This document shows positions 1 through 64,000 of a stretch of 64,000 bases of DNA, piece by piece; position 1 is the stretch's first letter; the number at the start of each line of letters is the position of its first letter. The notes under the pieces are model-generated. The model worked only from the letters and a program-made list of their open reading frames with translations, made no database searches and was not told the DNA's origin. Made by a program: the position numbers and the translations under genes. Origin of the DNA: a virus; IMG/VR virus record IMGVR_UViG_3300049893_001613, positions 32,444-96,443 of that record; one strand, given 5' to 3'.

Positions 1-1
1 G

Positions 2-517
2 GTGTATTGGGAACGTTACAGAGATACTTACTATCCAAATAGCTTTATTTTCGTAAGTTCCTCAAATGCCGGTACAATCCGGATCCAGGGCACAGGGTTA
101 ACGACTTCATCTGTAGCTATGACTCAAACTACGTATACAACGTACAACAGAGCTTTAATCAGTGCAATGCCAAGTAAAGAAGTCAAGTTGGCTTCTGTAA
201 AAACTCAGGAAGAAGATACTCTGTATTCTTCACTGCAGCAAAACAGCTTCTACAATACTCGACAAGCTGAAGTCATAATGGACCAGACTTTCGATTATTT
301 CGTATTTTACAGAGACGAAAGCTTCATAATAACTAGAGCGTACATGGACTACATTAGGAAGCCTCGTACAATTAGTTTACTTTTGAAGCAAGATTGTGAG
401 TTGGCTCCAAGCGTACACCATAAAATAGTGGACCTGGCGGTAGAAATACTGAGACTTGATACAAAAGATCAGGCATACCCGCAAACAGTCCAAGATACTC
501 AATTAAGAACCTTTTAA
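2..517 (+). CDS. Virion-block protein, 5' end outside the window
   Basis: The reading frame is open to the left edge of the window, so the GTG at its first codon is probably internal and the N terminus is missing. The visible 171 residues are mixed alpha/beta. They contain aromatic stretches, including FDYFVFYRDESF around residues 97-108, and a helical C-terminal third of connector-protein style. The gene ends 16 bases before the next virion gene on the same strand, so it is most simply a head or connector component of the late operon. I do not recognise a family. It could be the C-terminal domain of a larger tail or capsid protein. Confidence 0.7.
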   Translation: MYWERYRDTYYPNSFIFVSSSNAGTIRIQGTGLTTSSVAMTQTTYTTYNRALISAMPSKEVKLASVKTQEEDTLYSSLQQNSFYNTRQAEVIMDQTFDYFVFYRDESFIITRAYMDYIRKPRTISLLLKQDCELAPSVHHKIVDLAVEILRLDTKDQAYPQTVQDTQLRTF

Positions 518-533
518 CTCGTAATAAACCAAC

Positions 534-1745
534 ATGAGCCGTTATTCAAAAAACCTTTCAGGTGTAAGTACAAAAGTCATGGTAGGAACAGCAACCTACA
601 CAGATGACACAACCTTTGCTGCATTCGTTGCGAACGCACCAGATGGTGAAATGGGTGTCTTCTTAGACACCGGAGCAGTAAGAACTGCTGCATTAACCTC
701 AGCTGTAAACAAATTCTTCATTGCCCAGAAGCGTGACGGATTCGTAAACAAAACTCCTATCTTAGACTTCAACGACATCGTTCGTAAAGTTCAGGTAGAC
801 TACGTAGCACCTGTGAAGCAAATATCCTACATTGGATACATTGGCTCAGGATCATTAGATCTTGGATTCAACTTCGCTTCTGCTACATCAACAAACACAT
901 TAACTTACGGTATCACTTGCCGTGAGACAACTCCGGGTAACCAACCATTCCCGGTACAAGAAGGATACGCTACAGTAAACAGCTCAACAGCTGACGAATA
1001 TACTGTACTTGCGTCTATCGTATCTCAGCTGAATGGTGACTTTGATTATCAAAGAACAATGCCAGATCGTTTCGTAAAAGCAGAAATCGTTTCTAACGGT
1101 GCTCTTACTGAACTAACTGCAAACCCAACCTTAACCAACGGTTCAGTTACAGTAACATTTTCTGCTAACCAAACTATTGCAACAGGTACATTACTTTCCT
1201 TTCAAGGAATAATTTACAAAGTAGCAGTGGGAGTTACAGCAGGTACAAGTTTAACGCTTGACCGCCCTTACCAGGGAGCTACTGAAACTATTGACGTGTC
1301 AGCTACTGTTGACCTTGCAGCTTCTATGGCATACACTTCAGGAACCAACAAATTTGGTGTTAAGTTAACCGCACTTGAGTACGAAACTCACTTCAAAGTA
1401 ATTGGAGCTGCAGGTAACTCACTTGATACAGTAACTTTGTCAACAGCATGGAAACTTGGCTCAGGAGCTGGTACTCAAATTGCAGAACTTGAAGCAACAG
1501 AAGGCGCAATCTTCGATGGTGTTGGTGGAACATTAAACGCTCCATTCAAAGCAGACTACGGTCAGCCTGAATTGATTGCAAGTACTTCAGGTACATATCA
1601 TCAGATCTTCTTAGATCTTGCAGTGAAGAACGTTCCAAGCGCTGACCCTGTTCACGCAGAACAAAAACAAATGCAAAGAATTCTAATTGCTGCACCAAGC
1701 TCAGGTACACTTGAATCTACTTTAGGTACAGTATTCGGGGTATAA
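534..1745 (+). CDS. Abundant virion structural protein (capsid/auxiliary or tube-like)
   Basis: This is a 403-residue soluble protein with no signal peptide or membrane segment, rich in Thr, Ser, Ala and Gly. The N-terminal half contains FFIAQKRDG at about residues 62-70 and an EYTVLASIVSQLNGDFDY stretch near 160-180. Residues 195-260 look like an inserted beta domain (repeated TLTNGSVTVTF-like strands). It is followed directly by a strong intrinsic terminator, as often seen after the most highly expressed phage structural gene, which supports an abundant particle protein. I cannot assign it firmly: a capsid shell, a decoration protein and a tube-like protein are all possible. The absence of a visible HK97 signature argues for caution before calling it the major capsid protein. 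Confidence 0.7.
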   Translation: MSRYSKNLSGVSTKVMVGTATYTDDTTFAAFVANAPDGEMGVFLDTGAVRTAALTSAVNKFFIAQKRDGFVNKTPILDFNDIVRKVQVDYVAPVKQISYIGYIGSGSLDLGFNFASATSTNTLTYGITCRETTPGNQPFPVQEGYATVNSSTADEYTVLASIVSQLNGDFDYQRTMPDRFVKAEIVSNGALTELTANPTLTNGSVTVTFSANQTIATGTLLSFQGIIYKVAVGVTAGTSLTLDRPYQGATETIDVSATVDLAASMAYTSGTNKFGVKLTALEYETHFKVIGAAGNSLDTVTLSTAWKLGSGAGTQIAELEATEGAIFDGVGGTLNAPFKADYGQPELIASTSGTYHQIFLDLAVKNVPSADPVHAEQKQMQRILIAAPSSGTLESTLGTVFGV

Positions 1746-1763
1746 TTTTATTCTGACATAATA

Positions 1764-1808
1764 AAACCCTTGTAGTAGAGCACAATGCTATTACAAGGGT
1801 TTATTTTT
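1764..1808 (+). terminator. Intrinsic terminator after the 403-aa structural gene
   Basis: AAACCCTTGTA at 1764-1774 is perfectly complementary to TACAAGGGTTT at 1792-1802 (11 bp) and is followed by a T-rich run to 1808. It lies between two plus-strand genes, so it would end or attenuate transcripts leaving the upstream gene and set a high dose of that product relative to the appendage genes. Confidence 0.85.
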
Positions 1809-1821
1809 AAATGACACTGAA

Positions 1822-2532
1822 ATGGCACTTACTGCAGATTTAGTTAGACAAACAATTACCGCCCCGGGAACAACTAGTATCTGGGACGATGAAACAATAT
1901 ACAATACTGGAGGTAATCCTGCTCGTAACGAAGTAGCTCTTTACCTAACAGCTTATAAAGTTGATGAGGATCTAGTTGAGACTGCATTAGATGTCACAGC
2001 GTTTGATCCTGAAGTAGTTACAAGCTTCACAACAACCAATGACATTGACGGCTGGCACAAGTACTATTTTGTAATAGTAGACAACTGGGACGCCCTTGTT
2101 ACTTACAACAAATACGATGTAGTTTGGGATACAACTGAAAACGCGTTCTTCCAATACATCAATGATACTCCGGCCGATACTAACCCGGTTTCTGACGCTA
2201 ATTACTGGGAGTCTGTAGCAGATCCATGTGCTTTGATCGCGAACGTAGGCACCGCTACAGAATCCGGTAATCTTATTTACCAGGTGATTAACAAGATCGT
2301 ATCTTTTCAGACTTCTATCTGTTACATTAAAGCAGCTTCAAAACACGCTAAACAAAACTGTGCAGGAGCTGATTGCGGTTGTGGTTCTAAAATAGGGAGA
2401 ATCTTTCATAAACTGAGAGATCTCTTCAACAGCTTACCTCTTAATGAATCTCAGGGCCAGTTCCTGGAAGGGGAAAGAAACGCAAGGTTAGCCGAGAAAT
2501 GGTGTGACGATTGCGAACATTTACAAGAATAA
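1822..2532 (+). CDS. Virion appendage protein with carbohydrate-binding-like segment and Cys-rich tail
   Basis: The protein has 236 residues. An N-terminal beta-rich region is followed at about residues 95-135 by YNKYDVVWD...YW, a pattern like small CBM5/12-type carbohydrate-binding modules (regularly spaced W/Y with an NYWE turn). The C-terminal third has a Cys cluster (QNCAGADCGCG near 183-193 and WCDDC near the end) around an amphipathic helix, suggesting metal binding or disulfides. It starts just after the terminator at 1764-1808 and is followed after 13 bases by a fibre gene. A fibre base or adaptor is plausible. The binding module is inferred from pattern only. Confidence 0.6.
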   Translation: MALTADLVRQTITAPGTTSIWDDETIYNTGGNPARNEVALYLTAYKVDEDLVETALDVTAFDPEVVTSFTTTNDIDGWHKYYFVIVDNWDALVTYNKYDVVWDTTENAFFQYINDTPADTNPVSDANYWESVADPCALIANVGTATESGNLIYQVINKIVSFQTSICYIKAASKHAKQNCAGADCGCGSKIGRIFHKLRDLFNSLPLNESQGQFLEGERNARLAEKWCDDCEHLQE

Positions 2533-2545
2533 CCTTTAAGTAAAC

Positions 2546-4150
2546 ATGATTGATGTAAGAAAAGACAGTATCATCTACCAATCACAAGTTTACTACACGG
2601 ACCTGATTAACGAGCTCGTAGAAAAAAGGAAAGTTGGTAAAGCGAATGAGAAGAGTTGGGAGAAAGCAGATACCATTTCTGGTTATCTCGATGCTCTTAA
2701 CTACATAGATGTATTAGAAGATGACGATGACATCACGAATGTAAATTACATTCTTGAGTGTCTTATTATTCTTTGTGAGCTTAACCAATATCCGGTATCA
2801 GCTCCAATAGAATTCCAAGCTCCTCCAGCAGTATTAGTTGGTGTACAGGGAGAACCTGGTACAAGCGTTACTGGTCCTCAGGGCCCAGCAGGTCTCGCCA
2901 CAGACTTCCAGGTAAGTTTAGTAACAACACCTACTGTAGTTGATTCTTTTGACCTTGTAGATGCCAAAGGAGCTCGCTGGGATTACGTTATCCTTAGTGA
3001 TGATGGTTATCAGCGTGCAGGTAGTGTAATAGGTACCTGGCTTGATGACGGTTCAGACCTGGCTTGGTTTGACACCTCCACAGGTGACATTGCAGGAGAT
3101 ACAGACCCTCTGTCATTCTCCGTAGAATTCCTAATTGATGAAATAAGATTAGTAGCTACTCCAGCTTCAGGAACATGGACAGTAATAGGTACCCGATACT
3201 TCATACCAAATAACGGTAATGGTTCAGGTCCTATAGGAGATGTTCTTGCAAATGGTAAAGTATACATTGGTAATGCTTCCAACGTAGCAACTGCACAAAC
3301 AATCTCAGGTGATATTACAATCACTAATGTTGGAGTTGCTACCATTGCTAACAGTGCTGTCACAAATGTGAAAGTAGATGCAGCTGCAGGAATAGAATTA
3401 ACCAAGCTTGAAGCTCTCGTAGGAGGATATGTTACAGTAACAGACATCTCAGGATTTATCTCTGAAAGTATTGTTACTACAGCAGAATTAGAATCACTAT
3501 CTGGAATAGCCGGTAATGTACAAGACGAACTTGATTTAAAGATTACAGATCCTACTACAACAGTAGGTGATATCATTATCCGCGATGCTGGTAATAACCT
3601 TACCAGATTAGGAATAGGTACTGCGGGACAGGTTCTTACAGTTGCTGGAGGTGCCCCTTCATGGGCAGCAGTTCCAGGTGGTATAACCGGGTTGACAACT
3701 CACTACTTACCAAAAGCTACTTCCGCTACTACAATAGGAAACAGCTTACTTGTTGAAACAGGTTCAGCAATTTCTACTACTGGTACACTTGAAGCTCAGT
3801 CTGGTATGCGTACAGCATCTACCGGACCTTACTTAAGAACAAAAGTAATCGATATAGATGAGTGGGATATGGATAGTATCCTATATAACCCTCACTCAGT
3901 CTCTCATGGGTTGGATTATACTAAGATCCGCTCCATCTCAGTAATCGTAAGAGCTGATTCAAACGTACCAAACGTACCTCATTATGACCTAACCTATGCT
4001 GACACAAGCGGTGTGGCCCAAGGTAGATTTACGTATGGAAGTACTTCAGTATTCTTATACCGTACTACAGGAGGTACTTTTGATAGTACAGACTTTAATG
4101 ATAATACCTCTTACAACAGAGGTTGGATAACAATAGTTTACGAGGCATAA
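2546..4150 (+). CDS. Tail/head fibre protein with short collagen-like segment
   Basis: This 534-residue fibre-type protein has an N-terminal helical region (1-90) that could be the attachment domain, then a short collagen-like run near residues 100-118 (GVQGEPGTSVTGPQGPAG). After that come Ser/Thr/Gly-rich beta repeats and a C-terminal knob-like domain. The segment 'GNASNVATAQTISGDITI' and the segment 'IGTAGQVLTVAGGAPSW' both have close copies in the next gene, so the two fibres share shaft repeats. The stop codon overlaps the next start (TAATG), which points to translational coupling. Receptor-binding or fibre-shaft function is inferred from composition and context. Confidence 0.75.
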   Translation: MIDVRKDSIIYQSQVYYTDLINELVEKRKVGKANEKSWEKADTISGYLDALNYIDVLEDDDDITNVNYILECLIILCELNQYPVSAPIEFQAPPAVLVGVQGEPGTSVTGPQGPAGLATDFQVSLVTTPTVVDSFDLVDAKGARWDYVILSDDGYQRAGSVIGTWLDDGSDLAWFDTSTGDIAGDTDPLSFSVEFLIDEIRLVATPASGTWTVIGTRYFIPNNGNGSGPIGDVLANGKVYIGNASNVATAQTISGDITITNVGVATIANSAVTNVKVDAAAGIELTKLEALVGGYVTVTDISGFISESIVTTAELESLSGIAGNVQDELDLKITDPTTTVGDIIIRDAGNNLTRLGIGTAGQVLTVAGGAPSWAAVPGGITGLTTHYLPKATSATTIGNSLLVETGSAISTTGTLEAQSGMRTASTGPYLRTKVIDIDEWDMDSILYNPHSVSHGLDYTKIRSISVIVRADSNVPNVPHYDLTYADTSGVAQGRFTYGSTSVFLYRTTGGTFDSTDFNDNTSYNRGWITIVYEA

Positions 4151-6543
4151 TGGCAAACGATATAGTAATTAGAGGTGGTATAAAAGTAGTCAGTAACCTT
4201 GCCTTAGGTACAGGAGATGATTTACTTACAAGAAACTCAACTACAAAAGAAGTTGGGTACGTACCTGCTATCGATGATAGTAACTTCTTAACCACTGCTT
4301 TACCAAGTACATATGTAATTGTAGGTAATGCTTCAAATATAGCTACAGCAGTCCAGATGACCGGTGATGTTACAATCACTGACTTAGGAGTAACTTCTAT
4401 TGCAGCTAATGTTATTACAAACAACAACATTAACTCAGCGGCTGCGATTCAATATTCAAAACTGAATCTCACAGCTGGTATTCTTAACAGTGATATATCA
4501 AACGCTGCAGCTATTACAAGAACAAAGCTTGCAGACGGTAACCCTGATGTGTTGTTAATCAACAACAGTTTAGGTGAGATATCAGAAGCTACTGCTATTA
4601 CACCTAATATGGTGTTAGTATCTGATCCAGACGGTATTCCAGTGGCAAGTGGGGTGTCTTCAACTGTAATAGAATTTCTTGATATTAGTTCGTCACTACA
4701 AACTACTTTGGATGACAAACTTCAATTTGATTCAGCAATAACTCCCGCAGAAGGAGATATTATAGTATACAGTTCAGGAGCATGGACCGCATTAAACGTT
4801 GGAGCAGAAGGTGAAGTTCTTGCTATTACATCCGGTGTACCAGCTTGGACTACAGGTACTTCAAATGGTCTTCCTTCTGGAGGAACTGCAGCCCAGATCT
4901 TAACTAAGATAGATGGAGTAGACTACAATACTCAATGGGTGGATTTAACTCTGTCTCTGATAACAGATGTAACAGCCAGCGCTGCAGAAGTAAATCTTCT
5001 TGATGGGGCTACTTTCACAGCAGCTGAATTAAATTTCATTACCGGAGCTTCATCAAATCTACAAGCTCAGTTAAATAACAAACTAGCAGCTACGTTGCCA
5101 CACAACGCTATGTTTGTTGGTAATACTTCAAATGTGCCAGCAGCATTATCTGGAGGTACAAACGGACAGGTACTACAGATTGTTGGTGGAACTCCTGTGT
5201 GGCAGACAATTACTGGTACTGGTACTGTAACATCTATCGATGTATCCGGTGGTACAACAGGTCTTTCCTTTACTGGTGGCCCTATATCTACTTCTGGTAC
5301 TATAACACTAAGCGGTACATTAGATGCTGATAATGGTGGTACAGGACAGTCATCTTACACAATTGGTGACATCTTATATGCAAGTACAACAACCGCATTA
5401 AGTAAACTTGGAATTGGAACCGCAGGTCAAGTACTACAAATGTCCGGTGGTCTTCCTACATGGCAGACAATCACTACAATTACTGACGGTGACAAAGGAG
5501 ATGTTACAATTTCTGGAACCGGTACCGTGTATACAGTAGATGTTGATATTGCTAAGGCATGGACCGGAGCACAATCATGGAGAGATAACAACTGGAGCTT
5601 ACTGGATAACTCAGATACTTCTAAGATCTTAAACTTCCAGTTATCTTCAATCACAACGGCTACAACCCGTACACTAACAATTCCAGACCAGAATGGTACT
5701 ATTGCAGTACTTACTGACCTGAGACAAAACATTGTCTACACTTCAAAAACAGCTCATGGATTTGTAGTAGAAGACGCAGTAAAAGTAGGAACTACAGCAA
5801 CAGATTGGAGTTTAGTTGATGGTACTGTAGATACTCAGGAAGACTTCCGTGGTATAGTTGTAGAAGTAATAGATGCTGACAACTTTGTAGTAGCCCTACC
5901 AGGATCCCGGGTAACTGGCTTATCCGGATTAACCCCTGGAGCTACTTACTACGCTCAGTCTGATGGTAGTTTAAACACTTCTGTAACACTTGTAAAAGTG
6001 TTATATGCAGATACTGCTACAACCGGTTACATGTTCGCTGGCGGGGGTTCGGGGGCTGGAGGCCACACAATCCAGTGGGACGATTATAGCTTCGCAGCAA
6101 GAACAAATTTAAACTTTGTAGGAAATTATGTAGAAGTTACGGATGATGCTGGTAATGATCAAACAGATGTAGAAATTATAGCCAGAGGTCAAGTAGGTGC
6201 TAACTTTGATGGTCAGGGTTCAGTAGTTCTTGTTAATAGCAGAACTTACTTTAGAACACCAAGAGCTGGTTCAATTTCAGCCTGGTCAATTGTCGCTGAA
6301 GGAACGTCTCCTACATGTACAATAGATATTTGGAAAGTAGCTACGGGTACAACGCTACCTACAGTAGCAAATACAATAATGGGTACTAAACCAGCCCTTG
6401 CAACAGGTAACGCACTTCGTTCAACAACCTTCACAGGTTGGAGCACAACAACATTTGCAGCTAATGATATCTGGTGTATAAACATCGATGCCTGTTCAGC
6501 AGCAACCAAAATAAGCTTTTATTTAGAAGTAACATTTGATTAA
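4150..6543 (+). CDS. Large repetitive fibre protein
   Basis: I start this gene at ATG 4150, which overlaps the previous stop as TAATG. An in-frame TTG 27 bases earlier is not needed. The resulting 797-residue protein is a chain of Thr/Ser/Gly/Ala beta repeats, with recurring 'GTAGQVL...GG.P.W' units, 'VIVGNASNIATA' units and a Gly-rich hinge (GGGSGAGG) near residues 635-642. The last roughly 150 residues form a distinct beta-sandwich-like tip. The repeats are shared with the upstream fibre. This architecture is typical of trimeric phage fibres with a C-terminal receptor-binding head. No enzymatic motif is visible. Confidence 0.75.
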   Translation: MANDIVIRGGIKVVSNLALGTGDDLLTRNSTTKEVGYVPAIDDSNFLTTALPSTYVIVGNASNIATAVQMTGDVTITDLGVTSIAANVITNNNINSAAAIQYSKLNLTAGILNSDISNAAAITRTKLADGNPDVLLINNSLGEISEATAITPNMVLVSDPDGIPVASGVSSTVIEFLDISSSLQTTLDDKLQFDSAITPAEGDIIVYSSGAWTALNVGAEGEVLAITSGVPAWTTGTSNGLPSGGTAAQILTKIDGVDYNTQWVDLTLSLITDVTASAAEVNLLDGATFTAAELNFITGASSNLQAQLNNKLAATLPHNAMFVGNTSNVPAALSGGTNGQVLQIVGGTPVWQTITGTGTVTSIDVSGGTTGLSFTGGPISTSGTITLSGTLDADNGGTGQSSYTIGDILYASTTTALSKLGIGTAGQVLQMSGGLPTWQTITTITDGDKGDVTISGTGTVYTVDVDIAKAWTGAQSWRDNNWSLLDNSDTSKILNFQLSSITTATTRTLTIPDQNGTIAVLTDLRQNIVYTSKTAHGFVVEDAVKVGTTATDWSLVDGTVDTQEDFRGIVVEVIDADNFVVALPGSRVTGLSGLTPGATYYAQSDGSLNTSVTLVKVLYADTATTGYMFAGGGSGAGGHTIQWDDYSFAARTNLNFVGNYVEVTDDAGNDQTDVEIIARGQVGANFDGQGSVVLVNSRTYFRTPRAGSISAWSIVAEGTSPTCTIDIWKVATGTTLPTVANTIMGTKPALATGNALRSTTFTGWSTTTFAANDIWCINIDACSAATKISFYLEVTFD

Positions 6544-6548
6544 CAACT

Positions 6549-6695
6549 ATGAAACCACTATTTTGCCCAGTTTGTCACAAACCGGTTGAAGTACCTGAGT
6601 TCGTGAAAGAAAACCAACATTCTATTAAAACAGAAAAAGGAGTTAAAGTAGAGTGTCCTCATTGTAAACGAGGAAAAGTAAAGTATGCACCATGA
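6549..6695 (+). CDS. 48-residue zinc-ribbon protein
   Basis: ATG at 6549 opens a 48-codon frame ending in TGA at 6693-6695, which overlaps the next ATG at 6692 (ATGA). The product has CPVC at residues 6-9 and CPHC near 37-40, a complete two-knuckle zinc-ribbon layout. It fills exactly the space between two virion genes and is coupled to the next one. Small zinc ribbons occur inside many phage appendage operons, and their role is unknown. A structural zinc-binding cap is as likely as nucleic-acid binding. Confidence 0.75.
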   Translation: MKPLFCPVCHKPVEVPEFVKENQHSIKTEKGVKVECPHCKRGKVKYAP

Positions 6696-7276
6696 TAGTA
6701 CAATTCGAAATATTAGATACTGAAGCTAACAGAATACTGGCAGTATTACCTTCTATTGGGTTTGTTTATGATGCTGCTTCTGCAGTATCAGAAACTCAAC
6801 AGAAGTGGGATTTCTTCGTGCAAAAAACACTTGATGGTTGGGATAGCGAGGTATTCAATTACGAAAGGTCTTTAGCTATTGCTGATGAGCCTAATGACAC
6901 AGCAGCAGAACAAGCAACCAGATACGTGATGGTGAAAGATACTATTAGACACGATCATGAAAAAGACTGGGTTGCTAATGAAGAATTAAAGATAGGACAA
7001 GTAAGACTTTCAGCTGGTAAACGGTATATAGTAGTACAAGATCACACAACACAAGTTGGGTGGGAGCCTGCTAATGTACCAGCTTTGTTTGTTGAGAAAC
7101 CACTTCCAAATGATGGTGAATTATATCCTGACTGGATACAACCAACAGGAGCACACGATGCATATAAGATAGGGGACAAAGTACACTATGTACCAACAGA
7201 TAAGAACTACGAGAGTTTAATAAATGCAAACGTATGGAGTCCGGAGGTTTACCCTGCTGGATGGAAAGAAATTTAA
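6692..7276 (+). CDS. Appendage protein with C-terminal carbohydrate-binding-like module
   Basis: The protein has 194 residues. The N-terminal two thirds are helical. The last 55 or so residues (PDWIQPTGAHDAYKIGDKV... then WSPEVYPAGW) show the Trp/Tyr spacing of a CBM5/12 (chitin-binding type 3) module. Known members of that fold bind polysaccharides, so attachment to capsular or extracellular polysaccharide is a reasonable inference. It overlaps the zinc-ribbon gene by 4 bases and precedes two paralogous beta-repeat proteins by 3 bases. Confidence 0.7.
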   Translation: MIVQFEILDTEANRILAVLPSIGFVYDAASAVSETQQKWDFFVQKTLDGWDSEVFNYERSLAIADEPNDTAAEQATRYVMVKDTIRHDHEKDWVANEELKIGQVRLSAGKRYIVVQDHTTQVGWEPANVPALFVEKPLPNDGELYPDWIQPTGAHDAYKIGDKVHYVPTDKNYESLINANVWSPEVYPAGWKEI

Positions 7277-7279
7277 ACT

Positions 7280-8458
7280 ATGGCAGCAAGATATTGGGTA
7301 GGTGGAGGATCATCAGCAAACTGGAATGCAACTGGTAATACAAACTGGTCTGCAACTTCAGGAGGTGCTGGAAATGCGTCTGTACCAGGCGCTAGTGATG
7401 ATGTTTACTTTGATGGGGCTGGTGCTAGTGGAAATACAGCTAGCACGGTGAGCGTTGGACTTACAATAAACACGCTAACATTTACAGCAGGTTATACAGT
7501 GAATGTCACTTGTAATGGGTCAATTCAAATTCAAGGAACCGTATTTACAGACAACTCAGCACACGGGTGGTCTGGCACTGGAAATATTCAATTTCTTGGT
7601 AGTATAACTGTAACTAGTAATGGAAAAATAATGCCATTACCGATTTTCTTGTCTACTCCAACTGGTACCCACACTATAACATTAGTTGGAGATTGGACAT
7701 TAACTGGAAATTTTGCCATTGGTTCATTAGGAACTAAAATACTAAATAAAACTACCACTGAAGTTTTGTACTTAGGTAACGGTCTAAACGGAACAGGGGG
7801 AGCAAGTGGTACGTTAGATATAGTACTAACGGGCGGGACTTGGAACGGAAGTGGTGCAATACTAGGGTGTAATTTAACATTACAAGGAAACATAACAGCA
7901 TCTTCAACAATAGGTTTTGGCGGAGGTAAAACATTACTTTATTCTTCTGGAACTATTACTACTACAGGTTCTACTATGACCCTGACTAGTTGTACTATAA
8001 ACACACCAGGAATTACCTGGAATACATTACAAGTAGCTTCTCCAAACCAAACCTTTACTCTATCCGCTTTATTACAAGCGACTAGATTTCAAAATAATGG
8101 AGATGGAGCCGCAGGTGTTATCTTTACTGGAACCTATGGGTTTACTGTTGCTACTTTTTCCTGGACTGTTCCTTCAGCAGCGACTATAAGTTTTAAAGAG
8201 AGTCTGACATACACAGTAACAACGTCTCTATCTTGTTTTTCAAGCAGAGTAGGAAGTATTATAGTTTTTACGTCTGCTCATGCTTCAACCAAAGCAATTA
8301 TAACTCTACAGAACGGAGCGTCATGTAATTGTCTTGCATCTTTTACAAGAATAGACGCGAGTGGAGGCAGGCCGATAAGAACATTTTTTGGAACAATAAC
8401 AGATTGTGTTAACATCGAAAGATGTGATGATTTATTCACAGTAGCATCAGCAGCGTAA
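7280..8458 (+). CDS. Beta-repeat appendage protein, paralogue A
   Basis: The protein has 392 residues. It opens with YWVGGGSSANWNATGNTNW, a frequent N terminus of phage beta-solenoid surface proteins, and continues in Thr/Ser/Gly-rich short strands with no charged core. Its last 80 or so residues ('FTSAHASTKAI', 'FTRIDASGG', 'TDC') are close to those of the next gene, so the two arose by tandem duplication with a shared C-terminal trimerisation or attachment tip. It probably forms part of a fibre or spike. No catalytic residues are apparent. Confidence 0.7.
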   Translation: MAARYWVGGGSSANWNATGNTNWSATSGGAGNASVPGASDDVYFDGAGASGNTASTVSVGLTINTLTFTAGYTVNVTCNGSIQIQGTVFTDNSAHGWSGTGNIQFLGSITVTSNGKIMPLPIFLSTPTGTHTITLVGDWTLTGNFAIGSLGTKILNKTTTEVLYLGNGLNGTGGASGTLDIVLTGGTWNGSGAILGCNLTLQGNITASSTIGFGGGKTLLYSSGTITTTGSTMTLTSCTINTPGITWNTLQVASPNQTFTLSALLQATRFQNNGDGAAGVIFTGTYGFTVATFSWTVPSAATISFKESLTYTVTTSLSCFSSRVGSIIVFTSAHASTKAIITLQNGASCNCLASFTRIDASGGRPIRTFFGTITDCVNIERCDDLFTVASAA

Positions 8459-8461
8459 GAT

Positions 8462-9601
8462 ATGGCCATAAATAGATTTACAAACGCAGCAGGAGGTAAC
8501 ACTTGGGGAACAGCGGGTAACTGGTCACAAGGAACTGTACCTACAGCTAATGATGGTCATGTAACTACATTTGACGCCACATCCCCCAACTGTACTGTAA
8601 ACGCAAGCAACAGAGTTTGTAATAATATTGATTTCACTGGTTATACTAACACTATAACTATGACATTTATAATTACTGTATCTGGTAATATTACTTTCAG
8701 TTCAGGAATGATTGTAGCTGGTAGTGCTGTAATGCAAGTAAATGCTACATCAACAATGTCTGGTACTGGATGGACTAACGGTTTTACTGTTTCAGCAACT
8801 TGTACAATTACATTATCATCAAATGTTACGATAACGGGAACATTTACAGTTAATTTAAACGTAACAGCAACGGTAAACTGGACAACATCAGAGATACTAA
8901 GAATAGGTGGATTAACTCAATCTGGGTTAAATGCTGTACTTGGAGGCACAGCAGAAGTTAGATTAACAGGAGGAACATGGGTATGCTCTACATCTGGCGG
9001 TGTAATTGGTAGTAGAACTTTTGGTTTTGATGGCGCTGTTACAATTAACGGAACTTGTAATTTACCAAACGGATTTACTGGTACATTAAAATGGTATAGT
9101 GGCACATTACTTGTTTCAGGTTCAACAGTTCAAATTTCAGATTCTTGTACTATAGATTTTGCTGGCGGTATTCTCGGTGGAGTAACTTTTTCGGGAAGCT
9201 CTAAAACATTTACCATTAATTCATTACTTACTTGTGCCACAATAACTTTTGGAGGCACAACATCAAACATTATTGCAGGTACAGCAGGGTTTACTTGTGA
9301 TACATTAAATTGTACTCAAGTAACAACACATACTGTTACACTAAAAGAGGCTATAACCTATACCATAACAACTGCATTTAATTGCTATACATCAAGAGTT
9401 GGAGCAAGTGTTTTATTCACCTCTGCTCACGCATCAACAAAAGCAATTTTAACTTTAGTAAATCCATCATCATGCAATGTGCTGGCAAATTTTACCCGTA
9501 TAGACGCAAGTGGGGGTAGGACTATTAACACCTTCAACGGAACATTGACCGATTGTACGAACGTAAGGAGTTTTCATGACAGACAAACAGCCAACATATG
9601 A
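8462..9601 (+). CDS. Beta-repeat appendage protein, paralogue B
   Basis: The 379-residue tandem paralogue of the upstream gene begins with RFTNAAGGNTWGTAGNWSQG and has the same Thr/Ser beta-strand body. The C-terminal region is highly similar (FTSAHASTKAI, FTRIDASGG). The bodies have diverged much more than the tips, suggesting that the tip is the conserved assembly or attachment part and the body the variable surface. It ends in an ATGA overlap with a small membrane-protein gene. Confidence 0.7.
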   Translation: MAINRFTNAAGGNTWGTAGNWSQGTVPTANDGHVTTFDATSPNCTVNASNRVCNNIDFTGYTNTITMTFIITVSGNITFSSGMIVAGSAVMQVNATSTMSGTGWTNGFTVSATCTITLSSNVTITGTFTVNLNVTATVNWTTSEILRIGGLTQSGLNAVLGGTAEVRLTGGTWVCSTSGGVIGSRTFGFDGAVTINGTCNLPNGFTGTLKWYSGTLLVSGSTVQISDSCTIDFAGGILGGVTFSGSSKTFTINSLLTCATITFGGTTSNIIAGTAGFTCDTLNCTQVTTHTVTLKEAITYTITTAFNCYTSRVGASVLFTSAHASTKAILTLVNPSSCNVLANFTRIDASGGRTINTFNGTLTDCTNVRSFHDRQTANI

Positions 9602-9963
9602 TACTTTGGTTAATTTACATACTACTTGACGCTGGGTTTAACTGGTGGTTAATTGAAAAGAAGAAGACGGAACCAGATTACCTCTGGTTAACAATTGGCC
9701 GGTGGTTCTTCATGATCCTTACCGGTATCAGTGTACCCATTGAGGATGAAGCAGGATTAGGTCTTTGGGTATTATATACTTCTACAAGCTTCTGGATTTT
9801 CTTTGACCTGTTAATTAACTGGTTCCGGAAAAAACCAGTCTTCTATCGCGGAGAAAACAGTAAGATTGACCAGTTTGGTAACAAGTTCCCAATTCCTTAC
9901 TTTATACTCAAACTGGCAGCTTTGGGAGGGATGGCTGTAGCAATAATAAATTTACTCAAATAA
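9598..9963 (+). CDS. Small integral membrane protein
   Basis: The 121-residue product has three or four hydrophobic segments (about 2-14, 37-55, 62-80 and 103-118) and no cleavable signal peptide. It contains many Trp residues and positively charged loops. The start overlaps the preceding fibre gene (ATGA). A membrane protein amid appendage genes could be an accessory lysis or superinfection-exclusion factor. The true holin-like candidates lie further downstream at 17305-18326. No family was recognised. Confidence 0.65.
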   Translation: MILWLIYILLDAGFNWWLIEKKKTEPDYLWLTIGRWFFMILTGISVPIEDEAGLGLWVLYTSTSFWIFFDLLINWFRKKPVFYRGENSKIDQFGNKFPIPYFILKLAALGGMAVAIINLLK

Positions 9964-10013
9964 TTGCAAGATTCGGTAATAAGCTCTATATTGCGGGCTA
10001 ATTTCAATAAACT

Positions 10014-10277
10014 ATGGAAAACACTATTAAATTAAGACCTCTACAGTTAGAACAACTAAGTAAGATCAGAGCTCAAAGAACACAACTGACAAAGACCCTC
10101 CAGGAAGCCGACCAGAGAGAAAAGGACTTATTGGCCTTATTCTTTGAAGAAGCTGGAATTAAAGGAAATATAGGTGGTGTAGCCTTAAACGGTGACACCC
10201 TGAGTTTTACAGTACAGGTTCCGGAAGCAAAGCCAGTAAAAAAGTTAAAAGAGAAGAAAATTAAAGAGGTTGTCTAA
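10014..10277 (+). CDS. Short coiled-coil protein
   Basis: The protein has 87 residues. Residues 5-50 form a continuous charged heptad-type helix (LRPLQLEQLSKIRAQRTQL...), followed by a small beta hairpin and a Lys-rich C terminus. It is preceded by a 50-base intergenic gap and overlaps the next start by one base (TAATG). Its size and coiled coil suggest a trimerisation or chaperone accessory to the neighbouring fibres. No specific function can be read from the sequence. Confidence 0.6.
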   Translation: MENTIKLRPLQLEQLSKIRAQRTQLTKTLQEADQREKDLLALFFEEAGIKGNIGGVALNGDTLSFTVQVPEAKPVKKLKEKKIKEVV

Positions 10278-10819
10278 TGTTCACGTTTACAAGAACCAAC
10301 AATACTGTAAAAGTAGGAATAGACGTGGCGGGAAGTACAGATGATGTGATCTTCCTGTCACCAGCTTCCCTTGTTGGTACTCGTAACGGACAGATTTACA
10401 TTAACCAGGGGAAAGAAGAACCTTTTTATCCAGTAGCAGGAGCTTTCATTGTATCACCTTTGAGTGTGAATGGGAGACCGGCTGATGATGCGGTTACTGT
10501 AGCAGAATGGTTAATAGACACTTACTTCTACGGACCAGATTACCCAATTAGTGGGGGATCTAGTTGGCCAGTAGACTACGCGACAAGTGGGTTACAAACC
10601 TCTCAATTAAGTGAAATACAAAGTATTGACACCAGATTAGAGACTCTGAACGATAAGACAGCAAGTAATCTGGTAACTGAAGCCCACGACTCAAAAGAGT
10701 TCGTATACTATGGAAATGGTGATATTGATTATATCAGCTATAAACTAGGGGTAACAGAGGTAGCCCGAATAACATTTAATTATACAGGTGATGACCTGAC
10801 TTCAATGGTAAAAACATAA
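10277..10819 (+). CDS. Hypothetical virion-block protein
   Basis: The 180-residue product has an N-terminal beta-rich domain (1-90), a Gly/Ser linker near 92-97 and a helical middle (about 108-130). It ends in a short beta segment (YGNGDIDYISYKLG...), a repeat-like unit seen at the C termini of phage baseplate and fibre accessory proteins. It overlaps the upstream coiled-coil gene by one base and is followed four bases later by a small basic protein. I do not recognise it. Confidence 0.55.
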   Translation: MFTFTRTNNTVKVGIDVAGSTDDVIFLSPASLVGTRNGQIYINQGKEEPFYPVAGAFIVSPLSVNGRPADDAVTVAEWLIDTYFYGPDYPISGGSSWPVDYATSGLQTSQLSEIQSIDTRLETLNDKTASNLVTEAHDSKEFVYYGNGDIDYISYKLGVTEVARITFNYTGDDLTSMVKT

Positions 10820-10823
10820 TACT

Positions 10824-11084
10824 ATGTGGACAAGATTTAAAGCATGGATAAAAGACTTATTTGCGTCTAAAAAGACTGCCAGGTACGTAGTTGTAGCTTG
10901 TAAAAGTATGCCTAGTTTACTGGGTATGAGAACTATTGGTAAACCAGCTGTTAATAAACCATCAATCTTTATAGGATCTAAAAATCAATATAGAACAATA
11001 AAACCAATTCAGATAATCTCACAGAATGGAGATTTAGAAATCTATACTGAACATCTTTTTTTAACAGTACAAAAAATCAAATAA
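10824..11084 (+). CDS. Small basic hypothetical protein
   Basis: The product has 86 residues with a high Lys/Arg content. An N-terminal amphipathic helix (WTRFKAWIKDLFASKK) is followed by beta-prone segments. There is no signal peptide. It sits four bases after the previous gene and four before the next, inside the continuous virion operon. The helix could be membrane-surface active or bind nucleic acid. No family was recognised. Confidence 0.5.
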   Translation: MWTRFKAWIKDLFASKKTARYVVVACKSMPSLLGMRTIGKPAVNKPSIFIGSKNQYRTIKPIQIISQNGDLEIYTEHLFLTVQKIK

Positions 11085-11088
11085 TACA

Positions 11089-11529
11089 ATGAGTAAAGGT
11101 AATACTTTCGAGAATGATCTTCTCCAACTAATTTTCAACAATGTTGACATCGCTGATATAGGTGATGCTGGTGGTCTGCAAAATTCAGCGACTGCAGGTA
11201 GTTTATACGTAGCGCTACATACAGGTGATCCTGGTGAAGCTGGTACAGCTGCAACTTCAGAAGCTGCTTATGGCTCCTATGCCAGGGTAGCTGTTGCCAG
11301 ATCTGGCGCAGGCTGGACCGTTGCAACAAACACAGCAACTAACTTTGCCTTGATTCAGTTTCCTGAATGTAGTTCAGGATCAGAAACTATCACACACGTT
11401 TCTATAACAACAGCTTCAAGTGGTGCCAGTAAGATCTTATACAGTGGAGCACTTACAGCTCCACGTGCTATCAGTGCTGGTATCCAACCACAGTTCGCTG
11501 CTTCAGCACTTACTGTAACAGAAGACTAA
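11089..11529 (+). CDS. Small phage structural protein (widespread 'LYVALHTGDPGEAG' family)
   Basis: This 146-residue beta-rich protein has SLYVALHTGDPGEAG at about residues 38-52, followed by a YARVAVAR strand. That combination recurs in small virion or fibre-associated proteins of many unrelated tailed phages. It is flanked by appendage genes on the same strand. The role in the particle is not established for this family as far as I know. Fibre tip or decoration is an inference. Confidence 0.65.
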   Translation: MSKGNTFENDLLQLIFNNVDIADIGDAGGLQNSATAGSLYVALHTGDPGEAGTAATSEAAYGSYARVAVARSGAGWTVATNTATNFALIQFPECSSGSETITHVSITTASSGASKILYSGALTAPRAISAGIQPQFAASALTVTED

Positions 11530-11545
11530 ACTAACTAAATAAACT

Positions 11546-11737
11546 ATGTATAAATGCTCAAAATGTCATTTAGCAGTTATTGTCTTACCCGGCCAGGAGC
11601 CGATAAGAGCATGTAACTGTACTAAAGAAGATGGGACAAAAGCGACAATAATTGTAGATATAAACTCTACTTTAGAAGGAACAAGCACAGCTGGAGTAGG
11701 AACTACCATCAGACAACCTAAAGTAACACTTGGATAA
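11546..11737 (+). CDS. 63-residue Cys-containing (zinc-ribbon-like) protein
   Basis: CSKC at residues 4-7 and CNC at residues 28-30 give a compact four-Cys arrangement, after which the chain is Thr/Gly-rich. It overlaps the next start by one base (TAATG). It is the second tiny metal-binding-type protein embedded among appendage genes in this window (the other is at 6549-6695), which hints at a shared structural role. Confidence 0.6.
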   Translation: MYKCSKCHLAVIVLPGQEPIRACNCTKEDGTKATIIVDINSTLEGTSTAGVGTTIRQPKVTLG

Positions 11738-12600
11738 TGGCTGGATTTAAAACCATAGGTGAAGTAGTAGATACGGAATTAAACGGGAGTGTAAGAGATT
11801 ACATCTGGCGTAAGACTCCGTCACAAGCTACTACTTCCGGTATCTGGTTTGACCTGTCAATGTCACCTGGGATGCCTGTACCTAAGTACTGGTTTGATGC
11901 AGCTCCTTTAACAGCCCGCGTAATAACACAAGCTGCTGATGGAGGTTTCTATCACGGCCCTAATGTCAGTCCTTCTGAGAAGTACTTACGTAAGATAACT
12001 ACTCAAGCTAGCGCTGCAACAGCTTTGCCAATGAATGCTATCCTGTGCGATTATCTGCTTTATTATCCTACCATAGATGATGGTACAACAGATGAACAGG
12101 TGATGGATAACACTACCACGTTATCTAGGTATACAGACGGACAAGGAGTTAGAATAATAGCTGTGACTACAGGAGCTAGAACAGGTGGACAAACTTTTAC
12201 TGTTAAATATACGAACTCAGCCGGAGTTTCTGGTAGGATTTCACAAGTTGTTACACAAAATACAGCAACTACTTTGGGTAGTATAACAACAAGTAACACA
12301 ACAGCCACTGGAGGAGCTGATCCGTTCATTCCTCTTCAGGATGGTGATAGTGGTGTAAGATACATCGAATCAGTAACAATGACAGGTGTAGACACCGGTA
12401 TCTTTAGTTTGATACTTGTTAAACCATTAGTACAGACTTGCTTCAGAGCATTAGATGTACAATACGAAAAAGACTTATTAATACCAACAACAGATTTGGT
12501 AAAAATACAAGACAACGCCTTTTTAAACTTTTTAGTACTACCTTTAGGAACATTGGCTGCTACTGTTTTAAGAGGAGATTTAAAAGTAATATGGAATTAA
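11737..12600 (+). CDS. Virion surface protein, paralogue 1 (no insertion)
   Basis: This 287-residue beta-rich protein resembles the next gene over its second half. Both have a 'RYTDGQGVRIIAV'/'RYTNGAGVQAIIF' segment, a 'LQDGDSGVRYIESV'/'LQAGDSGIAEINTI' segment, a 'LVKPL'/'LVKEL' strand and a C-terminal 'LRGDLKVIWN'/'ISGMLTTVWR' end. It has no signal peptide and is probably a structural appendage. It differs from its paralogue in lacking the roughly 100-residue domain that interrupts the latter. Confidence 0.65.
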   Translation: MAGFKTIGEVVDTELNGSVRDYIWRKTPSQATTSGIWFDLSMSPGMPVPKYWFDAAPLTARVITQAADGGFYHGPNVSPSEKYLRKITTQASAATALPMNAILCDYLLYYPTIDDGTTDEQVMDNTTTLSRYTDGQGVRIIAVTTGARTGGQTFTVKYTNSAGVSGRISQVVTQNTATTLGSITTSNTTATGGADPFIPLQDGDSGVRYIESVTMTGVDTGIFSLILVKPLVQTCFRALDVQYEKDLLIPTTDLVKIQDNAFLNFLVLPLGTLAATVLRGDLKVIWN

Positions 12601-12612
12601 AATAAAAACACA

Positions 12613-13788
12613 ATGCCAGGATTTGCAAGTAATGATCAGATAATAGAAGCCCTTAGTTTAGGGCAAAAGTTCGATGCCACATTTGGTAAGAACTTTAACC
12701 CGACAGCCGCAGCAGTAGCCAACGAATGGCATACTCTTTTTAGAGGCGCTGGTAACCCACCAGCAGATGCTATTTTCAATGCGGGCACTAACTTAACGTT
12801 TCAACCTGTAGAAGACGACACAGCTTCAGCTGGAGCACTTCAACATGGCGGAGACGTTCAACCAACATATTACAAGTACTTATTAAGTGGTCACGCTGTT
12901 ACAGCGGCAGCTACCGTAGTACCAGCCACACTAGCCTTGTTAGATGTTATTGGTTTTTACAGAGTAACATCTGTGACAACTACTACAGCGCAAGCCACAA
13001 CAAACACAATATCTACTAGAACGGCTACATTTACTGCTGATGCCAGTACAGATGTGATAACATACACATCAACAACAAGTATTCCCAGTAATTTATTAAC
13101 GGGGACAAGATGTAGAACGTCCACCACAACAACACTACCGGGAGGATTAGCTGCCGCTACAGATTATTATCTGATTCGGGTTAGCGATACTACTGCTAAA
13201 TTAGCAACCTCTTATGCCAACGCAATTGCAGGAACAGCTATTAACATCACAGATGCTGGTACAGGTACACACACCTTAAACTGGCTTTTGCCAAGATACA
13301 CTAATGGAGCAGGGGTTCAAGCTATTATTTTTAACTCGAACGCTACTGCTTTGGGTGGAGCAACTCCTAACATGAGTTTAGGTTATACTAACTCAGCTCA
13401 AGCAACATCAAGAGCAACACCAACGGTATTGCCTATTGGAAAAACAGCAGCATCAAATTCGCATATAATTTATACGGGGGCTACTGGTACAGGGAAGTAC
13501 AATTACATGATGCCTTTACAGGCCGGTGATTCTGGTATTGCTGAGATAAACACTATTCAAAATTCAGTATCTTATGTCTCTGGTGAATACACAGTGGCTC
13601 TTGTAAAAGAGTTAGCTAGATTCCCTCTTAGCACACTTGGCTTAGCTTCAGAAAGAAACTTTATCTTTGAGTATCCGTCTATGCCTAGAATCTATGATGG
13701 AGCGGCTTTGTACTTTGCATTAGGTTCTGGTGTTGCTACACCCGCATCATCAGCAATAAGTGGAATGCTAACAACAGTTTGGAGATAA
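12613..13788 (+). CDS. Virion surface protein, paralogue 2, with inserted Ig-like domain
   Basis: This 391-residue paralogue of the upstream protein carries an extra segment at about residues 120-228 (FTADASTDVITYTST... LPGGLAAATDYYLI... TGTHTLNW). The insert has the beta-strand rhythm and the LP.GL...T.YY turn of the Ig/cadherin-like repeats common in phage fibres. It lies between the shared N-terminal region and the shared RYTNG segment, so it looks like a modular insertion rather than divergence. The stop overlaps the next ATG (TAATG). Confidence 0.65.
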   Translation: MPGFASNDQIIEALSLGQKFDATFGKNFNPTAAAVANEWHTLFRGAGNPPADAIFNAGTNLTFQPVEDDTASAGALQHGGDVQPTYYKYLLSGHAVTAAATVVPATLALLDVIGFYRVTSVTTTTAQATTNTISTRTATFTADASTDVITYTSTTSIPSNLLTGTRCRTSTTTTLPGGLAAATDYYLIRVSDTTAKLATSYANAIAGTAINITDAGTGTHTLNWLLPRYTNGAGVQAIIFNSNATALGGATPNMSLGYTNSAQATSRATPTVLPIGKTAASNSHIIYTGATGTGKYNYMMPLQAGDSGIAEINTIQNSVSYVSGEYTVALVKELARFPLSTLGLASERNFIFEYPSMPRIYDGAALYFALGSGVATPASSAISGMLTTVWR

Positions 13789-14660
13789 TGCTACTCACTA
13801 ACTATCTTACGATTTATCAACTTTTAGGTCATCAACATAGTGGCCAGACAGCACCTATGGTGTATAGGAAACCAGAGGTGATGCGGAACTTCTTTTCAGG
13901 GGATAGTTATGATGCAACAGTAGTAGCTCAAAGAAAAAGAGATAGTTTCTCTACAGGCACAAATCCTCCTTACTCTTACGTGCTAGGGGCAAAAGGCGGG
14001 CTGCTAAGTTCAACAACTACTATAAATGGAGAGGGGGAACTCACACCAGGCTCTCTCGCTATGGGTAGAGCTATTGCTTCAAGCTTAACAGGAAGCGGAG
14101 AAATAACAACACCTAATTTATCGCTTGTTGTTTCTATGGCATCTGCTATAACAGCTCTGGGGATTATCTCCGGAGCTTCAATGGTAGGTTCTATTTCGAT
14201 GGCAGCTACTATAGCAGGGTCAGGAAGTATAACTTCTTCACTCAGCTTGATTTCAAGTATTGTAGCTGATCTGATTGGAAGTGGAACTGTGACCGGTAAC
14301 TTAAAAGGCACTGCAAGCATGGAAGCTGATATCTTTGTAAACCAGTCAGAAGCCACAACACAAGAACTGGCAGCTGCAGTATGGAATGCGTTAGCAGCTC
14401 AGTTTAATGCTCCAGGTACGATGGGAGAAGCTATGGGGGCCGCAGGATCTGCAGGAGATCCCTGGATTACTAACTTACCAGGTGGTTATGGGGCTGGTTC
14501 AGCAGGTTACATTTTAGGTAACTTATTAGCAAGTATTCCTGATTCTGTGTGGGATGAATTAAAAACAGCTCATACTACTACTGATAGCTATGGTAAAATA
14601 GTACAGGATACAGAAACACAAATAAAGAAATTGAAGACATTACTACTAGCTTTGTCATAA
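13788..14660 (+). CDS. Ala/Gly/Ser-rich fibre-like protein
   Basis: I use ATG 13788, which forms TAATG with the previous stop. The upstream in-frame TTG is not needed. The 290-residue product has a repetitive central part (SLTGSGEITTPNLSL, MAATIAGSGSITSS, ADLIGSGTVTGNL) made of alternating hydrophobic and small residues, then a helical C-terminal third. The repeats are typical of a beta-solenoid or triple-stranded shaft, and the C-terminal helices could trimerise it. It is the last appendage-type gene before the connector cluster. Confidence 0.65.
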   Translation: MLLTNYLTIYQLLGHQHSGQTAPMVYRKPEVMRNFFSGDSYDATVVAQRKRDSFSTGTNPPYSYVLGAKGGLLSSTTTINGEGELTPGSLAMGRAIASSLTGSGEITTPNLSLVVSMASAITALGIISGASMVGSISMAATIAGSGSITSSLSLISSIVADLIGSGTVTGNLKGTASMEADIFVNQSEATTQELAAAVWNALAAQFNAPGTMGEAMGAAGSAGDPWITNLPGGYGAGSAGYILGNLLASIPDSVWDELKTAHTTTDSYGKIVQDTETQIKKLKTLLLALS

Positions 14661-14661
14661 C

Positions 14662-15321
14662 ATGAACATCTCATTAAACCAAATAGCTGATCTTTTAGCT
14701 GACCGTGTCGGCCAGCCCTTTAACAACCCTCTCAAAGAGGAGTTAAAAGTAATCATTAATTACAAGCGTGCTGACTGGATACAAAAAGTAATCGACAAGC
14801 ATCCTGAACAAAGAAGATTTTTCCTGCGTGACTTTTCAGTGGAACTGGAACGGGTGGACAAAGCGGAATGTCCAGTAGAGGTGGACTGTACAGTACTGAG
14901 GACAGTAGATACAGTTCCACTCCCCGTCAGAACCAGTTATGGTTTGTTTGACTACGTGGGAGATCCGGATAAATCAGATGCTTACTCATATACTACTCCA
15001 GACCAGTTAACCTGGGTATTGAAGTATGGATCTAAGTACACCAAGGACAGACCTAAGTATTTCTATGTAAACGAATACGTATACGTCTACAATGAAGATA
15101 GCCTCGAGTTCCTGAACATACGTGGTATCTGGCCTGATCAGCGTCTGTTAAACAGATTCTTATGTGACGATAAACCATGTTACACTGATGATGACCAATA
15201 CGATATTCCTGAAGACATCTTAAATACCATGATGGCTGATATTCTGAGAAATGAGCTGAAACTACTCATAGCTCCGGAGACAGGTGAAGTAACTGTAGAT
15301 AAACCAGAAACTAAACAATAA
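14662..15321 (+). CDS. Head-tail connector/ring protein (gp4-like candidate)
   Basis: The protein has 219 residues. An N-terminal helical part is followed by a beta core (PVEVDCTVLRTVDTVPLPVRT at about residues 71-91), aromatic strands (YFYVNEYVYVYN) and a C-terminal helix carrying YDIPEDILNTMMADILR. This layout matches adaptor/tail-tubular proteins that stack under the portal in podoviruses. It lies three genes upstream of a second such protein (16448-17305). It starts two bases after the fibre-like gene and overlaps the next by one base. The assignment rests on fold style and position. Confidence 0.65.
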   Translation: MNISLNQIADLLADRVGQPFNNPLKEELKVIINYKRADWIQKVIDKHPEQRRFFLRDFSVELERVDKAECPVEVDCTVLRTVDTVPLPVRTSYGLFDYVGDPDKSDAYSYTTPDQLTWVLKYGSKYTKDRPKYFYVNEYVYVYNEDSLEFLNIRGIWPDQRLLNRFLCDDKPCYTDDDQYDIPEDILNTMMADILRNELKLLIAPETGEVTVDKPETKQ

Positions 15322-15896
15322 TGGAAGCCGAACTAACTAAACAAGGAAAGAAGATTGTGACTCCCAAAGCTCATTCTACCAGGGAGATGTACAACTACTA
15401 TAAGTTAAAGAATCCTCAGTCCAAGGAACCATACTGGATGTTCAAAGAAGTAATTGCACGCTTTAATAAGAAAGCATCAGACGCAGTCATCTTTGGTCAG
15501 GTACTAAACTTTGGAAACAGAATAGGAAACCTACTGATTAAAAAGATCAGAAGAAACTACGAGAAACCTGAGGTGGATTGGGGAGAGAGTAAAAGAATGA
15601 AAGCCGAGATTATTAAGGCTGGATTAGAACCAAGGAAAGCTGGGGAAACTACTGGGCACGCGTGGCTCGTATATTTTTCAGATCCTTGGTACCTGCGATG
15701 GGCTTGGAGCAAGAAGCGTATCTGTAAGGTGAAAAACCAAACAGTTTACAAGTTTGTTCCAACCGGTAACAGAAGTAAAACAGCTGGTGACAACTCACCA
15801 TCTAAATTAGGTAACCGTGGTAAACTGGTACTGGCTAACAAGCTAAATCCAAGCTTACACATGGTGTACGAAAATCACATGAGTAAACAAGATTAA
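15321..15896 (+). CDS. Conserved crAss-type virion protein, possibly IHF-like ring component
   Basis: The 191-residue protein is very basic. The central segment FKEVIARFNKKASDAVIFGQV...GNRIGNLLIKKIRR (residues 40-76) and VDWGESKRMKAE resemble a conserved family next to connector genes in Bacteroidota podoviruses. Some related proteins have been reported as IHF-like. It overlaps the previous gene by one base and is followed after one base by the M15-like gene. DNA binding inside the connector or a structural ring role are both possible. I cannot decide between them from sequence. Confidence 0.55.
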   Translation: MEAELTKQGKKIVTPKAHSTREMYNYYKLKNPQSKEPYWMFKEVIARFNKKASDAVIFGQVLNFGNRIGNLLIKKIRRNYEKPEVDWGESKRMKAEIIKAGLEPRKAGETTGHAWLVYFSDPWYLRWAWSKKRICKVKNQTVYKFVPTGNRSKTAGDNSPSKLGNRGKLVLANKLNPSLHMVYENHMSKQD

Positions 15897-15897
15897 T

Positions 15898-16446
15898 ATG
15901 TCAAGCGCAAACAACAAGTGGTTGATAGTAAAACCAGGAGTGGTACTCACACCAACAATTGAACCGGTGATTGTAGCACTCGATGCTTACTTTGAAAAGC
16001 ATAAACTAAAAGCATATGTAACCTCAGGATTAAGAGACGCTAATGCTCAGCTAGCAGTAGTACGTCAGTACCTTACAAAGAAAGGTCTTGACAAGACTTA
16101 TCCTGCAGCAATGAAATGTAAAGCTGAAGACAAATTACCAAATGGTGATTATGTATGGCAGATGGCCTGGTCTAACCTCCTCAATGTAGGAGTGATTATC
16201 AACCCTCCTTACCGTGCTATCTGTCTGATGAACTACATCAACAAAGCTGGAAAGAACCGGAAAGACTCTTACATTAATCAAACTCCACACGCTGCAGGTA
16301 AAGCATTCAACGTAGGAGGAGGATCTAATGGAATCATGGATGAACTGGCTGTTCTTACTGAAGCTTTAAAGGATAAGAAAATACCAGGATTGAAATCATT
16401 CCTGGCTGAAAGAGAAAACAACGCATTACACATAGACTGTCAATAA
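15898..16446 (+). CDS. M15-type peptidase fold, zinc ligand altered
   Basis: This 182-residue protein has the layout of D-Ala-D-Ala carboxypeptidase/VanY-like (M15) domains: a VTSGLRDANAQ strand near residues 40-50, HAAGKAFNVGG at 131-141 and a C-terminal ALHIDC. In active M15 enzymes the first motif is HxxGxAxD, where His and Asp bind zinc. Here the Asp is Asn138, so one ligand is replaced. It may therefore be a non-catalytic cell-wall-binding or structural tail protein, although a relaxed metal site is possible. Its position between connector genes supports a particle component rather than a free endolysin. Confidence 0.65.
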   Translation: MSSANNKWLIVKPGVVLTPTIEPVIVALDAYFEKHKLKAYVTSGLRDANAQLAVVRQYLTKKGLDKTYPAAMKCKAEDKLPNGDYVWQMAWSNLLNVGVIINPPYRAICLMNYINKAGKNRKDSYINQTPHAAGKAFNVGGGSNGIMDELAVLTEALKDKKIPGLKSFLAERENNALHIDCQ

Positions 16447-16447
16447 C

Positions 16448-17305
16448 ATGCCAAACTTAGCACTAGTATCTGCAAAAGAAATTATGCCACGGGTAATCAG
16501 GGCCCTTGGTTATAAACTTCCATCAGTGTATCATGATGATATACTCGAGTGGATACCTGAAGCTATGGGTTATTTACAAGTAACCAGATCCCTGGAGAAA
16601 GTATCCACTGGTGACATTAACTGCCCTGATGAGTTGTACGTTACCAACCACTGTGTTAAACTACCATGTGGGTTCGTTGCTGCAGAAGCAATAGAAGACA
16701 TGAATGGAAGGAGACTTCCTGAAGGTGGAGACGTAACGGATATCAAAGCACAGAGCTCTATCCGCCATCTTGGAGTTGGCGCCAGCGGTGAACCGCGTGT
16801 TACGGCATTCCAGGTTAATCCTTACCAGCATCAGACAAGTGATGGTTTACCAGCAGATGAGCCGTCAGCTTCTTTCCCTTTCTTAGGTGAAGATGTTGAA
16901 CCATCGGCTAATGGAGGAGCTCGTACTTCTCACTACTACAAGATCGTGGGCAACTATATTCAGACAAGCTTTGAAGAAGGTTATATACGCCTCCACTACT
17001 GGTCTGTACCGGTGTGCCCAGATGGTTACCCGATGATCCCGGACAATGAAAACTACAAGCAAGCCATAGAATGGCATATCATCAGAAGACTTATTGGAAG
17101 TGGTTTCCAGCATCCTGTATTTGATTACAAGTTTGCAGACGCTCAGTTCGAACTATATGCTTCACGTGGTATGGCTGAGGTATCCTTCTGGAGTCCTGAT
17201 CAGGCGGCTAAGCTACAAAGATCATTTGTAAGACTTATTCCTCCTTATCACTTCCAGGAAGACTTCTTTGTTAACAGCGAACAATCAGAAAGACTATACA
17301 AGTAA
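16448..17305 (+). CDS. Tail tubular/adaptor protein, P22 gp4-like
   Basis: The 285-residue protein begins with helices, then a beta domain with a DELYVTNHCVKLPCGF strand. After a disordered loop (about 105-155) it has YYKIVGNYIQTSFEEGYIRL and the YPMIPDNENYKQAIEWHII helix region. The strand-turn-helix pattern, with 'G-IRLHYW' followed by 'iPD...y..A.eW', is characteristic of gp4-like adaptors of P22-type and crAss-like phages. It would seat below the portal and connect to the large tail protein encoded just downstream at 18326-22177. Confidence 0.7.
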   Translation: MPNLALVSAKEIMPRVIRALGYKLPSVYHDDILEWIPEAMGYLQVTRSLEKVSTGDINCPDELYVTNHCVKLPCGFVAAEAIEDMNGRRLPEGGDVTDIKAQSSIRHLGVGASGEPRVTAFQVNPYQHQTSDGLPADEPSASFPFLGEDVEPSANGGARTSHYYKIVGNYIQTSFEEGYIRLHYWSVPVCPDGYPMIPDNENYKQAIEWHIIRRLIGSGFQHPVFDYKFADAQFELYASRGMAEVSFWSPDQAAKLQRSFVRLIPPYHFQEDFFVNSEQSERLYK

Positions 17306-17664
17306 TGCAAGAGTTTCTAACCACATATGCCCCAATCCTGGGATACGTACTTTGTATAGTATCACTGTTTCAGCTCGCTCTTATCTTCTTCTTTGAAAGG
17401 AAGAACATAATGACTGACCTGCGTGGTAAAGACAGGATCTGGCAGTTCCTTGAACTCTCCGGTATTGTCTGGTTAGTACTGTTTCCTTGTACTATTGTCA
17501 GCTCCTTGTTTGGACTGCATGTGCCAACAGAAGCCTGGGTAACCCTGGATGCTGTCTACTTCATGAACCTTGGAGGTAAGATGGGTCATAAGTGGATTGA
17601 TGCAAAAACTCCACAACAGAATAAGAACATCAAAAAAGAAGAAAGTACAGATGAAGGACTTTAA
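17305..17664 (+). CDS. Membrane protein, holin-like candidate
   Basis: The 119-residue product has hydrophobic segments at about 6-29 and 49-68 and a third weaker one at 80-90, and it ends in a charged cytoplasmic tail (QQNKNIKKEESTDEGL). It overlaps the following i-spanin-like gene by 14 bases and the upstream adaptor gene by one. The order membrane protein, TM-coiled-coil protein, signal-peptide protein is that of a holin/i-spanin/o-spanin lysis cassette. The holin call is inferred from size, topology and context. Confidence 0.6.
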   Translation: MQEFLTTYAPILGYVLCIVSLFQLALIFFFERKNIMTDLRGKDRIWQFLELSGIVWLVLFPCTIVSSLFGLHVPTEAWVTLDAVYFMNLGGKMGHKWIDAKTPQQNKNIKKEESTDEGL

Positions 17665-17998
17665 ACAACAGATTGTGGCCCTCCTCCTGGTCCTTATTAT
17701 TGGGGGTGTCGCTGGTGCATATTACATGTCTATTAAAACAGATGATAAGCTCAAAGAACAGGAGGCCAAACATAAACAAGAATTAAAGAACAGGGTGGAA
17801 CTTGCTCTTAAGATAATTGAGGAGAGAGACAGTGTAATAACTGCTCTCAACTCAGTTACACACAAAGATTCTTTACGTATCATCAGCATGGAAAAGCGTA
17901 TTGAAGCTGATGGTGTGAGAATCAAAAAGTTAATAACAGATATCAATAAATTAAGTCCGGATGAAAAGGTTGATTGGCTTATTAATCGTTATAAGTAG
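17651..17998 (+). CDS. Rz-like inner-membrane spanin candidate
   Basis: I start at ATG 17651, because an upstream extension to 17570 has no start codon of its own strength and lies inside the holin-like gene. The 115-residue product has one N-terminal membrane segment (about residues 8-26) followed by a long charged coiled coil (KTDDKLKEQEAKHKQELK... to the C terminus). This is the standard i-spanin topology. It overlaps the next signal-peptide gene by 38 bases out of frame, as is common for Rz/Rz1 pairs. Confidence 0.65.
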   Translation: MKDFKQQIVALLLVLIIGGVAGAYYMSIKTDDKLKEQEAKHKQELKNRVELALKIIEERDSVITALNSVTHKDSLRIISMEKRIEADGVRIKKLITDINKLSPDEKVDWLINRYK

Positions 17999-18326
17999 TC
18001 TTACAGCAACAGCTCAGAGACCAGTACCTGATTCTATCCTTACTAAAATCATTGAGGATCTTATCAGGTACGATCATGCTAAGTATGCTCTAAATGTTAA
18101 AGATTCTATAATCACTGTCTACAAACACAAAGACAGTGTCAATCAGGTAAAGATTGAGCAATACAAACTGAATGCCGCCCAGTATGAACAGGTAGTAACA
18201 AATCTGAAACAAATCAGTGAGATTGACGAAAAGACAATCAATCGTCTCGAACGTCAATTAAAGATGGTAAGAATCAGAGAGAAAATAATCATTGTAATCG
18301 GCATAGCCGCAATAATTTTGATCTAA
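17961..18326 (+). CDS. Signal-peptide protein with C-terminal membrane segment, spanin partner candidate
   Basis: The 121-residue product has a clear secretion signal (MKRLIGLLIVISSLTATAQ), a periplasmic alpha-helical body (about 25-100) and a hydrophobic C terminus (KIIIVIGIAAIILI). Typical o-spanins are short lipoproteins. Here there is no lipobox Cys after the signal, and a membrane anchor sits at the end instead. Overlap with the upstream i-spanin-like gene suggests partnership. It could be an o-spanin variant or a unimolecular envelope-spanning protein. It overlaps the tail gene start by one base. Confidence 0.6.
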   Translation: MKRLIGLLIVISSLTATAQRPVPDSILTKIIEDLIRYDHAKYALNVKDSIITVYKHKDSVNQVKIEQYKLNAAQYEQVVTNLKQISEIDEKTINRLERQLKMVRIREKIIIVIGIAAIILI

Positions 18327-21300
18327 TGAAATTCGATAAAGGATTATACACAGACAGCCTGGAAGTCAACCAGCCTCAGGGAACTTACAGATTCGCTAAG
18401 AATATAGTGGACTCTAACTTACTTGGGATTATTGAAAACGAAGACGGATTCAGAGAATTAACTGATGTACTTCCTTATACCCTTATTGGTGTAATACCAA
18501 TTGAAGATGGTGCTGTAGTATTCACTACTGATGACACTGATTCAGAAATAGGTACTATTACCCGTTCTGGTGGTACTCTGACTTATCAAACCATATACAC
18601 AGATCAAGCTCTTAACTTCTCGACTTCTGCTCCTATTAAAGGGGAGTACAGAAAAGAACTTACCGGAGACAGAGTAGTAACCTGGATTGACGATAATAAC
18701 CCTCCACGTATTCTTAATATTGATGAAGCTGCTCAGGTTGACAACGTAAATGATTTAGAAGTATTTGGAGCTATTGCCAACCCGGAATTAACTACACCTG
18801 TAACTAATGATTCAGGAGGTGCTTTAAAAGTAGGTACGTACATCCCAATCACCCGTTACAAAACTGTAGACGGATCAGTTACAAACTGGTTTGTTCATGA
18901 CCACGTTTTTTCTATAAGTAATGACCCTAAAAGTGGTACATTCGCTAGCTACGCTGGTTCTATCCCGGACACTATTACAAACAAATCCATCTCTTTTATT
19001 CTTGAAGGTTGTGATACAACATTTGGGACAATTGAAGTGGGGTACGTCTATTCCAGTAACAATGTAGTTACGATCTATTCAGTGACAACTGCAACAGTTG
19101 ACACTAACGTTCCTATTACTCTAACTGGTAATGAGACAGCTACATCTGTAAGTTTAGATGCTTTCCTGACGCCAAGCGCTATTTACACAAATGCCAAAGC
19201 TATTACACAGATGGCTGGTAGATTATACTTAGGAAACTTGACCAGTTCATCGTTACCGGTAAGTGATTTGCAGGTAGCAGCAATGGATATAAAAATTGAT
19301 TATACACGTTCACTTGTAGACGTTATCCAGAACACAAACAACCACAGAGATAACCTACCACCAACTTTTACCCCTGGTGAAGTGTACGCATTTTACCTTG
19401 GAGTTGAATTACGTGAAGGTGGATGGTTATACTACCATATTCCCGGAAGACCCGCTGTTTCAAACGAAACTCAACAGATAACAGATGAGGGAATGACTTA
19501 TAAACGCTTCCAAATAGATGACACCACAGATGCAGTAGGCGCATACTCAACAATGGGGTTCTGGGAAAATTCGAATGAAACTTACCCAGATGAAGCTGCT
19601 TATGTTGGAGCTATTGCCGGGGATCTAAGAGGGCAGAATGTACGTCACCACAGATTTCCAACTACTGCAAAGTTAATGACTTTCTATACTGGTGATGCAA
19701 CAGTAGGTCTTTCTAAATTACCACAGCTTGGTATCAGTGTTTCTAATGTAGATATCCCGGATTCAGTAAAACCGTTTATCAGTCGCTGGAAGATCTTTTT
19801 TGCCAAGAAGAATCCTAACGATTCATTATTTATGGGCCCAGACCTATTACACTTAGCTGCTTACACTAACGAAGATTCAACTGTAAAGTGGTCAAGTGGT
19901 GGTAACTGGGAAGTTTGGAACGGTAATGGAAGTGGTTACACTAAACAGTACACACTACGTACTGATTCAATGAGAATTCATAGCCCAGATTTATTCATTA
20001 GTAATTCTGGTATATCGCCTACATACGCACGCTTTAATTACAGTCTAAGAAGAAGTAATGTTAACGAAATCTGGGATGGTTTTGGAACAAATGGTGGAAC
20101 GCTTACAGTAGATGCTTATGCCAGCTCCTCAAATGATTGGGGGACTGTGACAAGTGCTGTTATAGATTACACCAACACAACTTACACCAGTCGTATTTCT
20201 AGTACTAATTTTAAGAAACGCCTGGATAACTTCGCGTACTTGCCTGAGAATGCAAACAGTGGTAAATGGTACACAAGTTTTAATGAGAGATCTTTCATTG
20301 CTGATATAAACAATAGTAATGGATTTTCTACTTTAGATAAACTTAGAAGAGTCTACACTAACGTATTAACTGGAGTCACACCAAGTGGTGGATTCTTTAC
20401 TGGTACAGATGCCACACCAGCAAACAATGGTAATGGCAGAGAAGAAACAATGTACGTGGAGTACTACAGATACTTGACTGATGTACATTCTTCTTTTTTG
20501 AAACAAGATCTATGCCCTGTAGAAGGATACGCAGACAAAGATGAAACCACATTAACAGGATCAGGAGGAGATAGCTACATCTGCTTTATCAGTTACATGA
20601 CTGCAGCGTTACGTAACTCCCCGACAGGAGGCCCTTCAAGTGGAGCCGCGTCATTACACTTAAGTGAGTGTCTACGTATATGGAGAGGTTACATTGGGTA
20701 TTCTAAGTACAACTTAAACTATCGTTACCAGGACACTGGAGATATTTACACCTACTTCCACGCTAAAACAGATGTACGGGAATTATTTACCCCGACTATT
20801 ACAACTGATTTACGTCCTTCATCAACACAAAACTATATACCATTAATCAGTACTAATGCAAGCAATAACAAGATAAGCTACAGTACTGATTTTAACATCG
20901 ATAACATTTTTGCTGCGGGTGTAATTTATGCGTCTGACTTACCAGCATTTTCTACTGGAGGTGAAGTACAGCCAAATACTATTATTTACTCAGCGGCTCA
21001 GAATGAAGAATCGTTAGAATTCAGCTGGAGAACTTTCCGTTCTGAAGATAAGTACGTTCTTAACAAAAATAAAGGGGATATCAAAAATCTGCAAGGATTT
21101 AGAAATCGTGAGTTGCTGATACATACAACAGATGCTTTATTCAGGACCAGAACAGATGCCCAGGCAGCTACTGACAGTGAATCAATCTATCTGAAGTCAG
21201 CAAACATCTTTGATTTACCACCAGAAGAATTAATACCAACTCCAGAAGGGTATGCAGGAACTCAGCACAAGTTTGGTTGTATCCTTACAAAGATGGGGTA

Positions 21301-22177
21301 CTTCTTCCCTGATGACAAACGTGGTAAGGTGTTTCTGTATGATGGTCAGTTACAGGAAATCTCATCTAATGGAATGCGTATATTCTTCAGAGATTTCATG
21401 AATCTTAAAGAAGATCCGTTTGGGCCTGATGACAACCCGTTCACTAATATAGGTTACACAGCTGGGTATGATGAACGTAATAACAGAATCCTTTTAACTA
21501 AAAAGAGTTCAAATGACCAGTCCTGGACAATAAGTTACAACCCTATTAAAAAGGTTTGGGTATCTTATCATACGTACACACCATCATACTACTTCTCAAC
21601 TAATGAGAACAGCTTGTATGCATACACATCGAATAGGTTCTTCCTGGTTAACGGAGATCCTACAAATACACATAAAGGACAGTACTTTACAAACTTGTCT
21701 ACAGTGTCTTCATTTATCGATGTAGTATACACTACTGGAGATAAGGATGTAGTGTTTACCGGAACTAACTGGATAACTGAATCCTACCCATTAACTGTAG
21801 TATCCGGGCAACCAAGTTCTACTTTGAACTACGCTAATACTTTCACTCATCTGACAGCAAGATCTACAGACCACTGTTCAGGTAGAATACAGTTATTAGT
21901 TGCAGATGACTTTAATGACCTGTACTCTGATAAAATCAGGAACAAAAACAGGACATGGTACTACAACAATATCCGTGATGTTAAAATCACAGACGGTTTT
22001 GTAAAAGGGTTTTATGACGATTTCGAGATAGATACTACAAAGCTTAATACAAACATGGAGTGGTACGACCAGCGTAAATTCACTGATAAATTCGTAATTT
22101 GCCGCTACGAATACGATAATACCGTAAATAACAGGCTTCTATTTAGTTCAGCAGACATCGAAGCCAGACCAATATAA
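18326..22177 (+). CDS. Large tail protein, stabilisation/muzzle-like
   Basis: The 1,283-residue soluble protein begins MKFDKGLYTDSLEVNQPQGTY, followed by repeated short beta blades and ending in 'DKFVICRYEYDN...RLLFSS'. The N-terminal form 'KGL..D....QP.GTYR.A.N...' is typical of the large tail (muzzle/stabilisation) protein found between the adaptor genes and the RNA polymerase genes in crAss-like phages. No enzymatic motif is visible. Its length and position, directly before two cargo proteins and the giant polymerase polyprotein, support a role as the lower tail through which the cargo passes. Confidence 0.7.
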   Translation: MKFDKGLYTDSLEVNQPQGTYRFAKNIVDSNLLGIIENEDGFRELTDVLPYTLIGVIPIEDGAVVFTTDDTDSEIGTITRSGGTLTYQTIYTDQALNFSTSAPIKGEYRKELTGDRVVTWIDDNNPPRILNIDEAAQVDNVNDLEVFGAIANPELTTPVTNDSGGALKVGTYIPITRYKTVDGSVTNWFVHDHVFSISNDPKSGTFASYAGSIPDTITNKSISFILEGCDTTFGTIEVGYVYSSNNVVTIYSVTTATVDTNVPITLTGNETATSVSLDAFLTPSAIYTNAKAITQMAGRLYLGNLTSSSLPVSDLQVAAMDIKIDYTRSLVDVIQNTNNHRDNLPPTFTPGEVYAFYLGVELREGGWLYYHIPGRPAVSNETQQITDEGMTYKRFQIDDTTDAVGAYSTMGFWENSNETYPDEAAYVGAIAGDLRGQNVRHHRFPTTAKLMTFYTGDATVGLSKLPQLGISVSNVDIPDSVKPFISRWKIFFAKKNPNDSLFMGPDLLHLAAYTNEDSTVKWSSGGNWEVWNGNGSGYTKQYTLRTDSMRIHSPDLFISNSGISPTYARFNYSLRRSNVNEIWDGFGTNGGTLTVDAYASSSNDWGTVTSAVIDYTNTTYTSRISSTNFKKRLDNFAYLPENANSGKWYTSFNERSFIADINNSNGFSTLDKLRRVYTNVLTGVTPSGGFFTGTDATPANNGNGREETMYVEYYRYLTDVHSSFLKQDLCPVEGYADKDETTLTGSGGDSYICFISYMTAALRNSPTGGPSSGAASLHLSECLRIWRGYIGYSKYNLNYRYQDTGDIYTYFHAKTDVRELFTPTITTDLRPSSTQNYIPLISTNASNNKISYSTDFNIDNIFAAGVIYASDLPAFSTGGEVQPNTIIYSAAQNEESLEFSWRTFRSEDKYVLNKNKGDIKNLQGFRNRELLIHTTDALFRTRTDAQAATDSESIYLKSANIFDLPPEELIPTPEGYAGTQHKFGCILTKMGYFFPDDKRGKVFLYDGQLQEISSNGMRIFFRDFMNLKEDPFGPDDNPFTNIGYTAGYDERNNRILLTKKSSNDQSWTISYNPIKKVWVSYHTYTPSYYFSTNENSLYAYTSNRFFLVNGDPTNTHKGQYFTNLSTVSSFIDVVYTTGDKDVVFTGTNWITESYPLTVVSGQPSSTLNYANTFTHLTARSTDHCSGRIQLLVADDFNDLYSDKIRNKNRTWYYNNIRDVKITDGFVKGFYDDFEIDTTKLNTNMEWYDQRKFTDKFVICRYEYDNTVNNRLLFSSADIEARPI

Positions 22178-22178
22178 C

Positions 22179-23885
22179 ATGAAGAAGAAAAAGAAAAAAT
22201 TAGTTGTAGGAGGAAACCTGGCACAATACGGGCAACCGGTAGCTCAGGGTATTGGTATGCTTGGTAGTATGTCTGGAAATCCAGTCTTTAGCAGTGCTTC
22301 AATGGGACTACTGGCGGGGGCTAAATTCGGTCCTATGGGTATGATCGCTGGCGCTGGTATAGGAGCCCTAAAAGGTTCTCAGGCTAAGCATGAAGCTGAA
22401 CTAGAAGCAAAAAGAATAAAAGAAGCTCAAGAAGAGATGTACAGGTTTGACAGTGCTAACCAGGCAATTATAAATTCTGGCGGTGGTTTAAAACACGGAG
22501 GTAAACTTCTGGCAAAATCCTTGAATCCTATAAAAGGTGGTGGGTTAGTTCCTATTTCTGAAGACGCAGTAGAAGTTAAAGGTAACAACCCGAATGTTAC
22601 TGATGGTGTGGAATTAGAATCAGCACATGTTGACCATGGTGAAGTAATCAGTTCACTACCCGACCTTGGCAAATTTGTATTCTCTAAAGAACTTGGTTAC
22701 GCTAAAAAAGCTAAAGCTCTGGAGAAAATGAAAGACGACCGTCCAAGATTTAAAGCAGTCAATCAGAAAGTGGACCAGGAACTACTGGCCCTGGCAAATG
22801 AACAAGAGAGTATGAAAACAGGTAAAAATAAAACATCACTGGCTGAAGGAGGTTACATCCTTAGAAAGAAACTGGATCCAGATCGCAAACAACCAGCAAA
22901 AGGAGCTAAGCCTATAGAAATTAAAGGCCCTACACCTCTTGGTGATGAATCAAAGTACTTCCTTAATAAACCTAAGAAGAAACTGGTGTGGGGTGGAGAG
23001 ACTGATCCTTTTGATTTTCAAAAGACAGCTGAACAAGCGTCAATGAACAGAATCCCGGGTGTTAACGCCCAAGCAGATCCATTTGCTATAGATAAAAATG
23101 AATTACTTGGTCTTACCGCTAAATGGGATCAGCAGGAAGCTGCTGACTACAAGGGTGAAACTATTACCCCTGAAATGCCGACTGAAAAAGCTCAAACCAT
23201 GCCAAAGAAATTTAATTGGGGGAAAGCGCTTCAAAACGGTGTAACCGGTTTAGCCACATTCGGTCCTAACTTGTTTACCAATAACGCTATTAAAAAGCTC
23301 AAAGGACCTCCGCAGAGCGCGATGGAGAGAGCTGTAACCCTTAAGAAGGTAAATCCTAATGCCCAGCTTGCAAGCGCTAGAAACGCCTTTAATGACGCCA
23401 ACGAGGTTGTACGAAAAGGTGTAGGTAACTTCAGTAACTTAGCATCAGGAACAGGATCTTTACTTGCAAAAAGACTGGAAGCTGAAAATCAGATCTTTGG
23501 GCGAGTTAATGACCAGAACATTGGTATTCAGAACCAGGAAGCCGGCTTGAATGTAGGTGTAAATCTGCGTAACACAGAGCGGTTAAACAGATTTAGTGAA
23601 AACAAGACAGAATTTGAAAACAAAAAGATCCAACTGAAATCTGAAAACGTAGCCAATGTAGCTAAAAAAAGCTTACAGATAGGTCAGGAGAAAGAACGAA
23701 TGGCGCTGGATAAATTAAAAGCCAAAATTATAGCCGGCCAGTATGGTGATTCAGGAGTTCTTGCTCGGTTAGGGGAGAAATTCAAAATGGAAGATCCGGA
23801 AGCTTACGAAGAACTGAAGTCACAAGGATTCTTTAGACTTGGTGGTCTTATGAGTAATAAGCTCTCTAAAAAGAAAAAGAAGTAA
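22179..23885 (+). CDS. Virion cargo/ejection protein 1
   Basis: The 568-residue protein has strongly basic ends (MKKKKKKLVV at the start, KLSKKKKK at the end). A hydrophobic Gly/Met-rich region at about residues 25-70 could insert in a membrane. The middle segment around 120-165 (VPISEDAVEVKGNNPNVTDGVEL... HVDHGEVI) is characteristic of internal proteins of crAss-like virions. The C-terminal half is a long coiled coil. Such proteins are packaged and ejected with the polymerase. It is followed by a terminator-like hairpin and a homing endonuclease that interrupts the cargo gene series. Confidence 0.7.
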   Translation: MKKKKKKLVVGGNLAQYGQPVAQGIGMLGSMSGNPVFSSASMGLLAGAKFGPMGMIAGAGIGALKGSQAKHEAELEAKRIKEAQEEMYRFDSANQAIINSGGGLKHGGKLLAKSLNPIKGGGLVPISEDAVEVKGNNPNVTDGVELESAHVDHGEVISSLPDLGKFVFSKELGYAKKAKALEKMKDDRPRFKAVNQKVDQELLALANEQESMKTGKNKTSLAEGGYILRKKLDPDRKQPAKGAKPIEIKGPTPLGDESKYFLNKPKKKLVWGGETDPFDFQKTAEQASMNRIPGVNAQADPFAIDKNELLGLTAKWDQQEAADYKGETITPEMPTEKAQTMPKKFNWGKALQNGVTGLATFGPNLFTNNAIKKLKGPPQSAMERAVTLKKVNPNAQLASARNAFNDANEVVRKGVGNFSNLASGTGSLLAKRLEAENQIFGRVNDQNIGIQNQEAGLNVGVNLRNTERLNRFSENKTEFENKKIQLKSENVANVAKKSLQIGQEKERMALDKLKAKIIAGQYGDSGVLARLGEKFKMEDPEAYEELKSQGFFRLGGLMSNKLSKKKKK

Positions 23886-23921
23886 AAACTTTGTTTTAAG
23901 AAGGAAACTTCTTACCTTTCG

Positions 23922-23955
23922 ACCTAAAATGTGGTTAAACACGTTTTAGGTTTAG
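23922..23955 (+). terminator. Terminator-like hairpin after cargo gene 1
   Basis: ACCTAAAA at 23922-23929 pairs with TTTTAGGT at 23944-23951, with an inner GTG/CAC pairing. It is followed by a short TT run. A smaller AAGAAG..CTTCTT hairpin lies just upstream. It would attenuate transcription before the inserted GIY-YIG gene. The T-run is weak, so efficiency is uncertain. Confidence 0.55.
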
Positions 23956-23964
23956 AAGGTTAAA

Positions 23965-24330
23965 ATGGAGAATCCTCGCGTAGAAACAGAAAGTAACACC
24001 CAATACATTTATCTGTTATTGGACCCACGTAATAACCAACCTGTTTATGTTGGTAAAGCAAAGTGTGTTATTAGCAGATTAGGTTTACACCTTTGTGTAA
24101 AAGCAAAGCACAACCCGGCTTTTTATGCCTTTATTGAGGAATTAAAGCGATCCTTGCTTATTCCTAAAATTCAAATTTTAGAAACAACTGATGATGATCA
24201 CGCTACAGAAAGAGAAACTTTCTGGATTGGTCATTATTTTTCATTGTACCCAAATTTATACAACCGATCTCTCAGACCAAAAAGTATGCTTAAAACTAAG
24301 CAATACGTCAAAACTTTAAAAAGAAATTAA
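23965..24330 (+). CDS. GIY-YIG family homing endonuclease (free-standing)
   Basis: The 121-residue protein opens with a GIY-YIG domain: YIYLLLDP (residues 13-20), PVYVGKAK (27-34), the catalytic-region SRLGLHL and a downstream Glu in ATERETFW. There is no added DNA-binding module. It stands alone between the two cargo genes, preceded by its own spacer and hairpin, and is unrelated in composition to its neighbours. This is the usual situation for an intron-less homing (Seg-like) nuclease that has invaded a virion operon. Confidence 0.8.
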   Translation: MENPRVETESNTQYIYLLLDPRNNQPVYVGKAKCVISRLGLHLCVKAKHNPAFYAFIEELKRSLLIPKIQILETTDDDHATERETFWIGHYFSLYPNLYNRSLRPKSMLKTKQYVKTLKRN

Positions 24331-24332
24331 CA

Positions 24333-26333
24333 ATGGGTTTATATTCAGATCTCTCCTTAAATTCAGGAGAATACATTCCACAGTACGCTGGGGCTCCTCT
24401 GGCCGAAATGCAGAAAACAGCTGATACTCTTGCCGGACGCCACTACCAAAACATTGCTCAAGCCAATCAGCTTGAGATCATGGCCAACCAGCTTAAGTCT
24501 AAACTCCTACCAGGAGCGAAAGGATACGTTGACCAACATATCAACTCTATCAATGAAGCATTAGCAGAAATGGCTAAAAGTGGTGGTGAAAACGCTACAG
24601 CTCGGGTACAAGCCCTGGCCAGAACTTTACAGGGAGACCAAGGTATTCTCAATGGTCTTCAGAGAGCTCAGGAATACGCTAAACAGACTGAGGCTATCGA
24701 TGCCTTAAAACTAAAAGGGGAGATACCTTTATTTGATGAAGCAAGGCGTAAACAGCTGGAAGCAGCCAGTGCAACCGATGAGCTGTACAACTCACCATAT
24801 TCTATGGAAGTTGAACCATACAAGAGCCCAACTCCAGAAATGGATGAAGTATGGAATGTAATTAAACCCGATTCATATGAAGGTGCTATTCATGCTGCAA
24901 TGAACACTACAGCTAAAAACCTTCTTGGTAAGAACATAGAAGGGATGGACCCTGACCTGCCTTTATTCTTTGAAAGTATCACAACTTCAGGAATCAGTGG
25001 CCAGAAAATTAAAGACATGCTCGACAACGCGTGGAGCACTTACCAGAATTCAGAATCCTTTAAACAACAAACCGGTAAACTGGTAGGCAAATCTCCAGCC
25101 CAGGTTAAACAGGAATTCTATAAGCGTGGTTTAATGGGTGTGTACAGTAACCTTCAAAGAACCTACAATGCAACTCCAGCAGCTGCTTTAAACGGAGGAA
25201 GTGGTAGCACCGCAGAACCCGCAGCTATCAATGTTCCAATGGATGCTACTGTAAGAACTAACTTCGATAAGAATACATCCGTAATTCCAGGAGTAGTTGA
25301 CAAAGCGCTACTAAATTCAGAACGTAAGGTAATTGAAGGTCAGCTGAACTCCATGGCTATGACGGATAAAATAGCACCACTAGACGCAAAAGCTTTAAAA
25401 GAAAAAGCTAAACTGGAAAAACGGTTAGGTGAGATTAATGCTGAAGAAAAAAGAACACAAGCTGACGTAGACGCAGAACAACTAGCTACGTTTAAAACAG
25501 CTGTAGAAGTATTAGGCACTCAACCAATAAGCTCTTCTATTTATCTTGGTAAACCCGGACCACAGAAAACAACTGAAAGCATGACTGATGCTGAATGGAA
25601 AGCATTTATGCAAACTCCTGAAGGGCAGACAGCTTTAAATCAATACAATCAACAGTACCAGTCATTACGTTACAATAATGCTTTTGCTACTGTACCACTT
25701 ACAAGTGATGCTTCTCAGACGAATGAACAGTTTCTGCAGAAGACAGCTCACTTCAGAAAGATTATGCCGGTTGACGGATCTGAAGAACCGACAACAATAA
25801 TGAATGAAAACAACGAACCAGCTAGTGACGAACTAGCCGTAGTAAATGAAGCTATCTCAACTGGACAGTTTGAATACATTGGTATGGCTACTCCAAGAAA
25901 CTTGTTCGCTAAGAAAGCTAATGACAAGTCATTTACCCGAGCTATCCGTGTTCGTATAAAAGATCCTAACAAAGCGGGAGCAACTAAAGATTACTTCTTA
26001 AGCCAGCCTGCTGGTATGACAACTCCAATCGACACAAACGAGAACGTGCTCTGGGAAAGAGCTACTTCTAAGCCTGGAGCTTTTGTTCCGGCTGGTGGAG
26101 GATATGAAATACAAACAATGCCTACTGTACAACAACGCGAGAAGTTGTATCCAAAGTACGGAACTTCAGTAGAAGTTGACGGACAGTACAAAACAATTGA
26201 TCAGGCAAAATTCGTAAACAACCCTGAAACAGTATTACTGAAAACCAAAGACGGTAAAGTAATACCTTTTGCTAATTACTCGATGGCTGCTAAATATCTT
26301 GCAGACCAAGGAGTAGAACTTAACATAGAATAA
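24333..26333 (+). CDS. Virion cargo/internal protein 2
   Basis: The 666-residue, largely helical protein has an N-terminal 'YSDLSLNSGEYIPQYAGAPL' segment followed by long coiled helices (about residues 25-130). It then has a Gly/Ser/Thr linker near 288-296 and a mixed C-terminal domain. There is no signal peptide or enzyme motif. Its position directly ahead of the giant polymerase gene and behind cargo protein 1 is that of internal, co-ejected proteins in crAss-like phages. The assignment is from context and architecture. Confidence 0.65.
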   Translation: MGLYSDLSLNSGEYIPQYAGAPLAEMQKTADTLAGRHYQNIAQANQLEIMANQLKSKLLPGAKGYVDQHINSINEALAEMAKSGGENATARVQALARTLQGDQGILNGLQRAQEYAKQTEAIDALKLKGEIPLFDEARRKQLEAASATDELYNSPYSMEVEPYKSPTPEMDEVWNVIKPDSYEGAIHAAMNTTAKNLLGKNIEGMDPDLPLFFESITTSGISGQKIKDMLDNAWSTYQNSESFKQQTGKLVGKSPAQVKQEFYKRGLMGVYSNLQRTYNATPAAALNGGSGSTAEPAAINVPMDATVRTNFDKNTSVIPGVVDKALLNSERKVIEGQLNSMAMTDKIAPLDAKALKEKAKLEKRLGEINAEEKRTQADVDAEQLATFKTAVEVLGTQPISSSIYLGKPGPQKTTESMTDAEWKAFMQTPEGQTALNQYNQQYQSLRYNNAFATVPLTSDASQTNEQFLQKTAHFRKIMPVDGSEEPTTIMNENNEPASDELAVVNEAISTGQFEYIGMATPRNLFAKKANDKSFTRAIRVRIKDPNKAGATKDYFLSQPAGMTTPIDTNENVLWERATSKPGAFVPAGGGYEIQTMPTVQQREKLYPKYGTSVEVDGQYKTIDQAKFVNNPETVLLKTKDGKVIPFANYSMAAKYLADQGVELNIE

Positions 26334-26336
26334 TCA

Positions 26337-29300
26337 ATGGCTAAAAAAACACCATTAACAGACTTAGGATTTGATCAACTAGGTAAAGTAAAACCACTTG
26401 CTCCTCTGGGTACAACTCCAGACCCACTTGGTTTTGACACCCAGGTTAACTCACCTTCTCCTTATGAAGGTCCAACCCCTAGTGAACAATACACTCCAGG
26501 ATACATAGCTGAAACAAGCTTAAAAGATCATATTGCTGCTAATCAAGATGGTTGGGATCAGTTCGCTAACTTCTTTGAACAAACTGGTGTAGGTGCCTTA
26601 GCCGGTACTATAGAAACAGCTTCATACATGGCTGACTTCGAACAACACTGGAATTGGTTAAAAGGTGAAGAAACAGAGTACAAAAACTGGTTAGGTGAAG
26701 GGATGAAGAAAATTGTTGAAGAGAACAAAGAACTCTTCCCAATCTATCTTTCTGAAAAGAATGAAGGGTTTGAACCTTCATCAGCAGAGTGGTGGGCTCA
26801 TCATGGTGGTTCCGGATTAGGAACTGTACTGGGTCTGTTGGTTCCTGGTTTAGGAGTAGCAAAACTTGGTAAGCTTGCTGGTATGGGTAAAACAGGACAA
26901 GCTATCTCAGCTACTGTAGCATCACGTACAGCCGAGTCTACAATGGAGGCTAATCAAGTCTTCGAGGAAAGCTACAAAACATTACTTGACAGAGGAATAG
27001 ATACAGAGACAGCTAAGCAATTAGCTGGAAAAGCTGCTACAACCACTTGGAATACTAACTGGTTATTTGCTCTTCAGGATTTTGCTCAATTCAATACTAT
27101 CCTTAAAGGAGCAAAAGTTTCTGCTAAAGGAGCAAAAGGATTAGGTATTAAACAATTCCTTGGACAATCCGCCTGGGAAGGTGCTGAAGAAGCAGGACAA
27201 TACACTGTACAACAAGAAGCTAAACGTCTCGCTCTCGAGTCAGACGCGGACTACTTTGGAGCTGGTTTCAATAAGAGATTAGCAGATTATGTAGATGATG
27301 ATGAATTCTTAACATCAACATTACTTGGTGCTGCAGGTGGAGGTTTATTCCATGTAGCTGGTAAAGCAGCTGAAGCGGTTACAGAAGTGCAACAAGGTGA
27401 CTACATTCCAAGGATTAAAGAAAAGATATTTAATACTGTAAAGCGTGGACTACAAAAAGTACGCGCTAATACAGTTGATGACACAGGTACATCTCAGACC
27501 ATCTCTAACGTAGAGCTGGCCAACATGTACGTGGACCGGTTAAACAAAGGTAAGTTAAACAACTATACTGAAGAGTTAGAAGAACTGAAGAAAAAAACTG
27601 AAACAGACTCTGATGTAAAAAGAACAATAGATGAGCACATCGAGGACGTGGAGTTCTTGAAAACTGAAGAAGCTCGTTTGAAGAATTCTCCTATACCCGC
27701 AGAGTTTCACAAACATATTCTGACTACAACTCTTGAACAAAGACAGAAGTCAAGATTACAGAAGCAACTGTCTAACGAATTACAGGCTCTTGAACAAGAT
27801 CTGTTAAGAGAAGACCAGTTAACTCCTGAACTACAACAGCTTAAAAAGCTGCAGATAAGTGCTGCTGGTTACGCAAAGCTGGCCCAGACTAATCCTAAAT
27901 TTGTACCGGTTGCTGAGCAAATGACTAAAGCATTTGAACAGGCTAAGCAGGATTTCAAAGCAGGTAACGTACTTGGTGCTATTGCTGATCTTGATAAAGT
28001 ATTATTAACTAACCGCGATGCTGCACTCTTCGAAAAAGCATTCCAGTTAATTTCTACTCAAGAACAACAAAAGGATCTCAAGGATGAGCTTGCTAAAGTA
28101 ACAACTCCTGAGGGCCTTGCACAGATAGCTAAGGAACGTGCTGAAAAGAAAATCAATGCTGAATCTCAAGCTGTACTTAATAACCCAAAAGCAACTAAAG
28201 AAGAAATTCTTCAAGCTGCAGCAAACACTACTGATGAAGCATTAAAAGTTGAGTTAGCTAAGAAACATCAGGCTCTTGTAGATGCTGATAAGGCAGCTAA
28301 CGAAGCCAAGACTAAAGCTCTTGTAGATGAGGGAGCTCCTGAAGCACCTGAAGAGAGACTTCCTGATGAAATACCATTTGACTTCGATCCAAACTTCGAA
28401 GTAGTTCCTGAAGTAGAGGACGCTCCACTTCCGGATGAAATTCCTTTTGCTGGTGGATTAAGTCCTGAACAAGCCCAGAAATGGGGAGGACTAAGCCCAG
28501 AACAGGTGACTACAATGCTGAGTCAACTTAATACTGAACAACAGGAAGCAAAACCTGTACCTACTGATCAGCAGGGAGAGAAAGATATTAAAGCAAGTGA
28601 GGCTAGACGTGATCAGTCAACAGTTGGTACCATCTCTATGGACCATCTTGGAGATGAAGCCCAAACACCGCAGAAGTACCACCATGTTAATGGACAGGTT
28701 GGTACTGCAGAAGACGTGTTTGCAGTCGAACCAATGACTGGACAATTACTTGTTAACACTCCGGTTATTCAACCAGGAATGACTGTAACATTGAAAGTAG
28801 AAAACGAATTCCCATGGACACAACGTGCTGGGTTTGTTCCTAACAGTGTTGATAACTACACTATCAATGTGTACATGGAAGGTGTATCTCAGCCATTAAC
28901 ACAACTTCGTAACGTTGATAATAAGAAATTAAATGAACCAGCTAAAGTTGAAGAACAAGATAATAACAGAGCTCTACGTAACAGAATTATTGCTGCGGGA
29001 GGAACTCTGCAAACAACCATTACTGGTAAGAACCTTGGCTCTATTCGCGTCTCTGATCGTAAGAATTCAGTTGAAATATTTCAGTCTGATTTCGTAGAAA
29101 CTCCTGAAGGTTGGTCATTCCAGAACACCGGGCATAACCCAGCATTTGGATTTATAGACTTCAACGGTTTAATTGAAGTGCCTAACCTGCGTAGTATGGC
29201 TGGAATGTCGTCAGCTACGGCAGACCGTATTGAAGCAGCTGTACTCGAGCTGTCAAAGAACACAGCTCAATTGTCCAAGATGAGAGGTAAGATTATTACC

Positions 29301-32300
29301 TTCCGTACAGGACCAGATGGTACTATGAGAATCATAGGGCTCGAGCCAAACAAGCTTAATGAAAACGAAGTTAACTGGTTAATACAGAATCTACCAGGAT
29401 TGATCAGTTCTAAGAACTACACTGATCTTGACAGTGTTGTATACATGCCTAAGCACGCCCCTGGAGTGTACTCAGCTAATAAAGGACTTCCTGATGTGCT
29501 TACATTAGATCGTAGAAGAATACACCTGGTTAATACAACAAAAACTAAGGCTGATGTTCTATTACCACTAACTGGTGAAGCGGGTAAGAAGATCTGGGTT
29601 ATACTGGATTCCCCACAACTTAAACCAATGTTATCCGGACAACCTTTTGGATTCAGAATCATGACTCCTGATGGTAACAAAACTGCAGTGATGCTTAATC
29701 ACCCAGCAGGTCCAAAGATTGCTGAGCAGTTCAAGAAATTACTGAGCAATCAGTTCAAAAACATTAACAAGAAAAACTTAAACTCAGAGATAGTTTATAC
29801 GGACCCTACAGATCCAAATGCGACACCGTCTAATTCATACTACGAGTACCTGGTTAAGACGGGTTCTCTATATACTAATCTACCGGGCTCTAAAACACTT
29901 GGAAACGGTAAAGATTCTTCTTATTCATTTAACCAGGTAAGTCTATACTTAGATCCTAACCCGGCTGATGAAGTAGCAAAAGTAGACCACTCAGGTGAGA
30001 CTACTATTATACATGATGTTAAGCCAGCTCCAATACCTACTCCAACAGAAACTCCTACCCCTAAAAAAAGAGGAAGTGCTTTGGATGAAATTTATGGAGA
30101 AGGTAAATTACGTGCTGTAGTAGGTAATCATAAATTTGAAACAATCACTGAAAAAGAATTACAGTGGTTTAAAGAGACTTATGGTGAGGAATTCCTTACT
30201 ATTGCTAAAAACATTGACAAGATCGTTACTGAAGGTGGAGTAGAAGCATTTGGTATGTACTACAATGCCATGGTAACCCTTGCTGAGAAAGGTGAGACCG
30301 GTTCATTAGCTCACGAAGCTATGCACTTAGTACTTGATCCTATGACAGGTGTTGTAAGTGCAAAAGAAAGAGAAGACATTCTTAATGCTGCAGCTAAAGC
30401 TTACGGTATTGAAAGAAGTTATGACACTCTACAACCTAAGTTACGTGTTACAGATTCTTATGCTGGTCCTATTGCTCCGCTGGCAACAGAAGAAGCTGGT
30501 GAAACAAAAGCCCCTAAGGACTACATTGACTACTTTAAAAAGCGTTATAACTTAGCTAAAACTAAGTATGGTGGTCCAAGAACAGCTAAACAAAAAGAAA
30601 AGCACAAGGATAGACTTGACACATTCGCTTCAAGACTTAGAAGTGGTTATGTAAACAGAAAGTTTATTAACCAGCGAGCTGAAGCGCCAAAGTTTGCCGA
30701 GATTGATAAAGCTGGGGAAATTATTCCTATTACTCTTAGATTCCTTGAAAACATCAAGAAGAATAAGAACCACAGTACTTCTCTCGAAAGACCATTTAGC
30801 TTCAAAGACGCAACTCCAAAAGAAAATGAAGTTCTGAAAGAATTCTATGATGCTTTAAAAGCTGAAATTGAATTAAAATTCAAAAGCGAAAACAAACCTG
30901 TACCTAAGAATATCTCTAATGACAGGTTGGTTGATAAACTTGACGAGTGGTTACAAAAGAATTACAGTATACAAGCATATCCTGTACCAACTACACATCA
31001 ACCTTACGGTTTGTACTCAATAATTAGTGGGCATCCTAAAGTAGAAGGTGGAGAAGTATTCATTTCTGATGGATTACACTTCCCCCAACTTAATACTGGT
31101 CACGCTAAACAGCTAACCGACAAAACCTATTCTAACACATTAGGGTGGTACATTAATGCAAAGATCAATGATTCTACTTTCCTGTATGAATTCCAATCAG
31201 ATATTCTACCTGAAATAGCAGAAGGGAACTTTACATTTGTAAGAAGAGTGCAAACTCCAGAGGACCAGGAAACCGGTGAGATCGAATTCATATCATCTCT
31301 TCCAAGCAAATTATCTTACGACCATTTGAAGTTTACCAGAACAGCATCAGAAGCTGAAGTAAAAAACAAAATAGCTGATGTTGTAGAAGACTACGTAGAT
31401 ACTTGGATGGAAAGTACTGCTGATGATCTATTACATGCAGAAAAACACATGCGTGGTGATAGTAGTGCTTCACGCCAGCCTACACCCGATGCAGAAATAG
31501 ACAGATTAATTGAAAACGCTAACAAACCATCTCTTGCTTTAACAGCTGCTTACATTGGACATAAGAAGAAAACCGGTATAATCAAAAAGCTAGTTAATGA
31601 TTATGAAAAAAGTAATGAAGCTAATCCTCAAGAATTCTTCAACAAACTTGAAAAAGTTTTAGCACAATCTATTAAACCGATACTGGAACTTGCTGAATTT
31701 CAATCACCTAAATCTTTCTTTGTAAGTGAGGCGGATGATGTATCAGCTCACATTAAAGTAGAAACGGCTTCTGGTCGTAAATACTATCTAAACAGTATAA
31801 AGAGAGTGCTGGATGATATTGTTACTACAAATACTACTCGCAGATCAAGACCAGGACGTAGACCAGCTCAGCAAGAGCCAGTAAAAGTTCCTAAAACTCT
31901 GAAAGAACTATTCAAGATGCAGAAAGAAAATAAGGAACGTCTGCTAAAGATGGCTCATTCTGCTGTTCTTAGAAACAAAGCTACAGAAACTAAAGCTGCA
32001 CTACAATCTGAGATAGGGGAATATTATGAAGTAAGACGTGAAAAAATAAAGAATTACTTCAAAGAGTTGTTATTCGAAGAAGGAGCTCCTTACCAGGACT
32101 ACATTTCTGAAGTTGTAGAATACAACACTAAACAAGTAATGCGTGAGCTTACTGGTGATGATACTAAGTACAAAGTAGGTGAGGATTTAGCCAAACTACA
32201 GACTACTTACGAACATTGGTATAAAGTGATGTTCGACAAGTTCATTCGTGTGGCTCTTTACAGAGCTAAACAAGAGGGATTAAAAGAAGTTTATTTACCT

Positions 32301-35300
32301 ACATACGCTTCTATGACAGCTATTGAAGGAAGTAAACAAACTGGTCGTATTTATACGACACCATTTGAAGACAGAGATGTTGCTGCTCAACAAAAAATAG
32401 ACAAAACTGGGCAATTCGAAGTTGACGATATTAATTATGTAAGATTAAGACCTGAAGACAGAACATCACCTATAGATTTATCAGATGATGCCTGGCCCGG
32501 AGAGCTTGAAGCTGGTTTGGAAGAAGCTGAGCGTAGAAAAGCTGAAGGAACTAAATACTACAAAGGTTCTGAACAAATCAGTGAAGAAGAATACAAAGCT
32601 GCTGCAGAAAAATTTGTCAAAAGCAGAAGAGTAGGACCCTTCTACGCAGCACTTTCTAAAATCAAAGGAGTTAAAATCCAAGGATTAGAAACCCCAGACT
32701 GGTCAAAAGAACCATTACTGAAAGTAAATTTAGAAGAATACAATCCAGTTAATCTGGAGCGTTTCAGAACAGTAACTCCAGACTACAGTAACCTTACAAA
32801 TGATGCTAAAATAGAGGAAATGCTGGCAGAAGAATTCCGTAACTATTGGTTATCAGATGGTAAGATAAAACCTACTGAACCTAAAGTTAAAGGATTCTTT
32901 GCTCGACTAATGAACTTTATTAAGAAGCTTCTTGGTTTCAAAGGACCTATTGAGAAACTATTCTATCAAGTAGCAAACACTCCTCTGTCACAAGAACAAA
33001 GACTGGCAATCCAGAATAAAGCAAAAGGTATGGTTGATCCTCAGGACCCCAAATTCCGTAAGCTTCCTGGATTCAAGTATATAAAGCAACAACAGGAAAC
33101 AATCCAGGCATTCTCTTCTGAAGTTATTAAAGTTGCACATGAACTTTCAAGAAAAGAAGAAGTGTACCTTGGTGATTTCTTAACCAACAAAACTAATATT
33201 CAAAATGTATTCGAAGCAGTCAAGGCAAACTTCCAAGAAGATCTTGAGAGAATTAAGAAACTCACTGAATGGACAAGTGAGGAAGAAGCAAGATACTACA
33301 GCTACCTCGCAGCAGGTATTGGATCTCCACTCGAAGGAGACGATATGTACGTTGGTCAATATGAAGATACTACAACAGTTACTGGATTCCCTGAAGACGG
33401 ATTCAAAAGCAAAGTCCTGAAGGACCTGGCACGTTATGGATTTAAAGTAAAATTATCTGATGGTACTGATTACGAAAATAATCAGGAAGAGGATGAGCAG
33501 ACTGCTGAACTTGAGAACTCAATAGATGAATCAGGAGAAGGAGAATTTCTATATGCTGTAGATAAATCTCTCATTAATCCTTCTAAGTCGATGAGTCAGA
33601 GGATGAAAATGTTCTTAGCTTTAATCCCTGAACCATTAACAAATGAAAAGGGAGAATATGTTGGAGATAAAAAGACTGTATTTGGAACAACCAAATTCCT
33701 TGATTTCAGAAAAGTAGATGGTAACCTGACACTTAAACTACGTGACAGTATTAATCCTTTAACCAGATTAACTAATCTGGCTAAGAATGATCCTATTGCC
33801 CGGGTTGTATTGAATGCTTTAATGGAAGAGAAGAACAAAGGCAACAAGCAGTTGTTCAACGAATTCGTAGCTAAATACAATCGTGATGGTTACTATAAGA
33901 AGACCGTTCTCTACGGTACAAAACTCGTCAATCTTAAACCAAGCGAGATTGATCCTGCTATGCCGAATGTTCGCACTCGCCTGGAATTATTTGCAAAAAC
34001 AATTGATTCTGACCGTGCTTCTTCAGACCGGGTTCTTCACAATAGATGGAGAGAAGAAGGTATTCGTAAAAAAGTTACTGATACTGATGGTACTGTAAAT
34101 CAGACAAAAGCAGATGGCTTATTGAAGCGCTTCAATGACTTTAAAGCTAAGTATGTTGCAGCTCAGAATAAGAAGTCTCCACTGACTTTCGAAGAAACTA
34201 AAGCTGAGTTTGAAAGCTTGCTGGGAGAACTTGGTGTGACTCTTCACCCTAACTTATGGAAAGAGTTTGATGCTATTGTAAATCCTGGTTTAAAGAGAAA
34301 GAAACTAGCTGAGCTATTCTTTGGATTGAGAAGCCGTACTTTAGAGCAATTACTCGAGAATACAGCCAAAGGAAATGATCCTTACGAAGGTTCTACTGTA
34401 CTGACTACGTTATCACGTATGAGCTCAGTATACATGGAAGACTCAAGAGGAGGAGCTTACAGAAATGATTCTGGAAAGCAAGAGAATCCTATTAACTGGC
34501 CTTCAGCTCTCACTGAGTTAATCAATCAGGTTAAGAACAACAACCAGTCTGTATTCGAATACTTTACAGATGATGATTTCTACAAAGGAAATCAATTCTT
34601 AAATGTTGTTAAAGCTAATCCGGATAAGATAGATTTAACGTTTTCATCTGTATCCAAACGAAATAACGAGGATCCTAAAGACTTCGAGAACAGACGTAAG
34701 ATTGATTCTATCATCATGCGTTTGACTACCTTCTATAACAACGGAGGTAACGAAGCTCTAATCTTTACAGGTACTCCTGAAACAAGTACCAAGCAACCAA
34801 TCTTAAGCTTACCTAAGTACAAAGGTACCAAGGATGCAAGAGACTTCCTGTTTACAGTGTTGAAGAATACAATGAACAGTGAAATAACACGTATTCAAAA
34901 GATTAAGGCTTTTGCAGGAGAAGACCCCCTGTTGGCGAATATTAAAAACTATGGTAAAGCAACAAAGTTTGTTTATATACCTGGGCTTAACAGTATTCCT
35001 AACCTCGTAGAATCCCTGGCTAATGGTGAAGTCAGCCCGGAACAGAAAGCTGAAGCGCTAAACTCCGCAAATGCGGAGATTAACCGGTTCATCGATGACC
35101 ACTTCATGAGGTTTAAAAACTGGTTACTGGCTAATGACGTCATTGAGCAAAGTGTTAAAGGTGTAGTTACCAGCAACCGTATCCCTGAAGGATTACTTGA
35201 TAACAGAGAGGTTGAAACCTTCCTGCAGGAATTCTATTTCAATGATCTTGCATGGAGAATGAGTGTATCTCAGGTGTTAATGGGTGATAAAGCCCTCTAC

Positions 35301-38300
35301 TCTGATGATGATAACTACTTCAAGCGTGCTAAACACATTGTAACTCCGGGTATCAAAGGATACTCTGAAACCCCGGTTACCATCTCAATAGGTGTTTATC
35401 CTAAACAGATGAAGATCAATACTCCTGAATACCTCAGTGAATTAGCTAAGTGGGTTGAGGATAAGGGGTTAATTAAAGCTTACGAAGAGATCAACAAGAC
35501 TGATGCACAGTCACTGGCCGACATAGATACATATCGTATCATGGCTGACTCTATTGGACAATGGAGCCCTGACCACGAGCGTGTGTACAAGATTGCGTGG
35601 TCAAAAGGAATCACTATCCGTAAAGCTACAAAAGAACTTGTAAAATTAAATCTGATTACTGAAGAAGAAGGTCGAGACTTGATGAAGACTGCGTCTCGTA
35701 TTCTACTCCAACCGTTGAAACCTTCTCGTGCAAGATACAGAAAGCACAGATTACCAGACGGTAAAGTAATCATTATAAAAGAGTGGTTCAAAGACAGTAT
35801 CACACCTATTACTCCTGAATTAGCTGTAACCCATAAGGGATACGAAGACCTGTTAGCTTACATGAAGACTAATCAGGTTGGAATTATGTCAGCTGAAGAT
35901 ACAGTGAAAGTAGGTCTGTACGGTTCTATCACAGATCTATCTGTTCCTATGGAGCAGTGGCAGAAGAGAACCATATCTTTAGAAGACATTCGCTACCCTC
36001 AGATTCTTCCGGATAAGAAGAAGACTAAAATTAAAGGTACCCAGTTCCATAAACTGGCTTTAGGTAATATCCAAGACAAAGTGAAATATAAAGTAGGTAA
36101 TACTACAATGCTTGGTTCTACTGTCAAAGAGAAATGGAATGAATACTGGCTGGAGAAAATCCAAACTTCTGATAAGAAACTTTGGACCCAGCTTGGGGTA
36201 GGCGAAAACTTTGAGTTATCTGAAGATCCTGCAATCAGAAAAACACAGCTTTACAAATTAAAGCTTGTACTTGAACAGGAATTCTCTTCAAGAGACTTAA
36301 ACGAAAACTATCAGGATGTTCTTGAATTGATCCGGATCGCTAATGATCAGATTGACTTCAAGCTCCCTATATCAATACCAATGTTTGGACAGAAGTTCCA
36401 ATCTATCCTGTCTAACCTATGGAGAAAGAAAATCCTCGCTCAGGACAGCCCTGGATACGCTGCAGTTAACCTTGCAGATTGGGGAACAGGATATGATGAC
36501 GAATTGAAGTTCATCCAGAATGAGAATGGTGAAGTTATTGAAGCTGAGATCGGCCTGCCCCTCGAGAACCTTGGAAAACTAGGGTTAAAGTATGGTGATA
36601 ACGTGCTTCCTAACGGACGTATAGTTTGGGACCGTTTAACTGAAGCTCAGAAACAAGCACTGCAGTTTATTCTGTACCGTATTCCAACATCCAACAAATC
36701 ATCTATGATTCCGGTAAGAGTAGTTAAAATACTACCTTCTAACCTGAACAATGTAGTAATGATTCCTGGTGAACTTACTGTACAACAAAGCTTAGACTTT
36801 GACGTAGATAAGTCACAACTACTTGCAAGAGTACTTACCAAAGACGGCTCTGTAGATAAGGATAATGTCGATACAAAACTATTCGATCTGTACTGGGGTA
36901 TTCTAACAAACCCAGCCCATATTGAAGAGGTCCTTACTCCTCTTGATTCTAAGACTCTGACCATGAAGTTAAATGAGTACAGAAACAAAGGATTAATAGA
37001 CGAGAACAAAGGATCTTCATTTGCAAGCGCTGATGTCGATATCGAAGCTGAACTTAAGAACAAAGACGCAAAAGCTGAAATTGGTATTACTTCTCGTTTC
37101 AATACCGGACATACAATGCTGCAGATGATAAAAGACTTTGTGTCTGTGACGATGGGTATCAATATCAAAGTTGGTAACAAGTACGAGCACTCGAATCTTG
37201 GAGCTATGTATGATGCTAATGGTGAAGTGCTAATCTCACGTAACCTTGCTGAAACACAACAAGCAGCTCTGGATGCAGCTAATACACCGCTACTATCTTA
37301 CTTCAATGTAGTAACTGGTACAATGAGCTCATTCTGTACTATGATCCTTTATGGAATACCTCTTCCTGTAGTAACAGATTTCTTCATGCAACCTGTTATT
37401 GCTGAATGGACTAAATTCTACGAACAAGAGGGTCTTAATGCTGATAAAGCGACCCAAAGACTGTTTGCTGAATATCCTGCAATCAAGAATCAATACAATG
37501 CACTTGAAGAAGGTACCGTTAAAGTTGGTCTTACAGAAGAAGGGCTTTCAGCTTACCTGGGACAAAAAATAGGAACCTCAACCTCACACGATGCACGTGT
37601 GTTGCTGGAGTTCCGTAATATAATGACTATTGCTTCACAATTAAGTAAGGTTAATAACGTGTTATCAATCGATACGTTCAAAGACACTACTGGTATTGAA
37701 GCAATGGAAGGATTAGTACAACAGGTTAATGACGCTATTGACCCTGATAAGCCAGTAGCACTTGACATGCGTATGTTTGAACTTGATGAGACTCCTCCGG
37801 TTGGAAAGCGTTTAGCTGCTTTCTACCAGTATGGTGTAGTCAACTTCCTGAAGTATGCTGGTCAGTTCTTCCCTTCAGCAACAATGCCTTACAGAGCTGT
37901 AAGAACACATTTTGCTGTAAGTATGGGACAAGCTGGTATGACTAACAAAGATTCTATCAAGTCGATCAATCAGTTTACAGACTACTTTAACCTGGAACAC
38001 GATGGATTCCTGTCAAGATCTCTTGAGAATATCCATCCTCAGAAAGCTTCTTACCGTACAAGATGGTCGTTTACAGACCCTAAGAATACCTTATGGATGC
38101 ATATCGACAAGATGATCGATAAGTATCCGTCTCTGAAGAATAACGAGCTCATCCGTAACCTGGAAACCGGTAAGACATACGGTGAAGGTGTACAGATGCT
38201 TGGTATCCGTAATACAGACGGTAATACCAATAAGACTGAAGTGACAAACGGCTGGTACGAGTTATTAACAAGTACCAATGAAGAAATCCGCGGTTTAGGC

Positions 38301-41300
38301 CACGATTTGGTCCGTTTTGCTACGTTTACTACTGGTTTTGAATTCAATCCACGTTCAATGTTTGAACTGATTCCTGTATCTTTCTGGACTGAGTCCGGAG
38401 TAGAAGCAGGTTGGAGAAACATCGTTAAAGCCGGGGAAGCATTGCAGATTGACCGTGATGCAGTTATTCTGAACTACGTTCGTCACCAGTTCAGAACAAT
38501 GAAAAGATTCCCTGAAATCTATGGTAAGTTTACTAAAGAGAAAGGATTCATTTCTGATCTTGTTAAGGAAGCTACCCTTGAACCAGGTACTCAGCATATC
38601 ACTAAATTTGTACTAAGTGATGGTTACTTAACCCGTGGTATACCTCCTCGCTTCATAAGAGCTAAGAACGGAGCTACCGGTGAGTACCACCTATACGAGC
38701 AAAGCCCTGCTAATAACATGGTTTATGCTGAGCTACAGCCAGCTGGTGAACCATATGGATACATAGAAGTATCTGCAGATGGTCGTGCTGAATCACGTCT
38801 GCCTGCGAATAGAAGAACTAAAGCTTCTACTCATCCATGGAGCTCTGGACCAGTTGTGTCTAAAGCATTCCCATTATTTACTGGTACTACTTTAGGTGAG
38901 AATCCTATCATTACTCAGTATCTGCCTGAAGACAAGAACCACGCAGGTACTACCCTTGAGAAGTTAGCAGCTGAGGAGACTGATGTAGATACTAAGAAGA
39001 ACATAGAAGCTCTTTTACGCAACGTTGATAAGATTAACACACCTGTTATCCTTGCACCATTAGGTAACCAGCTAGGGGTGTTCGAAGTGGATACGAGAGG
39101 AATAAGTGTTATCAAGATTAAACCAAATGGTAACGTAGAATCTGAATCACAGATGCGCCATGTGCTTCTTCACGAATTGAACCACGCGTTCTCTGTTGAA
39201 GTATTACTCAACCCGGTTGGAAAAGAACAGGAGAATTTCAGAACAAATGTTGAACGTCTTGCAAAAGAGAACAACATGGATAAGTTTGAATTCCTTGCTG
39301 AACTTGCTTCAAATAAAGACTTCAGAGCTAAACTCAGAAAGAAAGGCTTCTGGGCCCGTGTACTCCGTGCTTTACGTAAATTGTTAGGATTTACTGACCA
39401 GTTCGATAAAGTACTTGATCAGTACTATGATATCCTTGACAATGCGGAAACTCTGCAGGCTATGACTCCTGGAGAATATGCTATGAAAGAGGAGAAACCA
39501 GTAGGAAGAAAGAGAATTGACATTCTTGCTCAAGCCTTAGCTTCTCTTAAATCAAGAGCTAAACTGCTTTCTGATAAAGGTAAACGTACTGAATCCAAGG
39601 AACTACACAACCGTATTAAAGTCTTCAAAGAATTAATGAAGACTAAGAGAAATGAAGCGGTTATTAACTACATCCTGCAGGTAGATGATGAGATCCAGAA
39701 ACTAAAAGGCGCTTTTGCTTTAATGGCTAAGAGCCCTGACAAGGTTGATCCGGATACACTATATTCTATGCGTCAGCAATTAACATCGTACAAGTTACTT
39801 GATGCTTTCGCTGACCAGATCCACCTTAGCCCTACAAGCTTCGTGCCTGAGGGAGGTAACAGTGATATTCTGTTAAAGAACCTTGATGACCTGCGTGCTG
39901 ATGTCCATAAACTGAACAACAACACAAGAAGATTAGCTATCATACGTTTTGCTTCAGTAGCAAAGAAGGCTCTTAATGACCCTACTTTAACCCTGGAGAG
40001 TTTAATAGACAACTTTGATCGTGCTGACCGTGACGTACACTTCATCAACAGATTTGTTGAAACTGGTATGGAAATCAATGACCCAGCTGTAAAGACTGCA
40101 GCTAAACTGTTGATCGACAACCAGGCTGAAGCTTACAGAAAAACCCAGGATGACCTGTACATTACAAGTCCTAAATCTCAGACAGCTACAATAGTTGTAA
40201 AAGAGAAAGGAAAGAACAATAAGTTCAAGTGGACAACCAGAAAGGTTAATTTCACTTCTGTAGGTATGATGAAAGCTTTGTCAGAATATGAAACATGGCT
40301 TAAGAGTAAAGGCAAGAACATCAATAACTTTGTGGATAAGTTTGGACCGGTTATAGACATCGACTCACTTGAACAGAATGCAGATGGTGTACACTTAATC
40401 TCGCCATGGTCTCCAGAAGGACAAAGAATAATGTCTATCCCTGAGAGCTCACCAGACTTCCCATTACGTCAGTTCTATGAAACCTTCGTAATGCAATATC
40501 TAAAGAGCCAGGAGAGTATCCCAGCGTACAGTCACCGTCCTGGACTACGTATCCCAAGCATCCAAAGATCTATGCTTGAAGGATTAAGCCGTGAAGAAGG
40601 AGCTGGTAAGTTTGTACTGCTGAAAGAAGCTGCTATCGACAAGGTACGCCAGCGCTACGATGAGACTGACTTTAAAGCAGTTGATCAGAATGGTAAACCT
40701 CAGGAGTACATTCCTGTAAGATTTATTTCTAAACAGGATGGACAAGAAGGCAGATTATCTACCCGTGAAGTAAGTTTAGACCTTGCTACTACACTACCAC
40801 TATTCATCAACGAGTCATACAAGAGACAAGGATTAGAAGCACTTAATGCTGACCTGGAACTTGGTAAACTTGTGCTTGCTGAAAGAAGAGTAGTTAAAAC
40901 CCGTAACGTAGCAGGCCCTGGATTAACACCATGGTTAAGTAACAAGAAAGAAGGTATTCCTCTAGCTTCAGGAGAATTTGATACTATCCCGGGTGAACAG
41001 TCGAACTCTTACCAGACCTATGATTCTCTTCTAAAGAGATTCATGTATGGTGAAGTTAAGAAGAACGAGCTTGATGTTGAATTAGGTGGTAATAAGTTCA
41101 GTGGTGCCAAGATGATCGACACCCTGCTACAAGCCACTGGTATCAAAATCATGTTTGCTAACGTAGCTATCCCACTCACCAACTTAATTATGGGTGAAGT
41201 ATCCATGATCAAGGAGATTGTTGGGGGAAATGTGATTAACAGAAAAGATTATTCTGCAGGTATGTCCTTCTTCAAGAAAATAGCATTACCTTCACTGGCT

Positions 41301-42419
41301 GATGTTGGAAGAAGAGAAAAGAAGACTAAAGCCGGTCGTATCTTGACATACTTCAACCCGGTTGATTCTAACCGTCCTGTATCTGACCTTGGTGTTGATA
41401 CTAACTGGATGAGAACTATCTGGAGTGGTGTAACACGTACTGGTGGTACAAGTATAGAATTCTACCTTGGCGCCAAGTCTATTGGGGCTGTGTTTAACAG
41501 GTTCAAAGCTATTAACCCTGAAGGTAAAGAAGTTGGATTGTATGATGCCCTGGAGATTACTCCTGAAGGTAAAGTATCACTTGCAAAAGGATACAAGTTC
41601 CGTGGTAAGGATTCAATAAGCTCAGCTGATATTAACGAGGTGCGTAACTACGTGCTCCGTACATACCAGATGATGAACGGTATCTACAACACAATTGACA
41701 AACCAGCAGCAAATGCTTATGCATTAGGTCGTCTGGTTGGGTTCATGCGTAACTGGTTAGTCCCTGGTATTCAAGCCAGATGGAAGACTAAACACTTTGA
41801 CGAGCGTTTAAACCAGGAGAATGAAGGTCATTACCTTTCAGCAGTAGTAGCATTCAATAACATCTTTGGTAAAAACGGGTTCTTAAAGGGGTCAATCGAT
41901 GCTCTTCGTATTCTGACATGGTTTGGAGTACATGATGAGAAGTTATTATTACTTCCTGAAGAGCTTGAACTTGATGAAGAGAAACAACAGGAGATTATCA
42001 ATTTACGTAAAGCTAACATCAGAAAAACATTGTTTGAACTGTGGGCCATTATAGGCATAACAATCCTTATGGGCACCGCGTGGGACGATGATGACGATAG
42101 CTACATAAAGTACATGCTAGCTCGTGTGAAGCGTGAATTAAGTACATTCTACTCACCACAAACTGGTTGGGAAGTACTACGTTCTCCTTCAGTAGCTCTT
42201 AACTTCCTTGACGGTATCGCTAAGATACAGAGAGACGTAGTTGAATCTACAGGATCGTTTATAACTGGTGATGAACAACCACGCTACCAACAAGGACCTC
42301 ATAAAGGTGAACTTAAGCTTGTAGCTGACCTCAAGAGTCAATTTGGTCTTAACTTCGATGCTCAGTTTGAAGCTTTGGGAACAAAGACAAGATTGATACA
42401 ACGAGGAGGATACAAATAA
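26337..42419 (+). CDS. Giant virion polyprotein: virion RNA polymerase fused to two zincin metalloprotease motifs
   Basis: The 5,360-residue protein takes up a quarter of the window. In order: a hydrophobic N-terminal region (about 155-185); coiled coils (400-620); an acidic Pro-rich linker (663-730); a Thr/Pro linker (near 1228-1245); a zincin motif HEAMH at 1326-1330; EFQSD at 1618-1622 and a YLPTYASM segment near 1990, both of polyvalent-protein type; the DFDVD motif at 3487-3491, preceded by YRIPTSNKSSM, matching the catalytic DFDxD of crAss-like double-psi-barrel RNA polymerases; a second zincin motif HELNH at 4279-4283; and a C-terminal membrane segment near 5232-5250 followed by five Asp. 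It is probably packaged, ejected and then proteolytically matured, transcribing early genes in the host. Domain functions between the motifs are unassigned. Confidence 0.85.
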   Translation: MAKKTPLTDLGFDQLGKVKPLAPLGTTPDPLGFDTQVNSPSPYEGPTPSEQYTPGYIAETSLKDHIAANQDGWDQFANFFEQTGVGALAGTIETASYMADFEQHWNWLKGEETEYKNWLGEGMKKIVEENKELFPIYLSEKNEGFEPSSAEWWAHHGGSGLGTVLGLLVPGLGVAKLGKLAGMGKTGQAISATVASRTAESTMEANQVFEESYKTLLDRGIDTETAKQLAGKAATTTWNTNWLFALQDFAQFNTILKGAKVSAKGAKGLGIKQFLGQSAWEGAEEAGQYTVQQEAKRLALESDADYFGAGFNKRLADYVDDDEFLTSTLLGAAGGGLFHVAGKAAEAVTEVQQGDYIPRIKEKIFNTVKRGLQKVRANTVDDTGTSQTISNVELANMYVDRLNKGKLNNYTEELEELKKKTETDSDVKRTIDEHIEDVEFLKTEEARLKNSPIPAEFHKHILTTTLEQRQKSRLQKQLSNELQALEQDLLREDQLTPELQQLKKLQISAAGYAKLAQTNPKFVPVAEQMTKAFEQAKQDFKAGNVLGAIADLDKVLLTNRDAALFEKAFQLISTQEQQKDLKDELAKVTTPEGLAQIAKERAEKKINAESQAVLNNPKATKEEILQAAANTTDEALKVELAKKHQALVDADKAANEAKTKALVDEGAPEAPEERLPDEIPFDFDPNFEVVPEVEDAPLPDEIPFAGGLSPEQAQKWGGLSPEQVTTMLSQLNTEQQEAKPVPTDQQGEKDIKASEARRDQSTVGTISMDHLGDEAQTPQKYHHVNGQVGTAEDVFAVEPMTGQLLVNTPVIQPGMTVTLKVENEFPWTQRAGFVPNSVDNYTINVYMEGVSQPLTQLRNVDNKKLNEPAKVEEQDNNRALRNRIIAAGGTLQTTITGKNLGSIRVSDRKNSVEIFQSDFVETPEGWSFQNTGHNPAFGFIDFNGLIEVPNLRSMAGMSSATADRIEAAVLELSKNTAQLSKMRGKIITFRTGPDGTMRIIGLEPNKLNENEVNWLIQNLPGLISSKNYTDLDSVVYMPKHAPGVYSANKGLPDVLTLDRRRIHLVNTTKTKADVLLPLTGEAGKKIWVILDSPQLKPMLSGQPFGFRIMTPDGNKTAVMLNHPAGPKIAEQFKKLLSNQFKNINKKNLNSEIVYTDPTDPNATPSNSYYEYLVKTGSLYTNLPGSKTLGNGKDSSYSFNQVSLYLDPNPADEVAKVDHSGETTIIHDVKPAPIPTPTETPTPKKRGSALDEIYGEGKLRAVVGNHKFETITEKELQWFKETYGEEFLTIAKNIDKIVTEGGVEAFGMYYNAMVTLAEKGETGSLAHEAMHLVLDPMTGVVSAKEREDILNAAAKAYGIERSYDTLQPKLRVTDSYAGPIAPLATEEAGETKAPKDYIDYFKKRYNLAKTKYGGPRTAKQKEKHKDRLDTFASRLRSGYVNRKFINQRAEAPKFAEIDKAGEIIPITLRFLENIKKNKNHSTSLERPFSFKDATPKENEVLKEFYDALKAEIELKFKSENKPVPKNISNDRLVDKLDEWLQKNYSIQAYPVPTTHQPYGLYSIISGHPKVEGGEVFISDGLHFPQLNTGHAKQLTDKTYSNTLGWYINAKINDSTFLYEFQSDILPEIAEGNFTFVRRVQTPEDQETGEIEFISSLPSKLSYDHLKFTRTASEAEVKNKIADVVEDYVDTWMESTADDLLHAEKHMRGDSSASRQPTPDAEIDRLIENANKPSLALTAAYIGHKKKTGIIKKLVNDYEKSNEANPQEFFNKLEKVLAQSIKPILELAEFQSPKSFFVSEADDVSAHIKVETASGRKYYLNSIKRVLDDIVTTNTTRRSRPGRRPAQQEPVKVPKTLKELFKMQKENKERLLKMAHSAVLRNKATETKAALQSEIGEYYEVRREKIKNYFKELLFEEGAPYQDYISEVVEYNTKQVMRELTGDDTKYKVGEDLAKLQTTYEHWYKVMFDKFIRVALYRAKQEGLKEVYLPTYASMTAIEGSKQTGRIYTTPFEDRDVAAQQKIDKTGQFEVDDINYVRLRPEDRTSPIDLSDDAWPGELEAGLEEAERRKAEGTKYYKGSEQISEEEYKAAAEKFVKSRRVGPFYAALSKIKGVKIQGLETPDWSKEPLLKVNLEEYNPVNLERFRTVTPDYSNLTNDAKIEEMLAEEFRNYWLSDGKIKPTEPKVKGFFARLMNFIKKLLGFKGPIEKLFYQVANTPLSQEQRLAIQNKAKGMVDPQDPKFRKLPGFKYIKQQQETIQAFSSEVIKVAHELSRKEEVYLGDFLTNKTNIQNVFEAVKANFQEDLERIKKLTEWTSEEEARYYSYLAAGIGSPLEGDDMYVGQYEDTTTVTGFPEDGFKSKVLKDLARYGFKVKLSDGTDYENNQEEDEQTAELENSIDESGEGEFLYAVDKSLINPSKSMSQRMKMFLALIPEPLTNEKGEYVGDKKTVFGTTKFLDFRKVDGNLTLKLRDSINPLTRLTNLAKNDPIARVVLNALMEEKNKGNKQLFNEFVAKYNRDGYYKKTVLYGTKLVNLKPSEIDPAMPNVRTRLELFAKTIDSDRASSDRVLHNRWREEGIRKKVTDTDGTVNQTKADGLLKRFNDFKAKYVAAQNKKSPLTFEETKAEFESLLGELGVTLHPNLWKEFDAIVNPGLKRKKLAELFFGLRSRTLEQLLENTAKGNDPYEGSTVLTTLSRMSSVYMEDSRGGAYRNDSGKQENPINWPSALTELINQVKNNNQSVFEYFTDDDFYKGNQFLNVVKANPDKIDLTFSSVSKRNNEDPKDFENRRKIDSIIMRLTTFYNNGGNEALIFTGTPETSTKQPILSLPKYKGTKDARDFLFTVLKNTMNSEITRIQKIKAFAGEDPLLANIKNYGKATKFVYIPGLNSIPNLVESLANGEVSPEQKAEALNSANAEINRFIDDHFMRFKNWLLANDVIEQSVKGVVTSNRIPEGLLDNREVETFLQEFYFNDLAWRMSVSQVLMGDKALYSDDDNYFKRAKHIVTPGIKGYSETPVTISIGVYPKQMKINTPEYLSELAKWVEDKGLIKAYEEINKTDAQSLADIDTYRIMADSIGQWSPDHERVYKIAWSKGITIRKATKELVKLNLITEEEGRDLMKTASRILLQPLKPSRARYRKHRLPDGKVIIIKEWFKDSITPITPELAVTHKGYEDLLAYMKTNQVGIMSAEDTVKVGLYGSITDLSVPMEQWQKRTISLEDIRYPQILPDKKKTKIKGTQFHKLALGNIQDKVKYKVGNTTMLGSTVKEKWNEYWLEKIQTSDKKLWTQLGVGENFELSEDPAIRKTQLYKLKLVLEQEFSSRDLNENYQDVLELIRIANDQIDFKLPISIPMFGQKFQSILSNLWRKKILAQDSPGYAAVNLADWGTGYDDELKFIQNENGEVIEAEIGLPLENLGKLGLKYGDNVLPNGRIVWDRLTEAQKQALQFILYRIPTSNKSSMIPVRVVKILPSNLNNVVMIPGELTVQQSLDFDVDKSQLLARVLTKDGSVDKDNVDTKLFDLYWGILTNPAHIEEVLTPLDSKTLTMKLNEYRNKGLIDENKGSSFASADVDIEAELKNKDAKAEIGITSRFNTGHTMLQMIKDFVSVTMGINIKVGNKYEHSNLGAMYDANGEVLISRNLAETQQAALDAANTPLLSYFNVVTGTMSSFCTMILYGIPLPVVTDFFMQPVIAEWTKFYEQEGLNADKATQRLFAEYPAIKNQYNALEEGTVKVGLTEEGLSAYLGQKIGTSTSHDARVLLEFRNIMTIASQLSKVNNVLSIDTFKDTTGIEAMEGLVQQVNDAIDPDKPVALDMRMFELDETPPVGKRLAAFYQYGVVNFLKYAGQFFPSATMPYRAVRTHFAVSMGQAGMTNKDSIKSINQFTDYFNLEHDGFLSRSLENIHPQKASYRTRWSFTDPKNTLWMHIDKMIDKYPSLKNNELIRNLETGKTYGEGVQMLGIRNTDGNTNKTEVTNGWYELLTSTNEEIRGLGHDLVRFATFTTGFEFNPRSMFELIPVSFWTESGVEAGWRNIVKAGEALQIDRDAVILNYVRHQFRTMKRFPEIYGKFTKEKGFISDLVKEATLEPGTQHITKFVLSDGYLTRGIPPRFIRAKNGATGEYHLYEQSPANNMVYAELQPAGEPYGYIEVSADGRAESRLPANRRTKASTHPWSSGPVVSKAFPLFTGTTLGENPIITQYLPEDKNHAGTTLEKLAAEETDVDTKKNIEALLRNVDKINTPVILAPLGNQLGVFEVDTRGISVIKIKPNGNVESESQMRHVLLHELNHAFSVEVLLNPVGKEQENFRTNVERLAKENNMDKFEFLAELASNKDFRAKLRKKGFWARVLRALRKLLGFTDQFDKVLDQYYDILDNAETLQAMTPGEYAMKEEKPVGRKRIDILAQALASLKSRAKLLSDKGKRTESKELHNRIKVFKELMKTKRNEAVINYILQVDDEIQKLKGAFALMAKSPDKVDPDTLYSMRQQLTSYKLLDAFADQIHLSPTSFVPEGGNSDILLKNLDDLRADVHKLNNNTRRLAIIRFASVAKKALNDPTLTLESLIDNFDRADRDVHFINRFVETGMEINDPAVKTAAKLLIDNQAEAYRKTQDDLYITSPKSQTATIVVKEKGKNNKFKWTTRKVNFTSVGMMKALSEYETWLKSKGKNINNFVDKFGPVIDIDSLEQNADGVHLISPWSPEGQRIMSIPESSPDFPLRQFYETFVMQYLKSQESIPAYSHRPGLRIPSIQRSMLEGLSREEGAGKFVLLKEAAIDKVRQRYDETDFKAVDQNGKPQEYIPVRFISKQDGQEGRLSTREVSLDLATTLPLFINESYKRQGLEALNADLELGKLVLAERRVVKTRNVAGPGLTPWLSNKKEGIPLASGEFDTIPGEQSNSYQTYDSLLKRFMYGEVKKNELDVELGGNKFSGAKMIDTLLQATGIKIMFANVAIPLTNLIMGEVSMIKEIVGGNVINRKDYSAGMSFFKKIALPSLADVGRREKKTKAGRILTYFNPVDSNRPVSDLGVDTNWMRTIWSGVTRTGGTSIEFYLGAKSIGAVFNRFKAINPEGKEVGLYDALEITPEGKVSLAKGYKFRGKDSISSADINEVRNYVLRTYQMMNGIYNTIDKPAANAYALGRLVGFMRNWLVPGIQARWKTKHFDERLNQENEGHYLSAVVAFNNIFGKNGFLKGSIDALRILTWFGVHDEKLLLLPEELELDEEKQQEIINLRKANIRKTLFELWAIIGITILMGTAWDDDDDSYIKYMLARVKRELSTFYSPQTGWEVLRSPSVALNFLDGIAKIQRDVVESTGSFITGDEQPRYQQGPHKGELKLVADLKSQFGLNFDAQFEALGTKTRLIQRGGYK

Positions 42420-42420
42420 A

Positions 42421-42460
42421 AAAAAATACCTTAGAAGCCGTGAAGCCTCTAAGGTATTTT
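42421..42460. terminator. Bidirectional terminator between the convergent blocks
   Basis: AAAATACCTTAGA at 42423-42435 is perfectly complementary to TCTAAGGTATTTT at 42448-42460 (13 bp), with A-runs on the left and T-runs on the right. On either strand the hairpin is followed by a U-run, so it can end both the virion-block transcript and the minus-strand NAD-island transcript. Both terminal genes stop within a few bases of it. Confidence 0.92.
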
Positions 42461-42461
42461 A

Positions 42462-43145
42462 CTACAATTCAAAATAGGTACCATGTGACGTGAGTCCAAG
42501 ATCGAATTTCCGGTCTGTGACTGCTGTTGCATTAATGAAGAGTGTTTGTACACCTTCAATTTTACGCGTGCCGACATTGATACAGTCTTCAAAGTTGTGG
42601 ATGTGCCCAAAGATATGGACACGTGGTTGTTTTTCAAGTACATGATTTAAAAGGGCTTTATCACCACAATATTCCAGCTCATCTCCCCGGTTACGGGTTA
42701 AATCCAGAACACCTTTAGGAGGACCATGGGTTACCAGGATATCAAGCTCATCAGGGATCTCATCCCAATAAGGGTCAAGCTTGCTTCTACTGACATTATA
42801 AGCCCAGCCTACTCCAAAAGAAGGAGTATAAGGACTTCCAAAGATCTTTAAACCACCAACTTCCTGCGTTTCATGGTGCAAAAAGGTAATGGTTTCATAC
42901 TTCCTGGGGTCTACTAATCCTGCTTCAATTGATGTGTCGTGGTTTCCAGCAATCAGTACTTTGTACTTAACGGGTAACATGTTGTACCAAACAAGGAAGT
43001 TCAATGCTTCGATTGAGTTTCTCGCTGGATTAGAATAGTTACCAAAGTCACCCCCATGGATAATCATGTCAAGCTCTTTTGGTAGTTTGAGCATTCCATG
43101 AAATCCATGAGTGTCACTTATCGCGAGAATTCTTAGCTTTCCCAT
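42462..43145 (-). CDS. Calcineurin-like metallophosphoesterase
   Basis: The 227-residue protein has all five motifs of the family in order: SDTHG (residues 10-14), HGGDFGN (about 30-36), GNHD (66-69), THGPP and GHIH. These residues bind the two metals and the phosphate, so it should be an active phosphodiesterase or phosphatase, with substrate unknown. It is the last gene of the minus-strand NAD/ADP-ribose island and stops beside the bidirectional terminator. The HNH gene upstream runs 32 bases into its start. Known relatives include nucleotide and ADP-ribose-type pyrophosphatases, which would suit the neighbours, but RNA or cyclic-nucleotide substrates cannot be excluded. Confidence 0.85.
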   Translation of the reverse strand: MGKLRILAISDTHGFHGMLKLPKELDMIIHGGDFGNYSNPARNSIEALNFLVWYNMLPVKYKVLIAGNHDTSIEAGLVDPRKYETITFLHHETQEVGGLKIFGSPYTPSFGVGWAYNVSRSKLDPYWDEIPDELDILVTHGPPKGVLDLTRNRGDELEYCGDKALLNHVLEKQPRVHIFGHIHNFEDCINVGTRKIEGVQTLFINATAVTDRKFDLGLTSHGTYFEL

Positions 43146-43575
43146 TATATTTAATATTGTTTGAAGAATAATTTTCTTTTAAGTATGTTATGGCTTTTAA
43201 TAAAAGTAATTCATTGTCTTGAAAATAACCAAGCGCAAAATTACAAGTTGTACACAACAACCCACGGACTAACATAGTATCATGACAATGATCTACAGCA
43301 AGCTTTTTTCCATTTTCACTAGCTGTTTTTCCACAAATTGCACACTGACCATTCTGATAAGTGTGTACATTATCGTACTGTACAGGAGTTAGTCCCGTAT
43401 TATATTTAGTCATAATTGACTTGCGTCTCGATGGATTACGTTTAGCCCAAGCTGAACACTGAACTATATTACATTTTTTGCAATCAGGTCGATGTCTATC
43501 TGGTTTTTGTTTATCATTATAAAATTCAGTGATCGGTTTTTCTACCCCACATTTAGTACAAATCTTTGTTTCCAT
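43114..43575 (-). CDS. HNH endonuclease, endonuclease VII-like, homing type
   Basis: I start at the ATG ending at 43575 (METKICTKCG). The longer frame to 43602 would overlap a promoter-like box. The 153-residue product has an N-terminal Cys finger (CTKC...CKKC, about residues 5-35) and a C-terminal endonuclease VII-like HNH domain (CAICGK... LAVDHCHD... RGLLCTTCNFALG). It is free-standing between the NAMPT-family gene and the phosphoesterase and overlaps the latter by 32 bases. Its N-terminal finger resembles that of the second HNH gene in this island, so they are probably related mobile elements. Confidence 0.8.
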   Translation of the reverse strand: METKICTKCGVEKPITEFYNDKQKPDRHRPDCKKCNIVQCSAWAKRNPSRRKSIMTKYNTGLTPVQYDNVHTYQNGQCAICGKTASENGKKLAVDHCHDTMLVRGLLCTTCNFALGYFQDNELLLLKAITYLKENYSSNNIKYNGKAKNSRDK

Positions 43576-43589
43576 GAAAATCATTTTAT

Positions 43590-43597
43590 CAAAGATA
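43590..43597 (-). promoter_or_regulatory. Bacteroidota-type -7 box for the HNH gene at 43114-43575
   Basis: On the minus strand TATCTTTG (consensus TAnnTTTG) is followed by ATAAAATGATTTTC and the ATG at 43575. The same arrangement precedes the other HNH gene. A -33 element is not clear. The spacing to the chosen start is about 14 bases. Confidence 0.5.
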
Positions 43598-43641
43598 CGC
43601 ATTAAAGTTGAAATAGAAAAACTTTTTCACTAAATTATTTT

Positions 43642-45159
43642 TCAAGCTGTTTGTAATTCATATTTACTTAATCTTTCCCGTATCTCAGCAAGAGTAGTAG
43701 TCTTAATCATACGACCATCTTTGAATACAGTTTGTAGAGCTCCATGAGCTTCTTGATCAGGTGTACACTGGTCCAGTAAAGTGTAAGTATGTGAACCGTC
43801 TGCAACTGTAGTAGGCAGAACACATAGTAATCCTTTAGCTGACTTCTTGGTACCATCATCAGTAACGGGATCTTTCCAGATCTCTCTGGCTTCAGTATAA
43901 ACCATTGGGGGTTTAGCTGACATCTTGTTTTCAATCTTCACTTCACCATAAGTTGCTTTCATTGCAAAGCCAAAAGTATCACGAGTATTATATTGGTAAG
44001 TAAAACTACCAATGCCAAGCACCACATTAGTGCTGGCAAAGCCCTTTGCCTGTAATCTCTTACATATTTGTTCAGCACGGTCAAGAGTAATACTATCGCC
44101 ATAAATTGCTCCAATATGACTATCCAATAACTTATATTCTTTTCCATCATTTCCTGTTACATATGTTCCTCCAAATATTTCCCAAAGAAGTTCTATAACA
44201 CCATAATAATCTGGTGTATGTTTCATGCCTTCATAATGAGGGCCTAATTTACCACAAATAATATCAACAGGATTACCAGAATCCGGACGAATAACTAACT
44301 TACCCTCTCTAGCCATGATTTTAGATTTCAAAGCTGGTAGAATTACAGTTATTACTTTCCATAAATCCCAAGTGTCAGACACAACAGATAGAATTCCAGT
44401 CGGGTAGAGTGACAGTAGCCGCTTAAACGTCTCAATCTCGCTATCTTTAGTGCCCATACACATAACGGAATGCTCCGTGGCAGGTACCGAAGCACCAATG
44501 AGATCACTACCACTATATGAATGCTCAAGTTGATAGATGGCAGGGATAGTATCTGTGCCACTGAAAGATAACAGATGGCCCATGCCACTGAGAATAGCAG
44601 ACTCAACAGAAGACATACCTCGCATAGAAAAGTCATGGCCTTGCCATTGGACAAAGTCCGCAGACCCTGTTGTTTCCAGTGCATATTTCGTGAGTAGTTT
44701 CTTGTATTCATAAGCTATTGTTGCTGAAGTCATAGGTTGCCATAACATACAGCTTAAAAGGGTTTCAAGATAGTTTACTAACCAGGCAAAGTCTGGGTGA
44801 GTGTTTGTAATTGTAAATACCGGTACACCAATAGGACATAAAGTACCTTCAGGAAGTGCTTTAATCTCAATAGGTAAGTAACCTAAGTCATGTAACGCTT
44901 CAAGGCGTTTAGTACTAATTGGGACGTGTCTCGAGTACTCAGCCATCAGCGATTCTTTTTCCTTCCAGAAGAATTCTCTGTTAAAAGAATCAATCAGGTA
45001 AGTCAGACAGAAGTGCTGAATACCAAATACTACCACCTGCTTTATCTCAGGTATACGGCTCTTACGAGGCGTGAAATTCGAGTACAACTTCACCATACCA
45101 TCAGGATACATATCCTGATGATGTGGTTTATAGAAGTCTACGTATAATAGTGGATTCAT
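43642..45159 (-). CDS. NAMPT-family phosphoribosyltransferase (Nampt or Namat of a NARP pathway)
   Basis: The 505-residue protein is full length for the nicotinamide phosphoribosyltransferase family. Visible hallmarks are HDFSMRGM (175-182), SVPATEHSV with the catalytic-position His230, VSDTWD with Asp262, VIRPDSGNP (289-297) and the GDSITLD loop. Family members join nicotinamide to an activated ribose: PRPP for Nampt (giving NMN), or ADP-ribose pyrophosphate for phage Namat (giving NAD+ directly). A PRPP-synthetase-family gene four genes upstream, and no NMN adenylyltransferase in view, favour the Namat reading, although sequence alone does not settle substrate choice. It begins two bases after the AAA+ gene ends. 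Confidence 0.88.
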   Translation of the reverse strand: MNPLLYVDFYKPHHQDMYPDGMVKLYSNFTPRKSRIPEIKQVVVFGIQHFCLTYLIDSFNREFFWKEKESLMAEYSRHVPISTKRLEALHDLGYLPIEIKALPEGTLCPIGVPVFTITNTHPDFAWLVNYLETLLSCMLWQPMTSATIAYEYKKLLTKYALETTGSADFVQWQGHDFSMRGMSSVESAILSGMGHLLSFSGTDTIPAIYQLEHSYSGSDLIGASVPATEHSVMCMGTKDSEIETFKRLLSLYPTGILSVVSDTWDLWKVITVILPALKSKIMAREGKLVIRPDSGNPVDIICGKLGPHYEGMKHTPDYYGVIELLWEIFGGTYVTGNDGKEYKLLDSHIGAIYGDSITLDRAEQICKRLQAKGFASTNVVLGIGSFTYQYNTRDTFGFAMKATYGEVKIENKMSAKPPMVYTEAREIWKDPVTDDGTKKSAKGLLCVLPTTVADGSHTYTLLDQCTPDQEAHGALQTVFKDGRMIKTTTLAEIRERLSKYELQTA

Positions 45160-45161
45160 AG

Positions 45162-46253
45162 TTAAAATGCGTAATCGCGGAAGTTAGCGTGATAATTTAC
45201 TCTGTTCTCAAGACGGAACGTTCTTTCAATATCAGCACGTTTACCATCAAGTATACCATTATTCTTAACAGTAATTTCATTACCGTTGACAGCTGTGATT
45301 TCACCCTGATTCTTGTGGTCGAAGTACAGATTATGACCGATCTTATCAGCATCATCAGTATCCTCATCCAGTATCCACGGTGGTTGAATTTCTACAGAGA
45401 AGTCAAACACGTCACTAGGATTTTTACCATCAGTGCGGTTTAACCAGTATACATCGAATCTGCGTTCTTTCTTTGTAACGTTGAAGATGTCTTCAAACTC
45501 AGAAGGATTCTCATTATGGATATTAACTTCATTGATTACAGCTTTAACAATATCAACAGTAATGATGTTTAACTGTGCAATGAACTTAACTACTTCAGAT
45601 TTGAATTCTTTGTTTACAAGGAGGTCATCTACAATCTCAATGATGGCATTTAACGACAAGTCACCAAACTGTTTGATATAACGTAATCTACTGGGTCTTT
45701 CCAGCATGTTAGCGTTAACTCTTGGCTTGTTGGTTGTCAAGATAAACAATCTTCTGTGTTGTTTGTTAGATGTACCATCCATTAAACTAAGGATACTACC
45801 CCCGTTTGCAATACCATCTTGATCATCCTCTTCAGATACATTATCTCCATAAACTTTTTCAAATTCATCGAAGAATACGATGCAATCCTGTTGTACGTTT
45901 TCAAGAAATCCTCCCAAACCTTTAAAAGGTCTGTCAACAAGGATAATAGGTAACCCAACCTCACCACAGATTAATTCTGCAGTTACAGTTTTACCAGTAC
46001 CTTTGATACCATTAAGAAGAATACCAATATTACCGGTTGTATTTAACCAAGTAGTGGCTACTCTTTTAACAAAGTTGGTTTCGATATCATACAGCTTGTA
46101 CCCGAATGTAAATTCATCCTGTGTACGAGCTAAGTACGTTACTCCGGTTGGAGTCATTCTTATAGAATAAACTCCTTTTCCTAATCTTTCTACTTCCTGG
46201 GAAGTTTCACTTGGGTAATATTCATTACCGCTTGTTTGCCATTTGATATTCAT
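45162..46253 (-). CDS. AAA+ ATPase of the NAD island
   Basis: The start is the ATG at 46253 (MNIKWQTSG). The extension to 46277 would need TTG. The 363-residue product has Walker A GIKGTGKT (82-89), Walker B IVFFDEFEK (126-134), a sensor-1 TTNKP and an arginine-rich segment ERPSRLRY. An uncharacterised C-terminal domain of about 120 residues follows. Such ATPases remodel protein or nucleic-acid complexes. It lies two bases from the NAMPT-family gene and one base from the unknown gene upstream, so it is co-expressed with the NAD genes. It could also be a general replication or packaging ATPase. Confidence 0.8.
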   Translation of the reverse strand: MNIKWQTSGNEYYPSETSQEVERLGKGVYSIRMTPTGVTYLARTQDEFTFGYKLYDIETNFVKRVATTWLNTTGNIGILLNGIKGTGKTVTAELICGEVGLPIILVDRPFKGLGGFLENVQQDCIVFFDEFEKVYGDNVSEEDDQDGIANGGSILSLMDGTSNKQHRRLFILTTNKPRVNANMLERPSRLRYIKQFGDLSLNAIIEIVDDLLVNKEFKSEVVKFIAQLNIITVDIVKAVINEVNIHNENPSEFEDIFNVTKKERRFDVYWLNRTDGKNPSDVFDFSVEIQPPWILDEDTDDADKIGHNLYFDHKNQGEITAVNGNEITVKNNGILDGKRADIERTFRLENRVNYHANFRDYAF

Positions 46254-46254
46254 A

Positions 46255-46731
46255 TTAATCTTTTTTGCATGGTTCAAATGTTACGTTGTACAATAATTTA
46301 GCAATCCAGCGATTGAAGGCGTTGTTTCTACCACAGTAGATGATTTTGTCTGACACGTAGTTGTCAAAATAGTCAGAATTTGAACTCTGATCATTTTCAC
46401 AACCGGTTACATACTCAGCTCCCTGAGGAATCACAAACAGATGTGAAGCGTTTTCAAACAGCAAACTCTTTCTTGGAATACGGGAATGAAATCCTTGATT
46501 GATTTCTACGTAATCCTTGTCGTAAGTGCTATTTCTAGTATACTCTACAGCATCAAGAGCTCTGCGTTTAAATGAAGGTTCATCTTCTATTTTGTACTTG
46601 CTGTATCTGTGTCCTGTGTGTTGAGATTGGGCTCTTTTAAAAAAGTTGTTGTCATCAAGTGCCTTATAACAAGGCGTGTTTTCCTTTGCAGTAGCGATTG
46701 CAAACTGCTTTTCTGGAATAAATAAGCACAT
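46255..46731 (-). CDS. Unknown protein of the NAD island
   Basis: The 158-residue protein has several conserved-looking features: NQGFHSRIPR (about 89-98), HLFVIPQGAEYVTGCEND near residues 107-124 and SDKIIYCG near 131-138. The 'GFHS ... IP.GA.Y..G ... Y.SDKI' arrangement is one I associate with small uncharacterised phage and bacterial proteins, probably beta-barrel. Nothing indicates membrane association. It is packed between the macro domain gene (5 bases) and the AAA+ gene (one base), and so belongs to the same transcript. Confidence 0.65.
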   Translation of the reverse strand: MCLFIPEKQFAIATAKENTPCYKALDDNNFFKRAQSQHTGHRYSKYKIEDEPSFKRRALDAVEYTRNSTYDKDYVEINQGFHSRIPRKSLLFENASHLFVIPQGAEYVTGCENDQSSNSDYFDNYVSDKIIYCGRNNAFNRWIAKLLYNVTFEPCKKD

Positions 46732-46736
46732 AATTT

Positions 46737-47273
46737 TTATTTTGTTTTTGGTTCATAAATTACGACTGTAACTTTACAGTCAATTAGTTCACTTTGGATG
46801 ATATCCTTTACTCTGTCCCAATCACCTCCTGCAAGGCCACACCCTATCTGGGGTAACCCGATGTGTTTGCCTTTAAAGATGTGGTTCATTTTTCTCAGGC
46901 ATAGAGTAAGAGCCTGATAATCTAATGGAGTTCTGCTTCCGTTCTGGTGATTGACACCCATACCATACTGAGTGTAAGCGTTTACAATACTTACATGGAT
47001 TTGGTTGTCAAACAACTCTTGTAAGTTTGAAGGACGTAGGTCCCCACCATCCCAGGTTAAATGAACTACATCAATAGTTCCAAGTTTGTTTATGTCCCCA
47101 TTGAATCTTTCATCTTCGAGAGGAAACTGATCACAACCGAATGCTTTAGCCATCTGAGGAGCTATTCCAGCTCCCATCGTGCAAAAACAATTCACTCCGT
47201 GGCATATAACATCGAAGGTACCTTGTTTGGCTAATGCAATTAAGTCTCCTTTGACTTCATTGTATGTTCCCAT
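46737..47273 (-). CDS. Macro domain protein (ADP-ribose binding/processing)
   Basis: The 178-residue protein is a stand-alone macro domain. Visible hallmarks are the N-terminal EVKGDL, HGVNCFCTMGAGIA (25-38), which forms the ADP-ribose distal-ribose loop, VNAYTQYG (98-104) and LPQIGCGLAGGDW (140-152), the phosphate-binding loop. Similar proteins bind ADP-ribose or hydrolyse ADP-ribose-1''-phosphate or ADP-ribosyl groups. Between a NAMPT-family and a synthetase-family gene, it could recycle ADP-ribose for NAD+ rebuilding or reverse ADP-ribosylation. The start lies inside the 3' end of the HNH gene (34-base overlap). Confidence 0.88.
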   Translation of the reverse strand: MGTYNEVKGDLIALAKQGTFDVICHGVNCFCTMGAGIAPQMAKAFGCDQFPLEDERFNGDINKLGTIDVVHLTWDGGDLRPSNLQELFDNQIHVSIVNAYTQYGMGVNHQNGSRTPLDYQALTLCLRKMNHIFKGKHIGLPQIGCGLAGGDWDRVKDIIQSELIDCKVTVVIYEPKTK

Positions 47274-47785
47274 ATTTCTTTTATTTTAGTTAAAAATTGT
47301 TCTTTTGAATAATCAAGTTTCATAGTGTTACATTGTGTACAACAAGGAACAATATTAGTAATTACATATCCTTTAGTAGAATCAATCCTATCAAGACCCA
47401 CTCCATCTATAGCTGTATTACAGTAATGGCAGTTAGTGTGATAAAATGATTGAAATTGTTCTTCAGTTAACTCCCAAGGAATATTACGTTTAGCGGCACT
47501 TCTAATGTACGACTGTAAGCGCCCTTTAAAAGACTGTCTCCAAGCCTTATGATTACTTAAAACTTGTTGTTTATTTTCTAAATAATATTGTTTTTTATTT
47601 AAACGAACTTCTTCTAGGTGAGCTTTTCTATAAGCTTTACGAGTCTCATTGTATTTAGATTCGCGCTTGGTGTTGTCTAATTTTTGGCAGCACTTACACC
47701 ATGAACGTAGTCCGTCTTGCTTACGACTATCTTTATAAAACTCATCTTCTGGTTTTTCCTGTCTACATTTGGTACAAATTTTCAT
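47240..47785 (-). CDS. HNH endonuclease, homing type, with N-terminal Cys finger
   Basis: The 181-residue protein has a CTKCRQEKP finger at 4-12 with WCKCC near 35, a basic helical linker (about 45-105) and an HNH core (CHYC ... LDRIDSTKGY ... IVPCCTQCNTMK). It sits between the synthetase-family and macro genes, overlaps the macro start by 34 bases and has its own -7 box. Its arrangement repeats that of the HNH gene at 43114-43575. It is an intruder in the operon and can carry the flanking genes by homing. Confidence 0.82.
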   Translation of the reverse strand: MKICTKCRQEKPEDEFYKDSRKQDGLRSWCKCCQKLDNTKRESKYNETRKAYRKAHLEEVRLNKKQYYLENKQQVLSNHKAWRQSFKGRLQSYIRSAAKRNIPWELTEEQFQSFYHTNCHYCNTAIDGVGLDRIDSTKGYVITNIVPCCTQCNTMKLDYSKEQFLTKIKEIWEHTMKSKET

Positions 47786-47802
47786 AAAACGTATATTTTA
47801 CA

Positions 47803-47810
47803 CAAATATA
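47803..47810 (-). promoter_or_regulatory. Bacteroidota-type -7 box for the HNH gene at 47240-47785
   Basis: On the minus strand TATATTTG (TAnnTTTG) is followed by TGTAAAATATACGTTTT and the ATG at 47785. The region 47786-47852 is the only sizeable gap within the lower part of the island. The -33 side (CATGGTGG) is only a weak match. Confidence 0.55.
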
Positions 47811-47852
47811 CTATTTTTTGCGGGAATTACCACCATGAGTAGAAGATTTATT

Positions 47853-48749
47853 TTACCAGAACATATTTAATTGTTTAACAAAAGTTGAATCTTTGATATC
47901 TTGTACAGAATTAGTACAGAAGATTCCATCATAGTATTCTTCCAGCTCCCCTAAACCTTTAGAGAATATACCGTGAGTTACAATAAGATAAAGTTTACCC
48001 TGCACATCGAATCTACCTGTATGGCGTTTCATTTGTCCGTTTAAGATTTTACCCAATTCTACAAAGGTGTAACCACCATCACAGATGTCATCTACTACAA
48101 TCATATCCTTTCCAGCTGAGTTACCATTATAAGGAACTTCTGTAGACAGGATCTTACCCGTAGCAACATCACGATGTTTACTTGCAAATACAATATCTCT
48201 TTTGTAGTTAATGTCAATAGCAAGCTTGTACATCTTCTTTATAGCTCCTGCATCAGGAGATACAAGCATAAAATCTTCCACTTCTTCAATATCCTTACCA
48301 TAGATTTGCTGTCCAGCGTAATCCAGTAACAATGTGTTGTCAAGGATATAAAGGTTATTAATACAAGCAGCTGTGACGTCAGAGTGTGGGTCCATCACTA
48401 CTACTCTGGATAGTTCCAGAGAGTTAATAACCGGAGCTACTACTTCAGCAAGATAATTTGTTCCACCTTTATGGAATCTTCTGTCTGACCTGGCTCCAAG
48501 TAGATAAGGAACAAACAACTGAATGTGTTCTATTCCCATTGCACGCAGTGCTTTTACAGCACATACAATGATTTCAAGATGAGCCCAGGAATTGAACCTG
48601 GCTTGTACATTTACATGATCTGTGATAGGATTAATAGGATCTGTAAATGGAGTTGTGTCTAGTACAATATCATGCTGCCCGTCAGGGAAGTGTGTGATTC
48701 TGTACTTAATGTCTGATTTGTCTAAATAAACGAGGTTAAGTGTTTTCAT
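47853..48749 (-). CDS. PRPP-synthetase-family protein (Prs or ADPR-PP synthetase Adps)
   Basis: The 298-residue protein has the ribose-phosphate pyrophosphokinase fold. Landmarks are PYLLGARSDRR (81-91), where the ATP-binding Arg-x-Asp-Arg lies, VVMDPHSD (117-124), LVSPDAGAIKK (162-172) and the ribose-phosphate loop VVDDICDGGYT (218-228). Cellular Prs makes PRPP from ribose-5-phosphate. The phage homologue Adps pyrophosphorylates ADP-ribose. Co-location with a NAMPT-family and a macro gene supports a NAD+-regeneration role. It overlaps the cREC-like gene upstream by 4 bases (ATGA). The substrate is not proven by motif inspection. Confidence 0.85.
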   Translation of the reverse strand: MKTLNLVYLDKSDIKYRITHFPDGQHDIVLDTTPFTDPINPITDHVNVQARFNSWAHLEIIVCAVKALRAMGIEHIQLFVPYLLGARSDRRFHKGGTNYLAEVVAPVINSLELSRVVVMDPHSDVTAACINNLYILDNTLLLDYAGQQIYGKDIEEVEDFMLVSPDAGAIKKMYKLAIDINYKRDIVFASKHRDVATGKILSTEVPYNGNSAGKDMIVVDDICDGGYTFVELGKILNGQMKRHTGRFDVQGKLYLIVTHGIFSKGLGELEEYYDGIFCTNSVQDIKDSTFVKQLNMFW

Positions 48750-49120
48750 AGTTTTTTAAAAAGGTTGATTATTCTTTCAGTTCCTACTGGATTCATTGAA
48801 TGCACAAACATAATTGGGAAAGGTATATTATTTTCAATGTAATAATCTTTCATCCATTTAGCACAATCGTAACCAGTCTTTTCCTGGTATACAAATCCTT
48901 CCGTCCAGGTAGTAGGGTCATAATGAATATCCGCTAAATCATGGTCAAAAGAGATATGAGTTATATCTTTGTGGAACACATGAATTATATCCTGAAAGTC
49001 CGGAAAGTTACGTACTACATGCCATTCTTCTAAGTAGATAGGATTTAAAGCACCTATTCGCTTATGCATGTAACTAACACATTCGCTAGGATTACGTACA
49101 TCATCTAAAAATATCTTCAT
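48746..49120 (-). CDS. Cyclic-phosphate-processing receiver-like (cREC) protein
   Basis: The start is ATG 49120 (MKIFLDDVRNP). The longer open frame to 49252 runs through a structured leader. The 124-residue product has a receiver-like fold with FLDDVRNP at residues 3-10, HISFDHDLAD near 54-63 and a C-terminal FVHSMNPVGTERI. The LDDxR...FDHDL...HS.N signature is that of the receiver-like family predicted to act on cyclic-phosphate intermediates in RNA-repair or NAD-linked pathways. It overlaps the synthetase gene by 4 bases, so it is co-translated with the NAD genes. The activity has not been shown and is inferred from the family. Confidence 0.75.
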   Translation of the reverse strand: MKIFLDDVRNPSECVSYMHKRIGALNPIYLEEWHVVRNFPDFQDIIHVFHKDITHISFDHDLADIHYDPTTWTEGFVYQEKTGYDCAKWMKDYYIENNIPFPIMFVHSMNPVGTERIINLFKKL

Positions 49121-49138
49121 AGTTTTTTTTTTAAAATA

Positions 49139-49240
49139 AAGCCGTTGCAGTTCGTCACGCTGCATTCCCCGAGGGGTTCTTTTATATCGACAGGAAAAAG
49201 TTATGAGGAAAAACCTGAAGGACTTTGAATTAGACGGCTT
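49139..49240 (-). ncRNA. Candidate structured leader RNA upstream of the NAD island
   Basis: On the minus strand AAGCCGT (49240-49234) pairs with ACGGCTT (49145-49139), enclosing about 88 bases that contain a GC-rich hairpin (CCC-CTCG-GGG at about 49176-49167) and a GCAG...CTGC hairpin (49163-49147). The closing strand is followed by TATTTT and a long A-run before the cREC start at 49120. A closed multibranched fold in a gene leader suggests a cis-regulatory RNA. It matches no riboswitch class that I recognise. It may instead be a processing signal. Confidence 0.4.
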
Positions 49241-49244
49241 AATG

Positions 49245-49406
49245 TCATGCAATAAATATCTCCAGTTCAGCTCGTCTCAACTTCTCCTCAAGAAGTATAA
49301 GCCAGCCTTTTCTGGAATAAAGTAAGAAATAGTCTAACAGTTCATCCAACCGTTTGTTGGAAACCTGTCCTTTGTAATAATGAATGTATTTGATGCGATC
49401 TTCCAT
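49245..49406 (-). CDS. 53-residue helical protein
   Basis: ATG 49406-49404 opens a 54-codon frame ending in TGA at 49245. The product (MEDRIKYIHYYKGQ...) is entirely helical and amphipathic, with a LLDYFLLYSRKGWLILLEEKLRR core, and looks like a small helical hairpin. It starts just downstream of the UUCG terminator and ends immediately before the structured leader. Coding potential is supported by frame use and helix periodicity. Function unknown. Confidence 0.6.
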   Translation of the reverse strand: MEDRIKYIHYYKGQVSNKRLDELLDYFLLYSRKGWLILLEEKLRRAELEIFIA

Positions 49407-49413
49407 ATTAAAA

Positions 49414-49436
49414 GCAAAAAGGGGCCGAAGCCCCTT
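49414..49436 (-). terminator. UUCG-tetraloop intrinsic terminator
   Basis: On the minus strand AAGGGGC-TTCG-GCCCCTT (7 bp, exceptionally stable tetraloop) is followed by TTTGCTTTTAA. It lies downstream of the tRNA-like genes and upstream of the 53-residue gene, separating the sigma/tRNA transcript from the NAD island. Confidence 0.92.
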
Positions 49437-49620
49437 GTTAAGTTTAAGAAATTAGGGATTGAATAGCTATTATGACCGGCTTATACAGAGAGCGGTTTTA
49501 TCCTCTCCACTTTAACACTAGCATTAACAATCAACCACATGTACTGACCGGACCACAAGGGCGAGGTACTGACAACTGGTTTCAAAATTTCTATACAGCA
49601 AAACTTAAAAAACGCTGAGT

Positions 49621-49707
49621 GGTAAGAGTAGGATTTGAACCTACACGTATTTCTACATCCATGCCCGAGGTCTTATAGGACGAGGCTGCCAGTTTCTCCA
49701 TCTTACC
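49621..49707 (-). tRNA. tRNA with long variable region, isotype unclear
   Basis: On the minus strand the 87-base element has a perfect 7-bp acceptor stem (GGTAAGA/TCTTACC) and a perfect T arm (GTAGG-TTCAAAT-CCTAC). It also has a class II style D arm (GAG-AAACTGGCAGC-CTC) as in Leu/Ser tRNAs. The remaining 37 bases do not give a clean 5-bp anticodon stem with a 7-base loop and U33, so I cannot name the anticodon. CCA is not encoded. It lies 7 bases from a second tRNA-like element. An extended or rearranged anticodon arm, or decay, are the main alternatives. Confidence 0.7.
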
Positions 49708-49714
49708 ATACCTT

Positions 49715-49788
49715 GAGGACCGGCAGACTCGAACTGCCTCGCAAGCTGATCAGTGCTTACTTTAGTCCGTGCCCTGCCGGGCTTCCTC
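49715..49788 (-). tRNA. tRNA-like element overlapping the sigma-factor gene end
   Basis: The 74-base element has a perfect T arm (GGCAG-TTCGAGT-CTGCC) and the right overall length. The acceptor pairs only over five bases (GAGGA/TCCTC), and the D-arm region is a plain GCCC-GGCA-GGGC hairpin. A candidate anticodon arm AAGC/GCTT would enclose an 8-base loop (ACTGATCA). Its first 27 bases also encode the last eight codons and stop of the sigma-like gene. It may be a degenerate or unusual tRNA, or the tRNA 5' half may have been replaced by coding sequence. Confidence 0.5.
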
Positions 49789-50301
49789 AGTGTAATAAAC
49801 CCTTTCTTGTGTATGAGGGTTAAACCAATAGGTTTGTTTATCTTTAGGTGTGCTGCCAGCAATGTATTCCAACTGCTTGGTAACCCACCCTCTTGTTCTT
49901 TTTAACTCTTCCGCGATTTCACTGTTCTTAAAACCCTCTTTACGCATTTGAAGAATGAGTGCCGTTGAATCAGGACTTGATAGAATAAGCTTATTCATCT
50001 TTTCTTCAAGTTCTTTTCCAATGAACTCATCTTCAGGCGTAATAGGATAAGATTGCTCAATCTGTTCAACAAATGTACGGTATCCTTGTGATTCTTTATT
50101 ATAATACCACTCTTGCGAATGCAGCCAAGCCTTAAATTGAAATTTTATGACATTAGTGATTCGACCTTGTGGTTCATCAAACAAATCCTTACCGGTTTTA
50201 TCAAACCAGGTTATATAAGCATCGTGAACAAGATCAATCGGGTCAACAAATTTTAATTTGTAGGCAAAACGCTTCGCTTGAGCGTACTTTTTAATGTCCA
50301 T
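49762..50301 (-). CDS. Sigma-70/ECF-like transcription factor
   Basis: The 179-residue protein has an N-terminal region-2-like part (AKRFAYKLKFVDPIDLVHDAYITWF, where the VDPIDLVHDAY helix resembles sigma region 2.2). A C-terminal helix-turn-helix of region-4 type (LILQMRKEGFKNSEIAEELKRTRGWV) follows. It should redirect host RNA polymerase to middle or late phage promoters, complementing the virion polymerase. The 3' end overlaps a tRNA-like element by 27 bases, and the start overlaps the upstream small gene by 11 bases. A simple HTH regulator is the alternative. Confidence 0.75.
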   Translation of the reverse strand: MDIKKYAQAKRFAYKLKFVDPIDLVHDAYITWFDKTGKDLFDEPQGRITNVIKFQFKAWLHSQEWYYNKESQGYRTFVEQIEQSYPITPEDEFIGKELEEKMNKLILSSPDSTALILQMRKEGFKNSEIAEELKRTRGWVTKQLEYIAGSTPKDKQTYWFNPHTQERVYYTEEARQGTD

Positions 50302-50548
50302 CAGATAGTACTCTGCCGTGATTGATTTGTGTTTTCTTTTTGTAATTCAGATACGGCTTCTCGAGTTGTACAATGATATGCTTTCCTTCAATAATAAAAA
50401 ACTTTACAAATTCGTTATCATCTTCAAGGTTTCTTAGCAAAAATTCTAATTCGAAATAACCGCGTGTTCGGGCTTCTTTTTCAGTGATAACTTCATCCAC
50501 TGGCGCACCCGTGATTGGGTTACGCAATACTATTACTTCTTCACTCAT
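50291..50548 (-). CDS. Small hypothetical protein upstream of the sigma-like gene
   Basis: The 85-residue charged protein has EVIVLRNPITGAPVDEVITEKEART at its N terminus and a beta-rich middle (FVKFFIIEGKHIIVQLE). It overlaps the sigma-like gene by 11 bases and follows the next gene by three. Co-translation suggests a modulator of the sigma-like factor (for example an anti-sigma), but nothing in the sequence proves it. Confidence 0.55.
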   Translation of the reverse strand: MSEEVIVLRNPITGAPVDEVITEKEARTRGYFELEFLLRNLEDDNEFVKFFIIEGKHIIVQLEKPYLNYKKKTQINHGRVLSDGH

Positions 50549-50551
50549 TAC

Positions 50552-51076
50552 TTAGTAGGTCAATTGTGTTGACAGGTTTAACTCGTAGAAATTGTCGTCT
50601 CCTGGAATACTTGCTAGTTCAGCATCATCACTGAGCTTTACTACCAATGTATCTTCCCAGTATTTCTTTAATTGTTTGTCTTTATCTAAAGCTAGCAACT
50701 CAAGTGCAGAACGATATCCTCCTCCAGGCACCGGAACTTTATAAGTCAACCCTGATTTCTTACGTATAAGATTCTTGGCTGAGTCTGTAAATTGAGAATA
50801 CTTTCCTTGTCTGAATTTTTCGACATCTTCTCTGTAATAAACAGGGATTTCGAATACAGCAAGAAAAGCACCTTCAGTTTCCATACTGAATTTAAAGTTT
50901 GCGTGATTTGTGATAATAGCACTAAAGGGATGAGTACACTCTACAACAATGTACTTGTTATCCTCATTAATGTAACTGTTCACAAATTTGTCCGGTGACC
51001 CAAAGCTCCACTTGTTTAAGCCGAGCAGGGGTAGCATATACGTACTACATAAGTTGACACTTCTCTTATCTTCCAT
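50552..51076 (-). CDS. Hypothetical early/middle protein
   Basis: I start at ATG 51076 (MEDKRSVNL), since the longer frame would need a TTG. The 174-residue product is a mixed alpha/beta protein with a long beta region (NKYIVVECTHPFSAIITNH) and a GGGYRSALELLALDKDKQL helix near the middle. No signal peptide or known motif is visible. The 83 bases upstream, to the exonuclease stop, contain no clear promoter. Neighbours are the exonuclease gene and the sigma cluster. Confidence 0.6.
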   Translation of the reverse strand: MEDKRSVNLCSTYMLPLLGLNKWSFGSPDKFVNSYINEDNKYIVVECTHPFSAIITNHANFKFSMETEGAFLAVFEIPVYYREDVEKFRQGKYSQFTDSAKNLIRKKSGLTYKVPVPGGGYRSALELLALDKDKQLKKYWEDTLVVKLSDDAELASIPGDDNFYELNLSTQLTY

Positions 51077-51159
51077 AAATGTTGCATTTTGAGAAGTGGT
51101 AAAGATCGTCAATTTTAAGTATACGACAAAACGATTCTAAGTATTAAGTTTTGATGTGG

Positions 51160-51915
51160 TTAAAATTCCACTGATTTGGGGGTTTTTATGAATTCTGGAA
51201 CGCTATTAACGCTAAACTGAAAGTAAGGGTTCACCTTAAGTACAATTTTTATTACGTTTTCTGCAAAATCCAGGTACCCCATGTTGAAATTATTGTGAAA
51301 CTTGAGATAAGCGTCTAGAACCGCGTGTGGCTGTTCCTTCGTAGGGTCCTCCAGGATCGATTTAGCTTTAACTGGACCAACCCCTGGGATTCCTTTAATG
51401 TTATCTGTAGAGTCTCCTGTAAGCGTCTGAGTAAGTACAAAAGTACGGGCTTCTAGCGGACTTACAACCTTGGATTCCTTGGTTTTAGGGTTATAGTGGT
51501 GACCTGGTATTTGACCAAAGTCCTTGTCTCCTGAACAGATTACAGGAACTTCTCCCTTACCGGATAGAATATGAACAGCAGAAGCAATAGCGTCATCTGT
51601 TTCTATTCCATTAGCGTACTCGAACTTCCAGTTGTTTATCAGATGATACTCAAGGTCTTTCTGCCATCTGGTAAACCAGTCTGGTTTAGGTGGTCGGTTT
51701 CCTTTGTAATCTGCAAATAACCGGTGCCTGTGACTCTTCTGTGGACCTTCAATAAACCCGCAATAACCATCAGCTTTAGTATTTGCCAGAATCTCCGTTA
51801 TCATGTTATCTACATTCAGTAACATGTTATCTCCGGTGGCTTCATCCTTGTTATAGTATGAAGCAACCCAGAGTAACGGATCTCCATCAATTATCGCTAT
51901 CGTCTTCGAAGTCAT
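51160..51915 (-). CDS. 5'-3' exonuclease / flap endonuclease
   Basis: The 251-residue protein has the metal-ligand pattern of the FEN/5'-nuclease family: IIDGDPLLW (Asp10), the helical-arch basic segment RHRLFADYKGNR (63-74), ETDDAIA (105-111), SGDKDF (128-133) and the helix-hairpin-helix GDSTDNIKGIPGVGPVKA (167-184). It should remove RNA primers and flaps during replication. It overlaps the small acidic protein gene by 29 bases. It is a standard member of the replication block of crAss-like and T7/T4-like phages. Confidence 0.92.
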   Translation of the reverse strand: MTSKTIAIIDGDPLLWVASYYNKDEATGDNMLLNVDNMITEILANTKADGYCGFIEGPQKSHRHRLFADYKGNRPPKPDWFTRWQKDLEYHLINNWKFEYANGIETDDAIASAVHILSGKGEVPVICSGDKDFGQIPGHHYNPKTKESKVVSPLEARTFVLTQTLTGDSTDNIKGIPGVGPVKAKSILEDPTKEQPHAVLDAYLKFHNNFNMGYLDFAENVIKIVLKVNPYFQFSVNSVPEFIKTPKSVEF

Positions 51916-52075
51916 CTAGTGGGTCTTCTAAATTACCTGCATAGTTCACTTCTCTGACAAATACATCAGCAACCTTTAATGGTCCTAATGCTTTTTCGAG
52001 CTGTGATTGAACTTTGGTTGAATCCACATTATCGTCTGTGATAACCTGGATTTCTGCTTGATATAATCGTGCCAT
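51887..52075 (-). CDS. Small acidic protein overlapping the exonuclease
   Basis: The 62-residue protein begins ARLYQAEIQVITDDN and ends in an acidic tail (DPLDDFEDDSDN). The tail region is translated from a 29-base overlap with the exonuclease start. It lies one base downstream of the MazG-like gene. The acidic C terminus could bind a basic replication protein. Function unknown. Confidence 0.6.
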   Translation of the reverse strand: MARLYQAEIQVITDDNVDSTKVQSQLEKALGPLKVADVFVREVNYAGNLEDPLDDFEDDSDN

Positions 52076-52076
52076 A

Positions 52077-52403
52077 TTAGCGGTTGTCTCCTGAGCCTTG
52101 GATTACTCCTCTTTCTCTTCTGGATGTTAGTTTATCAATATTTCGTTTTGCAATTTCATCGAGTGTAAATCCAAGATCATCAGCAAGTGCTGCACAATAC
52201 CAGAGAACGTCACCAATCTCGTCTGCTATGTTATTAACAGCTTCACCGGTAAACTCTCCTCCATTATCACGTAGTACTTTCTTTATCTTTCCCTGAACTT
52301 CTCCTGCTTCATTGCCTAAACCAAGTGCCGGGTATATGATTTTAGAACCATATCCGTACACTTTGTTTTTCATTGCTTCTTTCTGATAGTCGTTAAACTC
52401 CAT
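52077..52403 (-). CDS. MazG-like nucleotide pyrophosphohydrolase
   Basis: The 108-residue all-helical protein has GLGNEAGEVQGKIKK (28-42) and DEIGDVLWYCAALADDLG (61-78), the paired EExxE/ExxD metal-binding helices of MazG-like enzymes that hydrolyse (d)NTPs to monophosphates. In phages these adjust nucleotide pools or lower stringent alarmones. It overlaps the uracil-DNA glycosylase gene by 11 bases. A second, different member of the superfamily is encoded at 57959-58324. Confidence 0.88.
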   Translation of the reverse strand: MEFNDYQKEAMKNKVYGYGSKIIYPALGLGNEAGEVQGKIKKVLRDNGGEFTGEAVNNIADEIGDVLWYCAALADDLGFTLDEIAKRNIDKLTSRRERGVIQGSGDNR

Positions 52404-53115
52404 TTAATTTCCAATTTATTTCGGGTAACCCCTTTCTGTAAAAGTAGTAATTTATTTTCGAAAAATGATTACAACCACTGAATTTATCTTTTCCATGAGC
52501 TCCTGACGCTGGGTGTCCGGATAGGAATACAGGATGATCAAATCCAGGTTCGTCAACTTTTAGACAAGCAGTTTGAAATGCTGTTTCAGCAGCTTTTCCC
52601 CAAGCTGTAAACACAACTGGTGTGCTTTTCTTCAATATAAGCTGTAAAATCTTCCCTGTAAACTGATGCCATCCTATCCAGTCATGAGATCCGGGCTGAC
52701 CAGCCTGCACTGTAAGTGAAGGATTAAGGAGTAATACTCCCTGTTTGGCCCAAGAATCAAGCTTGTTAGTTGGAAAAGCTTGTTTATATTCTTCCTGGTT
52801 TGTTGTTTTAATCACATCTCTGTCAACTTCTCTGAGTATAAACCTAAGAGATGCAGGAGTATCCTCCTGGCTTGAACTGAATGCCAGCCCATCTGCATGG
52901 TATCCAAACGGGTAAGGGTCCTGACCTATCATAACTACTCGCGTATCTTCATAGCTTGTAAGCAGAAGAGCACGGAATATGTTACTTGGAGCCGGTCTCA
53001 CTGCGAACAGCTGGTACTCTCGTCTTAGATCGTCTTTTAGTTTCTGGAAGTACGGTTGTTCCATCTCCTCCTTCAGGAGGTTGTACCAACTGCTTCCCAT
53101 CATTTCTTGATTCAT
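52393..53115 (-). CDS. ung: Uracil-DNA glycosylase, family 1
   Basis: The 240-residue protein aligns by eye along its whole length with family 1 enzymes: WYNLLKEEMEQPYF, GQDPYP with catalytic-position Asp66 (64-69), LLLNPSLTV (128-136), TAWGKAA and HPASGAHGKDKFSGCNHF with His201. Pro69 replaces the usual His after GQDPY. It excises uracil from DNA, so phage DNA is probably normal thymine DNA. Its N terminus overlaps the upstream nuclease gene by 134 bases in another frame. Confidence 0.95.
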   Translation of the reverse strand: MNQEMMGSSWYNLLKEEMEQPYFQKLKDDLRREYQLFAVRPAPSNIFRALLLTSYEDTRVVMIGQDPYPFGYHADGLAFSSSQEDTPASLRFILREVDRDVIKTTNQEEYKQAFPTNKLDSWAKQGVLLLNPSLTVQAGQPGSHDWIGWHQFTGKILQLILKKSTPVVFTAWGKAAETAFQTACLKVDEPGFDHPVFLSGHPASGAHGKDKFSGCNHFSKINYYFYRKGLPEINWKLNGV

Positions 53116-53491
53116 ATTCTTTCAGCTTTTTGATTATAGCGTAGAAATCTTCCAGATACATGATTGCGAAGTTATCAACCGTTACAAACCTGTTACCAGC
53201 TTTCTCAGTCTGTTTGTGAAATATCACATTTACAGAACCAGTTCCATCAGGTAGTTCAGCAAGTACTTTACCATACTTCAAATGACCAGTAGTACACTTG
53301 GCCTGAATGTTATAAGGCAGTCTTCCGTTAAGAAGTTCATTCTTGTTGATAATATCAATCTTCTGATCATCTCTCGACTTAGACTCACTCCTCGAGGTAC
53401 ATACATGTGTAAAACCAAGAGACTGAAGATCTTTTACAATCTCCCGTTCCCAGTTATGACCTGCAGTCCTGTTTCGTTTTCCATTGGTCAT
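52982..53491 (-). CDS. PD-(D/E)XK nuclease, Holliday-junction-resolvase-like
   Basis: The 169-residue protein has the order of resolvase-type nucleases: RTAGHNWEREIVKDLQSLGF (8-27, with Glu15), TSRSESKSRDDQKIDI with the Asp pair, and YNIQAKCT, where the catalytic lysine lies in the E/Q-x-K strand (Gln replacing Glu). The last 40 residues are a low-complexity basic tail, translated from sequence that also encodes the glycosylase N terminus. It probably processes replication or recombination intermediates. It overlaps the next upstream gene by 4 bases. Confidence 0.8.
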   Translation of the reverse strand: MTNGKRNRTAGHNWEREIVKDLQSLGFTHVCTSRSESKSRDDQKIDIINKNELLNGRLPYNIQAKCTTGHLKYGKVLAELPDGTGSVNVIFHKQTEKAGNRFVTVDNFAIMYLEDFYAIIKKLKEYESRNDGKQLVQPPEGGDGTTVLPETKRRSKTRVPAVRSETGSK

Positions 53492-54294
53492 CCAGTACAG
53501 AATTCAGTTTGCAATTCCAGAGCCCTGTCAAGAATCTTTGACACGTTGACTCCTGTTAGTACAGGTTTTTCTCCTATAACATAAGACCTCATTTGAGACA
53601 TTTCCAGATATTCATGTACAAGTCCCTGTTGACTTATAAGAGGGTCAAGAAGATTTCGGGTTATTCTTGCAATCAACATAGAACCATGTTGACCGAACGT
53701 GAACACTTTAGCTCCATTAAGAGGTAACTTAAATGGCACTTTTAAATGTTGAGCTGCCCGTATCATAGGAATATGTTTGGCTTTGACAACTATAAGCAAG
53801 TTCGGGTTGAAACAATTTGCAAAGTTTGTCATATGAACCATGGTACCTGATTCAGGATACTCACTGGTTTTAAGCAATGCGTATGTATCCGGTACAGATC
53901 TGTGAGTGTTCATAATTAGTCCAGGTAATACAAAATAATTGTGTCCCTGATGAGATGCAATATTAACAGCAGAGCCAGTAAAAGCAGCTGTAGCCATTTC
54001 AGTATTATCCCCTCCTCCATTATTGAACATAACTTTACTCAGTGGTACAGGTATGGAATAATGATCAGGGTAACTTAAATTGAACATGGATAGCAGTTCT
54101 GCTTTAAACTCTGCTTTTGTTAAGCACCTGCTTGATCCATGATGCCAGTGTAGCTTGTATCTGGCAGTCCACGGTAGATAATCTTTAAAAGGACTATCAT
54201 ACGCAACAAACAAAGGTACAAACTGCTCAGGGCTCTCTATATGAACTGGAGGTAAGCGGACAAAGCCGCTCCTCTCATCATAGTTCGACAACAT
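53488..54294 (-). CDS. Unknown protein linked to the ubiquitin-like cassette
   Basis: The 268-residue protein has no family that I recognise. Visible features are a WTARYKLHWHHG segment (about 42-53), an FVLPGLIMNTHRS strand (134-146) and a conserved-looking NFANCFNPNLLIV (about 175-187), with Cys179 in a plausible exposed loop. It overlaps the E1-like gene start by 17 bases and is therefore translationally linked to the cassette. It could be a substrate, an adaptor or the last transfer component. Confidence 0.6.
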   Translation of the reverse strand: MLSNYDERSGFVRLPPVHIESPEQFVPLFVAYDSPFKDYLPWTARYKLHWHHGSSRCLTKAEFKAELLSMFNLSYPDHYSIPVPLSKVMFNNGGGDNTEMATAAFTGSAVNIASHQGHNYFVLPGLIMNTHRSVPDTYALLKTSEYPESGTMVHMTNFANCFNPNLLIVVKAKHIPMIRAAQHLKVPFKLPLNGAKVFTFGQHGSMLIARITRNLLDPLISQQGLVHEYLEMSQMRSYVIGEKPVLTGVNVSKILDRALELQTEFCTG

Positions 54295-55039
54295 CTGGTT
54301 CAGGTTTTAATTTGTAAGCAGGCTGTTCAAGCAACATTAACTGTAAATGAAATTCAAAATTACCTGTTTCCCTCGGCATTGCGTCAGGAGTCTGGTCATT
54401 AAACCAGTTGGTAATCTGAGCTGTCATCATAGAACCAATGAAGGCTCCACAGTGTGTTGTTGCTTTCATTGAACAGGGTAAGTCAATCCTCTCATCATCA
54501 GAAAAGTAAGTCTGCTCGTAAGCTTTGAAGTCTTCTGCTGGACTGGTTTTCCACAATGTGAACACCTGCCCGCTTTCTGCAGTTAATCGTCCGTCAACAA
54601 AGAATGACTGTGCTTTTCCATTAGCTTTCCATTCTTCATAAACCATTCGTCTTGCTTTCAGATTATCAAATCCTACACACACAACATCACATGAACGGAC
54701 AATACTTTTCCATTGACTTGTTTCTTCACTTATAGTACTGTTCATAGGAGTAAGAGTATTTGCTTTAAGTCCGCATAACCTGGTTATAACATCACTTAAT
54801 GCATCTACTTTAGCTTTACCTACATCTTCGACACCATAACACTGACCTGCAAGGTTTAATTCTTCGACTGTATCAAAATCAAGAACGTATACATTTGCTC
54901 CGGTACGCACAAGGAACAGACTCAGCCATGAGCCTATTCCTCCTGCACCACCTACAAATATTCTTGATTGAGACATCTTATCGAACCATGTAAGACCCTT
55001 GAAGCGTCCGTAATTTGTAATATTCTGTTTTGAGTTCAT
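54278..55039 (-). CDS. E1/ThiF-like adenylyltransferase
   Basis: The 253-residue protein has a Rossmann core with GGAGGIGSW at residues 31-39, DFDTVEELNLAGQ (54-66, replacing the usual D..D..NLNRQ), VGKAKVDAL and VCVGFDNLKARR with the conserved Asp. A Cys-rich PCSMKATTHCGAF segment near 197-209 could provide the thiol. It is about the size of minimal ThiF/MoeB-type enzymes that adenylate the C terminus of ubiquitin-like proteins. It overlaps the JAMM gene by 62 bases. Confidence 0.88.
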   Translation of the reverse strand: MNSKQNITNYGRFKGLTWFDKMSQSRIFVGGAGGIGSWLSLFLVRTGANVYVLDFDTVEELNLAGQCYGVEDVGKAKVDALSDVITRLCGLKANTLTPMNSTISEETSQWKSIVRSCDVVCVGFDNLKARRMVYEEWKANGKAQSFFVDGRLTAESGQVFTLWKTSPAEDFKAYEQTYFSDDERIDLPCSMKATTHCGAFIGSMMTAQITNWFNDQTPDAMPRETGNFEFHLQLMLLEQPAYKLKPEPDVVEL

Positions 55040-56057
55040 TGAATGCTGTTTTTAGTTTTGAACCAAGCCAGTTGTTACCGGCCGCATCGAGATACTTAAG
55101 AATAGCATCTATTGCTTCACTTGCTGTACATGCGTTATACATGAATGCATCATCATACCAGTCTTCCACGAAATATGCTTTCACGGCTTTGGTATAATCA
55201 TCAATTTCAGTAACTTCAACAGCTACGTTTACATTGTGTAATGCAACTGCAGGAGCCTGATTAGGTGCCGTTCCAAGTGTTACCAAGTCAGCAAAGTTAT
55301 CAAGCATAGTCATGTAAAGTCTGTTGCTTGGATCACTTTTCTCTTCTTTCTTATCTTTACTGTAATCTGTTTTAGGATAATGAGTAATAGTCTTTACAGG
55401 CTTTTTCAGTGCTTCTGCCTGTTCTATCAACCATTCATCCTGTTCATAAACTACTTCACACTTAGCCAGCCATACTGGTTTATGTGTAGTGGTTTTCTTA
55501 GCTACAGTTCTGTTGTTATCCTTTGTTGCCCAATTCTTGAGTTTATAAACAGTTCTTGTAAGAATAGTTTCTTCAACTTCAATAGCTACAGCAAGTTCAC
55601 AATCCACTTCACATGCGTAATTCACGATGAGTGAAAGGAACATAGGAAGCTTAGGAGCATTCTCATAGATGTCAGCTTTATCAGTTGAACTATGGAATAC
55701 AGGCATTGTATTATGCGAGTGAATCTTACCAATATACCACCCTGGTTCAGGATTCATTGGATCAATCTGTGGAAATGTTTCAAAGCACTTAATCCAGTCT
55801 TCATTTCCTTCGAAGCTGGTAAATGTAGCAGTACCGTAATCCATAGGGAATACAGCTTCCGCTCTTAATTCTAAATAAGCTTTATCGTCTTTGGGATCGA
55901 GGAACTGCTTTACGTCTCCTTCTTCCACTTTATAAATCAGTAGTCCTGACCACTCATCTCCTTTAGGGCATTGGTTATGCAAAAATTGGATTTGAGCCGA
56001 CAGCTGTGGCGTTAGCACTACTGTTACTTTTTTCTTTAAGGGAAATTCTTGTTGCAT
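54978..56057 (-). CDS. JAB/JAMM (MPN) metallopeptidase
   Basis: I use ATG 56057 (MQQEFPLKKK). A 13-residue-longer start at 56096 is possible. The 359-residue protein has a complete JAMM site: Glu35 in DEWSGLL, then HSHNTMPVFHSSTD, in which His113, His115, Ser123 and Asp126 match HxHx7SxxD. Such enzymes cleave ubiquitin-like proteins or their conjugates. The C-terminal half (about 190-359) is helical and unassigned. It lies between the E2-like candidate (overlap 83 bases) and the E1-like gene (overlap 62 bases). Confidence 0.9.
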   Translation of the reverse strand: MQQEFPLKKKVTVVLTPQLSAQIQFLHNQCPKGDEWSGLLIYKVEEGDVKQFLDPKDDKAYLELRAEAVFPMDYGTATFTSFEGNEDWIKCFETFPQIDPMNPEPGWYIGKIHSHNTMPVFHSSTDKADIYENAPKLPMFLSLIVNYACEVDCELAVAIEVEETILTRTVYKLKNWATKDNNRTVAKKTTTHKPVWLAKCEVVYEQDEWLIEQAEALKKPVKTITHYPKTDYSKDKKEEKSDPSNRLYMTMLDNFADLVTLGTAPNQAPAVALHNVNVAVEVTEIDDYTKAVKAYFVEDWYDDAFMYNACTASEAIDAILKYLDAAGNNWLGSKLKTAFNELKTEYYKLRTLQGSYMVR

Positions 56058-57240
56058 GATATTTGTATGTGTAAGCTGATTGAAGAAGTTTCTCATTTAC
56101 GAGTCTTGTTATCTCCTTCATAAAATTGCGTGAAAATCTTGTTCTCACTGTTTCTCCCGGAGCTGGGTTTGCTCCTTCAACGATTCTTCTTTCAATATTA
56201 AACAGTCTTATTAGTTCACCATCAAAAGAATCAATAGATGGTAATTGCGCTCCATTGTTGGCAACTCCAGCTACGTAATTCTGGCGGTCTTCGCTCCAGT
56301 TAACCATGTGGTGACCAAGACAATCTTCGTACTTGGGTATTAAACTACATTCAAACTCAAGAAAGTTTTTACTGTCTAAAGAAGGATCGAATACCAGAAC
56401 ACCATTGATGTCTGTAACGGTAGTTGAATTTGTCTGAAGGTACTTAAGTACATCAATGACTACGTCAGGAATGCTTTCTTCGTCTAGTTCAGCTGTGTAA
56501 ATCTCATTATCAGGATCCTGATCTTCATAAACTTCAGGACTGTATCCGTTAAAGTTACGGTTCACCCCCATATCTGCAAGTAAGTGATATGGAGTGCCTT
56601 CTATACTTTCCCATTCAAGGAAAGATTTCATCTGCATGAGAAAGAATTCAAATTCTTCTTCAGTAAATGCTTCTTTATCACAGTCATTAAGGAATTTAGC
56701 AAAGCCTCTATCAGAAGCTCCAAGACAGAAGTAATCAAAATTAGTATAGCTTAAAAGATGTGAATGAGCATATCCTCCTCTTAGTTCTACTGATTGAAAA
56801 CTGTATCTCTTACCTTCAGGCTGACCTACAATAGCTCCTGTAGTTTCATTGATAGGTATGCGGACTACGAGATCATAAATATCGTGTTCAATACCAATTG
56901 TGTTTGTTATTAATAAATGCGGGTAGTAGAGATACAAATAGCCATGCTTGGTTAACCATCCATTAGGGTGGTAAATATCAAGAGTAGGTTTGAATGCATC
57001 AATAGCAACTGGAAGAATCACTTCCTGAATCATTTCATTTGGAACAATTACTTTAGAGGTACTTGAAGCTCTAATATGTTTATTCCTTACTGCAGTAAAC
57101 GGTCCAATATGTTGAACTGGTTCTACTTCATAATAATCAAGATTGATTGGTAATGAACGTCCATCAAGTGCTGTAACTTCTTTGCCATAAAGATTCTTCA
57201 GGTCTTTAGTAAAGACTATTTTAGCGTGTCTTGTTCTCAT
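55975..57240 (-). CDS. E2/RWD-like candidate of the cassette
   Basis: The 421-residue protein has an N-terminal unit ending in 'DIYHPNGW...YLYLYYPHLL' (about 88-110). It then has GGYAHSHLLS (155-164) and FCLGAS with Cys172. The YPH...G..H.H...FCLG spacing resembles the His/Cys active region of prokaryotic E2-like proteins. The C-terminal 200 residues form a separate helical domain. Position between a beta-grasp candidate and a JAMM gene agrees. The assignment is by pattern and needs a profile search. Confidence 0.55.
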   Translation of the reverse strand: MRTRHAKIVFTKDLKNLYGKEVTALDGRSLPINLDYYEVEPVQHIGPFTAVRNKHIRASSTSKVIVPNEMIQEVILPVAIDAFKPTLDIYHPNGWLTKHGYLYLYYPHLLITNTIGIEHDIYDLVVRIPINETTGAIVGQPEGKRYSFQSVELRGGYAHSHLLSYTNFDYFCLGASDRGFAKFLNDCDKEAFTEEEFEFFLMQMKSFLEWESIEGTPYHLLADMGVNRNFNGYSPEVYEDQDPDNEIYTAELDEESIPDVVIDVLKYLQTNSTTVTDINGVLVFDPSLDSKNFLEFECSLIPKYEDCLGHHMVNWSEDRQNYVAGVANNGAQLPSIDSFDGELIRLFNIERRIVEGANPAPGETVRTRFSRNFMKEITRLVNEKLLQSAYTYKYHATRISLKEKSNSSANATAVGSNPIFA

Positions 57241-57265
57241 AGAATTATGTAAGAATAAAGTGAAA

Positions 57266-57287
57266 AGTGAGGTCCTGAGACCCCACT
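57266..57287 (-). terminator. Intrinsic terminator ahead of the E2-like gene
   Basis: On the minus strand AGTGGGGTC-TCAG-GACCTCACT (nine pairs with one internal mismatch) is followed by TTTTCACTTT. It lies between the 44-residue gene and the E2-like gene, so part of the upstream transcript would end before the rest of the ubiquitin-like cassette. Confidence 0.75.
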
Positions 57288-57301
57288 CTTACTTTACAAT
57301 C

Positions 57302-57436
57302 CTAAAAAGGAAGGCTGTCGTCTTTGGAAGTATTTGGTAGGAATTCGTAATCGGGTATTGTTTTTATAAACTCATCGATTATTTCTTCTACTTCCGGCAG
57401 GACAACTTCTTCATTTGTTTTATCTTCCGGAGTCAT
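57302..57436 (-). CDS. 44-residue protein with SSB-like C-terminal tip
   Basis: ATG 57436-57434 opens a 45-codon frame ending in TAG at 57302. The product is a short acidic helix (EVVLPEVEEIIDEFIKTI) followed by NTSKDDSLPF. The acidic residues followed by Pro-Phe-COOH resemble the C-terminal tip by which bacterial SSB recruits repair and replication proteins (DDDIPF). It overlaps the beta-grasp candidate gene by 17 bases. It may be a stand-alone interaction peptide, possibly displacing or mimicking host SSB tails. Confidence 0.65.
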   Translation of the reverse strand: MTPEDKTNEEVVLPEVEEIIDEFIKTIPDYEFLPNTSKDDSLPF

Positions 57437-57674
57437 TTTTGTCAACTAAGAAATAGATAACAATATCTCCTTCCGGTAATCGTTGTGTGTCGCTGGTGAT
57501 GGCTGTTCCTTTGTTAGGACCTTCACCTTTGAGCCATGCTTTCATCCCCATAGATTTAGCTTCGATGTCAGGAGATTCGTTTTTCAACTCTCCCCAGCTT
57601 TCAGCAGCAGAATAATGCGTGCTGGCACCTGACATGTTAGCGGTGGATGCATAGGTTACTTTACGTGTTGTCAT
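57420..57674 (-). CDS. Small beta-grasp (ubiquitin-like) candidate
   Basis: The 84-residue protein has the order expected of a beta-grasp fold: an N-terminal strand pair (RKVTYASTANMSG), a central helix (AAESWGELKNESPDI) and terminal strands ending RLPEGDIVIYFLVDKNDSGR. The 'LP-GD-x-lyFLvdK-SG' ending recalls small phage ubiquitin-like proteins. The chain ends Gly-Arg, so removal of Arg by the JAMM peptidase would expose glycine. It lies in the same strand and cluster. No conjugation is shown by sequence alone. Confidence 0.5.
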   Translation of the reverse strand: MTTRKVTYASTANMSGASTHYSAAESWGELKNESPDIEAKSMGMKAWLKGEGPNKGTAITSDTQRLPEGDIVIYFLVDKNDSGR

Positions 57675-57676
57675 GA

Positions 57677-57943
57677 TTAGAATTCTTCTTTAAGAATTTT
57701 CTCAGCAAGCACTAAGTCTGCTTGGTTTTGTGCAACTTCTTTAGTCAATTGGAAGATACGATCAATTGAGAATGATGAACTTCCAAGAGCTTGTTCGTAA
57801 GCAGCACTTAATGTTGCAGCTTGTGCTTTAAGAGATGAGATTTTTTGTTCTACCTGAGCTTTGGCGTTTGCTTCAACCAGGTTGTTAGCTTTTGCAGCTT
57901 TTTCGTCTTTACCTTCATTCAGGCGTTCAAGAAATTTTGACAT
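57677..57943 (-). CDS. Short coiled-coil protein
   Basis: The 88-residue protein is almost entirely helical (SKFLERLNEGKDEKAAKANNLVEAN... to the C terminus), with heptad-like Leu/Ala spacing. It sits two bases upstream of the beta-grasp candidate and 15 bases downstream of the dNTP diphosphohydrolase gene. Probably a dimerising accessory protein. Function unknown. Confidence 0.6.
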   Translation of the reverse strand: MSKFLERLNEGKDEKAAKANNLVEANAKAQVEQKISSLKAQAATLSAAYEQALGSSSFSIDRIFQLTKEVAQNQADLVLAEKILKEEF

Positions 57944-57958
57944 ATTTATTATTTGAGT

Positions 57959-58324
57959 TTACGTTTTTTTCCGTTTTTTACGAGTAACGGGCTCGGGTAC
58001 AAAACTATTGTTTCGGTCGTGATATGCATAGAACATAGAGTTACACATTATGTGTCCTATCAGATGTTCCATTGATTCATGATCAGTTTCTGCTTTTCCT
58101 TCATTCATAGCATCTACTAAATCACCACAATGACGAACAAGACTGTCGAGTATTTCACTCTTGACTAATCCTTTTCTCCAGTTATTTGGTGCATATTTTT
58201 CGCTTCCAAACATTAGAACCCGTACCATGGGTTCCAGTGATTTGAAGTCGATTAAAGAATACTTAGGCTTCCCGGTATTAAACCGCTGGGACTTCTGCCT
58301 TTTTCCTTTCTGAGAAAGGGACAT
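57959..58324 (-). CDS. dATP/dGTP diphosphohydrolase-like protein (MazZ/DUF5664 type)
   Basis: The 121-residue protein has RFNTGKPKYSLIDFKSLEPMVRVL followed by GSEKYAPNNWRKGL (41-54), SLVRHCGDLVDAMNEGK and DHESMEHLIGHIMCNSMF. This is the signature order of the phage dATP/dGTP diphosphohydrolase family, related to MazG and to MazZ of Z-genome phages. It would hydrolyse purine dNTPs. The partner of Z-DNA synthesis, PurZ, is not seen in the window, so a base-substitution pathway cannot be claimed. It overlaps the upstream gene by 47 bases. Confidence 0.8.
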   Translation of the reverse strand: MSLSQKGKRQKSQRFNTGKPKYSLIDFKSLEPMVRVLMFGSEKYAPNNWRKGLVKSEILDSLVRHCGDLVDAMNEGKAETDHESMEHLIGHIMCNSMFYAYHDRNNSFVPEPVTRKKRKKT

Positions 58325-58619
58325 AATTCCTTACTTTAGAACCTACTTCTTCCATAAGCACAGCTGCCACTTTATCTACAAAACTACGGGAGATTGATTG
58401 CCCGGTAGTGAATAAACTAAATGTGGAATTCTTATGTGCTCTGCCTTTAGCAATCAACACACCAAGTTCTGGTTTGCTTTCCTGATCCGTTGGATTACGT
58501 AATGCAATTCCAAACGTTACAGCGTTGTAACCTTCACCTGGGTGAACTTCTGCAGCGAGAGTAAGTGTCCTTCCCTCACCAATGTCTTTCTGTGGATAGA
58601 CAATTAAGGCATTTTTCAT
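58278..58619 (-). CDS. Hypothetical protein of the replication block
   Basis: The 113-residue protein has a beta-rich N-terminal two thirds (ALIVYPQKDIGEGRTLTLAAEVHPGEGYNAVT...) and an ISRSFVDKVAAVLMEEVG helix, ending in a basic-Pro tail. It overlaps the diphosphohydrolase gene by 47 bases and is followed upstream by the primase. A DNA- or protein-binding accessory is possible. No family was recognised. Confidence 0.55.
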   Translation of the reverse strand: MKNALIVYPQKDIGEGRTLTLAAEVHPGEGYNAVTFGIALRNPTDQESKPELGVLIAKGRAHKNSTFSLFTTGQSISRSFVDKVAAVLMEEVGSKVRNYVPFSERKKAEVPAV

Positions 58620-58626
58620 TGATTTT

Positions 58627-59613
58627 TCATGTTAATAATTGAGTAATAATGGCTTCCGCCTCTTGAAATCCTACAGCATTGCAGAGATCTGTTTTATCTT
58701 TAGCACTATCAAGGAAACGTACTTTCATCCAAGGGTACTTGGCGATGTATTTTTCTGTTTGTAGTTTTCCTGCCGGATCCGGATCTAATGTAAGATAGAT
58801 TTCTTTGAACCGGTCCTTCAATTCAAGAATAAAAGGTTCGGGTATCATTGTAGTTTCACTCTTACCACAAACAGCATTATAACCAAGACGTCTGCAAAAA
58901 ATGACATCCTTACAGGATTTGTCTATTATTAGCTTGTCTCCTGTCGGGGGAAGTTGCATGTAACCAAAGAAGTAATTCTCTGGTAAATCATTCCTGAATT
59001 TATAACGTTTGTCTGCGTAAGGGCTGTACAATTGATAGAACTCGCCAATTCTGTATGCAAAGGTTGGCTCAGGTGCTGTAATAGGAGCCGGCTGCCCCTG
59101 ATATGTCCAGTAATACCTGACTTGAGAGGTGTTATAGAAATCCAGGAGAGGTTTATCAATCGATAACCTGCTCCAGAACTCTATACCTTTTGGGCTTAAC
59201 GCCTGCTCAACGATCCTGATTTTGATTTCCCCAAGAATAGGTTTCTCATACCAGATGATCTTTTCCTTCCTTACAGGATTAGCAGTATCGTATCCTAATG
59301 CAAAATCTGCATTGATGCGTGCTAAAACTTCCTGTGTATTGTTTAATTGTTCAACTTTCTGTATTAACTTAAAGATAGTACCGGATTCTCCTGTCGCATG
59401 GTCTTTCCACATGTATTCAACGTGTGGTGATGCAGATTCAAAAATAGAAAAACTTGGGTAGTTGTCTTTACGGTAATAAGGAGCATGATACGCTTTACCT
59501 GGAATTAAAGGATCCAGATTCGTATAATAACAATACAGGGTATACTCGTCTACTGCCTGCAGGACTGTTTCTTCAGTCAATATAATGGACTTGTATAATT
59601 CGTCAAAGTCCAT
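58627..59613 (-). CDS. DNA primase, TOPRIM domain
   Basis: The 328-residue protein has an N-terminal CHC2-like substrate region without Cys ligands (YYRKDNYPSFSIF... WKDHATGESG, about 46-78). A TOPRIM domain follows, with KLIIDKSCKDVIFCRRLGYNAV (227-248) and LTLDPDPAG (274-282), which holds the Asp-x-Asp metal site. It would make RNA primers with the DnaB-like helicase encoded in the same block. Loss of the zinc ribbon is common in phage primases. Confidence 0.85.
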   Translation of the reverse strand: MDFDELYKSIILTEETVLQAVDEYTLYCYYTNLDPLIPGKAYHAPYYRKDNYPSFSIFESASPHVEYMWKDHATGESGTIFKLIQKVEQLNNTQEVLARINADFALGYDTANPVRKEKIIWYEKPILGEIKIRIVEQALSPKGIEFWSRLSIDKPLLDFYNTSQVRYYWTYQGQPAPITAPEPTFAYRIGEFYQLYSPYADKRYKFRNDLPENYFFGYMQLPPTGDKLIIDKSCKDVIFCRRLGYNAVCGKSETTMIPEPFILELKDRFKEIYLTLDPDPAGKLQTEKYIAKYPWMKVRFLDSAKDKTDLCNAVGFQEAEAIITQLLT

Positions 59614-59622
59614 AATAGACTA

Positions 59623-60303
59623 TTAGGTTGTTTTTGCAAATAGAGCAGCCGCGGTTGTAGCATCTTCCTTAGATACTACAGACTCACCGGTTACAGGATC
59701 AGGGATGTTAAGTCCATTATCCAGTTCGTATTTGCTGTATTTTAACTTAGATGTTGGCACAGTCATAGGTTCGATGAACGGATAACTGTCTAAGAAACGT
59801 GTACGAAGCTTAGGGAAGTGCTTAGCTTTCGACTGACGAATGAAGAGCATTCTCATTTTCTTACCTGTTTCTCCAACATAAGGAGTCATTTGTTTGATGA
59901 ACTGTTCAACAATATTAGCATAGATCTTGTCAATGACAGCCTGTGTCTTAATACGTGTTTCAAAGTTCTCGTTAGTCAGTCCGGTACCGGCAAGAATATC
60001 CCATTTGATGTTGCTTGTAGTGGTGTATTGTTGTAGAATACGATCCAGAGGATCTTTCACTTCGGCAATCTTCTTCAATAGGTTTTCTTTGGTGTCTGTC
60101 TGACCCTGATTATCTTCCAACCGAGGAGGGAAGATTAGGAAATCCTGTTCTTTTTGGTCTAATGTAATGGAACCACTGGCATTGAGTGCGGTCATTGGGT
60201 CTACATCACCCACTTGTTTTACACCGATTACCAGGCTTCCTTTGTCGTTCTTAGTTGTCTTAGTGATAACAATGTTATCATGGATTCCTACTGGTAGGCT
60301 CAT
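59623..60303 (-). CDS. Conserved replication-block protein, possibly ssDNA-binding
   Basis: The 226-residue protein begins MSLPVGIHDNIVITKT, has a mixed N-terminal domain, and a basic stretch at about 145-165 (GKKMRMLFIRQSKAKHFPKL). Lys/Arg and aromatic residues are spread through the middle. It lies between the primase and a gene of unknown function adjoining the Sak4-like ATPase. In comparable phages this position is held by ssDNA-binding or recombination accessory proteins. Sequence alone does not show an OB fold, so this is inference. Confidence 0.55.
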   Translation of the reverse strand: MSLPVGIHDNIVITKTTKNDKGSLVIGVKQVGDVDPMTALNASGSITLDQKEQDFLIFPPRLEDNQGQTDTKENLLKKIAEVKDPLDRILQQYTTTSNIKWDILAGTGLTNENFETRIKTQAVIDKIYANIVEQFIKQMTPYVGETGKKMRMLFIRQSKAKHFPKLRTRFLDSYPFIEPMTVPTSKLKYSKYELDNGLNIPDPVTGESVVSKEDATTAAALFAKTT

Positions 60304-60318
60304 AGATTATAAAAATAG

Positions 60319-60963
60319 TTAATTAGTTACTGTGTCATTGGCTACAGTAGACGTTATCCCAGCAGTAGCTGGTGTCTGTGTAGCAGTTGCTTTTAGATTC
60401 TCTGGAGTATTAACCGGATAGAATGTGATGTTCTCACGTCTTTCGTAGGTCTTCTCTCCCTTGTTTGCTCCTCGTTCTACTACTTTAGGAACAGTAGCGA
60501 TACCATCCTTCATTGTAATAGGATATTCTGTTACTACTTGCAGGTCACAATACTTCTGGTCATCTGTAAGATAACCCATAGAGCGCACCAGCTCGAGTAA
60601 CATAGGTGAAGTGCTTCCCTGTACATACACACTGGATTTAGGAGTTCCATCTTCATTATACCGGCATGTACCGAACAGATCAATTTTAGCTTCAGTCTTG
60701 GGAACGAATCCAAATATAATCATTCTTGGAAATTGGGCAGTTGGTATCCACTCGCTTGAGTCGATTACGTCAATGCCATTTGTCTGTGCTTGTTCGTCTT
60801 TATTACCATATTCCAGATTGAACTTGTTTACAAGGTCTGCACTGGGATAGACCTCCCCGTTAGGGAAGATACGAAGGGTTAAACCTTCTGGTGTTTTTGT
60901 CTTTGGAGTTCTCTGGCGCCCTGTATCAACCAGGGTTAAGCCATTTAAAAATGAATAATCCAT
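60319..60963 (-). CDS. Hypothetical protein next to the Sak4-like ATPase
   Basis: The 214-residue protein has a well-ordered N-terminal two thirds (VDTGRQRTPKTKTPEGLTLRIFPNGEVYPS... SSEWIPTAQFPRMIIFGFVP) and a Thr/Ala/Pro-rich disordered tail from about residue 190. Its start overlaps the stop of the ATPase gene by one base (TAATG), so the two are probably co-expressed partners. No catalytic motif is visible. Confidence 0.55.
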   Translation of the reverse strand: MDYSFLNGLTLVDTGRQRTPKTKTPEGLTLRIFPNGEVYPSADLVNKFNLEYGNKDEQAQTNGIDVIDSSEWIPTAQFPRMIIFGFVPKTEAKIDLFGTCRYNEDGTPKSSVYVQGSTSPMLLELVRSMGYLTDDQKYCDLQVVTEYPITMKDGIATVPKVVERGANKGEKTYERRENITFYPVNTPENLKATATQTPATAGITSTVANDTVTN

Positions 60964-61640
60964 TAGTTACCGTTTTGGTAATTGTGAATAGTCTTAATCA
61001 CCTGATTCATGTCATTAGGAATAAGTAATTCCGTAAAGCATCCTTTAGGTGTTTTAGCATCGTGAGTTCCATTCTTGTTAGTCAGGAATCTGTATTCGAT
61101 GTTCTTATCTGAATTCACTACAAGTGAGTGGAGCACGTAAGTAAAGTAAGATGGTGGTTTGATGTCCTTATCCAGGAGTTTACCTGGACTGAGCATAGCA
61201 ATAATACCGGTATCATGCATTTCTGTATGACCGTTGTATACTATTGTTAAGTCATCGCGATACGTTTCACCCAGTGCAATTACACGGGCAATATCGCTTG
61301 CAAGTTCACCCCACTTTGCAAATGCATCGTTACCTAACTTCCTTGCCATAAATTCAGAGGAGGTTGTTCTGGCATTATAGAAGTGTGTTAAATCTTCTAC
61401 AAGCACTGCTTTAATGTGTTTGAGGTCGTTGTTCACAGTATTAAGAACTGTAGGAATATCAACCAGTTTATTGGTTTGAATTCTGTTCTTACCTACTATG
61501 TATTGCTTGGCAGACCCAGGCCATGGTAATGGTTTCGAATTTGGACTGATGATCAGTGTTGTTTCCGGATCCATTGATTCCCATGCTGTACTTTTTCCTG
61601 TACCCTGGTCACCGATTACGAGTATTTGTGTTGCTGGCAT
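60963..61640 (-). CDS. Sak4-like/AAA_24-type P-loop ATPase
   Basis: The 225-residue RecA-like protein has Walker A GDQGTGKST at 10-18 and a Walker B-like KAVLVEDLTHF near 78-88. An NGHTE segment probably serves as a sensor. It resembles the phage ATPases often described as Sak4-like single-strand annealing or recombination proteins. It sits beside the inserted GIY-YIG gene, one base from it, and between the primase and helicase. Confidence 0.82.
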   Translation of the reverse strand: MPATQILVIGDQGTGKSTAWESMDPETTLIISPNSKPLPWPGSAKQYIVGKNRIQTNKLVDIPTVLNTVNNDLKHIKAVLVEDLTHFYNARTTSSEFMARKLGNDAFAKWGELASDIARVIALGETYRDDLTIVYNGHTEMHDTGIIAMLSPGKLLDKDIKPPSYFTYVLHSLVVNSDKNIEYRFLTNKNGTHDAKTPKGCFTELLIPNDMNQVIKTIHNYQNGN

Positions 61641-62123
61641 TTAAAAATTTATAAAACTTGTGTTATTCTTGTACCTATTAGAAAGCATATTCCATAAACT
61701 AAATCTGTTGTAACCATGAGCCCTAGCAGCTTCTGATATAGATTCGTAGAAAATACCTGTCTCTGTGTTTAAAACAGTAACAGCTTTTCCACCTTTAAAA
61801 ATACCCTTCTTACTCTCACTAATTTTAGCTTTAGACAATGAACTATGAGAAGCTGAAAAGCCTTCACCACCTGCTGTAAGATTAACTAAACTACCTGTAG
61901 GTTTTCTTCCATACAAAGCAATAAATTCAATTTCTTTCAAACAAGCTTCTTCCCACGTAATATCTTCAAATAGAATCTCAATTTCGTAAGAGGTTTTAGC
62001 TATTACTCTTTTCCAGAAATCAGATCTTCCTTCTTTAGAAAAAGCACGATCTGCGGTAAGACCAATACCTACGTAAAAGACTTCATTCTTATCTGTTCTA
62101 ATATGTCTATATAAACAAGCCAT
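61641..62123 (-). CDS. GIY-YIG homing endonuclease with NUMOD-type DNA-binding region
   Basis: The 160-residue protein has CLYRHIRTDKNEVFYVGIG (3-21) and the catalytic-region KEIEFIALYG. It ends in a NUMOD1-like helix-turn-helix (AVTVLNTETGIFYESISEAARAHG). Its start overlaps the helicase stop as ATGA, and its stop adjoins the Sak4-like gene, so it lies exactly between two replication genes. This is typical of a free-standing intron-type endonuclease that has invaded the operon. Confidence 0.88.
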   Translation of the reverse strand: MACLYRHIRTDKNEVFYVGIGLTADRAFSKEGRSDFWKRVIAKTSYEIEILFEDITWEEACLKEIEFIALYGRKPTGSLVNLTAGGEGFSASHSSLSKAKISESKKGIFKGGKAVTVLNTETGIFYESISEAARAHGYNRFSLWNMLSNRYKNNTSFINF

Positions 62124-63172
62124 CAGTGCCGAGTTGCTAATGTATATTGCTCCTGTGTCATGTCTTTGGCATCAGGCATCTGTGTAAAGACACCTACTGC
62201 ACCATCAAACTTTAATGGTATGAATTTGTTGTTCTGTCCATATCTGTTCTTCATAACGTGAGCACTTCTGAACCAGCTTCTCAGCTGAGAAATATCATAA
62301 CCCCTGAATACTGTTTCTTCTTCTTTCATATGGCGTGAAGGATCGTAAAGACCAACTACTACATCAGCATCTTTAACTGGTCGTTTAGAATCTTCAAAGT
62401 CACGTAACAATGGTGTTTTAATACCATATCTGCTACGATCGACTGCACTGATTTCAGCATTGAACTGCTGGATTATAATAGGAGTAAACTTGCATTTATT
62501 CCTGAACCATACGCTTAACCTGCTTATCCTGTCAATCGTGGATTTAACTGTATCATGGCCTGAATCAACTTCAGCTAGGTTAACAGTATCCACTACAACA
62601 ATCACATACAGGTTTGGGTTATTGGGTGTGTAATCACCACATTCGCTTATCCATCTGCCTTCTTTACTGAAGGTACCGTTAGCACGGGCAATGGTTAACA
62701 GAATATCGTGATACTTATTGGGTGTAATGTCTTCATCAAATACTAAGCTCTTCTTCTCAAATTCTTCAAGATATGGAGCAATAGTTTGCTGTAATATAAG
62801 ATTGTTTTCATCAGAGAGATTCTTGAATACTTCTTTAACCGGGATGATCTTACCATAATCAAAGAAAAACTTCCTTGTTATAGCAGAACCCATGTTAATA
62901 GTAGGACTCATCTCAAGACTGAAGTCCACAAACAGTACATCAAGTTTGGACGGATCATTGATACGTTTAAACTCTTCATATACGGTGTGAACATGTTTGT
63001 CTCTGACCCAGGCTGTTTTACCAACAGTGGTTTCAGCACCGTACAGGTACATGATTCCCTGTGTAGTACCGTCAATAAATTCATCGAATTTAGGAATACG
63101 TGTAGGAACAGACTGAATAATACCACTCCTGCCTCTTTCAACAAGATCAAGGGTTCGTTTAAGTATACTCAT
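62123..63172 (-). CDS. Replicative DNA helicase, DnaB-like
   Basis: The 349-residue protein lacks the DnaB N-terminal domain and has Walker A GAETTVGKT at 45-53. An acidic DFSLEMSP turn and VVVDTVNLAEVD (Walker B-like, about 190-201) follow, and then QQFNAEI with the H3/H4 Gln of DnaB proteins. The late segment DADVVVGLYDPSRH is common in DnaB C-terminal domains. It should unwind the fork together with the TOPRIM primase. It adjoins the upstream gene with no space. Confidence 0.85.
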   Translation of the reverse strand: MSILKRTLDLVERGRSGIIQSVPTRIPKFDEFIDGTTQGIMYLYGAETTVGKTAWVRDKHVHTVYEEFKRINDPSKLDVLFVDFSLEMSPTINMGSAITRKFFFDYGKIIPVKEVFKNLSDENNLILQQTIAPYLEEFEKKSLVFDEDITPNKYHDILLTIARANGTFSKEGRWISECGDYTPNNPNLYVIVVVDTVNLAEVDSGHDTVKSTIDRISRLSVWFRNKCKFTPIIIQQFNAEISAVDRSRYGIKTPLLRDFEDSKRPVKDADVVVGLYDPSRHMKEEETVFRGYDISQLRSWFRSAHVMKNRYGQNNKFIPLKFDGAVGVFTQMPDAKDMTQEQYTLATRH

Positions 63173-63661
63173 TTAGTCTTCCCACTTGTTTTCACCATCC
63201 ACCTTTATTTCTTTACCCCACTCATCGTATGCTGATTTCCAGATACCATCATTGAGGTAATTGCTGAGCAATTTCTTATATGTTACAGTTTGATAATAGT
63301 TCTTAGTTGACTGGGTAAGCCTCTGGTAATCTATATTAGGATCATTGACGATCTTCATAAGATTGTTTGCAGCAAGTACTGAATACTGCCGAACAGTATA
63401 GATACCACCATCAGGTGCTTTCACTCTCCATGGTACTTCAGCATCTTCTACAAACTTATTCCATACGGCTTTCTTATCTGTTTCTGTTGGTCGTGTTATT
63501 GTTGTTCTTGCTGTAGTAATAGGCATAGCTATAGGAGTCTCATCATTCAATGCAAATCCTCCCAGTTCATTGTTTACCTTTTGAGTAAGAACAAACTGTC
63601 TGCCTACCATAATCCCGTAATCGTTATCCAGTAACCACTGAACTGTCTCACGTAAATTCAT
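63173..63661 (-). CDS. Hypothetical protein between the two helicases
   Basis: The 162-residue protein is mostly helical with a Thr-rich middle (PITTARTTITRPTETDKK, about 47-64) and a helical C-terminal third with many aromatic residues (KNYYQTVTYKKLLSNYLNDGIW). It overlaps the SNF2-like gene by 14 bases. No family was recognised. A helicase loader would fit the position but is not supported by a motif. Confidence 0.55.
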   Translation of the reverse strand: MNLRETVQWLLDNDYGIMVGRQFVLTQKVNNELGGFALNDETPIAMPITTARTTITRPTETDKKAVWNKFVEDAEVPWRVKAPDGGIYTVRQYSVLAANNLMKIVNDPNIDYQRLTQSTKNYYQTVTYKKLLSNYLNDGIWKSAYDEWGKEIKVDGENKWED

Positions 63662-64000
63662 TACCCTGAAATTTTAAATCGTTACCTAATGTTATAACCC
63701 GAGAGTTACTCATATCGAAAGAAGCCGACATCTTTGAAGCCCACTTACTTACCTGCGTTGGCATCAGCACACGTCTGAATGCTCCATTCTCAGTTCTAAC
63801 CAAGTCTTCAAAATAAGGTACTAGAATAATATAGTATCCGGTTTGCTCTGGTTTCAAACGCATCAGTCGTCCATGAGTCTGTTGAAAGTCTGTTTCACTA
63901 CCATCAAAAGATTCTTTGATAATAACGTTAACACCAATAAGGTTAGCCCCGCGGTTTAACTTCTTACAAACTGACATCGTATTTATCTCACCTGAGTTGA
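63648..64000 (-). CDS. SNF2/SF2-type helicase, C-terminal part (5' end outside the window)
   Basis: The frame is open to the right edge of the window. Reading upstream of the internal Met at 63977 gives SGEINT in frame. Visible helicase motifs are MSVCKKLNRGANLIGVNVII (motif V region) and TDFQQTHGRLMRL, a motif VI with Q..GR..R. The rest of the motor lies outside. Superfamily 2 SNF2-like helicases are standard in the replication block of crAss-like phages. Confidence 0.8.
   Translation of the reverse strand, partial: NSGEINTMSVCKKLNRGANLIGVNVIIKESFDGSETDFQQTHGRLMRLKPEQTGYYIILVPYFEDLVRTENGAFRRVLMPTQVSKWASKMSASFDMSNSRVITLGNDLKFQGNEFT

Follow-up and report, generated by a model that had tools for sequence, protein, structure and literature searches.

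The DNA analysed here, hereafter the window, is a stretch of 64,000 bases that takes in bases 32444-96443 of a virus record of 96,443 bases, IMGVR_UViG_3300049893_001613. The large terminase of the phage finds its nearest relatives in Crassvirales, at ~30%, and for this reason we regard it as a distant crAss-like phage. Since the first and the last 177 bases of the record are 97.7% identical, and a helicase gene spans its joined ends, the 96.4-kb record is probably the whole genome of this phage. Positions 42462-49406 of the window are occupied by a run of tightly packed genes, all on the minus strand, which consists of nine genes and a 53-aa ORF.

The unit is preceded by a predicted terminator-like stem-loop (49419-49436, minus strand), located after a tRNA-Ser gene, and in the order of transcription it is headed by the 53-aa ORF (49245-49406, from the ORF list), followed by a cREC protein of 124 aa counted from its ATG (48746-49120; PF20274, 2e-19, residues 45-166 of the longer ORF). 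The end of the cREC gene overlaps by 4 bp the start of the gene of an Adps-type synthetase of Prs fold (47853-48749, 298 aa; phrog_619, 4e-66), predicted to turn ADP-ribose (ADPR) into ADPR-PP. Then come an HNH/EndoVII-type endonuclease (47240-47785, 181 aa; phrog_1035, 7e-30), a macro-domain protein (46737-47273, 178 aa; Macro, 7e-5; phrog_335, 8e-48), a protein of unknown function (46255-46731, 158 aa) with a weak PHROG match (phrog_13450, 1e-5) and without relatives among the viral contigs searched, and an AAA+ ATPase (45162-46253, 363 aa from ATG, with an ORF that extends to a TTG at 46277; PF00004, 1e-14). The run continues with a Namat-type transferase (nicotinamide ADP-ribose transferase; 43642-45159, 505 aa; NAPRTase/NAMPT_N and phrog_448, 6e-182), a second, EndoVII-type (HNH) endonuclease (43114-43602; PF02945, 1e-22; phrog_2633, 2e-38) and a calcineurin-like metallophosphoesterase (42462-43145, 227 aa; PF00149, 2e-14), and it is closed, between convergent genes, by a predicted terminator-like stem-loop of the same strand with a 17-bp stem and a T run (42423-42460). 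The genes named in the preliminary description of this DNA are thus found where it placed them, on one strand, by ORFs and family matches alike; its count of seven missed both endonuclease genes, which are of homing type. The gene at 43114-43602 is probably a free-standing homing endonuclease, and similar endonucleases adjoin Namat in three related loci (L011, L021 and L065).

The Namat-type protein is 52% identical (E=1e-156) to the Namat of the Bacillus phage SPbetaL1, whose structures are available as PDB 9w5w/9w5x. The residues by which the latter touches NAD+ have been listed from the solved NAD+ complex (Lan et al., PMC12774641), and 19 of these 20 are kept in the window protein; the sole change, A362 to Ser, is common to every other Namat compared. 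Its selectivity clamp is complete (R35, F386, Y390, T392 and D394), R35 being aligned with R40 of SPbetaL1, the adenine-stacking residue of the clamp loop, and the catalytic core is retained in full (F177, R180, D203, R291, D293 and H230), including the His230 that had been pointed out before. The Namat signature, GSX[TS]X[QN]X[NV]TRD, in which residues 3 and 7 are aromatic (PMC12774641), reads GSFTYQYNTRD here, the same as in SPbetaL1. Four PRPP-type Nampts, the mammalian one and three from phages, of which one is encoded beside an NMN adenylyltransferase (NMNAT), differ at F392, Y396 and S391, and at the two clamp aromatic positions they carry Gly or Ala, and Gln, Glu, Asp or Lys. In a tree of 107 rows, comprising 103 Namats (those of SPbetaL1 and of the window among them), mammalian Nampt and the three phage Nampts, the Namats are split from the four Nampts by a branch of 4.27 with support of 100, in a topology with several long branches. 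This is the grouping with characterised Namat, apart from Nampt, for which the preliminary description had proposed a tree as the check.

The model of the synthetase (pLDDT 91.5) matches Prs in Foldseek at 2.8e-15, and the residues aligned with the catalytic His and with the flexible-loop Lys/Arg of Prs are kept. Its PRPP loop reads VDDICDGGYTF against VDDMIDTGGTL, that is, DGGYT in place of the DTGGT of E. coli Prs, and the DDICDGG loop reported earlier is indeed present. The Prs family model TIGR01251 gives a score of 81.8 against a cut-off of 113, and SPbetaL1 Adps likewise scores under this cut-off; the only Pfam domain is Pribosyltran, below its cut-off, and Pribosyltran_N, compared with E. 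coli Prs, is not matched. Identity to SPbetaL1 Adps is only 27%, and a tree of Adps proteins, with a single Prs on a long branch as its outgroup, is weakly supported at the root (49/56).

These data should be weighed against ordinary salvage, in which a Prs-like enzyme would make PRPP, a Nampt-like enzyme would convert it to NMN, and the NMNAT finishing NAD+ would come from the host. Namat in vitro also converts PRPP to NMN (PMC12774641), and the window sequence is compatible with such use; the NCBIfam name of the protein is, moreover, nicotinate phosphoribosyltransferase. We nevertheless consider salvage very unlikely, as all the adenine-clamp residues are present while the four PRPP-type Nampts have no such aromatics, the tree puts the window protein with SPbetaL1 Namat, and the synthetase is divergent and has no Pribosyltran_N match. 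A search of the whole 96,443-bp record for NMNAT gave no CTP_transf_like match, in agreement with the earlier statement, and the same search was positive in 14/14 control genomes.

We therefore propose, with a probability of about 0.85, that this crAss-like phage carries a NARP1 counter-defence module as the core of the run. For this core the clade, the full set of clamp residues, the Adps-type gene that accompanies Namat and a genome in which no NMNAT was found support the NARP1 interpretation of the preliminary description. On homology and conserved residues we assign the substrates of both enzymes, and an anti-defence function is what we infer for the pair. According to this scheme, a host NADase of TIR, SIR2 or SEFIR type would split NAD+, the Adps-type synthetase (47853-48749) would join the ADP-ribose so released with pyrophosphate from ATP to give ADPR-PP, and Namat (43642-45159) would combine the other cleavage product, nicotinamide, with ADPR-PP into NAD+, in two steps altogether and without an NMN adenylyltransferase.

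The neighbours of this pair were studied in the 80 viral loci whose Namats are nearest to that of the window, thinned to 69 by Namat identity, where the distance of each gene to Adps/Namat was compared with random placement within the same locus, kinship among loci being uncorrected. Adps was found with Namat in 63/69 of these non-redundant relatives, on the same strand every time. Of the 69 loci, 14 have a macro gene nearby, placed in 11 cases between Adps and Namat, and its mean gap to the pair is 954 bp against ~2,730 bp expected (p=0.002, random placement, kinship uncorrected). Compared with control loci (14/69 vs 1/26) the enrichment is borderline (Fisher p=0.06), and phages in general often carry macro genes of this family. 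The gene content, clade, residues, fold, lack of NMNAT and linkage of the macro gene are what the analysis shows directly.

Chromosomes of Bacteroidota provide a second setting for the same association. Their Namats are 55-59% identical to that of the window, Adps is present in 60 of 80 Namat loci, and in 13 of the 80 a macro gene of BT1257 type is located upstream of Namat; the three upstream proteins scanned in these loci belong to the NrtR type of regulator, with a Nudix domain and a winged helix. As a BT1257-type gene stands upstream of Bacteroidota Namat, the macro link recurs outside phages, and with a second macro subtype.

The predicted structure of the window macro protein (pLDDT 89.8) has the fold of the ALC1-like class, its best PDB matches in Foldseek being TARG1 (2e-10), BT1257 (2fg1), DarG and Poa1p. 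Studied macro proteins of the TARG1/DarG/Poa1p class free ADP-ribose from 1''-linked derivatives (see also PMC9503650). Judged by the model, the protein at 46737-47273 is a probable ADP-ribose-releasing hydrolase. It would be logical to suggest that this enzyme, encoded in one transcription unit with Adps and Namat, most likely supplies NARP1 with recovered ADP-ribose; we infer that it may cleave 1''-linked derivatives such as ADPR-1''-phosphate or the adducts left by ADP-ribosylating defences. We give this role of a feeder roughly even odds.

The preliminary description saw the module as extended by ADP-ribose genes. This is supported for macro, whose link to Adps/Namat is seen both in phages and in Bacteroidota, and is not supported for the other candidates, which we rejected as NARP1 partners on their placement: in the 69 relatives neither cREC (8 loci, p=0.21) nor the metallophosphoesterase (9 loci, p=0.71) is nearer to Adps/Namat than random, and only 2 loci have an AAA gene nearby. 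No NARP1 was found at the loci of the closest cREC relatives, and nearly all relatives of the AAA+ protein occur in regions without NARP1. The preliminary description had also proposed to look in related phages for the whole seven-gene set, and among the other loci checked none carries it in full, so that we abandoned the island as a conserved unit. That all seven genes nonetheless form one integrated ADP-ribose island is quite unlikely in our estimation: the single strand, the tight spacing and the bounding of the unit by predicted terminators would fit such a picture, as would the cREC gene, which overlaps Adps in the window and lies within 210 bp of it in loci L022 and L052, but these have to be set against the missing full set in all relatives, the unlinked cREC, metallophosphoesterase and AAA genes, and the interruption of the run by two endonuclease genes. 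It is probable that cREC, the phosphoesterase and the AAA+ ATPase are encoded by independent early genes on a shared transcript.

A possible, though in our opinion doubtful, alternative to the feeder role is that macro and cREC together perform a separate function of RNA repair or signal clearing and are merely co-transcribed with NARP1. The targets of such a function would be ADPR-1'',2''-cyclic phosphate or ADP-ribosylated macromolecules. The cREC domain is predicted to work in RNA repair (PMC9503650), RNA ligases and kinases occur in related NARP1 loci, and relatives of cREC and AAA are found away from NARP1, all of which is in line with this possibility. It is harder to reconcile with the genome of the window phage, where searches for KptA (PTS_2-RNA), Nudix and RyR domains found none, the first two being those relevant to this point, or with the position of macro, which, unlike cREC, is between Adps and Namat in 11/14 loci and is represented by a second subtype at the equivalent place in Bacteroidota.

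Two other neighbours were revealed by an unbiased census. A nucleoside-2-deoxyribosyltransferase-like protein (PF15891) is present in 23 loci and linked (p=0.0002). The second, a HAD-like protein that bears a DxD[DN]T motif, occurs in 18 loci, in 14 of them between Adps and Namat (p=0.0002). The slot between the two core genes is thus taken by macro in some loci and by the HAD-like gene in others, and the two were never seen at one locus (0/63, ~4 expected, Fisher p 0.006-0.013, kinship uncorrected).

We may even imagine, although we hold it to be rather unlikely, that macro, and here also cREC, repair the NARP1 intermediate ADPR-PP itself. PRPP cyclises to a 1,2-cyclic phosphate. By the same chemistry ADPR-PP might decay to ADPR-1'',2''-cyclic phosphate, on which cREC is predicted to act; this would be opened to ADPR-1''-phosphate, a Poa1p-like macro substrate, and finally give ADPR that goes back to Adps. 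The HAD-like protein, never seen at one locus with macro yet placed like it between Adps and Namat, would be a substitute phosphatase.

The core pathway is already known, and its association with accessory enzymes is little studied. What is new in our comparison is the HAD-like gene in the slot of macro, the mutual exclusion of macro and HAD, and the linked deoxyribosyltransferase-like gene. A close reference is NARP1 of SPbetaL1, with which the window module shares the two-gene logic and a Namat at 52% identity with every clamp residue kept; the differences are an Adps at 27%, a crAss-like phage as the carrier, and the gene order, the SPbetaL1 pair being adjacent whereas the HNH, macro, unknown and AAA+ genes separate Adps from Namat in the window. 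NrsAB of ICP1 is the same gene pair, with a Namat 48% identical to ours; it is genetically required by ICP1 against Nezha (SIR2-HerA) and, in the parts of the report available to us, is presented as a two-gene system, with no macro gene mentioned there (PMC11559045).

Two other phages bear directly on the accessory enzyme. In Pseudomonas phage Adele a Poa1p-like macro gene lies near Adps and Namat, and it has already been suggested for this phage that macro-released ADPR feeds NARP1 (PMC12846349); there the macro gene is downstream of the pair, and in the window it is between Adps and Namat. The NARP1 operon of mycobacteriophage DyoEdafos likewise includes an accessory ADPR-releasing enzyme, RyDEP, which was shown to fuel NAD+ synthesis (PMC13232231); it is a glycosidase with a RyR domain, a domain absent from the window phage, whose accessory enzyme is the predicted macro hydrolase. 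As RyDEP feeds NARP1 and the slot between the core genes is repeatedly filled by macro or HAD-like genes, we suggest a rule by which phages add various enzymes that recover ADP-ribose, or repair the intermediate, to one NAD+-rebuilding core.

Our analysis adds a distant crAss-like phage to the carriers of a complete NARP1 and indicates that NARP1 is often more than two genes. Adps and Namat are also found together within Crassvirales in the gut crAss-like phages cr111_1, DAC15, cr126_1 and cr85_1; their Namats are only ~51% identical to that of the window, and in cr111_1 the slot is occupied by the HAD-like gene and not by macro. Among them Bacteroides phage DAC15 has been cultured, and as it has both Adps and Namat it makes genetic tests of these suggestions feasible.

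Among the companions of the NARP1 pair, a gene for a nucleoside-2-deoxyribosyltransferase-like protein (PF15891) adjoins Adps or Namat in 23 NARP1 loci (comparison locus L043:9471-9968 and 22 others), far above the expectation for random placement within the same locus, the kinship of loci being uncorrected. Its product could be an N-glycosidase acting on ADP-ribose derivatives. According to our neighbour census of NARP1 loci, a HAD-like gene (L005:8481-8912; also L022, L041, L076 and further loci), so far annotated as hypothetical or as phosphoheptose isomerase, lies in the Adps-Namat interval in 14 of the 18 loci that possess it, and the co-occurrence count over NARP1 loci gave none where it is found together with the macro-domain gene.

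Several different phages carry an EndoVII-type endonuclease gene next to Namat (43114-43602 in the window; L011, L021 and L065), an arrangement that may hint at dispersal of the cassette through homing. On the plus strand of the window a single ORF of 5,360 aa (26337-42419) is convergent with the NARP1 unit. The Namat gene of the crAss-like phage cr85_1 (L010:4352-5872) is split by annotation into two ORFs, the N-terminal one short and the other longer, possibly through a frameshift or a sequencing error.

Adps-, Namat- and NadM-type genes are adjacent to one another in L008 (CAKLQF020000015.1). This record is filed as an Acinetobacter phage and, judging by its iron transport, efflux and dehydrogenase genes, looks like a bacterial chromosome.

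Operons in Bacteroidota genomes (L156, L198, L204) unite an NrtR-type Nudix regulator with Adps and Namat and, in some cases, a macro-domain gene. NrtR regulators respond to ADP-ribose, and the same compound is the substrate of NARP1.
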